This document shows, in pieces, positions 1 through 64,000 of a stretch of 64,000 nucleotides of DNA; the stretch's first letter is position 1, and the number at the start of each line of letters is the position of its first letter. Origin of the DNA: Pseudomonadota bacterium (GTDB lineage: Bacteria; Pseudomonadota; Gammaproteobacteria; Burkholderiales; Burkholderiaceae_E); contig JAKPAM010000136.1 in NCBI GenBank assembly GCA_029779435.1, positions 1 to 64,000 on the forward strand, in the 5' to 3' direction. The translations under genes were made by a program, and so were the position numbers. Below the pieces are notes generated by a model. It ran no database searches and had not been told where the DNA came from. It was given only the letters and a program-made list of their open reading frames with translations.

Positions 1-1143
1 CTGCCCCAGGCATTGCTCGCGATCGTCGGCGGTTCGGTCATCGGAGCGGGGCTGTTGGCCTGGACGGCCCGCATCGGCTGCGACAGCGGCCTGACCAGCG
101 CCGGCCTGATGCACGCGACCTACGGCAGCGCGTTCGCCCGCCTGCCGATCGTGCTGAACATCGTTCAACTGATCGGCTGGACCACGTTCGAACTCGTCGT
201 GATGCGCGACAGCAGTGTCGCGATCGCGCGGCAGGCGGGCTGGCTCGCCGCCGACGGTTGGACGATCGCGATGACGGTCTTCTGGGGAGCGGTCATCGTC
301 GCATTGCTCAGCGGATCGATGACCCGGCTCGTGCGACGGCTGATCAGCCGTGCCGTGCTGCCGCTGGTCGTGCTCTCGCTGCTGTGGCTGAGCTGGCACT
401 TCATCGACCGCGCGCAGCAGATCGGCCTGTCGACGTTGTGGGAGCGCCCCGGCCAGGGCGGCCTCGGTGTGCTGCCCGCGCTGGACCTCGTCATCGCGAT
501 GCCGGTGTCGTGGTTGCCGCTGGTCGCTGATTTCGCGCGCCACGGCCGGCGGCCCGGCGAGGCGCTGACCGGGACGTGGACCGGCTACGCGGTCGCCAAC
601 ATCTGGTGCTACCTGCTCGGCGTGATGGTCGCGCTGACGCTGCCCAGCGCCGACCTGGTCAATGCGCTGCTGCTCGCCCAGGGCGGCCTGATCGCGCTGA
701 GCCTGCTGCTGATCGACGAAGTCGACAACGCGTACGGCGATGCCTATTCGGGCTCGGTCAGCGCCCACAGCCTGCAGCCGCGCTGGAGCATCCGGCGCTG
801 GGGGATCGCGCTGGCCGCCGCATGCACGGTGCTGGCGTTGTTCCTGCCGATGCACAGCCTCGAACCGTTCCTGCTGACGCTCAGCTCGGTGTTCGTGCCG
901 CTGTACGGCGTGATCCTGGGCCGGCTCGGCTTCGGTGGGGACGCGCGGCAGCGGCTGGCCCGCCCGCGGCGCGTCGATCCGTCGGCGGTCGCGATCTGGG
1001 TCGCCGGCATCGCGCTGTACCATTTGACCGCCCGCTGGGCCCCCGACTGGGGATCGGCCCTGCCGACGCTGGCCGTCACCTTCGTGCTGGCCAGCCTGTT
1101 CCGCTCGCCGGCCGGGCGCGCGGGCGTCGTCGCCGCGCGATGA
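1..1143 (+). CDS. NCS1-family nucleobase/thiamine-precursor permease, 5' truncated
   Basis: Inner-membrane transporter of the nucleobase:cation symporter-1 type, resembling cytosine permease and CytX-like hydroxymethylpyrimidine carriers. The frame is open from base 1, so the N-terminus and start codon lie outside the window; 380 residues are visible, most of a 420-450-residue family member. What can be seen is a string of hydrophobic helices broken by short polar loops, with the family-like early segment GWTTFELVVMRDS and an LLIDEVDNAYGDAYSGS stretch in the second half. The stop is TGA at 1141-1143. The substrate cannot be told from sequence. A simple-repeat spacer separates it from the downstream arn genes, so co-transcription is not evident. 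Confidence 0.8.
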   Translation: MPQALLAIVGGSVIGAGLLAWTARIGCDSGLTSAGLMHATYGSAFARLPIVLNIVQLIGWTTFELVVMRDSSVAIARQAGWLAADGWTIAMTVFWGAVIVALLSGSMTRLVRRLISRAVLPLVVLSLLWLSWHFIDRAQQIGLSTLWERPGQGGLGVLPALDLVIAMPVSWLPLVADFARHGRRPGEALTGTWTGYAVANIWCYLLGVMVALTLPSADLVNALLLAQGGLIALSLLLIDEVDNAYGDAYSGSVSAHSLQPRWSIRRWGIALAAACTVLALFLPMHSLEPFLLTLSSVFVPLYGVILGRLGFGGDARQRLARPRRVDPSAVAIWVAGIALYHLTARWAPDWGSALPTLAVTFVLASLFRSPAGRAGVVAAR

Positions 1144-1559
1144 CGCGCGTCTGACGCGATCCGCGCGAATCGCGCGGCGCCGGGCCCTTCGCCTCTTTCG
1201 CCTCTTTCGCCTCTTTCGCCTCTTTCGCCTCTTTCGCCTCTTTCGCCTCTTTCGCCCCTTCGCCCCTTCGCCCCTTCGCGGCCCCTGCCCGCCACGCCAT
1301 CGCGCGCCGTGTACACCATTACGCAGCTTGCCGCGTTCACCCCGGACGAGTCCGCGGCATCGACGCTGCCGAGATGCCCGCGGTCCGGCACAATGGGATC
1401 GCCGTCCCGCGACGCGATCCGCCGGGCTCCCTGTCGGCATACCGTCGCATCGACGACGAAAAATCCACGCTTCATGCTCTACCCTGGAGATCCGCCGAAC
1501 CCACGCGCCGACGCTGCGGCGCCGTGCGGAGTCGGCGCTCCCGCCCTGCAAGGACCGTT
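1144..1559. other. Intergenic spacer without a gene, upstream of arnB
   Basis: A 416-bp gap between the permease and the arnB start. Besides the minisatellite it holds the short palindrome gtgtacac at 1309-1316 and a ribosome-binding sequence aagga at 1550-1554. No convincing promoter, PmrA-type direct repeat or terminator was recognised. Open frames through it look like GC-rich artefacts. Confidence 0.6.
1192..1278. repeat. Minisatellite: seven 9-bp units then three 8-bp units
   Basis: Seven perfect head-to-tail copies of cctctttcg occupy 1192-1254, followed by three copies of a shortened ccccttcg unit at 1255-1278. The array lies in the non-coding spacer after the permease stop. The abrupt switch from 9-bp to 8-bp units suggests slippage plus point change in an ancestral array. 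Confidence 0.95.
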
Positions 1560-2735
1560 GTGAGCGTCACCCACTCCTCCCCGCCCTCCGCCTCCCTTCC
1601 CTTCCTGCCGTTCGCTCAACCCGAGTTCGATGAATCGACGATCAGCGGCGTGGCCGATGTGCTACGCAGCCGCTGGGTCGCCAGCGGACCGTGGGTCCAG
1701 CGCTTCGAAGCCGACCTGTCCGCGCGCCACGGCGGCCGTCCCGTCCGCGTGATGAACTCGGCGACCGCGGCGCTGGAGATCGCGCTGCGGATCGCCGGCG
1801 TCGGCCCCGGCGACGAGGTCGTCACGTCGGCGATGAGCTTCTTCGCGGCCGTCAACATGACCGAGCGCGTCGGTGCCACGCCGGTGTTCGTCGACTGCGA
1901 TCTGTCCACCCGCAACATCGACCTGGACCAGGTCGAGCGCGCGATCACGCCACGCACCCGCGCGCTGCTGCCGACGCACTTCGCCGGGCTGGCCTGCGAC
2001 ATGGACCGGCTGTACGACATCGCGCGCCGCCACGGCCTGCGCGTGATCGAGGACGCCGCGCTGGCGATCGGCTCGTCCTGGCGCGGCCGGCCGATCGGCA
2101 GCTTCGGCGACCTGGTCTGCTTCAGCTTCCACCCGAACAAGAACATCACGTCGATCGAGGGCGGCGCGCTGGTCGTCAACGACGACACCGAGGCGCGCAT
2201 GGCCGAGCGCTGGCGTTTCCATGGCATCCAGCGGCTGCCCGATGGCACCCGCGACGTCACCGAGGCCGGCGGCAAGTTCAACCTCCCCGACGTCAATGCC
2301 CGCGTCGGCGTCGACCAGCTCGCCCGGCTCGACGCGTTCAACGCGCGCCGCCGCGAACTGGTCGGCCGCTACTTCGAACGCTGGCGCGCCGAGCCCACCG
2401 CGCTGCTGCCGCTCCGCGGCCATGCGGGTGACGAGGCGGGCCACTCGTGGAACATGTTCGCGCCGTTGCTGCCGCTCGATGCGTTGACGATCACCCGCCA
2501 GCAGTTCATGGCGGCGATGCACGAGCGGGGCATCGGCACCGGCATGTCGTACGAGCCGCTGCACCTGACGCAGCTCGCGCGAGCGCGCTGGGGCGGCCGC
2601 GAAGGCCAGCACCCGAACGCCGAGCGGATCGGCCGCGAAACGGTGACGCTGCCGCTGTTCACGACAATGCGCATCGAGGACGTCGATCGCGTCTGCGACG
2701 CCGTCGCCGACGTCTTCGCCGGAGCGCGGCGATGA
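1560..2735 (+). CDS. arnB: UDP-4-amino-4-deoxy-L-arabinose aminotransferase (ArnB-like)
   Basis: PLP-dependent aminotransferase of the DegT/DnrJ/EryC1/StrS family. It should transfer an amino group from glutamate to UDP-4-keto-arabinose in the cytoplasmic pathway that makes Ara4N for lipid A. The predicted 391 residues match the family (about 380-390). The PLP lysine is K194 in FSFHPNKNITSIEGG and the cofactor-binding aspartate lies in VIEDAALAIG. The start is taken as GTG 1560 because aagga sits five bases before it and the protein then begins just ahead of the conserved LPFAQPEF segment; the frame is open further upstream but without family similarity. It overlaps arnC by four bases (ATGA), so the two are translationally coupled. 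Other sugar aminotransferases of this fold are possible, but the arn neighbours make the assignment firm. Confidence 0.9.
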   Translation: MSVTHSSPPSASLPFLPFAQPEFDESTISGVADVLRSRWVASGPWVQRFEADLSARHGGRPVRVMNSATAALEIALRIAGVGPGDEVVTSAMSFFAAVNMTERVGATPVFVDCDLSTRNIDLDQVERAITPRTRALLPTHFAGLACDMDRLYDIARRHGLRVIEDAALAIGSSWRGRPIGSFGDLVCFSFHPNKNITSIEGGALVVNDDTEARMAERWRFHGIQRLPDGTRDVTEAGGKFNLPDVNARVGVDQLARLDAFNARRRELVGRYFERWRAEPTALLPLRGHAGDEAGHSWNMFAPLLPLDALTITRQQFMAAMHERGIGTGMSYEPLHLTQLARARWGGREGQHPNAERIGRETVTLPLFTTMRIEDVDRVCDAVADVFAGARR

Positions 2736-3946
2736 ACGAGCCGATGCCTCCGCGACCGATGCGGCCGGCGCCGCCCTCGCCCGGCTCAACGGGCGACCCT
2801 GACCAGGGCTCGATGGGCGCCCCTGACCACGGCTCGACAGGCGTCCCCGAGCACGGCTCGACGGGCATCCCCGACTACGGCTCGCGCGATGCCCGGCCCG
2901 GCCATCGCATCCGTGCAGGCCGAGACGCGCGAACGGGTCGCGATCGCCGAACCGGCGGGCCGGCGCCCGAGTTGTCGGTCGTCATCCCCGTGTTCAACGA
3001 GGAAGCGGTGCTGCCGCTGCTGTTCGAACGGCTGTATCCGGCGCTCGACGCGCTGGGTGTGACGTACGAGATCGTGTTCATCAACGACGGCAGCCGCGAC
3101 CGTTCGGCCGCGCTGCTGTCCGATGCATGGCGCGCGCGTCCCGATGTCACGCGCGTCGTGCTGTTCCACGCCAACTTCGGCCAGCACGCGGCGATCATGG
3201 CCGGTTTCTCGTACGTCCGCGGCACGCGCATCGTCACGCTCGATGCCGACCTGCAGAATCCGCCCGAGGAAATCGCGCCGCTGCTGGCCAAGATGCGCGA
3301 GGGGCACGACTACGTCGGCACGATCCGCGCGTCGCGCAACGACTCGTGGTGGCGCAACGTCGCGTCGCGGCTGGCCAACCGGCTGCGCGAGCGCACGACG
3401 CGCATCAAGATGACCGACCAGGGCTGCATGCTGCGCGCATACAGCCGCCCCATCGTCGACGCGATCGTGCAGTCGCGCGAGATCTCGACCTTCATCCCGG
3501 CGCTGGCCTACACGTTCGCGCACAACCCGGTCGAGATCACGGTCGCGTTCGACGAACGCGCGGCGGGCACATCCAAGTACTCGATGTCCAAGCTGCTGCG
3601 GCTGAACTTCGACCTGCTGACCGCGTTCTCGACCGTGCCGCTGCAGTGGTTCTCGCTGCTGGGCATGGCGACCTCGTTCGGCGCGATCGTGTTCTACGTG
3701 GCGCTGCTGACCAAGCGCGTGCTGGCCGGCGACCTCGAAGGCGGACTGATGGCGCTGTTCGACCGCGATGTGCTGGCGTTCATCCTGCTGGGCATGGTGC
3801 TGTTCGGCATCGGCCTGCTCGGCGAATACATCGGCCGCATCTACCAGCAGGTACGCGACCGGCCGCGCTACCTCGTTCAAGCCGTGCTCGAAGGCGAGCC
3901 CCGGCGCGACGACGGTCCCAGGCCGACCGGTGGAGACGTCGCATGA
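2732..3946 (+). CDS. arnC: Undecaprenyl-phosphate Ara4FN transferase (ArnC-like) with repeat-bearing N-terminus
   Basis: Family 2 glycosyltransferase expected to move 4-formamido-arabinose from UDP to undecaprenyl phosphate at the inner face of the cytoplasmic membrane. The catalytic domain starts near residue 80 (ELSVVIPVFNEE) and carries the metal/UDP motif TLDADLQNPPEE and TDQGCMLRAY. Two C-terminal membrane helices follow (around FSLLGMATSFGAIVFYVALL and FILLGMVLFGIGLLGEYIG). At 404 residues it is about 80 longer than typical ArnC (about 322), because of a low-complexity N-terminal extension containing four 8-residue repeats at residues 18-49. The ATG at 2732 overlaps the arnB stop, which supports this start, although a later start cannot be excluded. 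It overlaps the next gene by four bases. Confidence 0.88.
   Translation: MNEPMPPRPMRPAPPSPGSTGDPDQGSMGAPDHGSTGVPEHGSTGIPDYGSRDARPGHRIRAGRDARTGRDRRTGGPAPELSVVIPVFNEEAVLPLLFERLYPALDALGVTYEIVFINDGSRDRSAALLSDAWRARPDVTRVVLFHANFGQHAAIMAGFSYVRGTRIVTLDADLQNPPEEIAPLLAKMREGHDYVGTIRASRNDSWWRNVASRLANRLRERTTRIKMTDQGCMLRAYSRPIVDAIVQSREISTFIPALAYTFAHNPVEITVAFDERAAGTSKYSMSKLLRLNFDLLTAFSTVPLQWFSLLGMATSFGAIVFYVALLTKRVLAGDLEGGLMALFDRDVLAFILLGMVLFGIGLLGEYIGRIYQQVRDRPRYLVQAVLEGEPRRDDGPRPTGGDVA
2783..2878 (+). repeat. Four 24-bp in-frame tandem repeats inside arnC
   Basis: Four imperfect 24-bp units, each starting ggctc, begin at 2783, 2807, 2831 and 2855, with a partial fifth unit after 2878. They encode GSTGDPDQ, GSMGAPDH, GSTGVPEH and GSTGIPDY. 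The unit length is a multiple of three, so copy-number change would keep the frame. Confidence 0.9.
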
Positions 3947-5037
3947 CCGCGCACGCCATTCCGGGCACGCCATCGAGCCTCGCCTCCGTTTCAAGCCTTG
4001 CCACGGCCACGACGCCCCCCCCGTCACGCGGTGCCCGCGCCGTCGTGTTCGCGTACCACAGCGTCGGCGTGCGCTGCATGAAGGTGCTGCTGGCCGGCGG
4101 CGTCGACGTCGCGCTGGTGGTCACGCACGACGACGCGCCCGGCGAGAATATCTGGTTCGCCAGCGTCCGGCAGACCGCCGACAGCTACGGCATCCCGGTC
4201 ACGGTCGTCGACGACCCGAACAGCGAGGCGTTCCGGCAGCGCATCGCGGCGCTGGCGCCGGATTTCCTGTTCTCGTTCTATTACCGGCAGATGCTCGGCA
4301 CCCCGCTGCTGGCGATCGCGCCGCGCGGCGCGTTGAACCTGCACGGCTCGCTGCTGCCCAGATACCGCGGCCGCGTGCCCGTCAACTGGGCCGTGCTGCA
4401 TGGCGAGACGCGTACCGGCGCGACGCTGCACTACATGGTGGCCAAGCCCGATGCGGGCGACATCGTCGCGCAGTCCGAGGTACCGATCCTGCCCGACGAC
4501 ACCGCGGGCGAGGTGTTCGACAAGGTGCTGGTGGCCGCCGAGCTGACGCTGTGGCGCGCGCTGCCCGGCCTGCTCGACGGCACGGCCCCGCGCGTGCCGC
4601 AGGACCTGGCGGCCGGCAGCTACTTCGGCGGCCGCCGACCCGAGGACGGTCGCATCGACTGGACGCAACCGGCGCAACGGATCCACGACCTGGTCCGCGC
4701 CGTCGCGCCCCCTTACCCGGGCGCCTGGACGGACGTCGGCGGCACGCGGCTGCACGTGCTCGAATCGCGTCGCCTGCCCGCGGAAGGCGCCATGACACCG
4801 GGCACGCCCATGCTGCGCTTCGACGGCGGCCGGTTGATCGCCCGCTGCGGCGACGGGCGCGAGCTGTGGCTGCGGCGCGCGCGGATCGATGCCGGCCCGG
4901 CGGCAGGCGATGGTGTGCCCCACGCCGCTCCCGTCAGCCCGCCCCCGGCGCCGGCCAGCGACGCCCCGGGCGACCTCGCGATCACCGATTCCGCAACCAT
5001 CGCCTATCGGCTCGGCCTGCCTCGCGCCCCGACCTGA
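3943..5037 (+). CDS. UDP-Ara4N formyltransferase (ArnA N-terminal domain as a separate protein)
   Basis: Equivalent of the N-terminal domain of ArnA: it would use 10-formyl-tetrahydrofolate to N-formylate UDP-Ara4N. The catalytic triad matches E. coli ArnA N102/H104/D140: N132 and H134 in NLHGSLLP and D170 in AKPDAGDIV. It is 364 residues, with a roughly 30-residue unconserved N-terminus and a proline/alanine-rich C-terminal linker (PVSPPPAPASDAPGD) before a short tail. In enterobacteria this domain is fused to the decarboxylase; here the decarboxylase is the next gene, 70 bp downstream. The start overlaps the arnC stop (ATGA). It could be called arnA1 by analogy with other split systems. Confidence 0.88.
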   Translation: MTAHAIPGTPSSLASVSSLATATTPPPSRGARAVVFAYHSVGVRCMKVLLAGGVDVALVVTHDDAPGENIWFASVRQTADSYGIPVTVVDDPNSEAFRQRIAALAPDFLFSFYYRQMLGTPLLAIAPRGALNLHGSLLPRYRGRVPVNWAVLHGETRTGATLHYMVAKPDAGDIVAQSEVPILPDDTAGEVFDKVLVAAELTLWRALPGLLDGTAPRVPQDLAAGSYFGGRRPEDGRIDWTQPAQRIHDLVRAVAPPYPGAWTDVGGTRLHVLESRRLPAEGAMTPGTPMLRFDGGRLIARCGDGRELWLRRARIDAGPAAGDGVPHAAPVSPPPAPASDAPGDLAITDSATIAYRLGLPRAPT

Positions 5038-5107
5038 GGCTCGTTCACGCTCCCCGCCGGCAGCCCCGGACCGGAACACCCCCACGCGCTTTCAATACGG
5101 ATTCCCG

Positions 5108-6148
5108 ATGAAAAAAGTTCTCATCCTCGGCGTCAATGGCTTCATCGGCCATCACCTGTCGAACCAGATCCTGCAGTCGACCGACTGGCAGGTCTACGGC
5201 ATGGACATGGCCTCGGACCGCGTCGACCCGCTGCTGACGCACCCGCGCTTCAATTTCTTCGAAGGCGACATCACGATCAACCGCGAGTGGATCGAGTACC
5301 ACGTGAAGAAATGCGACGTCGTGCTGCCGCTGGTGGCGATCGCGACGCCGGCCACCTACGTGCAGCAGCCGCTGAAGGTCTTCGAACTCGACTTCGAGGC
5401 CAATCTGCCGATCGTGCGTGCCTGCGTGCGATACGGCAAGCGGCTGATCTTTCCGTCGACGTCCGAGGTCTATGGCATGTCGCGCGACGCGCAGTTCGAC
5501 CCCGACGCCTCGGACCTGGTGCTCGGCCCGATCAACAAGCCGCGCTGGATCTATTCCTGCGCCAAGCAGTTGATGGACCGCGTGATCTGGGGCTATGGCA
5601 TGGAAGGGCTGGACTTCACGCTGTTCCGCCCGTTCAACTGGATCGGCGCCGGCCTCGATTCGATCAACACGCCCAAGGAAGGCAGTTCGCGCGTGGTCAC
5701 CCAGTTCCTCGGCCACATCGTGCGCGGCGAGCCGATCCAGCTCGTCGACGGCGGCGCGCAGCGACGTTCGTTCACGTACGTCAGCGACGGCATCGACGCG
5801 CTGATGCGCATCATCGCCAACGTCGACGGCGTGGCCACCGGCAAGATCTACAATATCGGCAACCCCGGCAACGACCTGTCGGTACGCGACCTGGCCGAGC
5901 GCATGCTGCAGATCGCCGCCGAGTACCCGGAATACCGCGATTCGGCCGCGCGCACGCGGCTGGTCGACACCACGTCGGGCGCCTACTACGGCAACGGCTA
6001 CCAGGACGTCACGCACCGCGTGCCCAAGATCGACAACACCCGCGCCGACCTGGGCTGGGAGCCGAAGGTGGCGTTCGACGACGCGCTGCGCCGGATCTTC
6101 GATGCCTATCGCGGACAGATCAAGGCGGCCCGCGCGCTGATGGATTGA
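5108..6148 (+). CDS. UDP-glucuronate 4-oxidase/decarboxylase (ArnA C-terminal domain as a separate protein)
   Basis: NAD-dependent short-chain dehydrogenase/epimerase-fold enzyme equivalent to the C-terminal half of ArnA. It oxidises and decarboxylates UDP-glucuronate to UDP-4-keto-pentose, the ArnB substrate. The 346 residues contain the Rossmann motif GVNGFIG (8-14), the STSEVYG segment (118-124), the catalytic Y149-x3-K153 pair in YSCAKQ, and the late arginine motif RRSFTYVSDG found in ArnA. The ATG at 5108 starts directly at the nucleotide-binding strand (MKKVLILG), as in stand-alone homologues. UDP-glucuronate can be supplied by galU and ugd at 23-25 kb in this window. Confidence 0.9.
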   Translation: MKKVLILGVNGFIGHHLSNQILQSTDWQVYGMDMASDRVDPLLTHPRFNFFEGDITINREWIEYHVKKCDVVLPLVAIATPATYVQQPLKVFELDFEANLPIVRACVRYGKRLIFPSTSEVYGMSRDAQFDPDASDLVLGPINKPRWIYSCAKQLMDRVIWGYGMEGLDFTLFRPFNWIGAGLDSINTPKEGSSRVVTQFLGHIVRGEPIQLVDGGAQRRSFTYVSDGIDALMRIIANVDGVATGKIYNIGNPGNDLSVRDLAERMLQIAAEYPEYRDSAARTRLVDTTSGAYYGNGYQDVTHRVPKIDNTRADLGWEPKVAFDDALRRIFDAYRGQIKAARALMD

Positions 6149-6150
6149 CG

Positions 6151-7104
6151 GTGGCACCCCAGCAAGACAAACGACTGCTCGCGCTGAAGATCGACGTCGA
6201 CACGCTGCGCGGCACGCTCGAAGGCGTGCCCAGGCTGGTCGACGCGATGCGTCGCCGCGGCGCTGGCGGCACGTTCCTGTTCAGCCTGGGCCCCGACCAT
6301 ACCGGCTGGGCACTCAAGCGCGCGCTGCGCCCGGGCTTCCTGTCCAAGGTATCGCGCACGTCGGTCGTCGAGCACTACGGCGTGCGGACGCTGCTGTACG
6401 GCGTGCTGCTGCCGGGGCCGGACATCGGGCGGCGCGCGGCCGCCACGATGCGCGCCACCGCCGATGCGGGCTTCGAATGCGGGATCCACGCATGGGATCA
6501 CGTCAAGTGGCACGACGGCGTGCGCCACGCCGACGCCGCGTGGACCCGGCGCGAATGGCTGGCGGCGGTCGACCGCTTCGCGCAAGTCTTCGGCCATCGG
6601 CCGGTCACGACCGGCGCGGCCGGCTGGCAGGTCAACGAGCACGCTGTCCGGCTGCAGCAGGACAGCGGCATCCGCTACGCGTCCGACGGGCGCGGCCCGC
6701 GTCCCTATCGCCTGCGGATCGACGGCAAGCCGTTCGGCCCGCCCCAATACCCGACGACGCTGCCGACGCTCGACGAGTTGATCGGCCTGGACGGATGGGA
6801 AGCAGGCAACGTGCACGAACCCCTGCTGGCGCTGACCGCGCGCGCGATGCGCGGCGAAGAGCTGGCGTCACGGACACCACCGGCGGCACCACTGCCGCAG
6901 GTGTTCACGCTGCACGCCGAACTCGAGGGCCAGAAGCTGCTGCCGGTCTACGAGCGTCTGCTCGATGGCTGGCTCGCGCAGGGTTGGACGTTGTGCAGCC
7001 TGGGCGACGTCCATGCGCAATGGGGCGACCAGCCGATGCCCACGCAGCCGCTGCGCTGGGGCGAGGTGCCCGGGCGCTCGGGCGAGCTGCTGGTCTCGGC
7101 ATGA
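6151..7104 (+). CDS. arnD: 4-deoxy-4-formamido-arabinose-phosphoundecaprenol deformylase (ArnD-like)
   Basis: Polysaccharide-deacetylase (NodB-fold) protein expected to remove the formyl group from undecaprenyl-phosphate-Ara4FN, making transfer irreversible. Its 317 residues match ArnD. Visible motifs are the first-strand metal-site segment LKIDVDTLRG, the histidine motif IHAWDHVKWHDG and the late segment FTLHAELEG. The start is GTG 6151, two bases after the stop of the decarboxylase gene; there is no strong ribosome-binding sequence, fitting coupled translation. arnT, arnE and arnF are not in the window, so the flippase and final transferase must be elsewhere. Confidence 0.87.
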   Translation: MAPQQDKRLLALKIDVDTLRGTLEGVPRLVDAMRRRGAGGTFLFSLGPDHTGWALKRALRPGFLSKVSRTSVVEHYGVRTLLYGVLLPGPDIGRRAAATMRATADAGFECGIHAWDHVKWHDGVRHADAAWTRREWLAAVDRFAQVFGHRPVTTGAAGWQVNEHAVRLQQDSGIRYASDGRGPRPYRLRIDGKPFGPPQYPTTLPTLDELIGLDGWEAGNVHEPLLALTARAMRGEELASRTPPAAPLPQVFTLHAELEGQKLLPVYERLLDGWLAQGWTLCSLGDVHAQWGDQPMPTQPLRWGEVPGRSGELLVSA

Positions 7105-7132
7105 CCAGGCCCGCGGCGGAGGCTCGATCGGC

Positions 7133-8347
7133 ATGACGGCAGGTCCTGATCCGCGCGTCACCGTCGTCGGCGCCGGCATCATCGGCGTCTGCGTGGCCTA
7201 CGAGCTGCAGCGCCGCGGCGCGCGGGTCACGCTGATCGAACGCGACGAGCCCGGACGAGGCGCCAGCTACGGCAACTCGGGCGCGATCAGCGAAGGCTCG
7301 GTGATGCCGCTGGCCACGCCATCGGTGATCGCCAAGGCGCCGGGCATGCTGCTCGATCCCCGAAGCCCGTTGCACGTCCCGCTCGGCTACCTGTTCCGCG
7401 CGCTGCCGTGGCTGGCGCGATTCGCCGCGGCGGCGCGCGCCAGCGAGATCGAGCGGATCTCGCGCGCGCTGCATGCGCTGCACCAGCAGGCCGTCGAGCA
7501 CCACCTGGCGCTGGCCGCCGACATCGGCGCGGCCGAGCTGGTCGTGCGCCGCGGGCATCTGCACCTGTACCCGGACGCGGCGGCGCTGGCCGCCGACCAG
7601 GCGTCGTGGGATCTGCGGCAGCGGTTCGGCATCGCGTTCGAGCGGCTCGACCGAGCCGGCGTCGAAGCGCTCGAACCGGCGATCGCGCCGCGCTACCAGG
7701 TCGGCATGTTCCTTCGCGATCACGCGATGGTCGTCAATCCGCTGCGCTACGTGCACAAGATCGCCGAAGCGTTCGAGGAACGCGGCGGCTGCCTCGTGCG
7801 CGACGAGGTTCGCGCGATCCGCCCGCGCCCGGCCGGCGGCGGCTGGCAGATCAGCACCGCCGCCGCGCAGCGCGACGCCGACCATGTGGTGCTGGCGGCC
7901 GGCGTGTGGTCGACGACGCTGCTCGCGCCGCTGGGACTGTTCTACCCGCTCGAAAGCCAGCGCGGCTACCACACGATGTTCCTCGGCGTGCCCGCGCCGG
8001 TCTCCCGCACCGTCGTGCTGACCGACCACAAGATCTTCGCGACGCCGATGGAAGAAGGTTTGCGCGCCGGCGGCATGGTCGACATCGCCGGCCTCAAGCG
8101 CCCTCCCGACATGCGTCGCGCGGCGTGGATCGCGGGCCTCGCGCGCGAATCGATCCGGGGCCTGGACGGCGCGGTCGAACGCGTCTGGATGGGCCACCGG
8201 CCGTGCTTTCCCGATACGCTGCCGCGCGTGGGCGCGGCGCCGAAGCTGCCCGGCCTGTGGTTGGCGTTCGGCCACGGGCACCTGGGCTTGACGGACTCGG
8301 CCAACACCGCGCGGCAGATCGCCGCCGAACTGCTGGCGCAGCGCTGA
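7133..8347 (+). CDS. FAD-dependent D-amino acid dehydrogenase-like oxidoreductase (DadA family)
   Basis: DAO-family flavoprotein resembling the small subunit of D-amino acid dehydrogenase, which oxidises D-amino acids and passes electrons to the respiratory chain. The 404 residues begin with the FAD-binding motif VVGAGIIGVCVAYELQRRG, followed by the DadA-like segment ASYGNSGAISEGSVMP, and end with the second FAD segment FGHGHLGLTDSANTA. The ATG at 7133 is preceded by ggcggagg. It lies 28 bp after arnD on the same strand and may be co-transcribed, but has no known role in Ara4N synthesis. The substrate is uncertain; DAO relatives include hydroxyproline epimerase-linked dehydrogenases. Confidence 0.8.
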   Translation: MTAGPDPRVTVVGAGIIGVCVAYELQRRGARVTLIERDEPGRGASYGNSGAISEGSVMPLATPSVIAKAPGMLLDPRSPLHVPLGYLFRALPWLARFAAAARASEIERISRALHALHQQAVEHHLALAADIGAAELVVRRGHLHLYPDAAALAADQASWDLRQRFGIAFERLDRAGVEALEPAIAPRYQVGMFLRDHAMVVNPLRYVHKIAEAFEERGGCLVRDEVRAIRPRPAGGGWQISTAAAQRDADHVVLAAGVWSTTLLAPLGLFYPLESQRGYHTMFLGVPAPVSRTVVLTDHKIFATPMEEGLRAGGMVDIAGLKRPPDMRRAAWIAGLARESIRGLDGAVERVWMGHRPCFPDTLPRVGAAPKLPGLWLAFGHGHLGLTDSANTARQIAAELLAQR

Positions 8348-8392
8348 ACCGTTAGGCACAATGCGGAAGCCCGTTCTCACGCGATCGAGTCC

Positions 8393-9190
8393 ATGAAGCG
8401 AGTCGTTTTCAACCAGAAAGGCGGCGTCGGCAAATCGACGATCGCCGTCAACCTCGCCGCGATCGCGGCCTCGCGCGGCAAGCGCACGCTGCTGATCGAT
8501 CTGGACGCGCAGTGCAACGCGACCCAGTACGTGCTCGGCGACGAGCCGATCCAGCCCCGGCACTCGGTCGCCGAGTTCTTCGAGCAGAGCCTGACCTACC
8601 GCTTCTCGAAGCTGGACGTCGACGACTTCGTCCGCAACACGCCGTGGCCCAACCTGGACCTGATGCCCGGCAGCCCGGCGCTGGCCGACCTGCACACCAA
8701 GCTCGAATCACGGTCCAAGTTCAAGACGCTGGCCAAGGCCCTCGACGAACTGTCGCGCTACGAGGAGATCGTCATCGATACGCCGCCGGCGCTGAACTTC
8801 TACACCCGGTCGGCACTGATCGCCGCCGATGGCTGCGTGATCCCGTTCGATTGCGATGACTTCTCGCGCCAGGCGCTGTACAACCTGCTCGATTCGGTCG
8901 AAGAGATCCGCGACGACCACAACGAGCGGCTGCGCATCGAAGGCATCCTGGTCAACCAGTTCCTGCCGCGCGCGAGCCAGCCGACACGCATCGTCCAGGC
9001 GCTGATCGACGAAGGACTGCCGGTGCTCGACGCCAAGCTGTCGGCCTCGGTCAAGATCCGCGAGTCGCACGACGCGTCCAAGCCGATGATCGCCTTCGCA
9101 CCCAACCATAAGCTGACCGAGGAGTTCATCGCGGTGTACGACGAACTCGAACGCAACGCGGCGCGCGCGAAGAAAGCCGGCAAGCACTGA
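8393..9190 (+). CDS. ParA/MinD-like P-loop ATPase, stand-alone
   Basis: 265-residue ParA-type ATPase with the deviant Walker A motif KGGVGKST (residues 9-16), the Walker A' segment LIDLDAQCNATQY and the Walker B IVIDTPPAL. Such proteins position plasmids, chromosomes or cytoplasmic clusters by dynamic binding to DNA. There is no parB, no parS-like repeat and no chemotaxis or carboxysome gene next to it, so the cargo is unknown. It begins 45 bp after the DadA-like gene and converges on spoVR. Confidence 0.85.
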   Translation: MKRVVFNQKGGVGKSTIAVNLAAIAASRGKRTLLIDLDAQCNATQYVLGDEPIQPRHSVAEFFEQSLTYRFSKLDVDDFVRNTPWPNLDLMPGSPALADLHTKLESRSKFKTLAKALDELSRYEEIVIDTPPALNFYTRSALIAADGCVIPFDCDDFSRQALYNLLDSVEEIRDDHNERLRIEGILVNQFLPRASQPTRIVQALIDEGLPVLDAKLSASVKIRESHDASKPMIAFAPNHKLTEEFIAVYDELERNAARAKKAGKH

Positions 9191-9211
9191 TCCGGCTCGG
9201 ATTACCCTCTG

Positions 9212-9229
9212 GCCGGCCCCGCGGCCGGC
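9212..9229. terminator. Hairpin between convergent parA-like gene and spoVR
   Basis: Perfect 7-bp stem gccggcc / ggccggc with loop ccgc, in the 54-bp gap between two convergent genes. No T-tract flanks it, so it is only a candidate factor-assisted or bidirectional terminator. Confidence 0.35.
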
Positions 9230-9244
9230 ACCCCGCTCGCCGGC

Positions 9245-10816
9245 TCAGTCCCTGACCTCGTCGTACCGCACGACGCGCCCATCGTCATCGACGACTTCCA
9301 GCCGCACCTTGAACCCCCACAGTCTCTGCAGATGGCGCAGCACCTCGTGGCGCTCGTCGGTCAACGGCCTGTTGCGATGCAACTGGTGCCGCAACGTCAG
9401 GCTGCGATCGCCGTCGCGCGCGAAGTCGATCACCTGGATGTCCGGCAGCAGGTTGTCGCGGTTGTATTGCTGCGCCAGCAGCTTGCGCACGCGCCGGTAG
9501 CCGTCCTCGTTGTGGATGCTGTCGATGTGCAGCGTTTCGTCATGCTCGTGGTCGGCCACCGCGAACAGGCGGAACTCGCGGATCAGGCGCGGCGACAGGT
9601 ACTGGCCGATGAACGATTCGTCCTTGTAGTTGCGCATCGCGAAGTCCAGCACCTTCAGCCAGTCGCCGCCCGCGATGTCGGGGAACCAGTGGCGGTCCTC
9701 GGCGGTCGGATGCTCGCAGATCCGACGCAGGTCGCTCATCATCGCGAACCCCAGCGCGTACGGATTGATGCCGCCGTAGCCGCGCTCGTCGAACCCGCGC
9801 TGCGTGACGACGTTGGTATGCGATGCCAGCACCTCGAGCATGAACCCGTCGTCGACGAGCCCCTTGTCGTACATGCGGTTCAGGATCGTGTAGTGCCAGA
9901 ACGTGGCCCAGCCCTCGTTCATCACCTTGGTCTGGCTTTGCGGATAGAAGTACTGCGCGATCTTGCGCACGATGCGCGCCAGCTCGCGCTGCCACGGCGC
10001 CAGCTTGGGCGCGTACTTCTCGACGAAGTACAGCAGGTTCTCCTGCGGCTCTTCGGGGAAGCGCCGCGCGCCGGCCTCGCCATCATCGCGCCGCCGCGTC
10101 GGCACCGTGCGCCAGATCTCGTCGTACTGCTTCCACGCGTACGCCTCGCGCTCGCGCATGCGCGCCATCTCCTCGCTCGCCGACAGCGGACGCGGATGCC
10201 GGTAGCGGCTGACGCCGAAGTCCATCAGCGCGTGGCACGCGTCGAGCGTCTCTTCGACCGCCGACAGCCCGTAGCGTTCCTCGCACTCGAACACGTACTT
10301 CCGGGCGAACACCATGTAGTCGATGATCGCGTCCGCGTTCGTCCACTGCTTGAACAGGTAATTGCCCTTGAAGAACGAGTTGTGCCCATAGCTGGCATGC
10401 GCGATCACCAGCGCCTGCAACGGCATCGAGTTCTCTTCCATCAGGTAGGCGATGCACGGATCGGAGTTGATCACGATCTCGTAGGCCAACCCGCGCGCGC
10501 CCTTGCGGTACGCGTGCTCGTTGCGGATGAACTCCTTGCCGAAGCTCCAGTGCGGGTAGCCGATCGGCAGGCCCACCGACGCATAAGCGTCGAGCATCTG
10601 CTCGCTATTGATGACCTCGATCTGGTTCGGATAGCAGTCCAGGCCGAACTCGCCGACGGCGATCTCGCGGATCGCCGCGTCGTACTCGGTAATCAGGTCG
10701 AACGTCCATTCCGGCCCTTGCGAGATCGGCTTGGAGGCCCGCGCGCCGGGGCCGCCGGCGGTCGCCGGCAACGGCGCATCCGACAGGGCGATGACGGTGG
10801 TCGGGTTCTCGGTCAT
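9245..10816 (-). CDS. SpoVR family protein
   Basis: 523-residue protein of the SpoVR family (YcgB in E. coli), a cytoplasmic protein of unclear biochemical function. Family-typical segments include EWTFDLITEYDAAI near the N-terminus, YPHWSFGKEF, INSDPCIAYLMEEN, AHASYGHNSFFKGNYLF and NEGWATFWHYTI. The start is ATG at 10816, preceded by ggagaa seven bases upstream; the frame is open for another 99 codons but that part is unrelated to the family. It is the last gene of a prkA-yeaH-spoVR operon, 20 bp after the VWA gene; this trio is conserved across proteobacteria and linked to stationary phase and nutrient stress. Confidence 0.92.
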   Translation of the reverse strand: MTENPTTVIALSDAPLPATAGGPGARASKPISQGPEWTFDLITEYDAAIREIAVGEFGLDCYPNQIEVINSEQMLDAYASVGLPIGYPHWSFGKEFIRNEHAYRKGARGLAYEIVINSDPCIAYLMEENSMPLQALVIAHASYGHNSFFKGNYLFKQWTNADAIIDYMVFARKYVFECEERYGLSAVEETLDACHALMDFGVSRYRHPRPLSASEEMARMREREAYAWKQYDEIWRTVPTRRRDDGEAGARRFPEEPQENLLYFVEKYAPKLAPWQRELARIVRKIAQYFYPQSQTKVMNEGWATFWHYTILNRMYDKGLVDDGFMLEVLASHTNVVTQRGFDERGYGGINPYALGFAMMSDLRRICEHPTAEDRHWFPDIAGGDWLKVLDFAMRNYKDESFIGQYLSPRLIREFRLFAVADHEHDETLHIDSIHNEDGYRRVRKLLAQQYNRDNLLPDIQVIDFARDGDRSLTLRHQLHRNRPLTDERHEVLRHLQRLWGFKVRLEVVDDDGRVVRYDEVRD

Positions 10817-10836
10817 GGCGTTTCTCCGGCGATCGT

Positions 10837-12228
10837 TCAAGGCGAGCCGACGGCGGCCGCCTTGCTGAACAGACCGCGAAACACGGGATAGATGTCGCGG
10901 CGATCGGAAACCTCGCGCATCGCGAAGTGCCCCGCCTCGATCCGCCGGTAGGCGGCAGATAGCGTCGACAGCCGCGAACGCTCGTCGATCGCCTCGATAT
11001 AAGCGAAGTAGCGCAGCAACGGCAGCAACTGGTCCTGCAGGAAGCCGCGGCTCTTCTCGGGGTCGGCGCCGAACGCGTCGCCGTCCGAGGCCTGCGCGCC
11101 GTAGATGTTCCACAGGTTCGACGGATAACGCTTCTCGATGATCTCGTGCATCAGGTGCAGCGCCGACAGCACGATCGTGCCGCCGGTCTTCGGGTCATGG
11201 AAGAAGCGCTCCTCGTCGACCTCCTCGGCATCGTCGGTATGGCGGATGAACACGACCTCGACCCGCTCGTACTTGCGCGACAGGAACAGGTACAGCAGCG
11301 TGAAGAAGCGCTTGGCCAGGTCCTTCTTGTTCTCGTCCATCGACGCCGACACGTCCATCAGGCAGAACATCACCGCCTGGCTCATCGGCTGCGCGACCTG
11401 GACGCGGTGCCGATAGCGCAGGTCGATCTCGTCGAGGAACGGCACGCGCGCGATGCGCTTGCGCAGCTCGGCGATCTCGAGGTCCACCGCTTCGCGGTCG
11501 ACGTCGGCGCGCGCTTCGATCCGGTCGCCCGGCCGATCGTCGGCGTCGTCCCCGGCCCCTTCGATGGCGCCGTCATGGATCCGCGCGTCGATTCGCTCGT
11601 CGATGCCGGATTCGGCCCCGTGTTCGATCTCGTCATCGCCCCCGCCGGCGACCAGCGCCTCGAGCTGCTCGAGCCGATTGCGCGACGCCGATGTCAACGC
11701 GATCCGCCGCCCCATCGCGTTGCGCAGCGAGCGCGCCACCGACAGATTCACCGGCGAGCCCTGCGGCGTGTAGCCGGCCCGCTGCCATTTGTATTCACGG
11801 ATGTCGCCGACCTGCGTGCGCTCCATGTTGGGCAGCTCGAGGTCGTCGAAGAAGATCTCCATGAACTCCTCGCGCGACAGCGTGAACGTGAAGCCGTCCT
11901 CGCCGTCGCCCTGGCCGCCCTCGTTGCCCTGGCCATCGCCTTCGCCGCCGCCCTCGGGCCGCTTGATCTTGTCGCCGGGCATGAACTTGCGGTTGCCCGG
12001 ATGGACCATTTCACGGTCGCCGCCGGCGCCCTGGCGGAAACTGGGCTCGGAGATGTCCTTGACGGGAATCTTGACCTGCCCGCCGCGCTCCATGTCCTTG
12101 ATCGAGCGGTCGGCGACCATGTCGCTGACGGCCCGCTGGATATGCGCCTTGTAGCGGCGGATGAAGCGCTCGCGATTGACCGCGCTCTTGTTGCGATCGT
12201 TGAGTCGTCGATCGATGATGACTGACAT
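10837..12228 (-). CDS. YeaH/YhbH family (DUF444) VWA-like protein
   Basis: 463-residue member of the YeaH/YhbH family. The start at 12228 gives the canonical N-terminus MSVIIDRRLNDRNKS, which decides it over an upstream in-frame codon. A glycine-rich acidic linker (residues about 110-135) precedes the core, and a von Willebrand A-like fold with the MIDAS-type motif CLMDVSASM lies in the second half. It is translated between prkA and spoVR on the same strand. In E. coli yeaH is co-transcribed with the kinase gene yeaG. Its biochemical role is not known. Confidence 0.92.
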   Translation of the reverse strand: MSVIIDRRLNDRNKSAVNRERFIRRYKAHIQRAVSDMVADRSIKDMERGGQVKIPVKDISEPSFRQGAGGDREMVHPGNRKFMPGDKIKRPEGGGEGDGQGNEGGQGDGEDGFTFTLSREEFMEIFFDDLELPNMERTQVGDIREYKWQRAGYTPQGSPVNLSVARSLRNAMGRRIALTSASRNRLEQLEALVAGGGDDEIEHGAESGIDERIDARIHDGAIEGAGDDADDRPGDRIEARADVDREAVDLEIAELRKRIARVPFLDEIDLRYRHRVQVAQPMSQAVMFCLMDVSASMDENKKDLAKRFFTLLYLFLSRKYERVEVVFIRHTDDAEEVDEERFFHDPKTGGTIVLSALHLMHEIIEKRYPSNLWNIYGAQASDGDAFGADPEKSRGFLQDQLLPLLRYFAYIEAIDERSRLSTLSAAYRRIEAGHFAMREVSDRRDIYPVFRGLFSKAAAVGSP

Positions 12229-12411
12229 TTTCGCCACCTGCCCGCTGGGGGCCGTTCGATCCGGATCGGTCGGAGGGTGCCGGCGCCAGCCCCGCGCCAC
12301 CGCGTCCGGCGACAGCCGCCGCCGGATCGTCCCGGCGGCTGCCGCCCCGCGCTCAGGCGAGCGCGCCCGCGGTCACCGCGAAGGCCGGCGCCGCATACGG
12401 GCGCCCGCCGG

Positions 12412-14334
12412 TCACTGCGACTTGCGCACCCGCAGGTACCACTCGCACAACAGCCGAACCTGCTTCTCGGTATAACCCTTCTCGACCATCCGTGCAACGA
12501 AGCTCTCGTGCTTGTTCCGGTCTTCGGCCGACGCCTTCGCGTTGAACGAGATTACCGGCAGCAGCTCCTCGGTGTTCGAGAACATCTTCTTCTCGATCAC
12601 CTCGCGCAGCTTCTCGTAGCTGGTCCACGCCGGGTTCTTGCCGCCATGGTTGGCCCGCGCCCGCAGCACGAAATTGACGATCTCGTTGCGGAAGTCCTTC
12701 GGATTCGCGATGCCGGCCGGCTTCTCGATCTTCTCGAGCTCGGCGTTCAACTGCGAGCGGTCGAAGCTCTCGCCGGTCTCAGGATCGCGATAGTCCTCGT
12801 CCTGGATCCAGTAATCGGCGTAGGTCACGTACCGGTCGAAGATGTTCTGGCCATACTCGGAGTACGACTCCAGGTAAGCGGTCTGGATCTCCTTGCCGAT
12901 GAACTCCGCGTAGCGCGGCGCCAGGTAACCCTTGATGAAGTCCAGGTACCGGCGCTGCGATTCCTCGGGCAACTGCTCGCGCAGCAGCCGCTGTTCGAGC
13001 ACGTACATCAGGTGCACCGGATTGGCGGCGATCTCGGTCTGGTCATAGTTGAACACCGCCGACAGCACCTTGTAGGCGAAGCGCGTCGACATGCCGTTCA
13101 TGCCTTCGTCGATGCCCGCGAAGTCGCGATACTCCTGAACCGTCTTGGCGTTCGGCTCGATGTCCTTCAGGCTCTCGCCGTCGTAGACGCGCATCTTCGC
13201 GTAGACGCTCGAATTCTCGGGCTCCTTGATCCGCGAAAGCACCGAGAACTGCGCCATCATCTCCAGCGTGCCCGGCGCGCAGGGCGCGGCCGCCAGCGAG
13301 CTGTTGCGCAGCAGCTTGCGGTAGATCTTGACCTCTTCCGACACCTGCAGGCAGTACGGCACCTTGACGATGTAGACGCGATCCAGGAACGCTTCGTTGT
13401 TGCGATTGTTCCGGAAAGCTTGCCATTCGCTCTCGTTCGAGTGCGCCAGGATGACGCCCTGATACGGAATCGCCGAGAAACCTTCGGTGCCCTTGAAGTT
13501 GCCTTCCTGCGTGGCCGTCAACAGCGGATGCAGCATCTTGATCGGCGCCTTGAACATCTCCACGAATTCAAGGAGGCCCTGATTGGTCAGGCACAGACCG
13601 CCGGAATAGCTGTACGCGTCCGGGTCATCCTGCGACAGCGTCTCGAGCTTGCGGATGTCGACCTTGCCGACCAGCGAGCTGATGTCCTGGTTGTTCTCGT
13701 CGCCCGGTTCGGTCTTCGAAATGCCGACCTGCTTGAGCACCGACGGCTGGATCCGCACGACCTTGAACTTCGTGATGTCGCCGTCAAACTCGCGCAGCCG
13801 CTTGACCGCCCACGGGCTCATGATGCCGGTCAGGTAGCGGTGCGGTATGCCGTATTCCTTCTCGAGCGTCTGCCCGTCGCGCTCGGGATGGAACAGGCCC
13901 AGCGGCGATTCGTTGACCGGCGAGCCTTTGAGCGCGTAGATCGGAAAAACTTCCATCAGCGACTTCAGGCGTTCGGCGATCGACGACTTGCCGCCGCCGA
14001 CCGGCCCCAGCAGATACAGCACCTGCTTGCGTTCTTCCAGGCCCTGCGCCGCGTGCTTGAAGTAAGCGACGATCTGCGCGATCGCTTCCTCCATGCCGTA
14101 GAACTCGGCGAACGCCGGATAGCGGCGGATCACCCGGTTGGAGAACAACCGGGACAGCCGCGAATCATTGCGGGTATCGATGATTTCCGGCTCGCCGATG
14201 GCGGCGAGCATGCGTTCGGCGGCGCTGGCATAAGCGAGAGGATCGTTCTTGCACAGCTCGAGGTAATCGAGCAGCGACATTTCCTCGTCGCGTGCCTTGA
14301 CGTACTGTTCCCGATACGTATCGAAGAGATTCAT
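12412..14334 (-). CDS. prkA: PrkA-type serine protein kinase (YeaG)
   Basis: 640 residues, matching E. coli YeaG (644). The N-terminal AAA-like domain has the Walker A GPVGGGKSS and segments such as GLFHPERDGQ and AHSNESEWQAF; the C-terminal part is the PrkA kinase-like domain. ATG 14334 is preceded by ggagga with good spacing and gives the typical N-terminus MNLFDTYREQYVKARDEEM. It heads the minus-strand operon prkA-yeaH-spoVR. In E. coli yeaGH responds to nitrogen starvation through NtrC/sigma-54. A strong sigma-54-like match lies about 327 bp upstream here, although the distance implies a long leader. Confidence 0.93.
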   Translation of the reverse strand: MNLFDTYREQYVKARDEEMSLLDYLELCKNDPLAYASAAERMLAAIGEPEIIDTRNDSRLSRLFSNRVIRRYPAFAEFYGMEEAIAQIVAYFKHAAQGLEERKQVLYLLGPVGGGKSSIAERLKSLMEVFPIYALKGSPVNESPLGLFHPERDGQTLEKEYGIPHRYLTGIMSPWAVKRLREFDGDITKFKVVRIQPSVLKQVGISKTEPGDENNQDISSLVGKVDIRKLETLSQDDPDAYSYSGGLCLTNQGLLEFVEMFKAPIKMLHPLLTATQEGNFKGTEGFSAIPYQGVILAHSNESEWQAFRNNRNNEAFLDRVYIVKVPYCLQVSEEVKIYRKLLRNSSLAAAPCAPGTLEMMAQFSVLSRIKEPENSSVYAKMRVYDGESLKDIEPNAKTVQEYRDFAGIDEGMNGMSTRFAYKVLSAVFNYDQTEIAANPVHLMYVLEQRLLREQLPEESQRRYLDFIKGYLAPRYAEFIGKEIQTAYLESYSEYGQNIFDRYVTYADYWIQDEDYRDPETGESFDRSQLNAELEKIEKPAGIANPKDFRNEIVNFVLRARANHGGKNPAWTSYEKLREVIEKKMFSNTEELLPVISFNAKASAEDRNKHESFVARMVEKGYTEKQVRLLCEWYLRVRKSQ

Positions 14335-15004
14335 GACAGTCCTCCGTAAAGCTGGCTCATGAAAACTCGGAGAATCAGTTGCCGTGTCGATCGACGCCTC
14401 TCGAGCCCACATTCGAGTCGCCGTTCCCACCGCCGTTGATTCCGCCGCGATGCTCTGCTCATGAGCCGAAAACCGCAGCGCTGTTGTACAGACGATGACC
14501 GCATTGGGCGCAGTGGTCAACAGATCGGGTTTCGACACAACACGTCGCGCCATCCATCACGCAACTCTCGCGTTGCTTCATCCATTCGATCGTCGTTATG
14601 CCCACTGCCCGCCTAACCATCCCGCTGCACCGAGTTGAATAGTTGCGACCCTGTTCACTGAGCACGCATCGTGCCAGCCGCATCCACGCGAGGACTCGCG
14701 AACGACCGGCGATCCTTCGTTATCGACCGTTGATCGCCGCGTGGTGGAAACGATCGGCGGTCGACCGCGAGCGACCGGCGCCCACGTCCCGTATCGGCAT
14801 CGGCTGACGCACGCGCGAGGCGTTCCGTCCGAAGCTTTGGCGTTTTCCGGCGACGCGCGATGCCGGCGGCCGAAAATGCCGATGTCCAATCGCGTCGCAT
14901 CCTGCCCAAACGCGGCAATCACCGCCGCCCCCTCCCGCGACCCGCATCGCTCGAACAGGCGATAATGCGAGTTTGTCCCCACCTTCTTTCCGCCGGAATC
15001 CTCA
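14335..15004. other. 670-bp divergent intergenic region between prkA and ettA
   Basis: Contains no supportable gene; short open frames on both strands lack family features. It carries the sigma-54-like site at 14661-14676, the small inverted repeat gcaac/gttgc around 14570-14585, and presumably the unseen promoter for ettA on the plus strand. Composition between about 14460 and 14660 is less GC-rich than the flanking genes, as expected of a regulatory region. Confidence 0.55.
14661..14676 (-). promoter_or_regulatory. Sigma-54-type promoter candidate upstream of prkA
   Basis: On the minus strand the sequence reads TGGCACGATGCGTGCT. Against the sigma-54 consensus TGGCAC-N5-TTGCW it has the full -24 element, the invariant GG and GC dinucleotides at correct spacing, and one mismatch (G for T) in the -12 element. 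It faces prkA. The site is also partly palindromic (gcacg/cgtgc), so chance or another operator is possible. Confidence 0.5.
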
Positions 15005-16666
<1,662 letters not shown>

Positions 16667-16724
16667 TTCCCGCGCGCGTGGGGGCATCCGACCGCCCCGC
16701 GCGCGCTACTCCCGGAGACGATCG

Positions 16725-17138
16725 ATGGACCATTCGGACCAATACCCGGATAAATCCGACACATGGCTGCGCGGCTACGAAGCGCGCTCGCGCGCGCTGG
16801 GCAAGGACTACGTCGACAACGCACTGAACAATGCCGACGACCTGACGCGCGACCTGCAGGACTACCTGACCGAACACGCGTGGGGCGCCTCCTGGGCCCG
16901 CCCCGGCCTGGACTTCCGCACGCGCAGCATGCTGAACCTGGCGATGCTGACGGCGCTGAACCGTCCGCATGAACTCGAAGTGCACCTGCGCGGTGCGCTG
17001 CGCAACGGCGTGACGCGCGACGAGATCAAGGAGATCCTGCTGCACGCGGCCGTGTACTGCGGTGCACCCGCCGCGCTCGACAGCTTCCGCGTCGCGCGCA
17101 AGGTGCTGGCCGAGGCACCGGCGCCGTCGAAGGACTAG
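16725..17138 (+). CDS. Carboxymuconolactone decarboxylase family protein (PcaC-like)
   Basis: 137-residue single-domain AhpD-fold protein close in length and sequence to 4-carboxymuconolactone decarboxylase PcaC, which acts in the protocatechuate branch of the beta-ketoadipate pathway. Family motifs are RPGLDFRTRSMLNLAMLTAL and ILLHAAVYCGAPAALDSFR. The ATG at 16725 follows cggag at eight bases. No other protocatechuate genes are nearby, so a peroxidase-like or other role of this family is possible. It converges on the TonB receptor gene. Confidence 0.8.
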   Translation: MDHSDQYPDKSDTWLRGYEARSRALGKDYVDNALNNADDLTRDLQDYLTEHAWGASWARPGLDFRTRSMLNLAMLTALNRPHELEVHLRGALRNGVTRDEIKEILLHAAVYCGAPAALDSFRVARKVLAEAPAPSKD

Positions 17139-17218
17139 CGCCTCGCTGATCCAACGCGCGGCCCGGCACCCGGGCCCGCACGCGTCCCGGCCCGCGCGCC
17201 GCGCCCGCGCCCGCCGGC

Positions 17219-19450
17219 TCAGAACGCCGTGCGCACCGTCAACGAGAACGTCCGGGGGTCGCCCAGCGCCGAGGTGTTCGACCAGTACACCTTGTCCGCG
17301 ATGTTCTGGACCATCAGGTTGAACGTCGTCGGATAGCCGCCGACGCGGGTCGTGTACCGCAAGCCCGCATCGAACAGCGTGTAGGCCGGCACCACGTCGG
17401 TATTCAGCGCGTTGTTGTATTTCTTGCCGGTGTAGTACGCCCCGCCCGACAGCGACAGTCCCGGCATGCCCGGGAACCGGTATTCGGCATAGACCTTCGC
17501 CATCCGGGCGGCGGCGCCGGTGGGCTTCTTGCCCTCCTGCGCCGGGTCCGACGCCTTCTCGACGCTCAGGTCCATCACCGTGCCGCCGGCGATCAGCGAC
17601 AGGTTGTTCGTCACCCTGCCCGTGAAGGCGACCTCGATCCCCTGATGCACCTGCTTGCCGTCCTGCGACAGCGTCGGCAACGGCGTCGTGTTGATGATGA
17701 ACTGGTTGGCCTTCTCGATCCGGAACAACGCGACGTTGATCAGCGCGCGCTCGTTCAGGCTGTACTTCCCACCCACCTCGTACTGCTTGCTGACGTACGG
17801 GTCGAGAATCTCGTTCTCGTTCAGGTAGGCGGTGCCGACGACGCTCCCCGCTTCCAGGCTCTCGATGTACGTGGCGTAGGTCGTCAACCGCTCGATCGGC
17901 TTGTAGATCAGCGACAGCGTCGGCGTCACCTTCGATTTGTCGTAGTTGGAACCGGTGCGGTAGTTGTATGTCGCCGTGGTCGCGTAGTTGACGCCGACCA
18001 GCGCCGACCACCGCTCGTTGAAGCGGATGTCGTCGCCGATCACGACATTGCGCACTTCGGTCTTCGAGCCCTTGGCCAGCGGCTGCCCCGCCGCCACGGT
18101 GCCCCAGTCGGCCGGCTGCGGGTAGTTGCGGAATTCGTCCAGCGTGATGTCGGCCGGAATCGGGTAGCTTCTCGAGGTCGGCGAGGTATTCCGGATCTTG
18201 TCGACCGCGGTCGAGTACCCGACCGTCAGATTGTGCCGGATCCCCGCGGTGTTGAACCGGGCATCCAGGTACGCGATCGCGCCGAGCTTGTCGTTGCGCT
18301 GATACGCGTAGTCGCCGAACCACGACGTCGCCAGCACCGTGTCGTTCAGATAACGCATCCGCGCATCGCCGCCGGTCTTGCCGACCCGCTCGTAGTACAT
18401 GCCGGTGCGGAACGTGAACACCTCGTTCAGATCCCAGCGAACGTGGCCTTCGACCTTGTTCGACCGGAAATCCTGCTGCAGCCACGGCGGCGTATAGCTG
18501 CGGTTGCGGTGGATGCCGTCGCGGCTGCGGTCGATCTGCTCATTGGTGGCCCAGAAGATGTTGGGCCCAGGAGCCACCGTGGTCTTGTGGCTGAAGCGCA
18601 GGTCGGCGGTGAAGTTGCTCGTCGGCTTGAAGTCGAGCGCCAGGTTGGCGGCCTTGTTCCGCTTGATCTCCTTGCGGCTGGTCTCGCCGTCCTGGTAGAC
18701 GGCGTTGAACCGGTACCCGAAGACGTTGTTGCGATCGAACTGGCCGCCCAGATCGACGTGCCCGAAATACGTCGAACCGCCGTACGAGCCGAACGCCATG
18801 TTCCGCAGGTCGTGCAGCGTGGGGCGCTTGGTCACGTAGTTGACTGCGCCGCCGACCCGTCCGCCGCCGTACAGGAAACCCGTCGCGCCGTTGATGATCT
18901 CGACACGCTCCAACTCCTGCATCGTCGGCACGCCGGCGACGCGGCTGGCGTACGGGATGCCGTTGACGATCGGGTTGTTGACCTGGAACCCGCGGATCGT
19001 CACCCACGGACTGTCCGTCGCATCGCTGGCGATCTTGCCGGTCTCCTGCGTCACGGGGTTCATCTTGAAGAGCTGATCCATGTCCTTGGCATTGGCGTTC
19101 TCGATCAGCTCATTCGACATGATGCTCATCGAGTACGGCGTGTCCTGCAGGTCGCGCTCGCCCCACAGGCCGACGCCGGTGGTCTTCTTCACGACATAGC
19201 CGTCCTCGGCGCTGCCGTTGCGTTCGCGGTCCGCGCTGACGGTGACGGCGGGCAAGGCTCCCGCCGTATCGGATTCGGCCTCGGCGGCGGTGGTCTGCGC
19301 CTGGGCGGCGCCACCGCTGGCCAGAATCGCCAGTGCCAACACGCCTAGCCTGGGCGGGCGGATGACGGCGGGTGGATCTCCGGGGACGGAACGAGCGACG
19401 CTGTCGCGAGCGCGACAGGAAACGCGCGGGACGCGCGGACAAGTAGTCAT
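17219..19450 (-). CDS. TonB-dependent siderophore receptor
   Basis: 743-residue outer-membrane beta-barrel receptor. An N-terminal signal sequence (hydrophobic LGVLALAILASGGAAQAQ) is followed by a plug domain (DTPYSMSIMSNELIEN, WVTIRGFQ, VEIINGATGFLYGGGRVGG) and a long beta-barrel ending in the terminal aromatic signature RTFSLTVRTAF. It should import a ferric siderophore using TonB-ExbBD energy. The start is taken at ATG 19450, preceded by ggag; an upstream in-frame start would add 50 residues before the signal peptide and is unlikely. A Fur-like palindrome upstream suggests iron repression. No siderophore synthesis genes are in the window. Confidence 0.92.
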   Translation of the reverse strand: MTTCPRVPRVSCRARDSVARSVPGDPPAVIRPPRLGVLALAILASGGAAQAQTTAAEAESDTAGALPAVTVSADRERNGSAEDGYVVKKTTGVGLWGERDLQDTPYSMSIMSNELIENANAKDMDQLFKMNPVTQETGKIASDATDSPWVTIRGFQVNNPIVNGIPYASRVAGVPTMQELERVEIINGATGFLYGGGRVGGAVNYVTKRPTLHDLRNMAFGSYGGSTYFGHVDLGGQFDRNNVFGYRFNAVYQDGETSRKEIKRNKAANLALDFKPTSNFTADLRFSHKTTVAPGPNIFWATNEQIDRSRDGIHRNRSYTPPWLQQDFRSNKVEGHVRWDLNEVFTFRTGMYYERVGKTGGDARMRYLNDTVLATSWFGDYAYQRNDKLGAIAYLDARFNTAGIRHNLTVGYSTAVDKIRNTSPTSRSYPIPADITLDEFRNYPQPADWGTVAAGQPLAKGSKTEVRNVVIGDDIRFNERWSALVGVNYATTATYNYRTGSNYDKSKVTPTLSLIYKPIERLTTYATYIESLEAGSVVGTAYLNENEILDPYVSKQYEVGGKYSLNERALINVALFRIEKANQFIINTTPLPTLSQDGKQVHQGIEVAFTGRVTNNLSLIAGGTVMDLSVEKASDPAQEGKKPTGAAARMAKVYAEYRFPGMPGLSLSGGAYYTGKKYNNALNTDVVPAYTLFDAGLRYTTRVGGYPTTFNLMVQNIADKVYWSNTSALGDPRTFSLTVRTAF

Positions 19451-19540
19451 TGGGGGCTCCGATCGATGGCGCAGAAAGACGGCACGAGCGGGCGCCTGCT
19501 CCAGGCGATCCTGACTGCTCGCTGACTGAGTGAGAATATA

Positions 19541-19559
19541 AATAGGAATGCCTATCATT
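19541..19559 (-). promoter_or_regulatory. Fur-box-like palindrome upstream of the TonB receptor
   Basis: On the minus strand AATGATAGGCATTCCTATT agrees with the 19-bp Fur consensus AATGATAATNATTATCATT at 13 of 18 informative positions. Its core atagg/cctat is a perfect inverted repeat. It lies about 90 bp upstream of the receptor start in an AT-rich stretch, a normal place for Fur repression. Confidence 0.55.
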
Positions 19560-19638
19560 CCCAAATATGTACCCACCCGGCACGGGGGTTTCTGATCCAA
19601 TCGGAGGAAACAAACGCCGGGATGCGCCGACGGTCTTG

Positions 19639-19681
19639 AAAAAAACGAAACGCCCGGCCCGCCTCGCGGCGGATCCGGGCG
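19639..19681 (-). terminator. Rho-independent terminator of the 47-residue membrane gene
   Basis: Read on the minus strand: 7-bp outer stem cgcccgg / ccgggcg, an inner stem ccgcc / ggcgg with loop gcga, then a U-rich tail (tttcgttttttt). This is a classical intrinsic terminator about 65 bp after the stop of the small gene at 19745-19888 and well upstream of the TonB receptor start. Confidence 0.8.
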
Positions 19682-19744
19682 CTCAATGCACCAGCGGCGT
19701 GCGGCGCACCGTCACGGTGCCCGCCGACCGCCGTGCAGAGGCGG

Positions 19745-19888
19745 TCAGGAGCCCAGCAGCACGACCGCCACCCCCAACGCACAAGCGACGGTGACGGCGA
19801 CGGCGCCGGCATAGCCCATCAGCGACATCCATTCGCCCCAGGCGAAAGACGGCTGACCTTCGGCGATCGATTTGCTTGGCATTTCCAT
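19745..19888 (-). CDS. Small single-span membrane protein (47 residues), unrecognised
   Basis: 47 residues: a polar N-terminus (MEMPSKSIAEGQPSFAWGEW) followed by one hydrophobic helix from about residue 24 to the end (YAGAVAVTVACALGVAVVLLG). ATG 19888 is preceded by aggag with eight-base spacing. An intrinsic terminator follows the stop, so it appears to be an independent transcription unit. It is divergent from the response-regulator gene, about 230 bp away. I do not recognise the family. The same transcript could instead function as a small RNA, but the ribosome-binding site and helix argue for translation. Confidence 0.6.
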   Translation of the reverse strand: MEMPSKSIAEGQPSFAWGEWMSLMGYAGAVAVTVACALGVAVVLLGS

Positions 19889-20121
19889 TGCTGCGACTCC
19901 TGAGCGATCCATCGAGTATTCGGAGGGAGGCCACGACGGTCCGGGTGCAGGCCCTCGGCCGTCGCGATCGGGCGGATCGCTGTCCTGCGACCTTTGCCAC
20001 GTTGTCATTGGACCCCCGGACGATGCACCCGCCGTGATGAAAACGGGGCAGTCGCAAGATGAATTGTGGCGAATCAGTGACCGGCGGCTGCGGGGTGTCT
20101 CGCATACGCTAAAGTGCTTGC

Positions 20122-20823
20122 ATGGCAAGACGAATCGCTGTCATCGAAGACGAACCGGCGCTGCGCGACAACCTGCGCGACGCGCTGGCCCGCCACGGCT
20201 ACGAGGTCCAGACGTTCCCTAACCGCCCCGAGGCCCAGGCGGTCTGCGCGAACCGGCTGCCCGACCTCGCGATCGTCGACGTCGGCCTCGGCGACGAGCC
20301 CGAGGGCGGCTTCGAGCTGTGCCGCTGGCTGCGCCAGCGCGACGCCAAGCTGCCGATCCTGATCCTGTCGGCCCGTGACTCCGACATCGACGTCGTCTCC
20401 GGCTTGCGGCTGGGAGCCGACGACTACGTGCCCAAGAGCGTCTCGTTGCCGCACCTGATGGCCCGCGTGACCGCGCTGCTGCGCCGCGCCGACCTGACCG
20501 GACAGGCGTCCGCCGCCTCCGACGATCGCCTGGTGCGCGGCCCGCTGACGCTGGACGTGCATCGCTTCGAGGCCAAATGGCGTGGCACGACCGTCGACCT
20601 GACCGTCACCGAGTTCTGGATCCTGCACTCGCTCGCCAAGTATCCGGGCCACGTCAAGGACCGCGACGCGTTGATGCGCGAGGCCAACATGCTGGTCGAC
20701 GATCACACGATCACGTCGTACGTGAAGCGGATGCGGCGCAAGTTCGAGCAGGTCGACCCGCAATTCAAGTCGATCGAGACCGTCTACGGCATGGGCTACC
20801 GGTTCGTCGAGCAAGCCGCATGA
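20122..20823 (+). CDS. OmpR-type response regulator, resembling the proteobacterial dedicated sortase system regulator
   Basis: 233 residues: an N-terminal receiver (acidic pair in VIEDEP, phospho-acceptor D53 in IVDVGLGDE, lysine in DDYVPKS) and a C-terminal winged-helix DNA-binding domain (TVTEFWILHSLAKYPGHVKDR ... VYGMGYRFVE). The sequence recalls PdsR-type regulators found with dedicated sortase/marine-sort loci. It is followed by its likely cognate kinase after 76 bp. No sortase or sorted surface protein is in the window, so the targets are unknown. Confidence 0.85.
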   Translation: MARRIAVIEDEPALRDNLRDALARHGYEVQTFPNRPEAQAVCANRLPDLAIVDVGLGDEPEGGFELCRWLRQRDAKLPILILSARDSDIDVVSGLRLGADDYVPKSVSLPHLMARVTALLRRADLTGQASAASDDRLVRGPLTLDVHRFEAKWRGTTVDLTVTEFWILHSLAKYPGHVKDRDALMREANMLVDDHTITSYVKRMRRKFEQVDPQFKSIETVYGMGYRFVEQAA

Positions 20824-20899
20824 CCAGCCGGTCACGCCTCGTGCGCGAAACGCTCGCCGCTGCTCTCGGCGCCTGAGCGCGCCTGAGAACCCGACACCC

Positions 20900-23125
20900 G
20901 TGCGAGGGCTTGGCATGCGCTTCCGATGGCGTTTGGGCCTGCGCTGGACGCTGCTGCTGGCGCTGCTGCCGCTGCTGACCCTGCCATGGATCGGCCTGCG
21001 CTTCGTCGAGCGGATGGCGGAACTCGCGCGCGACGAGCGGCTCGAGAACCAGGCCGCGTCGGCGCGGGCGCTGGCGGCCTCGCTGCACGAGCGGCGCGAA
21101 CTGTTCGAGATCGGCGCCGAGCCCGTACGCCTGCCGGCGGGCGCGCAGACGCTGCCCGTCGAAGCCGTGCCGGCCGATGGCCGCGCGTGGCCGGACTGGC
21201 GGCTGCTGCCATGGCACGACCTGCCGGTGCAGACGAACCCCGCCTCGCCGTCCAACCTGTTCCGCGTGCGCGTGGCCGCCGCGCGGTTCGACGCCCAGCC
21301 CGAGCGCCTGCTGCTGGCGATCGAGGTCGACGACGAGCGCTACGTGCCGGCGCCGCCGGGCGCCGATCCGGCCGCCGCGCTGGCCGCGGGCGGGTCGCCG
21401 GAGCCCACCGACACGCTGGTCATCGAAAGCGGCGCGTCGGCCGACACGATGGTCGCGCAGCGGGTGCAGATCTTCGAGCGCGAAGGCGGCTGGCGCACCG
21501 AGCTGACGATCGATGGCGCATCGCCCAGGCTGCTGCGCATCCGCGCCCAGGACGTCGACTACCTCGGCAACCGGCGCGTCGAAGCCGTCTGCGATTCGGG
21601 ACTGCTGGCCCCGACCGCGCCGCCGCGCACCAGCGAGCACGACACGATCGAAGGCCTGCGCCAGCAGGCGCTGTGGGCCGACACGGTCCGCGCGCTCGAA
21701 CGCGTCTCCGGCCGCGTGTCGATCTACGATGCACACGGTACGCTGCGCGCCCAGCGCGGCAGCCTCGCCGCCGCACCGATCGCGCCCGAAGGCTGGCAGG
21801 CGCGGCTCGCGCAAGTGCTGCTGTCGGCCGCCATCCGCATCCGTCCCGAACCTGCCGTACCGAACGACAGCCCCGACAACCCGCTGCTGTCGCCGCTGGC
21901 CCGCGCGCTGGCCGGCGCGCCGGCGCAGCAAAGCCACCGCATCGGCATCCAGGCCGCGATGCCCGCCTGGATCCTGACCAGCGCGCACCCGATCTGGGTC
22001 GAGGACCGGATCGTTGGCGCGCTGGTGCTCGAGGAAAACACCGCCGCCCGGCTGGTGCTGGGCCAAGCGGCGCTCGAACGGCTGACGTTGCTGGCCGCGC
22101 TGGCGGTGGCCGCCAGCGTGATGGCGCTGCTGCTCGTCGCATCGATCACCGTCGGGCGCGTCGTGCGTCTGCGCAACGAGGCCGAAACGGCGATCGATTC
22201 GCGCGGGCGGGTGCTGCACACGATCCGCGAATCGGCGCTTGCCGACGAGCTCGGCGATCTGCGTTCGAGCTACGCGCGCGTGCTGGCGCGGCTGCGCGAG
22301 CACCAGGAATACCTGGCCAACCTGCGCAGCCGCCTCGTCCACGAATTGCGCACGCCGATCATGGTCGTGCGCTCGTCGCTCGAGAACCTGTCGGCCGAGA
22401 CCGATCCGGCGCTGCGCGGCGCGTACATCGGCCGCGTGCAGGCAGGCGCGGCGCGGCTCGAACGGATCCTGGGCAGCATGGGCGAGGCGTCGAGCCTCGA
22501 GACGATGCTGGCCGACAGCGAGATGGAGGAGGTCGACCTGCGCAAGCTGCTGGCCGCGTGCGCCGACGGCTATCGCAGCGCGTTCGCGCCGCGCGAGTTC
22601 GAACTGCAGGCCGACGCCGATCCGGCACTGTGCTCGGGAGTGCCCGAGGCGATCGCCCAGGCGCTGGACAAGCTGGTCTCCAACGCGATCGATTTCGCGA
22701 CACCCGGGACGCCGATCGTCGTCGCATTGAGCGCGGTGCGCCGCGCGCAGTTGCCCCCCGATGCCAACCGGGCGAAGATGCCAAGGCGCGGCTGGTGGAC
22801 CCGCCGGTGGCGCACCGACGACCGCCCCGCCCCGCCGGGCAGCCGGCACGACGCGTTCTGGCAGATCGCGGTGCGCAACCAGGGGCCGTCGCTACCGCGC
22901 AACATGGGCGAAAGCCTGCTCGACCAGATGGTGTCGGTGCGGGGAGATCGCCAAAGTGAGCAGACGCACCTGGGGTTGGGCTTGTATTTGGTAAGGTTGA
23001 TCGCCGAGTTTCATGGCGGCGGGGCCTTCGCCCGCAATGTGGACGGCGGTGTCGAGGCGGGATTCACGCTGCGATCCAGCGGCGGATTCGGGCCGGCCAT
23101 CTCCGCGACGCATTCTGCAACCTGA
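20900..23125 (+). CDS. Membrane histidine kinase, PdsS-like, partner of the upstream regulator
   Basis: 741 residues from GTG 20900 (ATG 20915 is an alternative). There is an N-terminal membrane helix (TLLLALLPLLTLPWIGL), a periplasmic domain of about 370 residues, a second helix (TLLAALAVAASVMALLLVAS), a HAMP-like linker, a HisKA domain with the phospho-histidine near residue 481 in LVHELRTPIMVV, and a HATPase domain with N box LVSNAIDFA and G boxes around HLGLGLYLVRLIAEFHGGG. N-terminal features match the kinase of the proteobacterial dedicated sortase system. The signal is unknown. Confidence 0.85.
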   Translation: MRGLGMRFRWRLGLRWTLLLALLPLLTLPWIGLRFVERMAELARDERLENQAASARALAASLHERRELFEIGAEPVRLPAGAQTLPVEAVPADGRAWPDWRLLPWHDLPVQTNPASPSNLFRVRVAAARFDAQPERLLLAIEVDDERYVPAPPGADPAAALAAGGSPEPTDTLVIESGASADTMVAQRVQIFEREGGWRTELTIDGASPRLLRIRAQDVDYLGNRRVEAVCDSGLLAPTAPPRTSEHDTIEGLRQQALWADTVRALERVSGRVSIYDAHGTLRAQRGSLAAAPIAPEGWQARLAQVLLSAAIRIRPEPAVPNDSPDNPLLSPLARALAGAPAQQSHRIGIQAAMPAWILTSAHPIWVEDRIVGALVLEENTAARLVLGQAALERLTLLAALAVAASVMALLLVASITVGRVVRLRNEAETAIDSRGRVLHTIRESALADELGDLRSSYARVLARLREHQEYLANLRSRLVHELRTPIMVVRSSLENLSAETDPALRGAYIGRVQAGAARLERILGSMGEASSLETMLADSEMEEVDLRKLLAACADGYRSAFAPREFELQADADPALCSGVPEAIAQALDKLVSNAIDFATPGTPIVVALSAVRRAQLPPDANRAKMPRRGWWTRRWRTDDRPAPPGSRHDAFWQIAVRNQGPSLPRNMGESLLDQMVSVRGDRQSEQTHLGLGLYLVRLIAEFHGGGAFARNVDGGVEAGFTLRSSGGFGPAISATHSAT

Positions 23126-23220
23126 AAGACGATCAGGCTGCCCGATACTCAACGCTGGGCGCGGACCGGATCGGCCACGCCTCTCGAATCACCACAACAC
23201 GACACGTCGCTGCAACCGCC

Positions 23221-24042
23221 ATGATCCTGAAGAAAGCCGTTTTCCCGGTCGCCGGTCTCGGTACCCGGTTCCTGCCCGCCACCAAGACGATCCCGAAGGA
23301 AATGCTGCCGATCGTCGACCGGCCGATCATCCAGTACGCGGTCGACGAAGCGATCGAGGCCGGCTGCGACACGCTGATCTTCGTGACGGGCCGCTCCAAG
23401 CGCGCGGTCGAGGACTATTTCGACCGCAGCCCCGAGCTCGAAGCCGAACTCGAGGCCAAGGGCAAGATCGAAGCGCTGGAAGCCGTGCGCAACATCATCC
23501 CGCCGCACGTCAAGGTGCTGTTCGTGCGCCAGCCGCAGCCGCTTGGCCTGGGCCATGCGGTGCTGTGCGCGCAGCCGCTGATCGGCAAGGACGAGTTCTT
23601 CGCGGTGATGCTGCCCGACGACCTGCTCGACGGGCATCCGACCGGCGTGCTGAGCCAGATGGTCAAGGTAGCCGCCGAGCACGGTTCGTCGGTCGTCGCA
23701 GTCGAGGAAGTACCGCGCAACGAGGTCAACAAGTACGGCATCGTCGACCCGGCCTCCGAGGACGGCCCGTTGATCAAGCTCCAGGGCATCGTCGAGAAGC
23801 CCCCGATCGACCAGGCTCCGTCGACATCGGCCGTCGTCGGCCGCTACATCTTGCACGCGTCGGTGCTCGATACGCTCGAGCACCAGCCCCCGGGCAGCGG
23901 CGGCGAGATCCAGTTGACCGACGCGCTGGTCCACCAGATCGAGAAGCCCGGCCTGATGGGCTATCGCTTCGGCGGCAAGCGCTTCGACTGCGGCAGCAAG
24001 CGCGGCTTCCTGGTCGCCAACATCCACTTCGGACTGAAGTAA
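23221..24042 (+). CDS. galU: UTP-glucose-1-phosphate uridylyltransferase
   Basis: 273-residue nucleotidyltransferase that makes UDP-glucose from UTP and glucose-1-phosphate. The signature AGLGTRFLPATKTIPKEML lies at the N-terminus, and the substrate-lysine segment IVEKPP and GEIQLTDAL follow. It stands directly upstream of ugd; together they convert glucose-1-phosphate to UDP-glucuronate, the precursor for the Ara4N genes near the left end and for exopolysaccharide. It was probably originally separate from the kinase gene 95 bp upstream. Confidence 0.95.
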   Translation: MILKKAVFPVAGLGTRFLPATKTIPKEMLPIVDRPIIQYAVDEAIEAGCDTLIFVTGRSKRAVEDYFDRSPELEAELEAKGKIEALEAVRNIIPPHVKVLFVRQPQPLGLGHAVLCAQPLIGKDEFFAVMLPDDLLDGHPTGVLSQMVKVAAEHGSSVVAVEEVPRNEVNKYGIVDPASEDGPLIKLQGIVEKPPIDQAPSTSAVVGRYILHASVLDTLEHQPPGSGGEIQLTDALVHQIEKPGLMGYRFGGKRFDCGSKRGFLVANIHFGLK

Positions 24043-24090
24043 GCACCGCCGCCCGTCCGTCGGGCGAATTGTTCAGCACTTCCCCGGAGG

Positions 24091-24119
24091 CGCCGGCGCG
24101 AAAATCGATCGCGCCGGCG
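24091..24119. other. Strong hairpin between galU and ugd
   Basis: A perfect 10-bp stem cgccggcgcg / cgcgccggcg with a 9-base loop (aaaatcgat) lies in the 145-bp galU-ugd spacer. No T-tract follows on either strand. It may be an mRNA processing or stability element, or a weak terminator that sets the galU/ugd ratio. Confidence 0.4.
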
Positions 24120-24187
24120 GACGGAGGGATCAGGGATAATGAGCGCCCCGATCGGCATCATGCCGACGCGCTACGGATTCCTCCGTC

Positions 24188-25525
24188 ATGAAGATCTCGG
24201 TCATCGGCACCGGCTATGTCGGCCTGGTCACCGGCGCCTGCCTGGCAGACGTCGGCAATGAAGTCCTCTGCGTCGACATCGACGAGAACAAGATCAACCG
24301 TCTGCTCGGCGGCGAGATCCCGATCTACGAACCCGGTCTCGACCAGATCGTCAGCCGCAATATCGCCGCCGGCCGGCTGCGCTTCACGTCCCGGCCGGAA
24401 GACGGGGCCCGCTTCGGCGTCGTGCAGATGATCGCGGTAGGCACACCGCCCGGCGAAGACGGTTCGGCCGACCTCAGCTACGTGATCGCCGCCGCCCGCG
24501 GCATCGCCCGCCATGCGACCGGTTACGTCGTCATCGTCGACAAGAGCACGGTGCCGGTCGGCACGGCCGACAGGGTCGCGCAGGCGTTCCGCGACGAACT
24601 CGACGCGCGCGGCGCCAAGCTGGACTTCGCCGTCGTCTCGAACCCCGAGTTCCTGAAGGAAGGCGCGGCGATCGAGGATTTCAGCAAGCCCGACCGCATC
24701 ATCCTCGGCGTCGAGGACGCCCGCGCCGAGAAGATCATGCGCGAACTGTACGAGCCGTTCCAGCGCAACCGTGACCGCACGATGGTCATGTCGCTGCGCT
24801 CGGCCGAGTTGACCAAGTACGCCGCCAACGCGATGCTGGCCACGCGCATCTCGTTCATGAACGAACTGGCCAATCTGGCCGAACGCATGGGCGCCGACAT
24901 CGAGGACGTGCGCCGCGGCATCGGCACCGATCCGCGGATCGGCTCGAGCTTCCTGTACGCGGGCACCGGCTATGGCGGCTCGTGCTTCCCGAAGGACGTC
25001 AAGGCGCTGTCGCGCACCGCCACGCAGGCCGGCATGTCGCTGCAGGTGCTCGATGCCGTCGAGGCCGTCAACGACCTGCAAAAGCAGGTGCTCGTCGACA
25101 AGGCGCGCCGTCACTATGGCGATGCGCTGCGCGGCAAGCACTTCGCGCTGTGGGGCTTGGCGTTCAAGCCCAACACCGACGACATGCGCGAAGCACCGTC
25201 GCTGACGATCATCGAGCAGTTGCTGGCCGACGGCGCGACCGTCGCCGCCTTCGATCCGGTCGCCATGCACGAAGCGCGCAAGGCACTGGGGGAACGACCG
25301 GGTCTGACCTATCGCACCGACCAGAAGGCCGTGCTCGAAAACGCCGATGCCTTGTTCATCGTCACCGAGTGGAAGCAGTTCCGCAGCCCGGATTTCGACG
25401 ATATCGCCCGCCAGCTCCGCGCGCCGGTGATCTTCGACGGCCGCAATCTCTACGATCCGGACCGCATGGCCGAGCACGGCTTCACTTATCACAGCATCGG
25501 GCGCGCCACGCGCTCGCCGGCGTGA
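24188..25525 (+). CDS. ugd: UDP-glucose 6-dehydrogenase
   Basis: 445-residue NAD-dependent enzyme that oxidises UDP-glucose to UDP-glucuronate. It has the Rossmann motif [18 protein letters not shown], the STVPVGTA segment, the EFLKEG motif and the catalytic cysteine in [11 protein letters not shown]. Length and motifs fit the TuaD/Ugd family. It lies downstream of galU and overlaps the srkA-like gene by four bases (GTGA). Confidence 0.95.
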
Positions 25526-26745
25526 ACCGCGCCGCCGACGACGCACCGCGCGGCGATGCAGGGCCGCGGGGCCACGACGCGCCCGACGTCGCTCCGCATG
25601 TCGCCCCCTATGCAGACCTGACGCCGGACCGCATTCTCGATGCGCTGGCGTCGATCGGGCTGCTCGGCGATGGCCGCCTGCTAAGCCTGAACAGCTACGA
25701 GAACCGCGTCTACCAGGTCTACCTGGACGACGCGCCGGATGACGTCATTGCGGCTCTCCATGGTGCGGCCCCGCACGGCCCGGGCCAGGACCAGGACCAG
25801 GACCAGGACCAGGACGAATCAGGCCACGAACGAACGCACCACGCATCGAACGATGCACTACCTCCCGCGTTCGGCAGGATGCCAAACCGCCCGGCGAACC
25901 TGTCGGTCGTCGTCAAGTTCTACCGGCCGGGCCGCTGGCTCGATCCGCAGATCCTCGAAGAGCACGCGTTCACGACGCAACTGGAAGCCCGCGAGATCCC
26001 GGTCGTCCCGCCGCTGCCGATCGGCGATGCCGGCGACACGCTGCACCATTTCGCCGGCCATCGCTTCGCGGTCTTCCGGCGCCAGGGCGGGCGTCCGCCC
26101 GAACTCGACGATCCGGCGACGCGCCAATGGATCGGGCGCTTCATCGGACGCATCCACGCGGTAGGTCGCACACGACCGTTCGACACACGGCCGGCGCTGG
26201 ATCTGGACAGCTTCGGCATCGAACCGCGCGACTGGCTGCTGGCCCACGATGCGATCCCGCCCGACCTGCTGCCGGCGTGGCGCACCGCGGTCGATCTCGC
26301 GCTCGACGGCGTGCGCGAAGCGTTCGCGCGCTGCCCGGCAACGCCGATCCGGCTGCACGGCGACAACCACCCGGGCAACGTGCTGTGGACCGAAGACGGA
26401 CCGCACTTCGTCGATTTCGACGACTGCCGCAGCGGGCCGGCCGTGCAGGATTTATGGATGCTGCTGGCCGGCGACCGCGAGACGATGACGGCGCAGCTCG
26501 ACGACCTGCTGGCCGGCTATCGTGCGTTCTGCGACTTCGATGAGCGCGAACTCCAATTGATCGAGCCGCTGCGCACGCTGAGGCTGATCCACTACAGCGC
26601 GTGGCTCGCGCGGCGCTGGCACGACCCGGCGTTCCCGGCCGCGTTCCCGTGGTTCGGCACCGCGCGCTATTGGCAAGACCGTGTGCTCGAACTGCGCGAA
26701 CAGATCGCGGCGATGCAGGAGCCAGCGTTGGTGCTCGGGCGCTAA
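25522..26745 (+). CDS. srkA: Stress response kinase A (SrkA/RdoA-like) with an unusual insertion
   Basis: Ser/Thr protein kinase of the SrkA (YihE/RdoA) family, a choline-kinase-fold enzyme acting in Cpx/stress responses. Family motifs: [12 protein letters not shown], the ATP-lysine segment [10 protein letters not shown], catalytic loop [12 protein letters not shown] and metal-binding [11 protein letters not shown]. At 407 residues it is about 80 longer than E. coli SrkA (328): there is an extra N-terminal stretch and a hydrophilic insertion of roughly 55 residues, containing five QD pairs, between the first strands and the ATP-lysine. Start GTG 25522 overlaps the ugd stop, implying coupling. 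Confidence 0.85.
25785..25814 (+). repeat. Five 6-bp in-frame tandem repeats inside srkA
   Basis: Five perfect copies of ccagga encode alternating Q and D residues in the hydrophilic insertion of the kinase. The unit length keeps the frame if copies are gained or lost. Confidence 0.95.
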
Positions 26746-26765
26746 GTGGCGGTGTTGTTGCGGCG

Positions 26766-26925
26766 GATCTTTGCGTAGGTGCGTCGCGGCGCCGCCGCCG
26801 AATGCGACGGCGTGGCGTTCGTATTTCTGCGCAGGGTTATCACGCAGCCATCGCCGTGTGTAGAAGCATTGCATTCGACCTTTGCGCGGGGTCATCACGA
26901 CGGCGCCGCCGGGTGTGAAGGGGGC
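26766..26925. repeat. Three degenerate tandem copies of a ~56-bp intergenic sequence
   Basis: Segments beginning near 26766, 26821 and 26877 share the pattern t-tgcg-(1-2)-ggt-(2)-tc-cg followed by a gccgccg-like core. The tgcg anchors sit at 26772, 26828 and 26883, a spacing of 55-56 bp. They fill the gene-free 26746-27098 gap between srkA and the acyl-CoA dehydrogenase gene. No other element was recognised there apart from the ribosome-binding site of the next gene. Confidence 0.5.
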
Positions 26926-27098
26926 GGCGCCCAACGAGACCGCTCCCTCTGGCCGCCCGCCCCGCCACCAAGGAGGGCGGCGCCCCCGTGACGAGCCCAT
27001 CCGAAGGTCGAACGCAACGCCAGTGCACTAGAATCCCGGAGTCGACGCGAGGCCCCACCCGCACCCCCAACATTCGAACACGACGAGAGGACATCACG

Positions 27099-27950
27099 AT
27101 GAGCATCAAGACAGTCGGAATCATCGGCGCCGGCGCCATGGGCAACGGCATCGCGCAAGTGTGCGCGGTCGCGGGACTGAACGCGATCATGCAGGATATC
27201 AACGACGCCGCGCTCGGCAAGGCGATGAAGACCATCGGCGGCTCGCTCGAACGCCTGGTGCGCAAGGGGACGCTGACCGAGGCGCAGACCGCCGAAGTGC
27301 TGGCCCGCATCAAGACGACCACCAATCCCGACGACCTGGCCGTCAGCGACATCGTCATCGAAGCCGCCACCGAGAACGAAGCCCTCAAGCTCAAGCTGCT
27401 GCAAGGCATCGACGCGATTTTGCCGCCGTCGACGATCATCGCCAGCAACACCTCGTCGATCTCGATCACCAAGCTTGCCGCCGCCACCTCCCGGCCCGAC
27501 AAGTTCATCGGCATGCACTTCTTCAATCCCGTGCCCGTGATGGCGCTGGTCGAGATCATCACCGGCCTGCGCACGTCCGAGGCTACCGCCGACACCGTCG
27601 CCGAACTGGCGCGCACGCTGGGCAAGACGCCGATCGGCGTCAAGAATAGCGCCGGCTTCGTCGTCAACCGGATCCTGTGCCCGATGATCAACGAAGCGGT
27701 CTTCACGCTGCAGGAGGGCCTGGCCACGGCCGAGGAGATCGACGCCGGCATGAAGCTCGGCTGCAACCACCCGATCGGGCCGCTGGCGCTGTGCGACCTG
27801 GTCGGCCTGGACGTGCAACTGGCCGTCATGCACGTGCTGTACCAGACGTTCAACGACCCGAAGTACCGCCCGGCGCCGCTGCTGCAGGAAATGGTCGACG
27901 CCGGCATGCTGGGCCGCAAGTCGGGCCAGGGCTTCTACAAGTACGGCTGA
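27099..27950 (+). CDS. 3-hydroxybutyryl-CoA dehydrogenase
   Basis: 283-residue NAD(P)-dependent dehydrogenase of the 3-hydroxyacyl-CoA family (PaaH/Hbd type), interconverting acetoacetyl-CoA and 3-hydroxybutyryl-CoA. The Rossmann motif is GIIGAGAMGNGIAQ; catalytic-region motifs are IASNTSSISIT, the histidine segment GMHFFNPVPVM and VVNRILCPMINEA. The start is ATG 27099, preceded by gagagg. No thiolase or crotonase is adjacent, so it probably serves general butanoate/polyhydroxybutyrate or fatty-acid metabolism. Confidence 0.93.
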   Translation: MSIKTVGIIGAGAMGNGIAQVCAVAGLNAIMQDINDAALGKAMKTIGGSLERLVRKGTLTEAQTAEVLARIKTTTNPDDLAVSDIVIEAATENEALKLKLLQGIDAILPPSTIIASNTSSISITKLAAATSRPDKFIGMHFFNPVPVMALVEIITGLRTSEATADTVAELARTLGKTPIGVKNSAGFVVNRILCPMINEAVFTLQEGLATAEEIDAGMKLGCNHPIGPLALCDLVGLDVQLAVMHVLYQTFNDPKYRPAPLLQEMVDAGMLGRKSGQGFYKYG

Positions 27951-27982
27951 CCCCCCCTCGCGCGCCGCGCGCGGGCACGGTC

Positions 27983-30436
27983 TCAGCCGCCCAGCAGTTC
28001 GGCCAGCCGCGCGCCGAGCTGCTCGGGCGAATAAGGCTTTTGCAGCACGCCGGTGCGCGGCATGTCGAGCCGGCCCACGTCGATGTAGCCGGTGACGAAC
28101 AGCACCGGCAGCTCCGGGAGCCTGCCCCTTACCTCGCGGGCCAGTTCCGCGCCATTCATGCCCGGCATCGCGAAGTCCACGACCATCGCGTCGATGTCCG
28201 GCTCGGCGGCAAGGCGTTCCAGGGCCTCGTACCCATTGGCCGCCCCGACGACCTGATAGCCGAAGTCGACGAGGTGCTCGATCGTCACGTCGCGCACCGC
28301 GTCGTCGTCATCGATGACCAGCAGCCGCCGCCGGGCCGCGCGCGCCGGCGACGCGGCCGCGGACGCGGGCTCGTCGGCCGGCCGCACGGTGCCGACCAGC
28401 CGCGGCAGGTAGACGTTGACGGTCGTCCCCTCTCCGGGCGCCGAATCGATCGTCACTCCCCCGCCGGACTGCTGGGCGAAGCCATAGACCTGCGCCAACC
28501 CCAACCCCGACCCCTTGCCGACTTCCTTGGTCGTGAAGAACGGCTCGAACGCGCGCTCGGCCACGTCACGGCTCATCCCGCGCCCCGAGTCGCGCACCGA
28601 CAGGCACACATAGTCGCCGGGCGCCAGTTCGTCACCGATGCCGGACGTCGCCGTGACCGCCGTTCCGGGCGGCGCGCCGGCGGCCGTTCCGATCGTGACG
28701 TTGACGGTCGCGATCACCAGCGCACCGCCGACCTCGCTGGCATCGCGCGCGTTGATCGCCAGGTTCAGGATCACCATCTCGATCTGGGTCGGGTCGGCCA
28801 GCGCGGGCCATAAGTCCGCCGCCAGCAAAGTCTTCAGCTCGATGCCGGCGCCCAGGCTGCTGCGCAGCAGATCGAGCATCGACTCGACGATGCCGTTGAT
28901 CGGCACGGCCTTGGGTGCCAGTTGCTGCTGCCGCGAGAACGTCAGCAACTGCGTGGTCAGCTTGGCGCCGCGCTGGGCGGCCTGGGTGATGTGGGACAGT
29001 CGCTGGCGACCGCGATCACTCAACTGCGGCTGCCGGCGCAGTTCGCGCTCGATGAACGTGACGTTGCTCAGCACGACGGTCAGCAGGTTGTTGAAGTCGT
29101 GCGCGACACCGGCCGTCAACTGCCCGACCGCCTCGAGCCGCTGCATCTTGCGCATCGAGGCCTCGGCCCGCTCGCGCTGCTCGATCTGGCTCATCAACAG
29201 CGCGTTGGCGTTGGCCAGTTCGTCGAGGCGCGCCCGCTCGACCGTGATGTCCCGCACCACGCAGTACAGCATGTCGTCGGCCATGACCGCCGTCCAGGCC
29301 AGCCAGCGCAGGCCGCCATCGGCGGCGCGAATGCGGTTCTCGAACCGCTGGGCCTGGCCCTCGGCCAGGCATCGCAGCCGCTCGCGCGTCGCCTCGGCAT
29401 CCTCGTCCGAAAAGAATCGATACAGGCTGCCGGCCTGCAAGGTCTCCAGCGAATACGCGAGCGTGTCGACCCACGCAGGGTTGAGCGAGATCGGCGTCAG
29501 ATCGTGCCGCGTCACCGCCAGCATGTCGTGCGACAGCGCCCAGATGCGGTCGCGTTCGCGCGTGCGCGCGACCACCGTCACCGCCAGCGCCTCGTTGAGC
29601 TGCTCGATCGCCTCGCTGGCCGTCAGGCGCTCGGTGACGTCCATCAGAACGCCGACGAACTGCGTGCAGACACCGAGTTTCCAGAACGCCTTGCCGCGCA
29701 TGTTGAGCCAGCGCTGCCCGCCATCGGGCAGCACGATCCGGTAGTCGGCATTGCACTCGGACTGCTCGGGGTCCGACATCGCCTGGTCCACGGCCCGCAT
29801 CAGCGCCGGGACATCGTCAGGATGCACGCAGCGCTCGAAGCACGTCATCGACAACGGGTCGTCCGGCGTGCAGCCGAACATCTCGCGGCAGCGTGCGTCC
29901 ACGACGAGCTCGCCGGTCTGCGGACGGTAGTCCCACAACCCCAGCCTGGCCGCGTCGGCGGCCAGCCGCATGTTGACCTGGCTGGCGCTGAGCGCGAATT
30001 CGGCCAGGCGACGCTGCGTCCGCTCGCGGACCAGATCGAGCGCCCGTTCGATCGATCGCGGCAGCAGCGCGATCCGCTCCTTCAGGATGAAGTCGGTCGC
30101 GCCACGTCGCATCATCGCGACGGCGGTCTCCTCGCCGCTGACGCCCGACACGACGATGACCGGGATGTCGGGATCGAACTCGCGCGCGACCTCGAGGGCC
30201 CGGGAGCCGGAAAAGGCGGGCAGCAGACAGTCGGTCAGGACCAGGTCGATGCGGCGCGAAGCCAGCACCGCGCGCATCGCGACTTCGTCGTCGACGACGA
30301 AGAACTCGGCGGACAGGCCGGCTCGCGTCAGCGCGATCTGCGTCAGGTCGACATCCAGCGCGTTGTCCTCGACGTGCACGATCGACAGCGATGACAACGC
30401 GGGCGGCGAGTGCGCCAACAGGAGCGATTCAGGCAT
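27983..30436 (-). CDS. Hybrid histidine kinase: receiver-PAS-PAS-kinase-receiver
   Basis: 817-residue cytoplasmic sensor kinase with no membrane segment. Order: N-terminal receiver (acidic HVEDN, phospho-acceptor D69 in VLTDCLLP), PAS domain (about 185-310, FGCTPDDPLS), second PAS (about 330-445), HisKA with GVAHDFNNLLTVVLSN, HATPase (DSGRGM, GSGLGLAQVYGFAQQSGG) and C-terminal receiver (VIDDDDAV, AMVVDFAMPGMNG). It overlaps the upstream phytochrome-like kinase by eight bases, so both are made together and likely form one phosphorelay. Output is unknown; no DNA-binding domain is present. Confidence 0.88.
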   Translation of the reverse strand: MPESLLLAHSPPALSSLSIVHVEDNALDVDLTQIALTRAGLSAEFFVVDDEVAMRAVLASRRIDLVLTDCLLPAFSGSRALEVAREFDPDIPVIVVSGVSGEETAVAMMRRGATDFILKERIALLPRSIERALDLVRERTQRRLAEFALSASQVNMRLAADAARLGLWDYRPQTGELVVDARCREMFGCTPDDPLSMTCFERCVHPDDVPALMRAVDQAMSDPEQSECNADYRIVLPDGGQRWLNMRGKAFWKLGVCTQFVGVLMDVTERLTASEAIEQLNEALAVTVVARTRERDRIWALSHDMLAVTRHDLTPISLNPAWVDTLAYSLETLQAGSLYRFFSDEDAEATRERLRCLAEGQAQRFENRIRAADGGLRWLAWTAVMADDMLYCVVRDITVERARLDELANANALLMSQIEQRERAEASMRKMQRLEAVGQLTAGVAHDFNNLLTVVLSNVTFIERELRRQPQLSDRGRQRLSHITQAAQRGAKLTTQLLTFSRQQQLAPKAVPINGIVESMLDLLRSSLGAGIELKTLLAADLWPALADPTQIEMVILNLAINARDASEVGGALVIATVNVTIGTAAGAPPGTAVTATSGIGDELAPGDYVCLSVRDSGRGMSRDVAERAFEPFFTTKEVGKGSGLGLAQVYGFAQQSGGGVTIDSAPGEGTTVNVYLPRLVGTVRPADEPASAAASPARAARRRLLVIDDDDAVRDVTIEHLVDFGYQVVGAANGYEALERLAAEPDIDAMVVDFAMPGMNGAELAREVRGRLPELPVLFVTGYIDVGRLDMPRTGVLQKPYSPEQLGARLAELLGG

Positions 30437-32123
30437 CGGTAGCTTGCTTCGGTGGTTCGGCCCGCCTGGGCAGGGCGACATAGAAAGTGGCCCCGGCGTC
30501 CACCTGGCCCTCGGCCCAGGTCCGGCCGCCATGACGCTCGATCATGCGCCGGACATGGGCCAGGCCGATGCCCGTCCCGTCGAATTCGGCCGTCCCATGC
30601 AGGCGCTGGAACAGGCCGAACAACTTGTCCGCGCTGCGCATGTCGAACCCGGCGCCGTTGTCGCGCACGAACAGCACGTCATCGGCGCCATCGCGATAAG
30701 CGTCGATCTCGATGCGCGCCGACGGACGATGACGCGTGTACTTCAACGCGTTGCCGATCAGGTTGCGCAGCGCCAGGTGCAGCGACGCCGCATCGGCCCA
30801 CATCGGCTGCAGTGTTCCGACGCGCCATTCGACACTGCGATCGGCATAGTCCGGACGCAGTTCACGCCGTACCGCGGCGACCAGCCCGCGCATGTCGACC
30901 CAGGTCGGCGCGATCTCGGCACGGCCGATCCGTGAGAAAGCCAGCAGATCATCGACGAGCCGGCCGGCGAAACGGGCCGACTCGCGAATGTTGGCGACGA
31001 ATTGCCGGCCGCGTTCGGTCAACCCGGCGCTCTCGGTATCGGCCAGCAGATCGGCATAGCTGGCGATGTGGCGCAGCGGCGCGCGCAGGTCGTGCGAGAC
31101 GCCTGCCGAGTACGACTCGAGCTCCTCGTTGGCCCGCCGCAGCGCCTCGACCGTCGCAGCGGCTTCGCGCGCCAGGCAGACCTCGATCCGCAACGCCAGC
31201 AGGCCGCCCAATCCTTCGCACGCGGCACGCGTGGACGGGCCGACCGGCTTGGGGGCGCGATCGTGGCACGAAATCCCGCCCCACAGATGGCGGTCGACGA
31301 CGATCGGGATCGACATCGACGCCCGCATCCCCAGGTCGCGCAACGCCTGCAGCGAGCCCGGCGGCACGCGGCGCAGCAGCGCGCGGCGCAGGTCCAGCGG
31401 CCGGCCGGTGCGCGAATCGACAGGCGGCACCAGCGGCGACGGCTCATCATCGGCGTCGGGAATGATCCGCAGACGGTTCGGTACGGACGGCTCGCGTGAC
31501 GGCGCAGGCACGTCGCCGGACACGAACCGGGCACCCGGGTGGCGCGCATACCCATCGTCGGCCTGCTCGACGATGACCTGGCCGTAGCCGTCGGCGTCGA
31601 AGCGCAAGACCCGAATGCGACCATATCCGGTCAGCCGCTTGATCTCGGATGCCGCCTGCTCGCACATCGCCGGAATACCGCCCTCCTCGTGCAGCCGGTC
31701 GACGAACGCGCCGGCCATCATCGACATCGAGCCCTCCGCCTCGGCCATCCGCGGCTCCCCGGGTTCCCACGGCTCGAACTCCGCGATCGCCAACATGCCC
31801 TGGTGATGGACGGCCCAGCCGAACACGGCCACCTCGCCATCCGCGCGCCGCATCGCGATGCGGCCCAGGCGGCGCGGCTCGGCGTACTCACCCGTCACTC
31901 CCTCGCCGGCATCGGATGGAGCGTCCAGCAGCGAATCGAACGGCCGCGCCAGCAACGTGGCGGGCGCGTGGCCGAGCCAGCGCTCGACGCTGGCGCTGGC
32001 TTGCGTGATCGTCCGCGTCCCGGTGTCGATGGCGAGCAGAAACCCGTGGGGCTGGATGCCGTCCGGCCCGTGGATCGGCTCGTCGGCGCGAGGGAAGTCC
32101 CCGCGGCCGGACGGATCGATCAT
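30429..32123 (-). CDS. Degenerate bacteriophytochrome-like histidine kinase lacking chromophore residues and PHY
   Basis: 564 residues. The N-terminal PAS domain shows the phytochrome signature EPIHGPDGIQPHG, followed by a phytochrome-type GAF domain (YGRIRVLRFDADGYGQVIVE, SGDVPAP, NRLRIIPDADDEPSPLVP, LGMRASMSIPIVVD, LWGGISCHDRAP) and then directly a HisKA domain with H344 in GVSHDLRAPLRH and a HATPase. The biliverdin cysteine of bacteriophytochromes (three residues before the EP of EPIH) is R12, the GAF histidine that contacts the chromophore is S257, and the about 180-residue PHY domain is absent. Light sensing by the normal chemistry therefore looks lost. It is coupled to the hybrid kinase gene downstream. 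Confidence 0.85.
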   Translation of the reverse strand: MIDPSGRGDFPRADEPIHGPDGIQPHGFLLAIDTGTRTITQASASVERWLGHAPATLLARPFDSLLDAPSDAGEGVTGEYAEPRRLGRIAMRRADGEVAVFGWAVHHQGMLAIAEFEPWEPGEPRMAEAEGSMSMMAGAFVDRLHEEGGIPAMCEQAASEIKRLTGYGRIRVLRFDADGYGQVIVEQADDGYARHPGARFVSGDVPAPSREPSVPNRLRIIPDADDEPSPLVPPVDSRTGRPLDLRRALLRRVPPGSLQALRDLGMRASMSIPIVVDRHLWGGISCHDRAPKPVGPSTRAACEGLGGLLALRIEVCLAREAAATVEALRRANEELESYSAGVSHDLRAPLRHIASYADLLADTESAGLTERGRQFVANIRESARFAGRLVDDLLAFSRIGRAEIAPTWVDMRGLVAAVRRELRPDYADRSVEWRVGTLQPMWADAASLHLALRNLIGNALKYTRHRPSARIEIDAYRDGADDVLFVRDNGAGFDMRSADKLFGLFQRLHGTAEFDGTGIGLAHVRRMIERHGGRTWAEGQVDAGATFYVALPRRAEPPKQATDA

Positions 32124-32318
32124 GAAGGCTCTCCCGTGCAGTCCGTCGGATGACGCGTCAGGCGAGCGGACATGGCGACACCCCTCGGCATCAGACGAGA
32201 CAGCGACGATTATGGGTCAGCGGCCGATGGCTGCCTGTAGGACAAGGCCGCACGCGGCAGGGAGGGATGCCCATTTTCCGACGAACGCCCCGGGGGGCGG
32301 GTGGGACGGGCCGATGGA

Positions 32319-32777
32319 TCAGTCCCCGGGCGCGGCGGCGCGCGCTCGAAAGGCCTCGAGTTGCTCGAGCAGGCTGCACAGATGCTGCTCGAGCCCGTCG
32401 AAATCGACGTCGCCGAGGCCGGCGAACGCCTGTTTGACATAAGCGACATGCATGCCGAACACGCGCTCGAATTCATGCTGCCCGGCCTCGCTGAGCGCGA
32501 CGCGGACGCTGCGCCGATCGGCTGCCGACGGCTCGCGTCGGACGAGCCCACGCCGCTCCAGCCGATCGATGACGCCGCTCAGCGTGCCTTTGGTGATCAG
32601 CGTCTTGTCGCCCAGCTCCTTGAACGTCATGCCGGACGTATTGCCCAGCGTGGCGACGATGTCGAACTGGGCCGGCGTCAGGTCCGTGGTCCGGCGAAGA
32701 TGCGCGCTCGAAATCCGCTCGAACGACTGGTAGCACTGCGCCAGCAGCCGCACGCTGCGAAGAAACCGCTCGCCCAT
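32319..32777 (-). CDS. MarR-family transcriptional regulator
   Basis: 152-residue winged-helix dimeric regulator: LTPAQFDIVATLGNTSGMTFKEL, the recognition helix region KTLITKGTLSGVIDRLERRGLV, and the wing RREPSAADRRSVRVALSEAG. It is the last gene of a minus-strand run (cytochrome b561, yceI, yceI, marR). A perfect palindrome at the head of this run is a plausible operator for it, so autoregulation is inferred. The inducing ligand is unknown. Confidence 0.9.
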   Translation of the reverse strand: MGERFLRSVRLLAQCYQSFERISSAHLRRTTDLTPAQFDIVATLGNTSGMTFKELGDKTLITKGTLSGVIDRLERRGLVRREPSAADRRSVRVALSEAGQHEFERVFGMHVAYVKQAFAGLGDVDFDGLEQHLCSLLEQLEAFRARAAAPGD

Positions 32778-32838
32778 CGTCAGCGGCGGGCGGTCATGCG
32801 AGCGCCGCAGGTCATCGCCGGTTCATCCACGAGCGCGC

Positions 32839-33405
32839 TCAATCGGCCTTGACGGCCTCGGCCTGGATCGCCAGCCGGATCTTCGGCGAGAAGGCCGGCA
32901 CGCCATAGCTCAGGCCGAACTCGCTGCGATCGAACTCGGCGGAGGCGTCGGCGCCGCAGACTTCGCGCTTGAGCATCGGGTGAGTGATGCATTTGAACGA
33001 GCGGATCTTCAGCGGCACCGGCTTGGTCACGCCCAGCATCGTCAGATCGCCGAGCACTTCGACCGGCACGTCGCCGTCGAACTTCATCGACTTGCCGACA
33101 TAAGTGATCGTCGGGAACTTCTCGACGTTGAACATGTCGCCGCTCTTGGCATGCCCGTTGAGCTTCTCGTTGCCGAAGTCGATGCTGGCCGGATCGATCG
33201 TGATGTTGACCGAACCGGTCTTGGCCGCGCGATCGATCGCCACCGTGCCCTTGCTGCTGTTGAATTTGCCGCGCCACACCGAGATGCCCAGGTGGTCGGC
33301 CTCGAAGCTCGGGTAAGTATGGGTCGGATCGATGTTGTACGTCTGCGCGAACGCCGGCGAACAGGAGGCGGCGATCAGGCACGCCAAAGCGATGCGTTTC
33401 TTCAT
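32839..33405 (-). CDS. YceI-family periplasmic protein (downstream copy)
   Basis: 188-residue YceI-domain lipocalin-like protein with a clear signal peptide ([20 protein letters not shown], cleavage before QTYNID). The family pattern is seen in [30 protein letters not shown] and [12 protein letters not shown]. YceI proteins bind isoprenoid quinone-like lipids in the periplasm. Here it is 61 bp upstream of marR and downstream of a second yceI and cytochrome b561, a common association. Confidence 0.92.
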
Positions 33406-33527
33406 GAGGGTCCCCCCAAAAGACTCCAAGAGAAGCCGGGCGACGATGCCCGGCGGCGGATGGCCGGCAACGCGCGCGGCGCGCGCGCCCGTTGTCGACC
33501 TTCGATCGGTATGTGGCCGGCGGACGA

Positions 33528-34145
33528 TCAGGGTGCCGCGACCACGCGGAACTTGATCGTGACCTCGTCGGCGACCATGCTGGTGTCCTTCCATTCCCCT
33601 TCGCCGACGTTGAAGCTCAAGCGCTTGATCGGCATGGCGCCCTCGAACACCTGCGCGCCGCCTTCCTGGCGGACGCCGAGCGCGAAGGCCACGTCCTGCG
33701 ACGTGCCCTTGATCGTCAGCTTGCCGGACACGTCCAGCTTGCCGCCGGCGCCGGGCCGGATCTGGCTGGACACGAACGTCGCCTTCGGAAACCGTGCGGC
33801 ATCGAACCATTCCTTCTTGCGCACCTCGCCGCTGTAGGTGGGATCGCCGAGATCGAGGCTGGCCACGTCGACCTCGACCCGGGCGCTCGACGCATCGGGC
33901 TTGGCCGCGTCATAGACGACCTGCGCGGAGAACGACTTGAACGGCGCGTCGACCGGCACATTCATCTGCTTGAACGTCGCGACGACCTGGCTGCGGGCCG
34001 GGTCGGCCTTCAGCGCGGTGGCGGCCCAGACGGGCAGCGCGACCAGCGCGGCCACGCCGGCGACCGACGCGGCGGCACGAAGGGCGCGCGGCATCGGCGG
34101 GAAAACGGAACGGGCGGTGGAACGGACGGGCGATCGATCGGTCAT
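33528..34145 (-). CDS. YceI-family periplasmic protein (upstream copy)
   Basis: 205 residues from ATG 34145; an alternative ATG at 34094 would shorten it by 17 residues. The signal-sequence helix [19 protein letters not shown] is preserved either way. Mature protein shows YceI features: [44 protein letters not shown]. It diverges strongly from the downstream copy, so the pair is not a recent duplication. Its probable partner is the b561-type cytochrome encoded 53 bp upstream. Confidence 0.88.
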
Positions 34146-34198
34146 GGGTCGGGTCCTGACGGAGGGAACGATGGAGAGGTCGGCTCGTCGGCGCGTGG

Positions 34199-34750
34199 TC
34201 ACGGCAGCATGCGCGCCAGCAACCGGTCGCGATCGATCCACTGATGCTTGATGACCGCGGCCAGATGCACGACGACCAGCGCGGCCATCGCCATGTTCAG
34301 CGCATAGTGGACGCCCTGGAGCGTTTCCTTGAGCTGCGGATCCGGCGCGATCAGCACCGGCAGCGGCAGCACGCCCAGATACACGACCGGCACCCCGGCG
34401 GCCAGGCTGTAGAAATAGCCGGACAGCGGCACCGCGAAGACGAGCCCGTACAACGCCCAGTGCACCGCGTGCGCCGCGCCGCGCTGCCACGCCGGCATCG
34501 ACGCCGGATCCGGCGGCGGGCGATGGCCCAGGCGCCACAGCAGCCTCAGGCAGGCCAGCGCGAACACCGTCACGCCCAGCCATTTGTGCCACGAGAAATA
34601 CTTGAGCTTGGTCGGCGTGATGCCGGGGATGTCGACCATCGTCATGCCGAGCACGAACGCGGCGACGATCAACAATGCACTCAGCCAGTGCAACGCGATC
34701 GCCGTCAACGTATAGCGCGGCACGCCATTCCTCTCGCGCCCTCTCGTCAT
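34199..34750 (-). CDS. Cytochrome b561-family membrane protein
   Basis: 183-residue four-helix membrane cytochrome. Candidate haem ligands are histidines in ALHWLSALLIVAAF, SWHKWLGVTV, AVHWALYGLVF and VVVHLAAVIKHQW. It probably passes electrons between quinone and a periplasmic partner; association with YceI suggests quinone handling. It is the first gene of the minus-strand operon ending in marR, just after the palindromic operator at 34771-34784. Confidence 0.9.
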   Translation of the reverse strand: MTRGRERNGVPRYTLTAIALHWLSALLIVAAFVLGMTMVDIPGITPTKLKYFSWHKWLGVTVFALACLRLLWRLGHRPPPDPASMPAWQRGAAHAVHWALYGLVFAVPLSGYFYSLAAGVPVVYLGVLPLPVLIAPDPQLKETLQGVHYALNMAMAALVVVHLAAVIKHQWIDRDRLLARMLP

Positions 34751-34770
34751 GCCGGGTGGCTCTCCCGAAT

Positions 34771-34784
34771 GTTCTAACTAGAAC
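34771..34784 (-). promoter_or_regulatory. Palindromic operator (MarR-type) at the cytochrome b561-yceI-yceI-marR promoter
   Basis: GTTCTAACTAGAAC: perfect 6-bp arms gttcta/tagaac with two central bases, 21 bp upstream of the cytochrome start. On the minus strand it directly follows an AT-rich stretch with a -10-like tatatt, so it would cover the transcription start, the expected place for a repressor. MarR-family operators are short palindromes of this kind, and the operon ends in a marR gene. Confidence 0.6.
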
Positions 34785-34878
34785 AATATATAACAGAAAC
34801 TGACGAAGCGTCGATCCTCGCCAGCCCACGCGGAGCGAACCGATAGAATGCCCGCTGGCATGCGGAGACCCCGATTCG

Positions 34879-36201
34879 ATGGAAATTGCGATTCTGTTTG
34901 CGCTGATCCTGCTGAACGGCCTGTTTGCGATGTCGGAAATCGCGCTGGTCACGGCGCGCAAGGCCCGGCTCCAGAAACAGATGGACGCCGGTGACAGCGC
35001 GGCGGCCGCGGCGATCAAGCTCGGCGAAGACCCGACCCGCTTCCTGTCGACGATCCAGATCGGCATCACGTCGATCGGCGTGCTCAACGGCATCGTCGGC
35101 GAGTCCGCGCTCGCACGGCCGCTGGCCGAGCTGCTCGAATCGGCGGGTGTCGTCCAGCCGTATTCGGCCTACGTCGCCACCGGACTGGTCGTCATCGTCA
35201 TCACGTATTTCTCGATCGTCGTCGGCGAACTGGTGCCCAAGCGGCTCGGCCAGACGCATCCGGAGACGCTGGCCCGGGTCGTCGCCCGCCCCATCGAATG
35301 GCTGGCGTTGGCCACCAAGCCGTTCGTGCGGCTGCTGTCGTTCTCGACCCGCGCCACGCTGCGGCTGCTCGGCGTCAAGGACGGTGCCGCCCAGGTCGTG
35401 ACCGAGGAAGAGATCCACGAGATGCTGCGCGAAGGGACCAGCGCCGGCGTCATCGAATCCCATGAGCACGCGATGCTGCGCAACGTGTTCCGGCTCGACG
35501 ACCGGCAGATCGGCTCGCTGATGGTGCCGCGCGCCGACGTCGTCTACCTGGACGTCGACGCGCCGTTCGAGACGCACCTGTCGATCGTCGAGTCGTCGGA
35601 CCATGCGCGCTTTCCGGTCGTCAAAGGTGGCCTGCACGGCATCCTGGGCGTCATCAATGCACGGCGCTGGCTGACGTCGATCGTCCATGGCGGCAGCCGC
35701 GAGCTGGTCGACCAGCCGATCAGCGATCCGTTGTACGTGCCCGAGACGCTGACCGGCATGGAGCTGCTGGACAACTTCCGCTCCAGCGACTTGCACATGG
35801 CGTTCGTCATCGACGAGTACGGCGAGGTCCAGGGCATCGTGACGCTGCAGGACCTGATCGAGGCGATCACCGGCGAATTCCTGCCGCGCAATCCCGACAC
35901 GGCCTGGGCGATCCAGCGCGAGGACGGAAGCTGGCTGCTCGACGGCCACATCCCGGTGCCCGAGCTGAAGGACCGGCTCGACCTCGACGCGGTGCCCGAG
36001 GAAGAGCGCGGCCGCTACCACACCCTTAGCGGCATGCTGATGCTGCTGACCGGCAAGGTGCCGAAGATCGCCGACTCGGTCCGCTGGGAAGGCTGGCGCT
36101 TCGAGATCGTCGACATGGACGGCCGCACGATCGACAAGGTGCTGGCGATCCGCGACGACGAGCCGGCTGCCGATCCGCCGGACGCGGCCAGCGGCGACTA
36201 G
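34879..36201 (+). CDS. CNNM/CorC family protein (DUF21-CBS-CorC_HlyC)
   Basis: 440-residue inner-membrane protein. It has an N-terminal DUF21 transmembrane domain (MEIAILFALILLNGLFAMSE; VGELVPKRLGQ), two CBS domains (about 205-335; MVPRADVVYLDVD, FVIDEYGEVQGIVTLQDL) and a C-terminal CorC_HlyC transporter-associated domain. Such proteins are linked to magnesium/cobalt efflux; older annotations call them hemolysins. It is divergent from the cytochrome b561 operon and shares its regulatory gap. Confidence 0.92.
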   Translation: MEIAILFALILLNGLFAMSEIALVTARKARLQKQMDAGDSAAAAAIKLGEDPTRFLSTIQIGITSIGVLNGIVGESALARPLAELLESAGVVQPYSAYVATGLVVIVITYFSIVVGELVPKRLGQTHPETLARVVARPIEWLALATKPFVRLLSFSTRATLRLLGVKDGAAQVVTEEEIHEMLREGTSAGVIESHEHAMLRNVFRLDDRQIGSLMVPRADVVYLDVDAPFETHLSIVESSDHARFPVVKGGLHGILGVINARRWLTSIVHGGSRELVDQPISDPLYVPETLTGMELLDNFRSSDLHMAFVIDEYGEVQGIVTLQDLIEAITGEFLPRNPDTAWAIQREDGSWLLDGHIPVPELKDRLDLDAVPEEERGRYHTLSGMLMLLTGKVPKIADSVRWEGWRFEIVDMDGRTIDKVLAIRDDEPAADPPDAASGD

Positions 36202-36255
36202 GGAACCATTGGGTACATTGACGGTCTCGCCCCCCTTGCGTCCCTGGAGCCCGCC

Positions 36256-37839
36256 ATGACGTCCGCCTCGCTGCCCCGCGTCACCTACACCAACATCCGC
36301 GAGGATTTCTCCGGCGTCCATCGGCGGCTCGATGCCGGCATCGCGGCGTTCGAACGCGAGCACCTGGGCGAACGGTGGCCGCACTGGATCGACGGCCATC
36401 CGCATCACGCGGGCGCCGATCGGCCGATCGACAGCCCGATCGATCGACGGATCCTGCTCGGTGCCGGCGGCGACGCCGATGCCGCAGCGGTCGGCGCGGC
36501 CATCGCCGCGGCACGCCGCGCGCAGGCCGATTGGGCTGTCGGCGGCTGGCAGCGCCGCGTCGCGATGCTGCGCGCGGTCGCCGACGCGATCGAGGCCAGC
36601 AAATGGGAGCTGGGCATCGCGATGATCTTCGAGGTCGGCAAGAGCCGCATCGAGGCGATGGGCGAGGTCGAGGAAGCGATCGACATGATCCGCTTCTATT
36701 GCGACGAGATGCAGGCGAGCGACGGTTTCACGCGGCCGATGCGCCGCGCGTTCGCACACGAGGCGACGACCGGCACGCTCAGGCCGTACGGCGTGTTCGG
36801 CATCATCGCGCCGTTCAACTACCCGGTCGCGTTGTCGATCGGCATGAGCACCGGCGCGCTGCTCGGCGGCAACACGGTGGTGCTCAAGCCCAGTCCCGGC
36901 GCCGGCCTGACGGCGACCTGGCTGGCCCGCGCGTTCACCGCCGGCGGGCTGCCGCCCGGTGTGTTCAACATCGTGCTCGGCGGCAACGAGACCGGCCGGC
37001 TGCTGGCGGCGGCCGATATCGACGGCATCGCGTTCACCGGCTCGCTGGACACCGGCATGGCGCTGCTGCGCGGCGTCGCCGCGGGATCGCGCATGCGGCC
37101 GGTCATCGCCGAGATGGGCGGCAAGAACCCGTGTTACGTGACAGCCAGCGCCGACCTGGATGCGGCGGCCGAAGGCGTGTTCCGCTCCGCTTATGGGATG
37201 CAGGGCCAGAAGTGCTCGGCGTTGTCGCGCGTGTTCGTGCACCACGACGTCGCCGATCCGTTCATCGAACGACTGCTCGCGCGCATCGACGCCGTCGCCA
37301 TCGGCGATCCGCGCGACGTGCGCCATTTCATGGGCCCGCTGATCAACGAGGCGGCATTGTCGCGCTACCTGAAGGGCCTGGTCGATGCGCGCGAGCGCGG
37401 CCGCCTGCTGGCGGGCGATACGCCGTTGCGCGGCGGCACGTTCGACCATGGCCACTATGTGAAGCCGATGCTGGTGGCCGACCTGCCGGCCGATCACCGG
37501 CTGAACCGCGCTGAGCAGTTCCTGCCGCTGCTGACGCTGACGCGCTACGGCGACCTGGACGACGCGATCCGCGACGGCAACGCGGTCGAGTTCGGCCTGA
37601 CGGCCGGCATCTACGCGCGCCGCGAGGCCGAGCTGCAGCGCTTCCTCGATACCGCGCAAGCGGGCGTGCTGTACGCCAATCGCGCCAGCGGCGCGACGAC
37701 CGGCGCCTGGCCCGGCATCCAGTCGTTCTGCGGATGGAAGGGCTCGGGCGCCGGCGGCAAGGGCGGGCTCGGCCATTACTACCTGCCGCAGTTCATGCGC
37801 GAGCAGTCATGGACGATCATCAGCGATGACGTCGTTTGA
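36256..37839 (+). CDS. Aldehyde dehydrogenase, L-glutamate gamma-semialdehyde dehydrogenase-like
   Basis: 527-residue NAD(P)-dependent aldehyde dehydrogenase of the 1-pyrroline-5-carboxylate dehydrogenase branch. Motifs: GIIAPFNYPVALS, VLKPSPGAGLTATW, catalytic glutamate in IAEMGGKNP, nucleophile cysteine in GMQGQKCSALSR, and the P5CDH-like C-terminus GWKGSGAGGKGGLGHYYLPQ. It would oxidise glutamate semialdehyde or a related omega-semialdehyde produced by a transaminase. It overlaps the aminotransferase gene by 14 bp, implying that the aminotransferase makes its substrate. Confidence 0.85.
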   Translation: MTSASLPRVTYTNIREDFSGVHRRLDAGIAAFEREHLGERWPHWIDGHPHHAGADRPIDSPIDRRILLGAGGDADAAAVGAAIAAARRAQADWAVGGWQRRVAMLRAVADAIEASKWELGIAMIFEVGKSRIEAMGEVEEAIDMIRFYCDEMQASDGFTRPMRRAFAHEATTGTLRPYGVFGIIAPFNYPVALSIGMSTGALLGGNTVVLKPSPGAGLTATWLARAFTAGGLPPGVFNIVLGGNETGRLLAAADIDGIAFTGSLDTGMALLRGVAAGSRMRPVIAEMGGKNPCYVTASADLDAAAEGVFRSAYGMQGQKCSALSRVFVHHDVADPFIERLLARIDAVAIGDPRDVRHFMGPLINEAALSRYLKGLVDARERGRLLAGDTPLRGGTFDHGHYVKPMLVADLPADHRLNRAEQFLPLLTLTRYGDLDDAIRDGNAVEFGLTAGIYARREAELQRFLDTAQAGVLYANRASGATTGAWPGIQSFCGWKGSGAGGKGGLGHYYLPQFMREQSWTIISDDVV

Positions 37840-39192
37840 CCGCGCACCGGTAGCCACCGCGATCCTGCATCGCGATCCGGCCCACCCGCCGCCGATCGCC
37901 GTGCGCGGCGAAGGCTCTTACCTGTGGGACGCTGACGGCCGCCGGTATCTGGACGCCTGCGGCGGCGCGGCCGTCTCGTGCCTCGGCCATGCGCACCCGG
38001 CCGTCATCGCCGCGATGACCGAACAGTTGAATCGGCTCGAATACGCGCACACCAGCTTCTTCACGACCGCGGCCGCCGAACAGCTCGCCGCGCATCTGCT
38101 GACACGCGCGCCCGCCTCGTTCGGCCGCGCTTATTTCGTATCGGGCGGCTCCGAGGCCGTCGAGACCGCGCTGAAACTGGCTCGCCAATACTGGGTCGAG
38201 CGCGGCGAACCGCAACGCGACCTGTTCATCGCTCGCCGCCAGAGCTATCACGGCAACACGTTGGCGGCGCTGTCGATCGGCGGCAACGCCGGACGGCGCG
38301 CGCTGTACCAGCCACTGCTGCTCGACGCGCGACACGTATCGCCGTGCTTCGCGTTCCGCCATCGCCGCGCCGGCGAAAGCGATGCCGCTTATGGCCGGCG
38401 GTTGGCCGACGAGCTGTCGGCGACGATCGACGAGGTCGGCGCGCAGCGCGTGATCGCGTTCGTCGCCGAGACCGTCGTCGGTGCGACGTCCGGCGCCGTC
38501 GCGGCGGTGCCCGGTTATTTCGCTCGGATCCGCGAGGTCTGCGACCGGCACGGCATCCTGTTGATCCTCGACGAGGTAATGTGCGGGATGAGCCGCACCG
38601 GCACGACGTTCGCGTTCGAGCAGGAAGGCGTCGTACCGGACCTGGTGACGATGGCCAAGGGACTGGGCGGCGGCTTCGCGCCGATCGGGGCGGTGCTGGC
38701 CAGCCGAACCGTCGTCGACACGATCGTCGGCGGCTCGGGCGCGTTCCAGCACGGCCACACCTATGTCGGCCATCCGCTGGCCTGCGCCGCCAGCCTGGCC
38801 GTCCAGCGCGTCATCGTCGAGCAGTCGCTGACCGAGCAGGTCGCCCACCGCGGCCCCTCGCTCGGGCGCCTGCTGCGCGACACGTTCGCCGGGCATCCGC
38901 ACGTGGCCGACGTGCGCGGGCGCGGCTGTTCTGGGCGCTGGAACTCGTCGCCGACCGCGCCGACGACCGGCCGTTCGATCCGGCGCTGCGCGTCCACGCG
39001 CGCGTCAAGCGGGCCGCGCAACGGCACGGCCTGCTGTGCTACCCGAGCGGCGGCACGATCGACGGGGTTCGCGGCGATCATGTGCTGCTCGCGCCATCTT
39101 ATCTGGCCGGCGACGATGAATTCGCGCAGATCGCCGACCTGTTGCGTCGCGCGATCGACGATGTCGCCGCCGATCTGGCCGGGCACCGCTGA
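37826..39192 (+). pseudogene. Class III aminotransferase, disrupted by a one-base frameshift
   Basis: PLP-dependent class III aminotransferase of about 455 residues. The first 80% reads in one frame (DADGRRYLDACGGAAVSCLG; VSGGSEAVETALKLARQYW; LILDEVMCGMSRTG; PLP lysine in TMAKGLGGGFAPIGAV). Near 38925-38928 the match jumps to the next frame and continues as LFWALELVADRADDRPFDPA to the TGA at 39190. The sequence ggctgttctgg needs one extra base (as ggcctgttctgg) to restore the frame. As written, the first frame stays open into the next gene, giving a spurious 812-codon fusion. Either a sequencing/assembly error or a true recent pseudogene. Confidence 0.85.
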
Positions 39193-39271
39193 AGCCGACC
39201 CGCGCACGAACGACCGCGGCTTGCCTCTACAATGGCCGCACTCGAAGCCTTACCCACCGAACCGAGGAGAC

Positions 39272-40264
39272 ATGATGACCGAATCGATCCGTCACGAACG
39301 ACGCCGGCTGCTGGCCGCCGGCATGGCCGGCGCCGCCGCGCTGGCCGCCCCGGCGATCGTGCGGGCCCAGGCCGGCTGGAAGCCCGATCGCCCGATCACG
39401 ATCTATAACCCGTTCGCCGCCGGCGGCGTCACCGACATCCACCTGCGCGCGCTCAGCGACCGGGTCGCGAAGATCCTCGGCCAGCAGGTGCTGATCGAAT
39501 CCAAGCCCGGCGCGGCCGGCACGCTCGCGCCGTCGCTGCTGATGACGGCCAAGCCCGACGGCCATACGCTGGCCTGCATGGCGATCAACAGCCTGCGCTA
39601 CCCGCACTACCAGCAGGTCAACTGGAATCCGCTCAAGGACTTCACGTACATCACGGGGCTGTCCGGCTATACGATGGGCATCGTCGTGCGCAACGATGCG
39701 CCGTGGCAGACGATCGAGGACCTGATCGCCGCGGGCAAGGCGCAGCCGGAGAAGTTCACGTACGGCACCAGCGGCGTCGGCGGCACCGGGCAGTTGCTGA
39801 TGCTGGAGGTCGAGCAGGCGACGGGCGCGCGGTTCACGCACGTGCCGTACAAGGGCGGCGCCGAATGGATGCAGGCGCTGCTGGCCGGCGACATCAACTT
39901 CCTGGCCGACGCCGCCCAGTGGGCACCGTTCGTCGATGACGGCAAATGCCGGATCCTGGCGATGGCGACCGAAGCGCGGATCCCGAAATACGCGGACAAG
40001 CCGACGCTGAAGGAACGCGGCATCAATGCGGTGGGTATGAGCACTTATGGCCTGGTCGGGCCGAAGGACCTGCCCGCGCCGATCGTGCAGTCGCTGTACG
40101 AAGCGTTCGACTCCGTGAACATCGAACCGGCCACGCAACCGATTCTCGACAAGTTCATCCAGGTGCCGTGGCGCAAGAATCCGAAGGAGTACCGCGCGTT
40201 CGCCGAGGAATACTTCGTATCGGTCAAGCCGCTGCTGATCAGGGCCGGATTGGCCAAGGGTTAG
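39272..40264 (+). CDS. Bug-family (TctC-like) tripartite tricarboxylate transporter receptor
   Basis: 330-residue periplasmic substrate-binding protein. The N-terminus has an RRRLLAAGMAGAAALAAPAI segment with signal-peptide character, possibly Tat. The mature protein has family motifs such as RPITIYNPFAAGGVTDIHL, IESKPGAAGTL, GTSGVGGTGQL and THVPYKGGAEWMQALLAG. Bug receptors are hugely expanded in Burkholderiales and capture carboxylates or amino acids, often without a linked permease, as here. ATG 39272 (or 39275) follows gaggag. It lies 79 bp after the disrupted aminotransferase and may belong to the same catabolic unit. Confidence 0.92.
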   Translation: MMTESIRHERRRLLAAGMAGAAALAAPAIVRAQAGWKPDRPITIYNPFAAGGVTDIHLRALSDRVAKILGQQVLIESKPGAAGTLAPSLLMTAKPDGHTLACMAINSLRYPHYQQVNWNPLKDFTYITGLSGYTMGIVVRNDAPWQTIEDLIAAGKAQPEKFTYGTSGVGGTGQLLMLEVEQATGARFTHVPYKGGAEWMQALLAGDINFLADAAQWAPFVDDGKCRILAMATEARIPKYADKPTLKERGINAVGMSTYGLVGPKDLPAPIVQSLYEAFDSVNIEPATQPILDKFIQVPWRKNPKEYRAFAEEYFVSVKPLLIRAGLAKG

Positions 40265-40310
40265 CAGGCCAGGGTCGGGAAAGCGCCGGTCGCCCGGCAC
40301 TCGGGCCTGG

Positions 40311-40330
40311 CCGGGCCCAACCTGGCCCGG
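40311..40330. terminator. Hairpin between convergent bug and FAD-oxidoreductase genes
   Basis: Perfect 7-bp stem ccgggcc / ggcccgg with loop caacct in the 77-bp gap between convergent genes. No T-tract, so only a candidate bidirectional terminator. Confidence 0.4.
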
Positions 40331-40341
40331 ACCGGTGACGA

Positions 40342-41526
40342 TCAGGACACCGCGCCCAGCCCATACCTGCCGGTCAACAGCCGATTGCTGCGGAACCGCT
40401 CCAGCGAGTACGCGCTGATATCGACGTCGCACGGCAGGCCGAGCGCCGTCTGCGCGAGCAGCAGGCCGACGGCCGGCGACAGCTTGAAGCCGTGGCCCGA
40501 GAATCCATAAGCGACGATCAGGCCGGGCACGTCGGGCAGCCGGCCCAGCACCGGATTCCAGTCCGGCGTCACGTCATAGACGCCGGTCCACTGCGACGCG
40601 ATACCGGCCGTCTCGTAGCTGGGAAAGCGCTCGGCCACCTGCGCGCCGATCTCGACGATATAGTCCATCGAGATATCGCCCTGTTCGTTGTCGGGCTCGT
40701 CCAGCGTCTCGCCGACCACGCCTTCGCTGACCAGCATCTGCCGCCCGCCATAGCTGCGGCAATACAGCATGCCGGGCGAACCCAGGTCCTTGTAGACCGG
40801 CATGCCGTACGTATAGGGCTGCGGCCCTTCGAGCGCCAGCACGCTGTGGCGCTCCGGCACTACCGGCGTCGGGATGCCCGTCCAGCGCTCGATGTCCGCG
40901 GCCCAGATGTTCTGGGCGCTGATCACCTTGTCGGCGTGGAAGTCGCCGGCCGACGTCGACACGCCGACCACCTTGGCGCCGTCGCGCAGCAGGGCCTGCA
41001 CCTCCACGCCTTCCATGATCTTGACTCCCAGCCGCCGCGCGGCCCGCGCGAAGCTGGTCGCCACCATCGTCGCGTCGGCGAAGCCGGCTTCGGGCTCGAA
41101 GCCGATCAGCGCCGCGTCGTCGAAGCGCGCGATCGGCAGCAGATCGGCCGCCTGCGAGACGTCCAGGTAGTGGACCGCGATGCCCTGCGCGCGCTGCGCT
41201 TCGAGCGCACTGTGCAGCGGTGCCAGCTTTTCGCCGTCCGGCGATGCGATCAGGTAACCGCACTTGACCATGCCGGCCGACGCGTCCTCGTCGCCCAGGT
41301 ACGCGGCGAAGTCGTTGAAGACCCGCCATGACGCCTGCGCCAGCCGCACGTTCTCGATCACCGAGTAATGCGTGCGCAAGATGCCGCTCGATTGCGACGA
41401 GGTACCCGCGCCGATCTGCGTGCGGTCGAGCACCAGTACGCGGGTGCAGCCCAACCGGGCCAGATGGTAGGCGACCGAGCTGCCGATCACGCCGGCGCCG
41501 ATCACGATCGCGTCATAAGAAGTCAT
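40342..41526 (-). CDS. FAD-dependent amine/amino-acid oxidoreductase (sarcosine-oxidase-like DAO family)
   Basis: 394-residue flavoprotein with the FAD motif IVIGAGVIGSSVAYHLARLG, the GTSSQSSGILRTHYS segment typical of sarcosine oxidase/dimethylglycine dehydrogenase-like enzymes, and a late FAD segment YGFSGHGFKLSPAVG. It should oxidise a secondary amine or amino acid. ATG 41526 starts directly at the FAD-binding strand. It is divergent from a LysR gene, which probably regulates it through the shared 111-bp gap. Confidence 0.85.
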   Translation of the reverse strand: MTSYDAIVIGAGVIGSSVAYHLARLGCTRVLVLDRTQIGAGTSSQSSGILRTHYSVIENVRLAQASWRVFNDFAAYLGDEDASAGMVKCGYLIASPDGEKLAPLHSALEAQRAQGIAVHYLDVSQAADLLPIARFDDAALIGFEPEAGFADATMVATSFARAARRLGVKIMEGVEVQALLRDGAKVVGVSTSAGDFHADKVISAQNIWAADIERWTGIPTPVVPERHSVLALEGPQPYTYGMPVYKDLGSPGMLYCRSYGGRQMLVSEGVVGETLDEPDNEQGDISMDYIVEIGAQVAERFPSYETAGIASQWTGVYDVTPDWNPVLGRLPDVPGLIVAYGFSGHGFKLSPAVGLLLAQTALGLPCDVDISAYSLERFRSNRLLTGRYGLGAVS

Positions 41527-41592
41527 CGTGGCATCCGTGCCCAGGAAAGAAGATGGCACGACGATAACGGCAGCCGGCGCGTCGGCTTTCTT

Positions 41593-41631
41593 ATCCAGTT
41601 ATTCTTATGATTTCCATCAGTTTTCCTGGAT
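41593..41631. promoter_or_regulatory. AT-rich dyad in the divergent FAD-oxidoreductase/lysR promoter
   Basis: Inverted repeat atccag (41593-41598) / ctggat (41626-41631) flanks an AT-rich core in an otherwise GC-rich genome, between the divergent oxidoreductase and lysR genes. This is the usual position for a LysR-type binding site and two back-to-back promoters, but no exact T-N11-A box is assigned. Confidence 0.4.
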
Positions 41632-41637
41632 ATCCTC

Positions 41638-42750
41638 ATGCTGGCCGACGTTTCGCGGCAGCATCGCGAGGTGAACGTGAAGCCCTCCGCCCTCTCCGCC
41701 GCCGTCCCGCCTGCCGCCCCGCTGGCACGGCGCTCGCTGCCCGACCTGCACGCGCTGCAGGTATTCGTCACCGTCTGCGAAGCCGATTCGATGGCGGTCG
41801 CGGCGCGGCGGCTCGGCATTACCCAGAGCGCGGTCAGCCAGACGATCAAGGCCCTGGAAGCCGACTGCGCCGTGCAATTGCTGGACCGCGACGTGCGGCC
41901 GGCGCGGCCGACGCGGGCCGGCCAGGCGCTGCTGGCGATGGCCGACCCGCTGCTGGCGCAGGCCCGCCAGGTCGTCGAGCAGCTTCGGCAGAGCGCCCGC
42001 CACGAACATGCGCAGATCCGCCTCGGCTGCGTCGATTCGTTCGCCGCTACCGTGGGTCCGGCGCTGGTCCGCGCGCTGTCGGGCAGTTCGAACCAATTGC
42101 AGATGTGGTCGGGATTGACGCCCGGCCTGAACGCGCAGTTGCTGTCGCGCGAACTCGACGTGGCCGTCTGCACCGAAGTGCCGGACGACCCGCGCATCGC
42201 GCACAGGCCGATGTTCTCCGAGGCATGGGTCGCGGTGTTTCCCCTCGACGCCGACGCACCGATGGCCAACGGCCGCCTGGATCTGGTCCGGCTCGGCACC
42301 GCGACCGACGACCGGTCGCTGCCGCTGATCCGCTATTCGCAGCGCTCGGTGATCGGCCGCCAGGTCGATCGTTTCCTTCGCCACGTGGGCCTGGACCTGC
42401 CGCGCCGATTCGAATTCGATGCGACCGACCCGATGCTGAGCCTAGTCGCGGCCGGCCTGGGCTGGTCGCTCAGCACGCCGCTGTGCCTGTGGCAATCGCG
42501 CGCCTGGCTGCCCGAGGTGCGGGTCGTGCCGGTGCCGGCATTGCGGCTGGGGCAGCGCGACATGCTGGTGCTGTACCGCCGTGGAGAAGGACAGGCGTTG
42601 GCCGACCGGATCGTTGCCAGTACCCATGCGGCGCTGCGCCGCCAGCTCCGTCCCGCGCTGCGCCGCGCGATGCCGGGCCTGCCCGCCAACGTGATCCAGC
42701 TCGTTACCGACGCGCCCGCGCCAAGCCCCGATCAAGGAGAACCTCGATGA
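41638..42750 (+). CDS. LysR-family transcriptional regulator
   Basis: 370 residues from ATG 41638; GTG at 41671 or 41677 is a plausible later start, since the conserved region begins at about residue 36. The N-terminal helix-turn-helix is DLHALQVFVTVCEADSMAVA plus RLGITQSAVSQTIKALE. A periplasmic-binding-protein-like effector domain follows. It overlaps the N-formylglutamate amidohydrolase gene by four bases (ATGA). Likely targets are the divergent FAD oxidoreductase and its own operon; the effector is unknown. Confidence 0.9.
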   Translation: MLADVSRQHREVNVKPSALSAAVPPAAPLARRSLPDLHALQVFVTVCEADSMAVAARRLGITQSAVSQTIKALEADCAVQLLDRDVRPARPTRAGQALLAMADPLLAQARQVVEQLRQSARHEHAQIRLGCVDSFAATVGPALVRALSGSSNQLQMWSGLTPGLNAQLLSRELDVAVCTEVPDDPRIAHRPMFSEAWVAVFPLDADAPMANGRLDLVRLGTATDDRSLPLIRYSQRSVIGRQVDRFLRHVGLDLPRRFEFDATDPMLSLVAAGLGWSLSTPLCLWQSRAWLPEVRVVPVPALRLGQRDMLVLYRRGEGQALADRIVASTHAALRRQLRPALRRAMPGLPANVIQLVTDAPAPSPDQGEPR

Positions 42751-43577
42751 CCCGCCCGCCGTTCGATTTCGAGCCCGGCACCGCACCGCTGCTGATCTCG
42801 ATTCCGCATCTGGGCCGCGAGCTGCCCGAACCGCTGCTGCCCGCCTACGCCGACGAGGCCCGCCGCGTCAGCGACACCGACTGGCACCTGGACACGCTGT
42901 ACGGCTTCGCGCGCGACCTGGGCGCCTCGGTGCTGGGCGCCCGCGTATCGCGCTACGCGATCGACCTGAACCGGCCGCCGACCGGCGAGAGCCTGTACCC
43001 GGGCCAGACCACGACCGGCCTGTGCCCGACCGAGACCTTCCGCGGCGTGCCGTTGTACCGGCCCGGCCGCGAGCCGGACGCCGCCGAGATCGCCCGCCGC
43101 AGGCAGGCGTACTGGCAGCCCTATCACGACAAGCTCGCCGAAGAACTGGGCCGCCTGCGCGCGCTGCACGGCCAGGTGCTGCTGTGGGAAGCCCATTCGA
43201 TCGCCAGCGTGCTGCCGCGGCTGTTCGACGGCAAGCTGCCGGATTTGAACCTGGGCACCAACGGCGGCGCGGCCTGCGATGCGCGGATCCTCGACGCCGT
43301 TCTGGCGCCGCTGGCCGATCCCGTGACGGTCGGCGGATTCACGCATGTCGTCAATGGCCGCTTCAAGGGCGGCTTCATCACGCGCCACTATGGACAGCCG
43401 GCCGGCGGCGTGCACGCGATCCAGCTCGAGATGTGCCAATGCTGCTACATGGACGAGGACGAGCCGTTCGGCTACCGGCCCGATCGCGCGATGCGGATCC
43501 AGCCCCTATTGAGGCAGATGGTGGAGGGGGGGCTGGAAGCGGTACGCCGACTGAAACCGGGCCGCGCTGCCCACTAA
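42747..43577 (+). CDS. N-formylglutamate amidohydrolase (HutG-like)
   Basis: 276-residue metal-dependent amidohydrolase of the N-formylglutamate deformylase family, which releases formate and glutamate at the end of the five-step histidine pathway. Motifs: LLISIPHLGRELPEPL, SDTDWHLDTLYGFA, the metal/active segment LLWEAHSIASVLP, GRFKGGFITRHYGQP and LEMCQCCYMDE. It is translationally coupled to the LysR gene. No hutH, hutU or hutI is in the window; a HutD-like gene lies at 52.5 kb. Confidence 0.9.
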   Translation: MTRPPFDFEPGTAPLLISIPHLGRELPEPLLPAYADEARRVSDTDWHLDTLYGFARDLGASVLGARVSRYAIDLNRPPTGESLYPGQTTTGLCPTETFRGVPLYRPGREPDAAEIARRRQAYWQPYHDKLAEELGRLRALHGQVLLWEAHSIASVLPRLFDGKLPDLNLGTNGGAACDARILDAVLAPLADPVTVGGFTHVVNGRFKGGFITRHYGQPAGGVHAIQLEMCQCCYMDEDEPFGYRPDRAMRIQPLLRQMVEGGLEAVRRLKPGRAAH

Positions 43578-43604
43578 GGGCCGCCTGCCCTGCCTGCCCG
43601 GCGC

Positions 43605-44516
43605 TCAGGCGCCGTTCGCCGCTCCCGCGGCGCGCGCGGCCGCGACGGCCTCGCCGATCAGTTGCTTGAGCGCGACCACGTCGTCGCCCAGCGCGCGCAA
43701 TTGCAGCCCTGCGCCGTTCGGCAGGCTCGACACGCCGGCATAAAGCCGTTCGCCACGCTCGGTGCTGGCGTCGACCACCGCGCGCAGCCGTGCCTGCGCA
43801 TCCGCCCCCGTCCACGATCCGAGGATCCATAAGCTGGCGTGGATGCCGTGCGCGTTCGATACCCCTACCCGCCCCTCGCGCCAGCTCGCGCCGTCGACCA
43901 GGCAGCGCTCGCGCGTCAGCAGGCCCGCACCGGTCCGAACCACGTCGATGCGCGCGTCGAATGCGTCGAAGGACCGGCCGCCCTGCGTCGGATCGTGCGC
44001 GAGGAACATCTCGCAGGCGATGACGGTCGCCTCCGGATCGATCTCGACGCTGGTGCGGCTGAGCAGGCGGCTGCCGGGAAACAGGATCTGCGGCTCGGGC
44101 AGGTACTCGAGCCACGCGCCCCGCCCGGCCGCCAGCGTCTGCGCCTGCGCCGCGTGTCCTCCGGTCATCGCATGGACGATCGTCGACGCGGCGGTCGCCA
44201 CGCGCACGCGCGCGCCGGCGGCGGCCCGCAGGCGGATCGCGACGTCGTCGTGCTCGAACAAGCCGCCGGACAGCGATTGCAGCGCCAGCGAACAGGCGAC
44301 CGGCTGTCCGTCGTCGTAGTGCGGCCGGCAGACGTGGAACGGATAGCGGACGAACTGCCGCGCGAGATAAGTGCGATGCCCGGCATCGCGCGCGAAATGC
44401 AGATCCATATGCGGCCGCGCACCGGCAGGTACCGATCCGGGTGCGGCTTCCGCCGCCGCCGGCCGGCGCGCGGTAACCGGCGAGAAGGGCTCGACGAAGA
44501 CCGGTTCAACGATCAA
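43605..44516 (-). CDS. ureD: Urease accessory protein UreD (UreH)
   Basis: Scaffold protein that binds apo-urease and recruits UreF/UreG for nickel delivery. 303 residues if started at TTG 44516, which overlaps the ureG end by 11 bp; ATG 44408 is the alternative and would begin at MDLHFARD, exactly where family similarity starts. Family segments: [43 protein letters not shown]. The YPFHVCRPH pattern is more like the UreD type of alphaproteobacteria than the usual betaproteobacterial form. Last gene of the urt-ure operon. Confidence 0.85.
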
Positions 44517-45147
44517 ACAACACCTCGCGCGCGATCCGGTCGACCACCGCGTCGACCCCTTCGCCGGTCGCGCAGTTGGTCTGCAGCGTCGGCCGGTTCT
44601 GGCGCACGCCGTTGGCCTCGCGGACCATCCGCGCCAGGTCGACGCGGACATAAGGAGCGAGATCGACCTTGTTGACGACCAGCAGGTCGCACTTGACGAC
44701 GCCGAGGCCGCGCTTGCGCGGGATGTCGTCGCCGCCGGCCACGTCGATGACGAACAGCCAGTAGTCGACCAGGTCCAGCGTGAACGACGACGCCAGGTTG
44801 TCGCCGCCGCTCTCGATCAGGATCAGGTCGAGGTCGCCGTAACGGCGGTCCAGCTCGTCGGCGGCCGCCAGGTTCAGCGTCGGATCCTCGCGGATCGCCG
44901 TGTGCGGACACGCGCCGGTCTCGACGGCCAGCACGCGCTCGGGCGCGATCAGGCCGGTGCGTCGCACGCGCTCGGCGTCCTCGGCGGTCACGAGATCGTT
45001 GGTGATCACCGCCAGTTCGGTGCCGCGCGCGATGAAGCGCGGAATCAACTGCTCGAGCAGCGCCGTCTTGCCGGAGCCGACCGGACCGCCGATGCCGACG
45101 CGGGCCGCGCCGCGCGGCTTGCTGGAGGAAGTGGGCAGGGCAGCCAT
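44506..45147 (-). CDS. ureG: Urease accessory GTPase UreG
   Basis: 213-residue GTPase that powers nickel insertion. P-loop [17 protein letters not shown], nickel-binding Cys-Pro-His in [28 protein letters not shown], and the guanine-specificity segment [11 protein letters not shown]. The start at ATG 45147 lies five bases after the ureC stop. Confidence 0.93.
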
Positions 45148-45152
45148 CGTCG

Positions 45153-46865
45153 TCACCTCATCATGTACAGTCGGTTCAGCGGCACGCGCGAGACCGGCGG
45201 GCATCCGATGACCCGGCCATCGACGCTGACCTCGAAGTTCTGCGGATCGACGCTGACCCGCGGGCACGCATCGTTGCGGACCATAGCGGCCTTGGTCAGC
45301 GCGCGCGTGCCGCGGCATGCGGCCAGCGGCTTGCGCAAGCCCAGGCGCTGCTCCAGTCCCTGCCCGATCGACGCGCCGGCCACGAAGTTCATCGACAGCG
45401 GCTGCGGCGCCGCACCGAACGCGCCCCACTGCGGCCGCATCAGCAACGGCTCGCAGGTCATCAGCGACGCGGCCGAGTCGCCCATCGCACCATGAGCGAT
45501 GAACCCGCCCTTGATGACCAGTTCGGGCTTGATGCCGAAAGTCGCCGGCCGCCACAGCACGATGTCGGCCAGCTTGCCCGGTTCGAGCGAGCCGACGTGC
45601 TCGTCGACGCCGAACACGCGTGCCGCGTTGATCGTGTACTTGGCGACATAGCGCAGGATCCGGGCATTGTCGGCGTCGGCGAACGGTTCGCCGGCCAGCG
45701 CGCCGAACTGGTCCTTCATCTTGCTGGCCAACTGCCAGGTGCGGCAGATCACTTCGTTGATCCGCCCCATGCCCTGGCTGTCCGAGCCCAGGATCGAGAT
45801 CGCCCCCATGTCGTGCAACACGTCCTCGGCCGCGATCGTCTGCGCACGGATCCGGCTCTCGGCGAAGCGCACGTCCTCGGGCACCGCCGGATTCAGGTGA
45901 TGACACACCATGATCATGTCCAGGTGCTCATCGAAGGTGTTGACCGTATAGGGGTTGGTCGGGTTCGTCGACGACGGCAGGCAGTTCGGCAGCCCGGCCA
46001 CCGCGATGATGTCCGGCGCATGGCCGCCGCCCGCGCCCTCGGTGTGATACATGTGGATCGTGCGGCCGCCGATCGCGCGCAACGTGTCCTCGAGGAAACC
46101 CGACTCGTTGAGCGTGTCGGTGTGCAACTGCACCTGGAAGTCCATGTCGTCGGCCACCGCCAAGCAGGTGTCGATCGCCGCGGGCATCGCGCCCCAGTCC
46201 TCGTGGATCTTCAGTCCCAGGCAGCCTGCCTTCATCTGCTCGACAAGCGATTCGGGCCGCGACGAATTGCCGCGTCCGAGAAAACCGAAGTTCATCGGCC
46301 AGTGCTCGGACGCTTGCAGCATCCTGCCGACGTTCCATGCGCCGCCGCAGTCGATGCCGACGGTGATCGGCCCCAGCGATCCGCCGAACATCGTCGTGAT
46401 GCCCGACGCCAGCGCGTGCTCGACGAGCTGTGCCGAATCGAAGTGCACGTGCACGTCGAGGCCGCCGGCCGTGGCGATCATGCCTTCACCGTCGCGTACC
46501 GTCGTCGCGTTGCCCACCAGCAGCTTCGGATGCACGCCGTCCATCACCTGCGGATTGCCGGCCTTGCCGATCGCCACGATGCGGCCGTCCTTGATGCCGA
46601 TGTCGCCCTTGACGATGCCGACCATCGCGTCGATGACGACGACGTTGCTGATCAGCATGTCCAGCGCGCCCTGATCGGACGTCAGCCCGGCGACCATGCC
46701 CATGCCGTCGCGCAGCGTCTTGCCCCCGCCGTGCAGGCATTCGTCGCCCGGTACCGCGTGGTCGTGCTCGATCCGCGCCAGCAGCGACGTGTCGCCGAGC
46801 CGCACACGGTCGCCGGTCGTCGGTCCATAGAGCGCCGCGTATTCGCTGCGAGTCATCCATGCCAT
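45153..46865 (-). CDS. ureC: Urease subunit alpha
   Basis: 570-residue catalytic subunit (usual length 567-570) hydrolysing urea to ammonia and carbamate at a binuclear nickel centre. All active-site residues can be placed: H139 and H141 in GLDVHVHF, carbamylated lysine K219 and H221 in [10 protein letters not shown]248, H274 in [13 protein letters not shown], flap cysteine C321 with H322 in MVCHHLN, and D362 in GSDSQGMGR. The first metal motif ([12 protein letters not shown] rather than GIDTHIHFICP) and other positions diverge from the common enterobacterial/Burkholderia enzyme, so this is a distinct urease lineage, though it looks functional. Confidence 0.93.
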
Positions 46866-46887
46866 CGGAAAATCTCCTCTGATTCGA

Positions 46888-47622
46888 TCAAGCGCCCTTG
46901 AAGCCGCCGGCGCGCGCGCGCGCCAATGCGTCTTCGATACCGCGGTCGTCGGCGGTACCGCCTTCGGTCAACCGGTTCAGCCCGTAGATTTCGCGCGCGC
47001 CGCCGAACGTCACCAGCGTGACGTTGCGCTCCTCGCCCGGCTCGAACCGCACCGCGGTGCCGGCGGGAATGTCGAGCCGCATCCCATAAGCGAGGCGCCG
47101 GTCGAACTGCAGGGCGCGGTTGACCTCGAAGAAGTGGTAGTGGCTGCCGACCTGGATCGGCCGGTCGCCGGTATTCATCGCGCGCAGCGCCACGCTGCGC
47201 CGGCCGGCGTTGATCTCGATCCGTCCTTCGGCGGGAAGGATTTCGCCCGGAATGCGCGGCGCGGCCCCGGTCTCGGCCCCGGTCTCGGCGGCGTCGGATG
47301 CCCGTCCGCCGTCGATCGGCGGCCGGATCGGATCGTGAACGGTGACCAGCTTGGTGCCGTCGGGGAAGCTGCCCTCGACCTGCAGGATCGGCATCAGCGC
47401 CGCCACGCCCGGCAGCACGTCCTCGGTGTCCAGCACCGTGGATCCCTCGGAGATCAGCTCGGCGACGGTGCGTCCATCCCGCGCGCCTTCGAGAATGGCA
47501 TCGGCGATGATCGCGACGGCCTCGGGGTAGCCGAGCCGCAGGCCTCGCGCACGGCGCTGTCGCGCCAGTTCGGCGGCGCTGAATATCGTCAGGCGTTCCA
47601 GTTCGGTGGGGGTCAGCAGCAA
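46888..47622 (-). CDS. ureAB: Fused urease gamma-beta subunit
   Basis: 244 residues. The gamma domain occupies about 1-100 ([57 protein letters not shown]). A roughly 25-residue Gly/Ala-rich linker follows, then the beta domain at about 124-215 ([44 protein letters not shown]). Fusion of these two subunits is the arrangement of Helicobacter UreA and some other bacteria; most betaproteobacteria have separate genes. The start is TTG 47622, six bases after aggag and exactly at the expected gamma N-terminus; no ATG or GTG is available nearby. Confidence 0.9.
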
Positions 47623-47656
47623 GGCGTTCTCCTGGACGAGGATGGGGTAATGGCCG

Positions 47657-48379
47657 CTAAGTGGCGAACAACCGGCCCACGCGCGGTTCGTGCCGCATCG
47701 CAGCCACTTCGATCGCAGGCGCACCGTTCCAGGCGTCGTCCGGATCCGGACAGGGCTCGGCCAGGACGGCGACGATCGCCGGTCGCAACGCGGCCAGCAG
47801 GCGCTGGGCGTCGACGTGACCGGTCAACCCCATCCGCATCGCCGCGCCGGCGATCGACGCGGCCAGGCCGTACGCCGACATCATCTCGGCCTGCGTCAGC
47901 GACAAGCCGCGATCGGCCCACACCAAGCCCTGGACGACCGCCAGGTGCCCGGGTGCGCGTCCGTCGCGAACGATGGACAGGTAGTCGGCAGCCCGGCCTC
48001 TGCCCAGTTCCGCATGCACGCGAAGCTGGGTGAAGCCGAGGCGCCGGCTGGCCGCGCGCGGACCGGCACCCACGCTCATCGCCTCGTACAGGCGATCGAG
48101 GTCGACCAGCGCCGCGGGCGACGCCCACTGCCGCCAGGCGCGATCGAGGAACGGCCGGTCGAATCCTGCCCACCGCCGTTCGATCGACGCCGCCGCGAAC
48201 TGCAGCAGCGCGCCCGCCTGCAACGGAATCCCGTCGCCATGCATCGATTCGAGTCCCCAGGAGAACGCGGTGGCGCCGCTGGGGAACATCGAGTCACCGA
48301 GCTGCAGCATCTCGAGCAGGCAGCCGGACGATGCCTGGGCGAATGCGCCGGCGCCATCGGACAACGGTACGTCTGGCAT
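47657..48379 (-). CDS. ureF: Urease accessory protein UreF
   Basis: 240-residue helical accessory protein that couples UreD to UreG. Family segments: [30 protein letters not shown], and the conserved [18 protein letters not shown] region near the C-terminus. ATG 48379 lies seven bases after the ureE stop. The next gene, ureAB, starts 34 bp on. Confidence 0.9.
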
Positions 48380-48386
48380 GCGTCGG

Positions 48387-48947
48387 TCAATGGTGAGGCG
48401 GATGCGAAGGGGAGCCGGCGTGCGAGTGCTCCGACGATGGCGGATGATGAGGATGGCCATGCCCGCCGGCATGTTCGATCGCCCCGGCGCCGGGCTCGCT
48501 GCCGTCGGCTTCGATGACGATATGCCGTGCCGACGACAGATGCTCGAGCCGCTTCAGGTAATCGGCGCGCTCGCCTTCCAGCCTTATCGCCAGCCGCGTG
48601 CCGTCGAACCGGACCTTCCAATGCATGTTGCCGGCGAAGTAGCCCAGTTCCAGCGCATCGGCCGGATCGTCGACCGCCAGCACGAGCCAGCGCGGCGCGT
48701 CCAGCGCGACGATGATCGCCGACGTCGCCGACAGCATCAGGATCGCGCCGTTGCGCAGTTCGGCGTCGCGATCCAGCATCAGCGCGATCTCGGTGCCCCG
48801 ATCGGTGCGCAGGTGAAGCCGCCGGCGGGACATGTCCTGCCCGGACAAGGTCACGGTCTCGACGGCGTGCCGAGCCGACAGCGCCTGCAAGCGTCCGGCG
48901 AAGACCGGGTCGTCGGCGTATCCGACGATCGCGTTGAGCTTGAGCAC
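48387..48947 (-). CDS. ureE: Urease nickel metallochaperone UreE with His-rich tail
   Basis: 186-residue UreE with an N-terminal domain (VTLSGQDMSRRRLHLRTDRG), a metal-binding domain including YFAGNMHWKVRF with the conserved interface histidine, and a C-terminal tail carrying eleven histidines in about 25 residues (GHGHPHHPPSSEHSHAG). The tail stores and delivers Ni(II). First ure gene after the urtA-like gene; here ureE leads the operon instead of following ureC. Confidence 0.9.
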   Translation of the reverse strand: MLKLNAIVGYADDPVFAGRLQALSARHAVETVTLSGQDMSRRRLHLRTDRGTEIALMLDRDAELRNGAILMLSATSAIIVALDAPRWLVLAVDDPADALELGYFAGNMHWKVRFDGTRLAIRLEGERADYLKRLEHLSSARHIVIEADGSEPGAGAIEHAGGHGHPHHPPSSEHSHAGSPSHPPHH

Positions 48948-48978
48948 GATATGGCTCCGATTCGTTTGTCGGCAGACC

Positions 48979-50163
48979 TTAGAACTTGGCGAACGGCGCC
49001 GGCTCGATCAATCCGGTCTCGTACAGCACCTTGACCTGCCCATCGGGTTGGAACACCCCGACCCGCGCGCGCTTGTACAAATGGTGATTCGTCTCGTGGA
49101 TCTTGACGCGCCCCTCGGGGGCATCGAATTCCAGTCCCGAGGACGCGGCGATGACCTTCTCGACATCGAAGCTCCTGGCCTTCTCGACCGCGGCCTTCCA
49201 CAGATAGACCGATGTATAAGCGCACTCGGGCACGTCCGCCGTGACACGCTTCGGGCCATACTTGGCCTTGAACGCTTCGACGAACTTCCTGTTGGCCGGA
49301 TTGTCCACGCTCTGAAAGTAACCCATGCACGAATGCACGCCGACGACGTTCTCGGCGCCGATTCCCGACACTTCCTCTTCGGTCACCGCCAGCGCCATGA
49401 TCGTCGTCTTGCCCGGATCGATGCCGGCCGACTTCATCTGCTTGAAGAACGCGACATTGGAGCCGCCGACCACCGTGCTCAGGATGATGTCGGGCTTCAG
49501 CGCCTTGATCTTGTTGATGATCGATCCGAAGCTGGTGCCGCCGAGCGGGATGTACTCCTCGCCGAGCACCTTGCCGCCGAGCTTGGCCACGGCCGGACGC
49601 GCGATCTTGTTGGTCACCCGGGGCCAGACGTAGTCCGAGCCGATCAGGTAGACGCTCTTACCCTTGTTCTTCAGCAGCCACTCGACGGCCGCCCCGGTCT
49701 GCTGGGTGGCCTCGGCCGCGACATACATGATGTTCGGCGACTCTTCCTGGCCTTCGTAGTAGGTCGGGTAGTAGAGCAATCCCTTCAGTTGCTCGAAGAC
49801 CGGCAGCACCGCCTTGCGCGACGCCGACGTATAGCATCCGAAGACGGCCGCGCACTTGTCGGCCGCGACGAGCTTCCGGGCCTTCTCGGCGAAGGTCGGC
49901 CAGTCGCTGGCGCCATCCTCGACGATCGGCACGATCTTGTGCCCTAACACGCCTCCGGCGGTATTGATCTCGTCGATCGCCAGCTTGTCGGCATCGGCGA
50001 CCGACGCTTCGGCCAGCGCGAGATCGCCGGACAGTGAATGCAGGATACCGACCTTGATCGTTTCCTGGGCGAATGCCTGCCGGCTGATCCACGGGGCTGC
50101 CAGTGTCGAAGCGGACGCGAGGCCGATCGTCTTGACGACTCGTCTTCTGGAAGATGGGCTCAT
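48979..50163 (-). CDS. Urea/short-chain amide ABC substrate-binding protein (UrtA-like)
   Basis: 394-residue periplasmic binding protein. The signal region SRRRVVKTIGLASASTLAA resembles a Tat signal and ends near AFAQ. The mature protein follows the UrtA/AmiC/FmdD pattern: VGILHSLSGDLALAEASV, VFGCYTSASRKAVLPVFEQL, LYYPTYYEGQEESPN. It lies 31 bp upstream of ureE, so urea is the likely ligand. The UrtB-E permease and ATPase genes are not adjacent. The start at ATG 50163 leaves a leader with a strong terminator hairpin (50257-50307) downstream of a good sigma-70 promoter. Confidence 0.88.
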   Translation of the reverse strand: MSPSSRRRVVKTIGLASASTLAAPWISRQAFAQETIKVGILHSLSGDLALAEASVADADKLAIDEINTAGGVLGHKIVPIVEDGASDWPTFAEKARKLVAADKCAAVFGCYTSASRKAVLPVFEQLKGLLYYPTYYEGQEESPNIMYVAAEATQQTGAAVEWLLKNKGKSVYLIGSDYVWPRVTNKIARPAVAKLGGKVLGEEYIPLGGTSFGSIINKIKALKPDIILSTVVGGSNVAFFKQMKSAGIDPGKTTIMALAVTEEEVSGIGAENVVGVHSCMGYFQSVDNPANRKFVEAFKAKYGPKRVTADVPECAYTSVYLWKAAVEKARSFDVEKVIAASSGLEFDAPEGRVKIHETNHHLYKRARVGVFQPDGQVKVLYETGLIEPAPFAKF

Positions 50164-50256
50164 GCTTGGGACCTTGTCTGGTTGAGTAGGCGGCGCGATG
50201 CGCGACCGGATGCGGGCACGTCGGACCCGAACCGGGTATCCGCGCAAAGCGGAAGC

Positions 50257-50307
50257 AAAAAACAAAAAGGGCCTGGACGGATCGACGATCCGCGCAGGCC
50301 CTTTTTT
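50257..50307 (-). terminator. Leader terminator (attenuator) before urtA-urease operon
   Basis: Perfect 12-bp stem aaaaagggcctg / caggccctttttt-type (50264-50275 with 50295-50306) with an inner ggatc/gatcc stem. On the minus strand it is followed by an interrupted U-tract (tttttgtttttt). It lies inside the urtA 5' leader, between a TTGACA promoter and the start codon about 95 bp downstream, so it would stop transcription unless overcome. The hairpin is nearly symmetric and could also act on the plus strand. Confidence 0.8.
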
Positions 50308-50315
50308 GCCGACTG

Positions 50316-50341
50316 CGACACAGGCGATGTTGGCTGTGTCG
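50316..50341 (-). other. Stem-loop in the urtA leader preceding the terminator
   Basis: Perfect 8-bp stem cgacacag / ctgtgtcg with a 10-base loop, transcribed on the minus strand just before the leader terminator. A candidate regulatory hairpin recognised by an antiterminator; its loop does not show the clear AAGG-type core seen in the amiC leader. Confidence 0.5.
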
Positions 50342-50353
50342 TAAGTGTGACGA

Positions 50354-50383
50354 ATATTAGAGACGTCCATCCAACGCTGTCAA
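50354..50383 (-). promoter_or_regulatory. Sigma-70 promoter for the urtA-urease operon
   Basis: On the minus strand a perfect -35 TTGACA (50378-50383) and a -10 TAATAT (50354-50359) are separated by 18 bp. Transcription would start near 50347 and run through the 50316-50341 stem-loop and the leader terminator to urtA. The 316-bp gap 50164-50479 holds these elements and the unseen promoter for the divergent amiC-like gene; no other gene fits in it. Confidence 0.65.
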
Positions 50384-50479
50384 GTTCCGCTGCGACCTTA
50401 CTTAGCGCGGCATCGAAGTTGCTAGCATTGATCCATTGTTCCAACGTCTGCTCGATGCGTCGCGTCGACTTCATCCATC

Positions 50480-51664
50480 GTGTCCAATTCAGATCCGATC
50501 AAGGTCGGTGTCCTGTTCTCGCGTGAAGGGACGACCTCCCGGACCGAAAGGTCGATGCTGCTGGGCACGATCTTTGCAATAAGAGAGATCAACGACGCCG
50601 GCGGCCTCGACGGGCGCGAGATCGTGCCGATCCATTTCGATCCGCAATCGACGCCGCTCAGATACGCGGAGCTGGCGGCCAGGTTGATCGACGTCGAGCA
50701 CGTCAACGTGATCTTCGGCTGCTACATGTCGAGCACCCGCAAGGCGGTGCTGCCGATCGTCGAACGGTTCGACCGGCTGCTGTTCTATCCATCGATGTAC
50801 GAAGGCTTCGAGTTCTCGCCCAACATCATCTACACGGGCGGAACGCCCAACCAGCACAACCTGCCGCTGGCCCGCTACATGATGGCCAACTTCGGCGCGC
50901 GCGTGTACATGGTCGGCGGCGACTACATCTTTCCCTATGAATCGAACCGCACGATGAGCGATCTGATCCACCAGAGAAAAGGTGGGCGCAAGATCGGCGA
51001 GAAGTACGTGTCGCTCGACGCGCAGGAAAAGGACTTCGCGGCGATCGCGCGCGACATCCGGGACAAGCAGCCGGACTTCGTCTTCTCGACGGTCGTCGGC
51101 AGGACGACGAGGATGTTCTACCAGGCTTACGCCGACGCTGGGCTCGACCCCGCGACGATCCCGATCGCCAGCCTGACGACGACCGAGGTCGAAGTCCAGG
51201 AGATGGGCAGCCGGCTGGCGGCCGGGCACTTCACGGCCGCCCCCTATTTCAGGTCGCTGGCGACGCCGAAGAACGTCTCGACGGTGGGGCGCTTCACCAG
51301 ACTGTTCGGCGACCGGATCGAGCCCAACATGTGCTGGGAAGCCGCTTATTTCCAGGTGCACCTGTTCGCGCAGGCATTCCTGCAGGCGGGCGGCGACGAG
51401 CCTCGTCTTCTCGTTCCGCACCTTCATGGCGCCGAGTTCGACGCACCACAAGGGCGCGTGCGGATCGATCCGATCACGCACCACACGCGGCTGACGCCGC
51501 GCATCGGCCGGGTCGACGCGCAAGGCCAGTTCACGATCATGGCCGAGGCGCCCGCCGGCATCGAGGCCGACCCCTACCTGGCCAACCTGCAGTCCGACGA
51601 TTGGACGCAGGCGCTCAGGCCGATCGTCCCGCTGCAACCGACGGACCGCGCCCATGGCGCGTGA
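50480..51664 (+). CDS. AmiC-like cytoplasmic amide/urea sensor (first copy)
   Basis: 394-residue periplasmic-binding-protein-fold protein with no signal peptide, like Pseudomonas AmiC, the ligand sensor that sequesters the antiterminator AmiR. Characteristic segments: KVGVLFSREGTTSRTERSML, VIFGCYMSSTRKAVLPIVE, LLFYPSMYEGFEFSPN, GGTPNQHNLPLARYMM. The start is GTG 50480, which places the sensor core at residue 7 as in AmiC; no clear ribosome-binding site. It overlaps the ANTAR gene by 11 bp and is divergent from urtA-ure, making the urea/urease operon its likely target. The ligand is probably urea or a short amide (inference). Confidence 0.85.
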   Translation: MSNSDPIKVGVLFSREGTTSRTERSMLLGTIFAIREINDAGGLDGREIVPIHFDPQSTPLRYAELAARLIDVEHVNVIFGCYMSSTRKAVLPIVERFDRLLFYPSMYEGFEFSPNIIYTGGTPNQHNLPLARYMMANFGARVYMVGGDYIFPYESNRTMSDLIHQRKGGRKIGEKYVSLDAQEKDFAAIARDIRDKQPDFVFSTVVGRTTRMFYQAYADAGLDPATIPIASLTTTEVEVQEMGSRLAAGHFTAAPYFRSLATPKNVSTVGRFTRLFGDRIEPNMCWEAAYFQVHLFAQAFLQAGGDEPRLLVPHLHGAEFDAPQGRVRIDPITHHTRLTPRIGRVDAQGQFTIMAEAPAGIEADPYLANLQSDDWTQALRPIVPLQPTDRAHGA

Positions 51665-52274
51665 AACCTCGCGTCGAGCCCGGCGGCTGAGCCCGGAGTT
51701 CCTCAAGCAGTTGCGCAGCCGGCGCGTCGCGGTCATCCACCCGAACGACGCCGACGGCAGCGTCCTGCTGCTGCAACTGCAGCGCATCGGCTGCCAGGTA
51801 CAGGCCTACTGGCCGCCCCCGGCCGAACTGCCGGAGGGCACCGACATCGTCTTCTGCTCGGTGCAGCCCGAGCGGCAGCTCGACACTCACGACTGGGTGC
51901 GCGGTTGCGAGTCGGCCATCGTCATCGGCGTCATCGGTTACGAGAATCCGACGGTGTTCGACGCGTTGCTGTCCTTGAACGCATCGTGGGTCATCACGGT
52001 GCCGGTGCGCTCGACCGGCGTGTTGTCGGCGCTCGTGATGACGATCCAACGGCAGGACGAGACGCGCGCGCTGACCAAGCGGATCACGCGCCTCGAAGAA
52101 CGCCTGGCCAGCGCCAAACTGATCGACGACGCGAAATCGATCATCGCGCGCAGCCGCGACGTATCCGGTGACGAGGCCTACCGGCTGCTGCGCGAGCGGG
52201 CGATGGCCAAGCGCGTGCCGATCGAGGAGATCGCCCGCGCGATCGTCAACGCCGACGCGATCCTGTCCCGCTAG
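51654..52274 (+). CDS. AmiR-like ANTAR-domain transcription antiterminator (first copy)
   Basis: 206 residues. The N-terminal domain (about 22-130) has a receiver-like fold pattern (RRVAVIHPNDADGSVL) but lacks the phosphorylation aspartate, as in AmiR. A coiled coil (about 134-156, ALTKRITRLEERLASAK) and a C-terminal ANTAR domain (LIDDAKSIIARSRDVSGDEA, RLLRERAMAKRV, IEEIARAIVNADAIL) follow. ANTAR domains bind paired RNA hairpins in leaders and block terminators. Coupled to the AmiC-like sensor gene. Likely target: the leader terminator of the divergent urtA-urease operon. Confidence 0.88.
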   Translation: MARETSRRARRLSPEFLKQLRSRRVAVIHPNDADGSVLLLQLQRIGCQVQAYWPPPAELPEGTDIVFCSVQPERQLDTHDWVRGCESAIVIGVIGYENPTVFDALLSLNASWVITVPVRSTGVLSALVMTIQRQDETRALTKRITRLEERLASAKLIDDAKSIIARSRDVSGDEAYRLLRERAMAKRVPIEEIARAIVNADAILSR

Positions 52275-52488
52275 TGAAGCGCCAGGCACGCCAACGCTGA
52301 TCGATGCGCGCTGATCGCGACGATACCCGCCGCACCATGACGCTGCGTCACGCACCGCGACGGTGACGCACGAGCACGATCCCGATCGCGTCCCCAGGCG
52401 CATCCCTCATGGCAAGCAGTTTGCTGAACAAGCGGATCCCGCCCATGAAGGAACCGGTTCGCTCCCGGAGCCAGCCGACCCGCTTCCC

Positions 52489-53109
52489 ATGACATCCGAC
52501 CTCCTCGATCACCCCCCGCGGACGTTCTCGCTGGCGAAGATCGCTCCTCAGCGATGGCGCAACGGCGGCGGGCTGACCCGCGAGATCCTGGTGCTGCCAT
52601 GCGCCGACGGCCGGGATTGGGATTGCCGCGTCAGCGTGGCCGATATCGAGCACGACGGCCCGTTCTCCACGTTCGACGGCATCGACCGCACGGCCGTGCT
52701 GCTGGAGGGGCCGGGTCTGCTGTTGCAAGGCGCGGCTGCCGGAGAATCGGTTCGCTTCGAGCATGTCGCCGCAGTGAATCGCTTCGCCGGCGAGACACCG
52801 CTGGTCGCGCGCCTGCCGGGCACCTCCGCCCGTCTGTTCAACGTGATGCACAGGCGATCCGCCTTCGTCGCGCAAGCGGACGCGCATCGCGCCGACGGCG
52901 GCAAGCTGCTGGATCGGGACTGCACCACCGTGGTTCTCGCGTATGCCGGCCGATTCGACCTGTCGTTCGAAGGCGAGACGGACGGCAGGCTGGCCATCAC
53001 TCTCAGCAGCGGCTCGGGCATGGTCGTCTTCGATCGCCGCGCTTCGCTCGACTGGCGTCCGCGTCAGGAAAACGGCCTGTTGATCATCGTCACGCTGGCT
53101 CGCGGCTAG
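52489..53109 (+). CDS. HutD/Ves family protein
   Basis: 206-residue cupin-like protein of the HutD/Ves family, associated with histidine utilisation; it is thought to modulate urocanate or formylglutamate flux and has no established enzymatic role. Family segments: RTFSLAKIAPQRWRNGGGLT, DWDCRVSVADIEHDGPFSTF, GIDRTAVLLEGPGLLL and RGDW-like region DCTTVVLAYAG. The start is ATG 52489; the nearest purine-rich sequence is too far, so the start is uncertain. It stands alone between the ANTAR gene and the nitrogen-assimilation cluster. Confidence 0.8.
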   Translation: MTSDLLDHPPRTFSLAKIAPQRWRNGGGLTREILVLPCADGRDWDCRVSVADIEHDGPFSTFDGIDRTAVLLEGPGLLLQGAAAGESVRFEHVAAVNRFAGETPLVARLPGTSARLFNVMHRRSAFVAQADAHRADGGKLLDRDCTTVVLAYAGRFDLSFEGETDGRLAITLSSGSGMVVFDRRASLDWRPRQENGLLIIVTLARG

Positions 53110-53221
53110 GGACGCGCTGATCGATTCGCCCGAGGGGCGGATGCGACGGCCAAGTGGAATTGATCAGCGCTTCCCTATTTCTCGTCGAGATACTTCAGCC
53201 ACTTATGGGGTCGGATATCGA

Positions 53222-53237
53222 CGCACCAAATGGTGCG
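53222..53237. promoter_or_regulatory. NtrC-like enhancer site 1
   Basis: Perfect 16-bp palindrome cgcaccaaatggtgcg. The half-sites gcacc/ggtgc match NtrC enhancers (GCACC-N5-GGTGC), but the spacer is four instead of five bases. It lies about 165 bp upstream of the sigma-54 promoter. Confidence 0.5.
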
Positions 53238-53262
53238 CACCCGATGCGAAATCCTCATTCGA

Positions 53263-53279
53263 TGCACCACGGGGGCGCA
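53263..53279. promoter_or_regulatory. NtrC-like enhancer site 2
   Basis: TGCACCACGGGGGCGCA, 17 bp, matches the NtrC consensus TGCACCA-N3-TGGTGCA at 12 of 14 positions with correct spacing. About 124 bp upstream of the sigma-54 promoter and 41 bp from site 1, a normal tandem enhancer layout. The 53110-53486 gap contains these sites, the promoter and a relatively AT-rich stretch, but no gene. Confidence 0.5.
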
Positions 53280-53386
53280 TCGCGCGTTCTCATTAGAAGT
53301 CTTCGCTTCATCAGTCCTTCCGATTCTATTGATAAGAATTTCTTCACTTGCCGCGGTCGACGATGTTCGCGATGAGAATTCCTGGC

Positions 53387-53402
53387 AGGCACCAAAGTTG
53401 CA
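53387..53402 (+). promoter_or_regulatory. Sigma-54 promoter of the glnT/gmaS cluster
   Basis: AGGCACCAAAGTTGCA matches the sigma-54 consensus TGGCAC-N5-TTGCA at every position except the first. The -24 GG and -12 GC are correctly spaced. Predicted start near 53413, about 75 bp before the start codon of the glutamine-synthetase-like gene. Confidence 0.75.
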
Positions 53403-53486
53403 GCACGGCACGGGTCCTTAGTGCATGGCGCCTCCAACGCCCCCCGCCGCGCCGCCGTCGATTCCGCCCAATTCAGGAGCCCCTCC

Positions 53487-54878
53487 ATGCAGACCGATTC
53501 CTTCTCCCACGCCGACTCGGTGGGCGCACTGGTCACTCCACCTCGCTTCGATTCCGTCAGCGACGCCCAGCAGTATCTGCGGGCACAAGGCGTCAGCTAC
53601 GTGCTCGCGCAGTTCGTCGACGTACATGGGGTGGCCAAGGCCAAGGCCGTCCCGGTCTCGCATCTGCAGACGGTTCTGGCCGACGGCGCCGGCTTCGCCG
53701 GCTTCGCGATCTGGGGCGTCGGCATCGAACCGCACGGACCCGACTTCATGGCCGTCGGCGACCTGGCCACGCTGTCGCCCGTACCTTGGCAGCCCGGCCT
53801 GGCGCGGATCGTCTGCGAGGGCCATGTCGACGGCAAGCCCTGGGCTTATGACAGCCGCATCACGCTAAAGAGGCAGATCGCGCGCATGGCCGAGCGCGGC
53901 TACACGCTCTTCACCGGGCTGGAGCCGGAATTCTCGCTGCTTCGACGTGACGAGCAGGGGCGCATCCAGCCGTTCGACCCGAGCGATACGCTAGCCAAGC
54001 CCTGCTACGATTACAAGGGCTTGTCGCGCACCCGCGATTACCTGGAGAAGCTGTCGAACGCGCTGCGCGCCACCGGCATCGACGTCTACCAGATCGACCA
54101 CGAGGACGCCAACGGCCAGTTCGAGTTGAACTACACGTTCACCGACTGCCTGACCTCGTGCGACCACTTCGTGTTCTTCAAGATGGCGGCCAGCGAGATC
54201 GCCAACCAGATGGGCCTGTTGTGCTCGTTCATGCCCAAGCCGTTCGGGCACCTGCCGGGCAACGGCATGCACATGCACATGTCGATCGGTGACGGCCAGT
54301 CGAATCTGTTCCAGGACAGGAACGACCCGCGCGGCCTCGAATTGTCGACGCTCGCCTACCACTTCATGGGCGGCGTGCTCGCGCATGCAGCGGCGCTGGC
54401 CGCGCTGTGCGCGCCGACCGTCAACTCGTACAAGCGGCTGGTCGTCGGCCGCTCGCTGACCGGCGCGACCTGGGCGCCCGCCTACATCAGCTACGGCGAC
54501 AACAACCGTTCGAGCATGATCCGCGTTCCCAAGGGTCGCCTCGAGCTGCGGCTGCCCGATGGGTCGGCCAATCCTTACCTGGCGACCGCGGCCGTCATCG
54601 CCGCCGGCCTGGACGGCGTCGATCGCAAGCTCGACCCGGGCACCCCGCGCAACACCAATCTGTACGACTGGAGCGCCGAGCAGCTTCGCGAGGCCGGCAT
54701 CGGCATGCTGCCGCAGAACCTGGGCAGCGCGCTGGACGCGCTCGAGGCCGATTCGCTGATCTGCGAAGCGCTCGGTCCGGTCAGCGCCGAGTTCCTCAAG
54801 CTCAAGCGGATGGAATGGGTGGAGTACCAGCGCCACGTCTCCGAGTGGGAAATCAAGCAATACGTCGAATTCTTCTGA
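53487..54878 (+). CDS. Type III glutamine synthetase-like ligase (GlnT / gamma-glutamylmethylamide synthetase)
   Basis: 463-residue ATP-dependent ligase of the glutamine synthetase superfamily, subtype containing rhizobial GlnT and methylotroph GmaS. Active-site motifs: [53 protein letters not shown] and [15 protein letters not shown]. It joins glutamate to ammonia or to methylamine. ATG 53487 follows aggag at seven bases. First gene of a four-gene set with glutamate-synthase-like partners; both glnT-glxBCD and gmaS-mgsABC have this composition, so the substrate cannot be settled here. Expression probably needs sigma-54 and NtrC. Confidence 0.85.
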
Positions 54879-54893
54879 GAGGACACCAACGCC

Positions 54894-55802
54894 ATGTGCG
54901 GAATTGTTGGGCTGCTGGTCAAGAAGCCAGCGTTGCGAGAACAACTGGGCCGTTTGATGGTCCCGATGCTGATCGGCATGACCGAGCGCGGCCCCGACTC
55001 GGCGGGCCTGGCCGTCTTCACGCCCAAGCTGAACGGCGAGCGCCGCAAGATCAGCGTCTACTCGGGTTTCACGCCCGCCGGCGACGCTTATGACTGGAAC
55101 GGCCTGGTCACCGCGCTGAACGGCGCGCTGCGAGCCGATGCCATCGTGGAAACCAAGGGAAATCACGCGATCGTGGCGTTCGGCATCGCGCCGGCGGCCG
55201 TCAAGGAATGGATCGGCGCGTACGATCCGGCACTGCACGTGTTCTCGACCGGTCAGCGCATCGACCTCTACAAGGACACGGGCACGCCCGAGGAGGTCGC
55301 GCTGCGCTACGACTTCGCCGACCTGAAGGGCACGCACCTGGTCGGCCACACGCGGATGGCCACCGAATCGGCGGTGACGCCCGATCGCGCGCATCCGTTC
55401 ACGGCCGGCGAGGACTTCTGCCTCGTGCACAACGGCTCGCTGTCGAACCATCACGAGATCCGGCGGATGCTCGAACCGAAGGGCATCCACTTCGACACCG
55501 ACAACGATACCGAAGCCGCGACCCGCTTCATCGAATGGCGGCTGCGCGAAGGCGACACGCTGCAGCAGGCGCTGCAACAAGGCTTCGACGTGCTCGACGG
55601 GTTCTATACGTTCCTGATGGGCACCGCCACCGAACTGGCACTGATCCGCGACCCGTTCGCCTGCAAGCCGGCGGTGGTCGCCGAAACCGACGACTACGTC
55701 GCGATCGCGTCCGAGTTCCGCTCGCTCGCGCACCTGCCCGGCGTCAATCACGCCAAGGTCTTCGAACCCGCGCCCGAGGAGATGTACGTATGGAAAGCCT
55801 GA
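54894..55802 (+). CDS. Class II glutamine amidotransferase domain protein (GlxB/MgsA-like)
   Basis: 302-residue N-terminal-nucleophile amidotransferase. Cys2 (MCGIVGLLV) is the nucleophile; TERGPDSAG, HTRMATESAVTPDRAHPF and CLVHNGSLSNHHEIRRML are the glutamine-site motifs. It corresponds to the glutaminase domain of glutamate synthase as a separate subunit (GlxB of rhizobia, MgsA of N-methylglutamate synthase). It starts 15 bp after the ligase gene and overlaps the next gene by 13 bp. Confidence 0.88.
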   Translation: MCGIVGLLVKKPALREQLGRLMVPMLIGMTERGPDSAGLAVFTPKLNGERRKISVYSGFTPAGDAYDWNGLVTALNGALRADAIVETKGNHAIVAFGIAPAAVKEWIGAYDPALHVFSTGQRIDLYKDTGTPEEVALRYDFADLKGTHLVGHTRMATESAVTPDRAHPFTAGEDFCLVHNGSLSNHHEIRRMLEPKGIHFDTDNDTEAATRFIEWRLREGDTLQQALQQGFDVLDGFYTFLMGTATELALIRDPFACKPAVVAETDDYVAIASEFRSLAHLPGVNHAKVFEPAPEEMYVWKA

Positions 55803-56482
55803 GCTTCGACCTGGACGCGACGCCGCTGCGCGAGGTCAACCGGTTCCTGCATCACGAAGCGCCCGGCAAGGGCGACCTGTCGGTGGTCATCCGCAATCCG
55901 AACGGCGCGCATTCGATCGCGGCGGGACTGAACGCGCCGATCAAGGTGACGATCGACGGCCATGCCGGCTACTACGCGGCCGGCATGAACCAAGGCGGCG
56001 ACGTGACGATCACCGGCAGCGCCGGTACCGGCGTGGCCGAGAACATGATGAGCGGCATCGTGCACGTCAAGGGATTCGCGTCGAACGCCGCCGGCGCGAC
56101 CGCCCACGGCGGCCTGCTGATCATCGACGGCGACGCCGGCCTGCGCTGCGCGATCTCGCTGAAAGGGGCCGACGTCGTCGTCGGCGGCTCGGTCGGCAGC
56201 TTCTCGGCCTTCATGGCCCAGGCGGGCAACCTCGTCGTGCTCGGCGACGCCGGCGAAGCGCTCGGCGACTCGCTGTACGAGGCGCGGATCTTCGTTCGCG
56301 GCAAGGTCAAGAGCCTGGGCGCCGATTGCGAGCGCAAACCGATGGGCGAGGCCGAGACGAAGATCCTCGCCGATCTGCTGGCCCGGGCCGGCCATGCGAA
56401 CGTCTCGCCCGCCGAGTTCACCTGCTACGGCTCGGCCCGCACGCTGTACCACTTCCACGTCGACAACGCCGGCGCCTACTGA
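55790..56482 (+). CDS. GXGXG-domain protein (GlxC/MgsB-like)
   Basis: 230-residue right-handed beta-helix protein corresponding to the C-terminal GXGXG domain of glutamate synthase (also related to formylmethanofuran dehydrogenase subunit C). The repeated turns are visible as regular G-x-x-G-x-(V/I) motifs, e.g. MNQGGDVTITGSAGTGV, GLLIIDGDAGLR, GADVVVGGSVGSF, NLVVLGDAGEALGD. A structural subunit joining the glutaminase and FMN synthase subunits. Overlaps the upstream gene. Confidence 0.88.
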   Translation: MESLSFDLDATPLREVNRFLHHEAPGKGDLSVVIRNPNGAHSIAAGLNAPIKVTIDGHAGYYAAGMNQGGDVTITGSAGTGVAENMMSGIVHVKGFASNAAGATAHGGLLIIDGDAGLRCAISLKGADVVVGGSVGSFSAFMAQAGNLVVLGDAGEALGDSLYEARIFVRGKVKSLGADCERKPMGEAETKILADLLARAGHANVSPAEFTCYGSARTLYHFHVDNAGAY

Positions 56483-56508
56483 AGCCGACCGACCCTGCGA
56501 GACCCATT

Positions 56509-57849
56509 ATGAGTGCACCCTCTCACGATCGCGTCGACGCCGCGCGGACCGCCCCGCGCTTCTCGGCGACCTTCGATCCGTACACGCTGTCCGAGATCCG
56601 CCGCGCGGCGGCTACCGGCATCTACGACATCCGCGGCGGCGGCGCCAAGCGCAAGCTGCCCCACTTCGACGACCTGCTGTTCCTCGGCGCTTCGATCAGC
56701 CGCTACCCGCTCGAGGGTTATCGCGAGAAGTGCGGCACCGACGTCGTGCTGGGTACCCGCTTCGCGAAAAAGCCGATCCACCTGAAGACGCCGGTCACGA
56801 TCGCCGGAATGAGCTTCGGTGCGCTGTCCGCGCAAGCCAAGGAAGCGCTGGGCCGCGGCGCCAGCGCCGTCGGCACCAGCACCACCACCGGCGACGGCGG
56901 CATGACGCCCGAGGAGCGCGGCCACTCGAAGACGCTCGTCTACCAGTACCTGCCGTCGCGCTACGGGATGAACCCCGATGACCTGCGCAAGGCCGACGCG
57001 ATAGAGGTCGTGGTCGGCCAGGGCGCCAAGCCCGGCGGCGGCGGCATGCTGCTGGGCCAGAAGATCAGCTCGCGCGTCGCCAGGATGCGCTGCCTTCCCG
57101 AAGGGATCGACCAGCGTTCGGCGTGCCGGCACCCGGACTGGACCGGCCCCGATGACCTGGAGATCAAGATCCTCGAACTGCGCGAGATCACCGACTGGGA
57201 AAAGCCGATCTACGTGAAGGTCGGCGCGACCCGTCCTTATTACGACGTCGCGCTGGCCGTCAAGGCGGGTGCCGACGTCGTCGTGCTCGACGGCATGCAG
57301 GGCGGCACCGCCGCCACGCAGGAGGTGTTCATCGAGCACGTCGGGATTCCGATCCTCGCGGCGATCCGTCCGGCCGTGCAGGCGCTGCGCGACCTGAACA
57401 TGCACCGCAAGGTGCAGTTGATCGTCTCGGGCGGCATCCGCAACGGCGCCGACACCGCGAAGGCGCTGGCGCTGGGGGCTGACGCCGTCGCGATCGGCAC
57501 GGCCGCGCTGGTCGCACTGGGCGACAACGACCCGCGCTGGCAAGCCGAGTACGAAGCGCTGGGCACGACGGCCGGCGCTTATGACGACTGGCACGAGGGT
57601 CGCGACCCGGCCGGCATCACGACGCAGGATCCGGCGCTGGCCGCGCGGCTCGACCCGCTGCTGGCCGGCCGCCGGCTGGCCAACTACCTGTCGGTGATGA
57701 CGATGGAAGCGCAAGTGATCGCGCGCGCCTGCGGCAAATCGCACCTGCACAACCTCGAACCGGAGGATCTCGCCGCGCTGACCATCGAGGCTGCGGCGAT
57801 GACGCAGGTGCCGCTGGCGGGAACCGACTGGATACCGGGCAAGTTGTGA
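56509..57849 (+). CDS. FMN-binding glutamate synthase domain protein (GlxD/MgsC-like)
   Basis: 446-residue protein corresponding to the FMN/synthase domain of the glutamate synthase large subunit. Motifs: PVTIAGMSFGALSAQAKEAL, TSTTTGDGGMTPEERGHS, GQGAKPGGGGMLLGQKIS, VVLDGMQGGTAATQEVFI, VSGGIRNGADTAKALALGAD. Forms a three-subunit glutamate- or N-methylglutamate-synthase-like enzyme with the two preceding products. The Fe-S cluster cysteines and NADPH subunit of classical GltBD are absent, so an alternative electron source or an electron-neutral transfer is implied. Confidence 0.88.
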   Translation: MSAPSHDRVDAARTAPRFSATFDPYTLSEIRRAAATGIYDIRGGGAKRKLPHFDDLLFLGASISRYPLEGYREKCGTDVVLGTRFAKKPIHLKTPVTIAGMSFGALSAQAKEALGRGASAVGTSTTTGDGGMTPEERGHSKTLVYQYLPSRYGMNPDDLRKADAIEVVVGQGAKPGGGGMLLGQKISSRVARMRCLPEGIDQRSACRHPDWTGPDDLEIKILELREITDWEKPIYVKVGATRPYYDVALAVKAGADVVVLDGMQGGTAATQEVFIEHVGIPILAAIRPAVQALRDLNMHRKVQLIVSGGIRNGADTAKALALGADAVAIGTAALVALGDNDPRWQAEYEALGTTAGAYDDWHEGRDPAGITTQDPALAARLDPLLAGRRLANYLSVMTMEAQVIARACGKSHLHNLEPEDLAALTIEAAAMTQVPLAGTDWIPGKL

Positions 57850-57955
57850 TAGCCCCGTCGGACCGCGCGGAAAATTATCGGATCATCGCATCACTTCGGT
57901 GCCGGATGCGCCTGTTCCGCGCGCGTTCCGCACTATGCCGGTGAGGCGCATGACG

Positions 57956-57986
57956 CTTAGGAAATTCGCTTGCCAAGCCACCTAAG
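57956..57986. promoter_or_regulatory. Nested dyad in the second amiC promoter region
   Basis: Outer inverted repeat cttagg (57956-57961) / cctaag (57981-57986) encloses a smaller one, gctt-gcc-aagc. It sits just upstream of a weak -10-like tattct (57995-58000). Either an operator for the second amiC-amiR unit or a leader hairpin if transcription starts further upstream. Confidence 0.4.
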
Positions 57987-58010
57987 TACCATGCTATTCT
58001 GAGCCCATCG

Positions 58011-58057
58011 GAGCAAGGAAGCTCTCGTCCAGGCGCAAGCCGGCGAGGGCTTTTTTT
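58011..58057 (+). promoter_or_regulatory. Leader attenuator of the second amiC-amiR operon
   Basis: A small hairpin gagc-AAGGAA-gctc (58011-58024), with a six-base loop having A at position 1 and G at position 4, shares its 3' arm with the 5' arm of an intrinsic terminator: gctctcgtcc (58021-58030) with ggcgagggc (58042-58050), then seven T. The two structures exclude each other. A start codon follows 17 bases after the T-tract. This matches the overlapped-hairpin design of ANTAR antitermination and suggests autoregulation by the AmiR-like product. Confidence 0.75.
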
Positions 58058-58074
58058 ATTGGCGGCCGGACATC

Positions 58075-59214
58075 ATGGCGAAAGACACACTGAAGGTTGG
58101 CGTGCTGTTCTCGCAGACGGGGCCCACAGCCTTCGTCGAGCGTACGCAATGCAATGCCACGCTGTTGGCGATCGAGGCGATGAATGCCAGCGGCGGCGTC
58201 CGCGGCCAGGCGGTCGAGCCCGTCATTCGCGATCCGAAGTCCCGCGTTCCCGACTACGTCGCGCTGGCAAGCGAATTGCTCGAAGTCCATCGGGTACCGC
58301 TGATCTTCGGCTGCTACATGACCAACACACGGCAAGCGCTGGTGCCGCTGGTCGAGCGCCGCAACGCCGTCCTCGCTTATCCGGCCCCCTATGAGGGCTT
58401 CGAGTACTCGCGCAATGTGTTCTACGGCGGCGCGGTCCCGAACCAGCACATCGTGCCGCTCGCCCGCTACCTGATGGCCCATGCCGGCAGGCGCTTCTAT
58501 CTGGTCGGCACCCGTTACACGTTTCCGGTCGAATCGAATCGCGTGATGATGACGCTGATCTCCGAAGGCAAGGGCGAGATCCTGGCCGAACGATACGTAC
58601 CGCTCGACGCGACGCGGCACGAGCTGACGGCGCTCGCCCGGCACATCAAGAGCAAGCAGCCCGACGTGGTCTTCTGCACGGTCGTCGGCGAAGCGGCCGC
58701 GCGATTCCACCAGGCCTGCCGCGAGGAAGGAATCTCCCCCGCGGACACCACGATCGCCGGGCTGACGATCACCGAGGCCGAAGTCCAGTTGATGGGGGCG
58801 GAGCTCGCCCGCGGCCACCTGACCGCCGCCACGTATTTCGAGTCGATCGACAGCCCCGCCAATCGCCGCTTCGTCGATCGCTATCGCTCGGCGTACGGAC
58901 CCGCCGCGCACACGAACGCGATGGCCGAGACCGCCTGGTCGCTGACCAGCATGGTATTGGCGGCCGCCGATCGTTGCGGCTCCATGGACGCCGACGCGCT
59001 GCGCAACGAAATGGCCCGCGAGCCTTTCGATGCGCCGCAAGGCATCATCCGGCTCGATACGCAGAACAATCATTTCCATCTGTGGCCGCGTGTTGCACGA
59101 GTCGGCTACGACGGCGGCTTCGAGGTCCTCGAGACGGCCCCCTGCGCGCTGAAGCCGGATCCGTACCTGATCAACCATGGCATCGCCGGGAATGATCCCG
59201 GTACGCGGGACTAG
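58075..59214 (+). CDS. AmiC-like cytoplasmic ligand sensor (second copy)
   Basis: 379-residue binding-protein-fold sensor without signal peptide, paralogous to the first copy at 50.5 kb. Segments: LKVGVLFSQTGPTAFVERTQ, LIFGCYMTNTRQALVPLVE, LAYPAPYEGFEYSRNVFYGG, VPNQHIVPLARYLM. Presumed to bind a small amide-, urea- or hydantoin-like ligand and release its AmiR partner, encoded two bases downstream. Preceded by its own terminator-bearing leader. Pocket residues differ from the first copy, fitting a different ligand (inference). Confidence 0.85.
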   Translation: MAKDTLKVGVLFSQTGPTAFVERTQCNATLLAIEAMNASGGVRGQAVEPVIRDPKSRVPDYVALASELLEVHRVPLIFGCYMTNTRQALVPLVERRNAVLAYPAPYEGFEYSRNVFYGGAVPNQHIVPLARYLMAHAGRRFYLVGTRYTFPVESNRVMMTLISEGKGEILAERYVPLDATRHELTALARHIKSKQPDVVFCTVVGEAAARFHQACREEGISPADTTIAGLTITEAEVQLMGAELARGHLTAATYFESIDSPANRRFVDRYRSAYGPAAHTNAMAETAWSLTSMVLAAADRCGSMDADALRNEMAREPFDAPQGIIRLDTQNNHFHLWPRVARVGYDGGFEVLETAPCALKPDPYLINHGIAGNDPGTRD

Positions 59215-59216
59215 CC

Positions 59217-59837
59217 ATGTCGACCGCGATACGCCGAGGCGACCCGGTCCTGAAGTCGTTGCGCGACATCCGCCGGATGCGCGTGCTGATCGTCCATCCG
59301 CGCGACCGGGACTGCGACGATCTGTCGGCGCAAGTCAAGCGTATCGGCTGCCAGGTCGAATCGACGTGGCCGCCGCCGTCGTCGATTCCCGACGATGTCG
59401 AGATCGTCTTCATCCTGTTTCGCGGCCAGAAGGATACCGCCGGGCTGACGAGGCTCCTGCAGAGCCGCGTTCCCCGACCGACGATCATCGGCATCGTGGA
59501 ATTCGAGAGCCCGACGGCGATCGAGGACGTCGTCGGCGCCGGCACGCTGTCGATCGTCACCAAGCCGATACGCGGTTTCGGCCTGCTGACCTCGATGGTC
59601 ATCGCGCATGACCTGAATGCCTCGACGAGAGCGATGCAGACGCGCATCACCAAGCTCGAATCCCGGCTGGTCGGCATCAAGCGCATCGAGCAGGCCAAGT
59701 CGATTCTGATGCTGCGCAACCGGATCAGCGAACAGGAGGCTTATGAAAAGATCCGCTTGCAGGCGATGAAGCAAAGGGTTAGCATGGAGTCCATAAGTTC
59801 TTCGATCGTCTCCACTAATGACATGCTCGGTCAATGA
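59217..59837 (+). CDS. AmiR-like ANTAR-domain transcription antiterminator (second copy)
   Basis: 206 residues, the same architecture and exact length as the first copy: a pseudo-receiver (MRVLIVHPRDRDCDDLSAQV) without the phosphorylation aspartate, a coiled coil (AMQTRITKLESRLVGIK) and an ANTAR domain (RIEQAKSILMLRNRISEQEA, YEKIRLQAMKQRVSMESI). Its likely RNA targets are its own operon leader at 58011-58057 and the two tandem leader terminators before hyuA at 59947-60139. Confidence 0.88.
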   Translation: MSTAIRRGDPVLKSLRDIRRMRVLIVHPRDRDCDDLSAQVKRIGCQVESTWPPPSSIPDDVEIVFILFRGQKDTAGLTRLLQSRVPRPTIIGIVEFESPTAIEDVVGAGTLSIVTKPIRGFGLLTSMVIAHDLNASTRAMQTRITKLESRLVGIKRIEQAKSILMLRNRISEQEAYEKIRLQAMKQRVSMESISSSIVSTNDMLGQ

Positions 59838-59883
59838 ATGATCCGGCACGGAGCGATGGGTTGGTGACAGGTTGACGAGCTTT

Positions 59884-59917
59884 CCGTAGATCCTTTCCCG
59901 TTTTTCCGGATCCACGG
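59884..59917. other. Long imperfect dyad in the amiR-hyuA spacer
   Basis: ccgtagatcc (59884-59893) and ggatccacgg (59908-59917) pair at 9 of 10 positions around a 14-base T-rich centre. No T-tract follows, so it is not an obvious terminator; it may be an operator or an RNA element at the 5' end of the hyuA leader. Confidence 0.35.
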
Positions 59918-59946
59918 TTCTCGATCAGATGCATACGGTTCGATCG

Positions 59947-60018
59947 CTGCAAAGGCTGCAGTGGCCGGGCCTGGCTAAGAAAGCCACCTTCGACATCACG
60001 TCGGCGGTGGCTTTTTTG
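59947..60018 (+). promoter_or_regulatory. First tandem attenuator of the hyuA leader
   Basis: Hairpin 1 ctgca-AAGGC-tgcag (59947-59961); hairpin 2 ggct-AAGAA-agcc (59973-59985); then an intrinsic terminator aaagccacc / ggtggcttt (59980-59988 with 60006-60014), inner stem cgac/gtcg and a T6 tail. The 3' arm of hairpin 2 is the 5' arm of the terminator, so the two compete. Two small hairpins followed by an overlapping terminator is the layout recognised by ANTAR antiterminators; such a gene ends 110 bp upstream. Confidence 0.75.
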
Positions 60019-60060
60019 TTTCTTGATTTTGTTCGTTCGATTTCATTGACTGTCCTTCGC

Positions 60061-60139
60061 GCGGCTGGGTTGCCGCCGCGGGGCGTGGCTAAGAAAGCCG
60101 CCTTCGGTGTCCATCACCGCCGGCGGCTTTTTTGTTTTT
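60061..60139 (+). promoter_or_regulatory. Second tandem attenuator of the hyuA leader
   Basis: Hairpin 1 gcggc-TGGGTT-gccgc (60061-60076) has a six-base loop with G at position 4. Hairpin 2, ggct-AAGAA-agcc (60087-60099), is identical to that of the first unit. The terminator is aaagccgcc / ggcggcttt (60094-60102 with 60122-60130) with inner ggtg/cacc stem and a T-rich tail. Again hairpin 2 overlaps the terminator arm. hyuA starts 26 bases after the tail. The 59838-60164 gap holds this doubled leader and no gene. Confidence 0.75.
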
Positions 60140-60164
60140 GGCATCCTCAACTGGAGTAAAGCGC

Positions 60165-62219
60165 ATGGCCTCCCTCACCGATTCCAGCAAGGCGGTCCGC
60201 GTCGCCTGCGACGTCGGCGGTACCTTCACCGATATCTGCGTCCTCAACGAAGCATCGGGTCGGATGCACGTGGCCAAGGTGCCGACGACCGTCGATCCGA
60301 TCGACGGCGTGCTGGCCGGCATCACCGCCGGCAACGTCGATCTCAACGACCTGGTGCTCTTCTCCCACGGCACGACGCTGGCGACCAACGCGCTGATCAC
60401 GCGGCGCTTTCCTCCGGCCGTGATGATCACCACCGAAGGCTTCCGCGACACGATCGAGATCCGCCGCGGCAATCGCGACGACCTGTGGGACGCGTACAAG
60501 GAGATCGCCAAGCCGTACATCCGCCGCCGCGACCGTCTCGTCGTGCCCGAGCGCATCGACTATGCCGGCGTCGTCGTCACGCCGCTGGACGTCGACAAGG
60601 CCCGCGACGTCGCGCGCGTCGTCGCCAAGCGCGGCGTCAAGACGATCGCGATCTGCTTCGCGAACGCCTACGTGAACCCCGCCCACGAGCAGCAGATGCG
60701 CGACATCGTGCTCGAGGCGATTCCCGACGCGACGATCTCGCTGTCCAGCGAGATCATGCCGGAGATCTTCGAGCACGAACGCTTCTCCACGACCGTGGCC
60801 AATGCGGTGCTGGCGCCGGTGGCCGGCAGGTATGCGGCGCAGCTGGAAAGCCGCATGCAGGCCGGCGGCTACAAGGAAGACGTGATGCTGCTGCACTCGG
60901 GCGGCGGCGTGATGAAGGCGAAGATGGCCGAGAAGTTCGCCGCGCGGCTGTCGGCCTCCGGCATCGCGGCGGGCGCGATCGCCAGCCGCTTCGTCGCCGA
61001 GAGCGCGGGCTTCAAGTTCTCGATCGGCCTGGACATGGGCGGAACGTCGACCGACGTCTCGCTGTGCGACAACGGCAAGCTGCGCGTCACCAAGGAATGG
61101 CACGTCGAGTACGGCTACCCGATCTGCTTCCCGTCGATCGAGGTGCTGACGATCGGCGCGGGCGGCGGTTCGCTGGCCTGGATCGACGCGGCCAAGTCGC
61201 TGCGCAACGGCCCGCAGTCGGCCGGCTCCAATCCCGGTCCGGCCTGCTACGGCCGCGGCGGCACCGAGCCCACGAACTGCGATGCGAACGTGGTGCTCGG
61301 CCGGCTCAGCGACCGGCTGGCCGGCGGCGGCGTGGCGCTCGACCGCGCCAAGGCCGAGGAAGCGATCAGGCGCGCCGTGGCCGAACCGATGGGCATGAGC
61401 GTCGAGGACGCCGCGCTGGCGATCCTGAAGGTCGCGAACGCCAACATGGCCGACGCGGTGCGGCTGCTGTCGATCCGGCGCGGTTATGACCCGCGCGACT
61501 TCGCGCTGGTGGCGTTCGGCGGCGCCGGCCCGCTGCACGGTGCCGCGCTGGCGCGTGATCTGTCGATCCCGGTCGTGCTGGTCCCGCCGAATCCCGGCGT
61601 CACGTCCGCGCTCGGCTGCCTGCTGGTGGACATCCAGCACGACGTCACCCAGATGTACCTGTCGCGCGTCGAGGACGCCTCGGTCGACGATCTGGAGGCC
61701 AGCTTCGCCAAGCTCGAGGAAGAAGGCCGCCAGCGGCTGATGACCGAAGGCATCAGCGACGACCAGATGGTGTTCCAGCGCCAGATCGACATGCGCTATC
61801 TCGGCCAGTGGCGCGCGATGTCGATCCCGGTGCCCTCGCCGGTCACCACGCTGGACAGCGTCATCGAGGCGTTCCACCACGAGCATGCCCGCGAGCACAA
61901 CTACTCGCAGCCCGGCGAGCCGGTCGAGATCTACCGGATCAGCGTGATCGCGACGGGCCTGACACCGAAGGCGAAGTTCGCCGAGTTCGACCCCGTCGAC
62001 GAGCCGCCCGTCCCGCAGGCGTCGCGCCTCGTCCGCTTCGACGAGCTGCCCGAGAAGGTCGATACGCCCGTCTTCGATCGCAGCCTGCTGAAAGCCGGCA
62101 TGAAGGTCGCCGGCCCCGCGATCATCGACCAGCTCGATTCGACGATCGTCGTCCCGCCCGGCGTCACGGCCGAAGTCGACCGCTCGCTGACGATCGTCAT
62201 GCGCGTGCCGCTCGCGTGA
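60165..62219 (+). CDS. hyuA: Hydantoinase/oxoprolinase subunit A (HyuA-like)
   Basis: 684-residue ATP-dependent amidohydrolase subunit of the N-methylhydantoinase A / 5-oxoprolinase / acetone carboxylase beta superfamily. N-terminal phosphate-binding motif VACDVGGTFTDICVL, FSHGTTLATNALI, and the second actin-like motif GLDMGGTSTDVSLCDNG; later AFGGAGPLHGAALARDLSI and NPGVTSALGCLLVD. ATG 60165 is preceded by ctggag. With hyuB it would hydrolyse a hydantoin, oxoproline or related cyclic amide, releasing usable nitrogen. Control through two upstream attenuators is inferred. Confidence 0.9.
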   Translation: MASLTDSSKAVRVACDVGGTFTDICVLNEASGRMHVAKVPTTVDPIDGVLAGITAGNVDLNDLVLFSHGTTLATNALITRRFPPAVMITTEGFRDTIEIRRGNRDDLWDAYKEIAKPYIRRRDRLVVPERIDYAGVVVTPLDVDKARDVARVVAKRGVKTIAICFANAYVNPAHEQQMRDIVLEAIPDATISLSSEIMPEIFEHERFSTTVANAVLAPVAGRYAAQLESRMQAGGYKEDVMLLHSGGGVMKAKMAEKFAARLSASGIAAGAIASRFVAESAGFKFSIGLDMGGTSTDVSLCDNGKLRVTKEWHVEYGYPICFPSIEVLTIGAGGGSLAWIDAAKSLRNGPQSAGSNPGPACYGRGGTEPTNCDANVVLGRLSDRLAGGGVALDRAKAEEAIRRAVAEPMGMSVEDAALAILKVANANMADAVRLLSIRRGYDPRDFALVAFGGAGPLHGAALARDLSIPVVLVPPNPGVTSALGCLLVDIQHDVTQMYLSRVEDASVDDLEASFAKLEEEGRQRLMTEGISDDQMVFQRQIDMRYLGQWRAMSIPVPSPVTTLDSVIEAFHHEHAREHNYSQPGEPVEIYRISVIATGLTPKAKFAEFDPVDEPPVPQASRLVRFDELPEKVDTPVFDRSLLKAGMKVAGPAIIDQLDSTIVVPPGVTAEVDRSLTIVMRVPLA

Positions 62220-62260
62220 TGGCCCGCCCACCCCAATCCAACGAATCACTGGAGTCACCG

Positions 62261-64000
62261 ATGAGCAAACCGATCCATCAACTCGACCCCGTCACGTTCG
62301 AGGTCCTGAAGAACGCCTACGTCAACATCGTCGATCAGATGGCCGAGCAGATCGTTCGCACCTGCTACTCGTTCGTCATCTATTCGCGCGACTTCTCGTC
62401 GGCGCTGTGCGACCCGAACGGCGACACGATCATGCAGGGCAGCGGCGACATCGCCGCCCACGTCGGCAGCCTGCACTACACGGCCAAGGCCGTCATCAAG
62501 CAGTTCGCCGGCGACATCCATCCCGGCGACGTGTACGTCATCAACGACGTCTATCAAGGCGGCACGCACTTCAACGACACGCGGATCATCCGGCCGATCT
62601 TCTACAAGGACGAACTGCTGGGCTTCGCGCAGGCCAACGGCCACTGGGCCGACGTCGGCGGCGCCGTGCCCGGCTCGTTCAACGTGTCGGCGATCGATCA
62701 CATGGCCGAGGGCCTGCGCATCACGCCGACGCGGGTCTGGAGCAAAGGCCGTTGCCTGACCGACGTCTGCAACCTGATCGCGTCGAATACCCGCGCGCCG
62801 GCCGACATCATCGGCGACATGCAGGCACAGGCCGAAGCCGCGCGCATCGCCGAGGTCGAGATCTGTCGCCTGGTCGACAAGTACGGCCTGGACGTCATCA
62901 AGCAATCGTTCCGCGCGGTCCAGGACTACGTCGAGGTCCTGACCCGGCAGCGCGTCAAGGCGCTGCCCGATGGCGTGTGGGAGACCGAGGACTACATCGA
63001 CGTCGACCCGGGTGTCGGCGAAGGCCTGGTGCCGATCAAGATCCGCATGAAGATCAGCGGCGAGACGGTCCACTACGACCTGTCGGGCTCGCATCCGAAG
63101 TCGATCGCCAGCTTCCTGAACTCGTGCTACGGCGGCACGTTCGCCGCGATCGTCGCCGGCACGAAGATGCAGTTCCCCGAGATTCCGCTGAACTCGGGCT
63201 TCTATCGCGTCGTCACCGTCGACCTCGGGCCGGAAGGCAGCGTCGTCAACGCCGCGTGGCCGACACCGGTCGCCGGCTTCTGTTCGGGCCCGTTCGAAAA
63301 GATCATGAACGCGATCTTCGAGCTCTGGGCGGAGATCCTGCCCGAGCGCGCGATGGCCTGCACGTTCAACCTCGATTACCTGCTGATCGGCGGACGTGAT
63401 GGACGTGATGGACGTGAGCGCAACAGCGCCGCGCACAAGTACTTCATGTGGTACGACTGGATGGTCGGCGGCTGGGGTGCGCGCAACGGCCTCGACGGCT
63501 CGCCGTCGACCGGCCCGGTGTTCGGCGTCCAGCTCGGCACGCAGCCGTTCGAAGGCCAGGAGCGACTGGCGCCCGTGCTGACCACCTGCCACGAACTGCG
63601 GGTCGACTCCGGCGGCCCGGGCGAGTACCGCGGCGGCATGGGCGTCGAGAAGGGCGTCATCATGACCGAGGTCGACAAGACCGTGGTCTCGTACTGCTGC
63701 GACCGCGAGCGCTCGATCACATGGGGGTTATGGGGCGGCCTGCCGTCGCTGCCGCACGGCGTCTGGGTCAACCCGGGCCTGCCGAACGAACGCTACCTGG
63801 GCTCGCTGTTCTCCAATGTCGGATTGTCGGCGGGCGACCTCGTGCAACGGCCGTCGGCCGGCGGCGGCGGTCTCGGGGATCCGCTCGAGCGCGACGAACT
63901 GACGGTGCGCGAGGACGTGGCCGACGGCTACGTGTCGGTCGAACGCGCGGCCAAGGACTATGGCGTGATCATCAAGGTGATCGATGCCGACCTCGCGCAA
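62261..64000 (+). CDS. hyuB: Hydantoinase/oxoprolinase subunit B (HyuB-like), 3' truncated by window
   Basis: Partner subunit of HyuA. 580 codons are open to the last base, so the end lies outside. The N-terminus MSKPIHQLDPVTFEVLKNAY is typical. Other family segments: YVINDVYQGGTHFNDTRIIR, ANGHWADVGGAVPGS, LTDVCNLIASNTRAPAD and SGGPGEYRGGMGVEKG. ATG 62261 follows ggag, 41 bp after hyuA. A three-unit GRD/GRE repeat occurs at residues about 378-386, an unusual insertion. Confidence 0.9.
   Translation, partial: MSKPIHQLDPVTFEVLKNAYVNIVDQMAEQIVRTCYSFVIYSRDFSSALCDPNGDTIMQGSGDIAAHVGSLHYTAKAVIKQFAGDIHPGDVYVINDVYQGGTHFNDTRIIRPIFYKDELLGFAQANGHWADVGGAVPGSFNVSAIDHMAEGLRITPTRVWSKGRCLTDVCNLIASNTRAPADIIGDMQAQAEAARIAEVEICRLVDKYGLDVIKQSFRAVQDYVEVLTRQRVKALPDGVWETEDYIDVDPGVGEGLVPIKIRMKISGETVHYDLSGSHPKSIASFLNSCYGGTFAAIVAGTKMQFPEIPLNSGFYRVVTVDLGPEGSVVNAAWPTPVAGFCSGPFEKIMNAIFELWAEILPERAMACTFNLDYLLIGGRDGRDGRERNSAAHKYFMWYDWMVGGWGARNGLDGSPSTGPVFGVQLGTQPFEGQERLAPVLTTCHELRVDSGGPGEYRGGMGVEKGVIMTEVDKTVVSYCCDRERSITWGLWGGLPSLPHGVWVNPGLPNERYLGSLFSNVGLSAGDLVQRPSAGGGGLGDPLERDELTVREDVADGYVSVERAAKDYGVIIKVIDADLAQ
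63392..63418 (+). repeat. Three 9-bp in-frame tandem repeats inside hyuB
   Basis: ggacgtgat, ggacgtgat, ggacgtgag in direct succession encode GRDGRDGRE. It is in frame, like the repeats in arnC and srkA. Confidence 0.9.

Follow-up and report, generated by a model that had tools for sequence, protein, structure and literature searches.

The window analysed here is a stretch of 64,000 nucleotides from a Pseudomonadota bacterium of the Burkholderiaceae_E, at the 3′ end of which a pair of regulatory genes, amiC2 and amiR2, is followed by the hydantoinase-family genes hyuA and hyuB. Two attenuator modules, gate 1 (59937-60018) and gate 2 (60052-60134), are located between the AmiR-type ANTAR gene and hyuA, in a leader of 327 nt between the amiR2 stop at 59837 and the hyuA ATG at 60165. 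A third module, gate 0, was absent from the original prediction. The features are as follows.

57970-58000, + strand: weak promoter-like sequence TTGCCA-19-TATTCT before gate 0 (loose scan, 9/12)
57993-58058, + strand: gate 0, P2 hairpin and terminator upstream of amiC2 (model R2, detector, fold)
58075-59214, + strand: amiC2, predicted ligand-sensing repressor of AmiR (Peripla_BP_5, E 9.7e-121)
59217-59837, + strand: amiR2, AmiR-type ANTAR antiterminator (AmiR_N, 3.8e-35; ANTAR, 1.6e-14)
59937-59971, + strand: gate 1 P1 hairpin, extended stem, with its core CTGCAAAGGCTGCAG at 59947-59961 (fold, model R2)
59972-59986, + strand: gate 1 P2 antiterminator hairpin TGGCTAAGAAAGCCA (fold)
59982-60018, + strand: gate 1 intrinsic terminator (59982-60012) and T tract, 5′ arm in common with P2 (detector, fold)
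60052-60084, + strand: gate 2 P1 hairpin, extended, with its core GCGGCTGGGTTGCCGC at 60061-60076 (fold, model R2)
60085-60101, + strand: gate 2 P2 antiterminator hairpin GTGGCTAAGAAAGCCGC (fold)
60096-60134, + strand: gate 2 intrinsic terminator (60096-60128) and T tract, 5′ arm in common with P2 (detector, fold)
60165-62219, + strand: hyuA, hydantoinase/oxoprolinase A subunit (Hydantoinase_A, Hydant_A_N and Hydant_A_C above cut-off)
62261-64000, + strand: hyuB, continuing past the end of the window (Hydantoinase_B, E 7.8e-145)

The two regulators have the domains of a sensor/antiterminator pair, with a Peripla_BP_5 protein encoded next to one that combines AmiR_N and ANTAR. The best solved structure for AmiC2 is AmiC (1PEA, E 9.4e-83) and for AmiR2 it is AmiR (1QO0 chain D, E 1.9e-27). 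The ANTAR domain of AmiR2 (PF03861, above cut-off) is one of three ANTAR matches in the genome, and the AmiR-type identity originally given to the gene upstream of the leader is thus upheld by its domains. HyuA and HyuB carry the Hydantoinase_A and Hydantoinase_B domains of the HyuAB family, and the best solved structure for HyuA is the N-methylhydantoinase 7hk5 (E 3.3e-137), with 6yra also among the best matches. Their domain content is like that of ATP-dependent hydrolases of the N-methylhydantoinase and caprolactamase type; the scores, 517.5 bits for HyuA and 325 bits for the part of HyuB within the window, are below the NCBIfam caprolactamase cut-offs of 1000 bits.

A doubled dual-hairpin attenuator, with overlap of P2 and terminator and with T tracts, had been proposed for the leader, and this is confirmed by the coordinates, the folds and the detector. 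Each module is composed of a P1 hairpin and a P2 hairpin, with the 3′ arm of P2 also serving as 5′ arm for an intrinsic terminator. The further proposal that the same module, with an identical P2, is present twice is correct in part. A P2 13-mer, GGCTAAGAAAGCC, is identical in gates 1 and 2 and has no further occurrence in the assembly, even when one position is allowed to vary, and GGCTAAGNAAGCC occurs only at these two sites in the assembly (4.97 Mb, 84% complete). The P1 sequences of the two gates differ, however, and the P2 loops can be read either as 5 nt, closed by a U-A pair as in the minimum free energy (MFE) structure, or as 7 nt (UAAGAAA, with G at position 4). Of the aligned columns, 72% are identical between the copies (59% in P1 and linker, 80% in P2 and terminator); given these differences, the second copy is therefore not an echo of assembly. 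Between the terminator stems of the two gates there is a compensatory A-U/G-C change (AGCCAC/GUGGCU versus AGCCGC/GCGGCU).

For ANTAR targets, PMC3369931 gives the P1/P2 model, the A1/G4 rule and the linker limits. As in that model, both copies have two hairpins, each with 3 bp or more, and an intrinsic terminator that overlaps the second. The P1 loop of gate 1 is AAAGGCU (A1, G4), or AAGGC if the A-U pair closes, and P1 of gate 2 has the hexaloop UGGGUU (U1, G4). G4 is readable in all four loops of gates 1 and 2 if the loop-adjacent U-A/A-U pair is open; if that pair closes, as in the MFE structure, three of them have the G at position 3. A1 is present only in P1 of gate 1, in the 7- or the 5-nt loop, with U1 in P1 of gate 2 and in both P2 loops. 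The strict form of the rule, a hexanucleotide loop with A1 (PMC3369931), is therefore broken in three of the four loops of the hyuA leader.

In both copies, the MFE structure of nascent-RNA fragments ending after P2 contains P1 and P2, whereas fragments that contain the terminator fold the terminator instead (z -4.3 and -5.4 for two fragments of gate 1, -4.2 for gate 2; 0 of 200 shuffles as good for each). P2 alone has -5.2 kcal/mol in gate 1 and -7.5 kcal/mol in gate 2, against -19.2 and -22.1 kcal/mol for the respective terminators. The terminator, being far more stable, is therefore the predicted default, and P2 would need help to form. The module detector (E up to -19, at least 5 T), applied to both strands of the 64 kb, gave four matches, at 58051, 60012 and 60128 on the + strand and at 50262 on the - strand, compared to 1 match in total in twelve shuffles of the whole window. 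There were 0 Rfam matches at gathering score in the window.

A first covariance model, R1, covering P1 and P2 (39 positions), was too short to decide. In the window it placed gate 2 second of 48 (15.1 bits, E 0.081), with a match at 34493 scoring higher, and gate 1 was missing from its matches up to E 10. Many matches had similar scores, and nothing in the whole genome was significant. Tried on eight loci, it had only four above the E 0.01 threshold, all from its own training set. It was replaced by R2, in which the terminator was added, representing P1 and terminator. R2 is based on alignment A6 of 24 AmiC-AmiR leaders, window excluded: 22 hand-picked from the 33 modules of the P1 statistics below (near-duplicates and long linkers dropped), together with the leaders of Methylopila capsulata (L110) and Hansschlegelia beijingensis (L111), for which the start of P1 was set by eye. 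A covariance search had been suggested as a check of the doubled module, and R2, which contains no window sequence, puts both copies at the top in the 5-Mb genome: gate 2 is first (35.9 bits, E 3.8e-7), gate 1 second (32.1 bits, E 6.0e-6) and gate 0 third (23.0 bits, E 0.0036), with the next match at E 0.69, where 150 of 3484 first-look candidates were scored and the E-values are rough. The other genome terminators that were scored stay below the R2 level of the three window modules.

Modules of this kind were sought beside AmiC-AmiR pairs in 120 loci, 117 of which have both AmiC and AmiR as anchors. Single modules are common there: 82 were kept, leaving 75 distinct candidates, in 62 of the 117 loci, once duplicates had been removed. 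Since the loose detector found 53 matches on the opposite strand in the 120 loci, compared to 97 on the AmiR strand, some of the 75 modules are due to chance. The 75 were selected for G4 in P2, and the choice of P1 was independent of G4. A P1 with a G4 hexaloop is present in 37 of the 75, against 4.7 ± 2.0 (maximum 14) in 300 shuffles, and 33 of these 37 also have A1 (shuffle mean 1.0, maximum 7).

Covariation in homologous leaders, which the original prediction entailed, is supported by the covariation score and not by the number of pair types. The score is 0.417 for P1 and P2 (0.197 in shuffles) and 0.377 for P1 and terminator (0.186 in shuffles), with 0 of 500 shuffles as high in either case, and cells with a change on both sides likewise exceed all 500 shuffles. 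The count of further pair types is unremarkable, being reached by 367 of 500 shuffles for P1 and P2 and by 34 of 500 for P1 and terminator. Alignment A5 contains 28 of 30 chosen modules, L098 and L112 having been dropped as misaligned; its sequences were picked for P1 pairing, therefore the percentage of P1 pairing in A5 is no evidence. Among the 46 modules downstream of AmiR, U1 is present in P2 in 26, and 7-nt P2 loops, as scored, in nine. U1 in P2 is thus common among AmiR-linked modules and looks like a subclass trait.

Relatives of the locus were taken from further genomes and from AmiC alignment A2 (the best 80 of at least 578 confirmed loci); a search for related loci with AmiR2 alone found none, and no closer relatives of the genome than these came up in the searches. 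The order amiC-amiR-module-hyuA-hyuB, with one module, is found in L110, L111 and L170 (Aminobacter niigataensis). Relative to L110 and L111, identity is 61% for AmiC, 53-54% for AmiR, 80-82% for HyuA and 85% for HyuB; relative to L170 it is 43%, 32%, 71% and 77%, respectively. Apart from these three and the loci L128, L134 and L153 described below, no HyuA was found in the AmiC-AmiR loci that were fetched, except for a 40% homologue in L151. Methylopila and Hansschlegelia are Alphaproteobacteria, and with HyuA and HyuB 80-85% identical and AmiR only 53-54%, there may have been horizontal transfer of the hyuAB cassette, with faster evolution of the regulator.

The P2 hairpins of L111 (GGC-UAAGGAA-GCC) and L110 (GGC-CAAGGGA-GCC) have 7-nt loops like those of the window, and that of L170 is GAGC-AAAGAA-GCTC. 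In L110 and L111, P1 is readable by eye as GCGCC-[A NN G AU(C)]-GUCGC with one C-U mismatch; the automatic search did not list it, and the MFE structure pairs this stretch otherwise. Here too, a compensatory change is seen in the terminator stem when L110 and L111 are compared. In three other Aminobacter loci (L128, L134, L153) hyuAB is divergent from amiC-amiR and has its own leader terminator before hyuA, with a P2 loop, AAAAAG, that is without G4; the loop rule may therefore differ again by AmiR subclass. These three also have a P1 GACGCU and a common TTGACA about 40 nt upstream of P1, as judged by eye. In L073, L074, L075, L076, L078, L127, L146, L147 and others, modules precede a divergent AmiC-like substrate-binding protein (SBP) gene as a single gate, with a P1 of AAAGGC type and P2 loops of the form GGC-AAAGAA-GCC.

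The doubling is rare in the genomes searched. With R2, matches were found at E up to 0.05 in 91 of 379 genomes from the order and at E up to 0.005 in 59 of 383 from the phylum, and in both surveys only the genome of the window had same-strand pairs within 250 nt, as judged by eye; the genome sets overlap, the filters were strict and 12 candidates per genome were scored, so that weak modules may be missed. In none of the 80 AmiC loci did R2 match the same strand twice within 250 nt; L127 has a weak second match at the same place on the opposite strand. A tandem scan of the 120 loci with the G4 rule off listed ten pairs. In three of these (L109, L183, L189) AmiR is followed by two terminators, the second with a P2 loop that is without G4; the pair in L075, 204 nt apart, has one member without P1 and looks like chance, and the remaining pairs were judged by eye to be coding-sequence noise.

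Gate 0, before amiC2, has a regular A1/G4 hexaloop in its P2 (GGAGC-AAGGAA-GCTCT, 58010-58025), which is overlapped by a terminator at 58020-58051 with a T tract. No clear P1 was found in gate 0, and its P2 is absent from the MFE structure of the nascent fragment. Its fold (z -3.2, 1 of 200 shuffles as good) is less striking than those of gates 1 and 2. The promoter-like sequence before it is of sigma-70 type with non-optimal spacing, and is graded weak because it was found by the loose scan only, the standard scan giving none. Hairpin-terminators are also present upstream of amiC in L110, L111 and L170, therefore control of the regulator genes may belong to the design, and gate 0 probably makes the amiC2-amiR2 sensor pair autoregulated.

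In EutV, eleven residues contact the RNA, Y164 stacks on G4, and G4 is the sole base-specific contact (PMC8934654). By alignment, AmiR2 retains seven of the eleven (K143, K149, E160, Y164, R168, M172, R175) and departs from EutV at R142, K147, N173 and R177. G4 as the sole base-specific contact fits the window, where G4 is readable in four loops and A1 is present in one.

The ligand side of the system may differ from that of P. aeruginosa. Relative to P. aeruginosa AmiC, AmiC2 has the changes S85T, T106A and Y152F, at positions that we take to be ligand-pocket residues. A106 is common to the five hyuA-linked AmiC proteins compared, which have T (two) or S (three) at position 85 and F (three) or W (two) at position 152. 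In L004, hyuB is followed 3′ by a urea-transporter-type substrate-binding protein, below curated cut-offs, and further downstream by permease-, ATPase- and reductase-like ORFs, named by eye, and then by a close homologue (L004:6908-8026) of haem-dependent oxidative N-demethylase (HODM; 5lte, E 5.4e-143). On the other side of the regulators, a second pair, AmiC1-AmiR1 (50480-52274), is divergent from a urea-type SBP gene followed by urease-like genes, by eye, with a leader terminator at about 50262 on the - strand (50160-50370) that has an A-rich P2-like loop. After AmiR1, the stretch 52492-57849 contains a HutD-like gene and a type III glutamine synthetase (TIGR03105, above cut-off), and further ORFs there presumably encode three N-methylglutamate synthase subunits, which they resemble. 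This gene set suggests methylamine assimilation and, together with HODM and the AmiC1-AmiR1 unit, suggests a methylated-nitrogen catabolic island. The HODM, type III glutamine synthetase family and urease-like neighbours point to an N-methylated amide or ureide as the ligand.

AmiC/AmiR-type antitermination of hyuAB, as originally proposed, is backed by the gene order, by the modules in other genera and by the model built without the window. From these sequence comparisons, it is likely, with a probability of about 0.8, that the leader is an inducible AmiC/AmiR-type antitermination leader controlling hyuAB and the transporter. By default, the nascent RNA would fold the gate 1 terminator, and any polymerase that leaks through would meet the gate 2 terminator, so that hyuAB and the transporter would be off. 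Without ligand, AmiC2 would hold AmiR2 inactive. Once AmiC2 has bound its ligand, a small nitrogenous compound and probably an amide or ureide that is N-methylated or cyclic, AmiR2 would be released and would bind the P1 loop and then the P2 loop, holding P2 such that its 3′ arm is unavailable to the terminator. The polymerase would have to be antiterminated twice before reaching hyuA. By this reasoning, the leaks of the two gates would multiply to give the overall leak, as would their antitermination efficiencies to give the induced flow, therefore leak would be lower, at some cost in maximum output, while the module before amiC2 would probably autoregulate the sensor pair. A more elaborate form is proposed tentatively and is somewhat doubtful: a tandem switch in which one AmiR reads both modules via the 7-nt U1 loops as a two-step multiplicative gate on the hydantoinase-family operon, with gate 0 closing a positive feedback to give an ultrasensitive induction circuit.

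It is possible, though unlikely, that only one module is under AmiR2 control, the other being a decayed duplicate or an ordinary terminator that reduces readthrough. The divergence of P1 between the copies (59% with the linker) and the U1, not A1, in P1 of gate 2 would fit this, as would the second terminators without G4 in P2 after the AmiR-linked modules of L109, L183 and L189 and the single module before hyuA in L110, L111 and L170. However, both copies score high with R2, the P2 13-mer is identical, the gate 2 terminator stem is compensatory relative to that of gate 1, and a terminator closed to AmiR2 would keep the operon low unless it were weak. That the terminators merely end the amiC-amiR transcript and insulate a hyuAB operon with its own promoter, with no antitermination, is improbable. 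They do stand directly after amiR, in a leader of 327 nt, and a generic terminator scan of 57700-60300 is not above chance (2 sites, gates 0 and 2, with gate 1 missed, against a shuffle mean of 1.9). Yet the standard promoter scan found none in 57700-60300, the looser scan of 59838-59950 reached at best 8/12, and P1/P2 hairpins that overlap the terminator are far above chance in homologous leaders. In L128, L134 and L153, furthermore, a similar terminator precedes hyuA although amiC-amiR is divergent, therefore the terminator of the hyuA leader does not end amiR there.

The leader might instead be read by AmiR1 (51654-52274), or by both AmiRs, which would couple hyuAB to the neighbouring urea/methylamine unit. 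AmiC1-AmiR1 lies about 7 kb upstream of gate 1 with a leader terminator of its own, and AmiR1 and AmiR2 are 37% identical; this coupling is nonetheless quite improbable, as the leader at 50262 looks different by eye, with its A-rich P2 loop and another hairpin read there by the detector, and the AmiC-AmiR-hyuA order is kept in L110, L111 and L170, whose adjacent AmiR corresponds to AmiR2. It is very improbable that a 76-codon frame spanning both modules (59929-60159), which is open, probably by chance, is translated as part of a ribosome-controlled attenuator: it has no clear ribosome-binding site by eye, and the duplication of the RNA stems accounts for the two similar segments of its peptide.

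The preferred reading, antitermination by AmiR2, can be set against the known systems. P. aeruginosa AmiC/AmiR-amiE has the same pair of AmiC and AmiR homologues and a two-hairpin leader with an overlapping terminator (PMC3369931). Its target is an amidase, whereas in the window it is hyuAB with a transporter, and unlike the amiE leader the window has two modules before hyuA and a third before amiC2. The E. faecalis eut/EutV system has the same P1/P2 logic, G4 and several ANTAR-controlled terminators per operon (PMC8934654). According to PMC3369931, however, the eut terminators precede different genes, whereas in the window two stand back to back in one leader, and the eut P1-P2 linkers are 5-12 nt, whereas in the MFE structure of the window the extended P1 stem leaves zero linker before P2. 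EutV recognizes A1NNG4 hexaloops, in contrast to the P2 loops of 7 (or 5) nt with U1 in the window. Methylopila, Hansschlegelia and A. niigataensis have the same regulator pair, target, module and amiC-upstream hairpin-terminator, with one module before hyuA where the window has two.

At least 13 attenuators in six transcription units are described for Desulfotomaculum acetoxidans (PMC3369931). With the multiple attenuators of eut and D. acetoxidans, there is therefore precedent in principle for serial ANTAR gates. For Salmonella mgtCBR, tandem attenuators of a different kind are reportedly in print (PMC3641672). The original statement that no case with this target and doubling is described is uncontradicted by the literature searched, as judged from titles and the starts of abstracts of the papers listed, in which there was no hydantoinase-target or doubled ANTAR leader; the predicted-target tables of PMC3369931 might include a hydantoinase. 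With single modules and serial gates known, what differs here is two full modules in one leader, U1 P2 loops readable as 7 nt, and a target of the hydantoinase family.

If both gates work, the leader would be a natural test of the benefit of serial antitermination, be it lower leak, a steeper response or an AmiR checkpoint that is passed twice. Leaders of the ANTAR type are known from amide, nitrate and ethanolamine genes. AmiC/AmiR control would here extend to ATP-dependent hydantoinase-type enzymes beside methylated-nitrogen genes, and there may be a subclass of AmiR whose RNA loops depart from the A1/G4 hexaloop rule derived from EutV and NasR.
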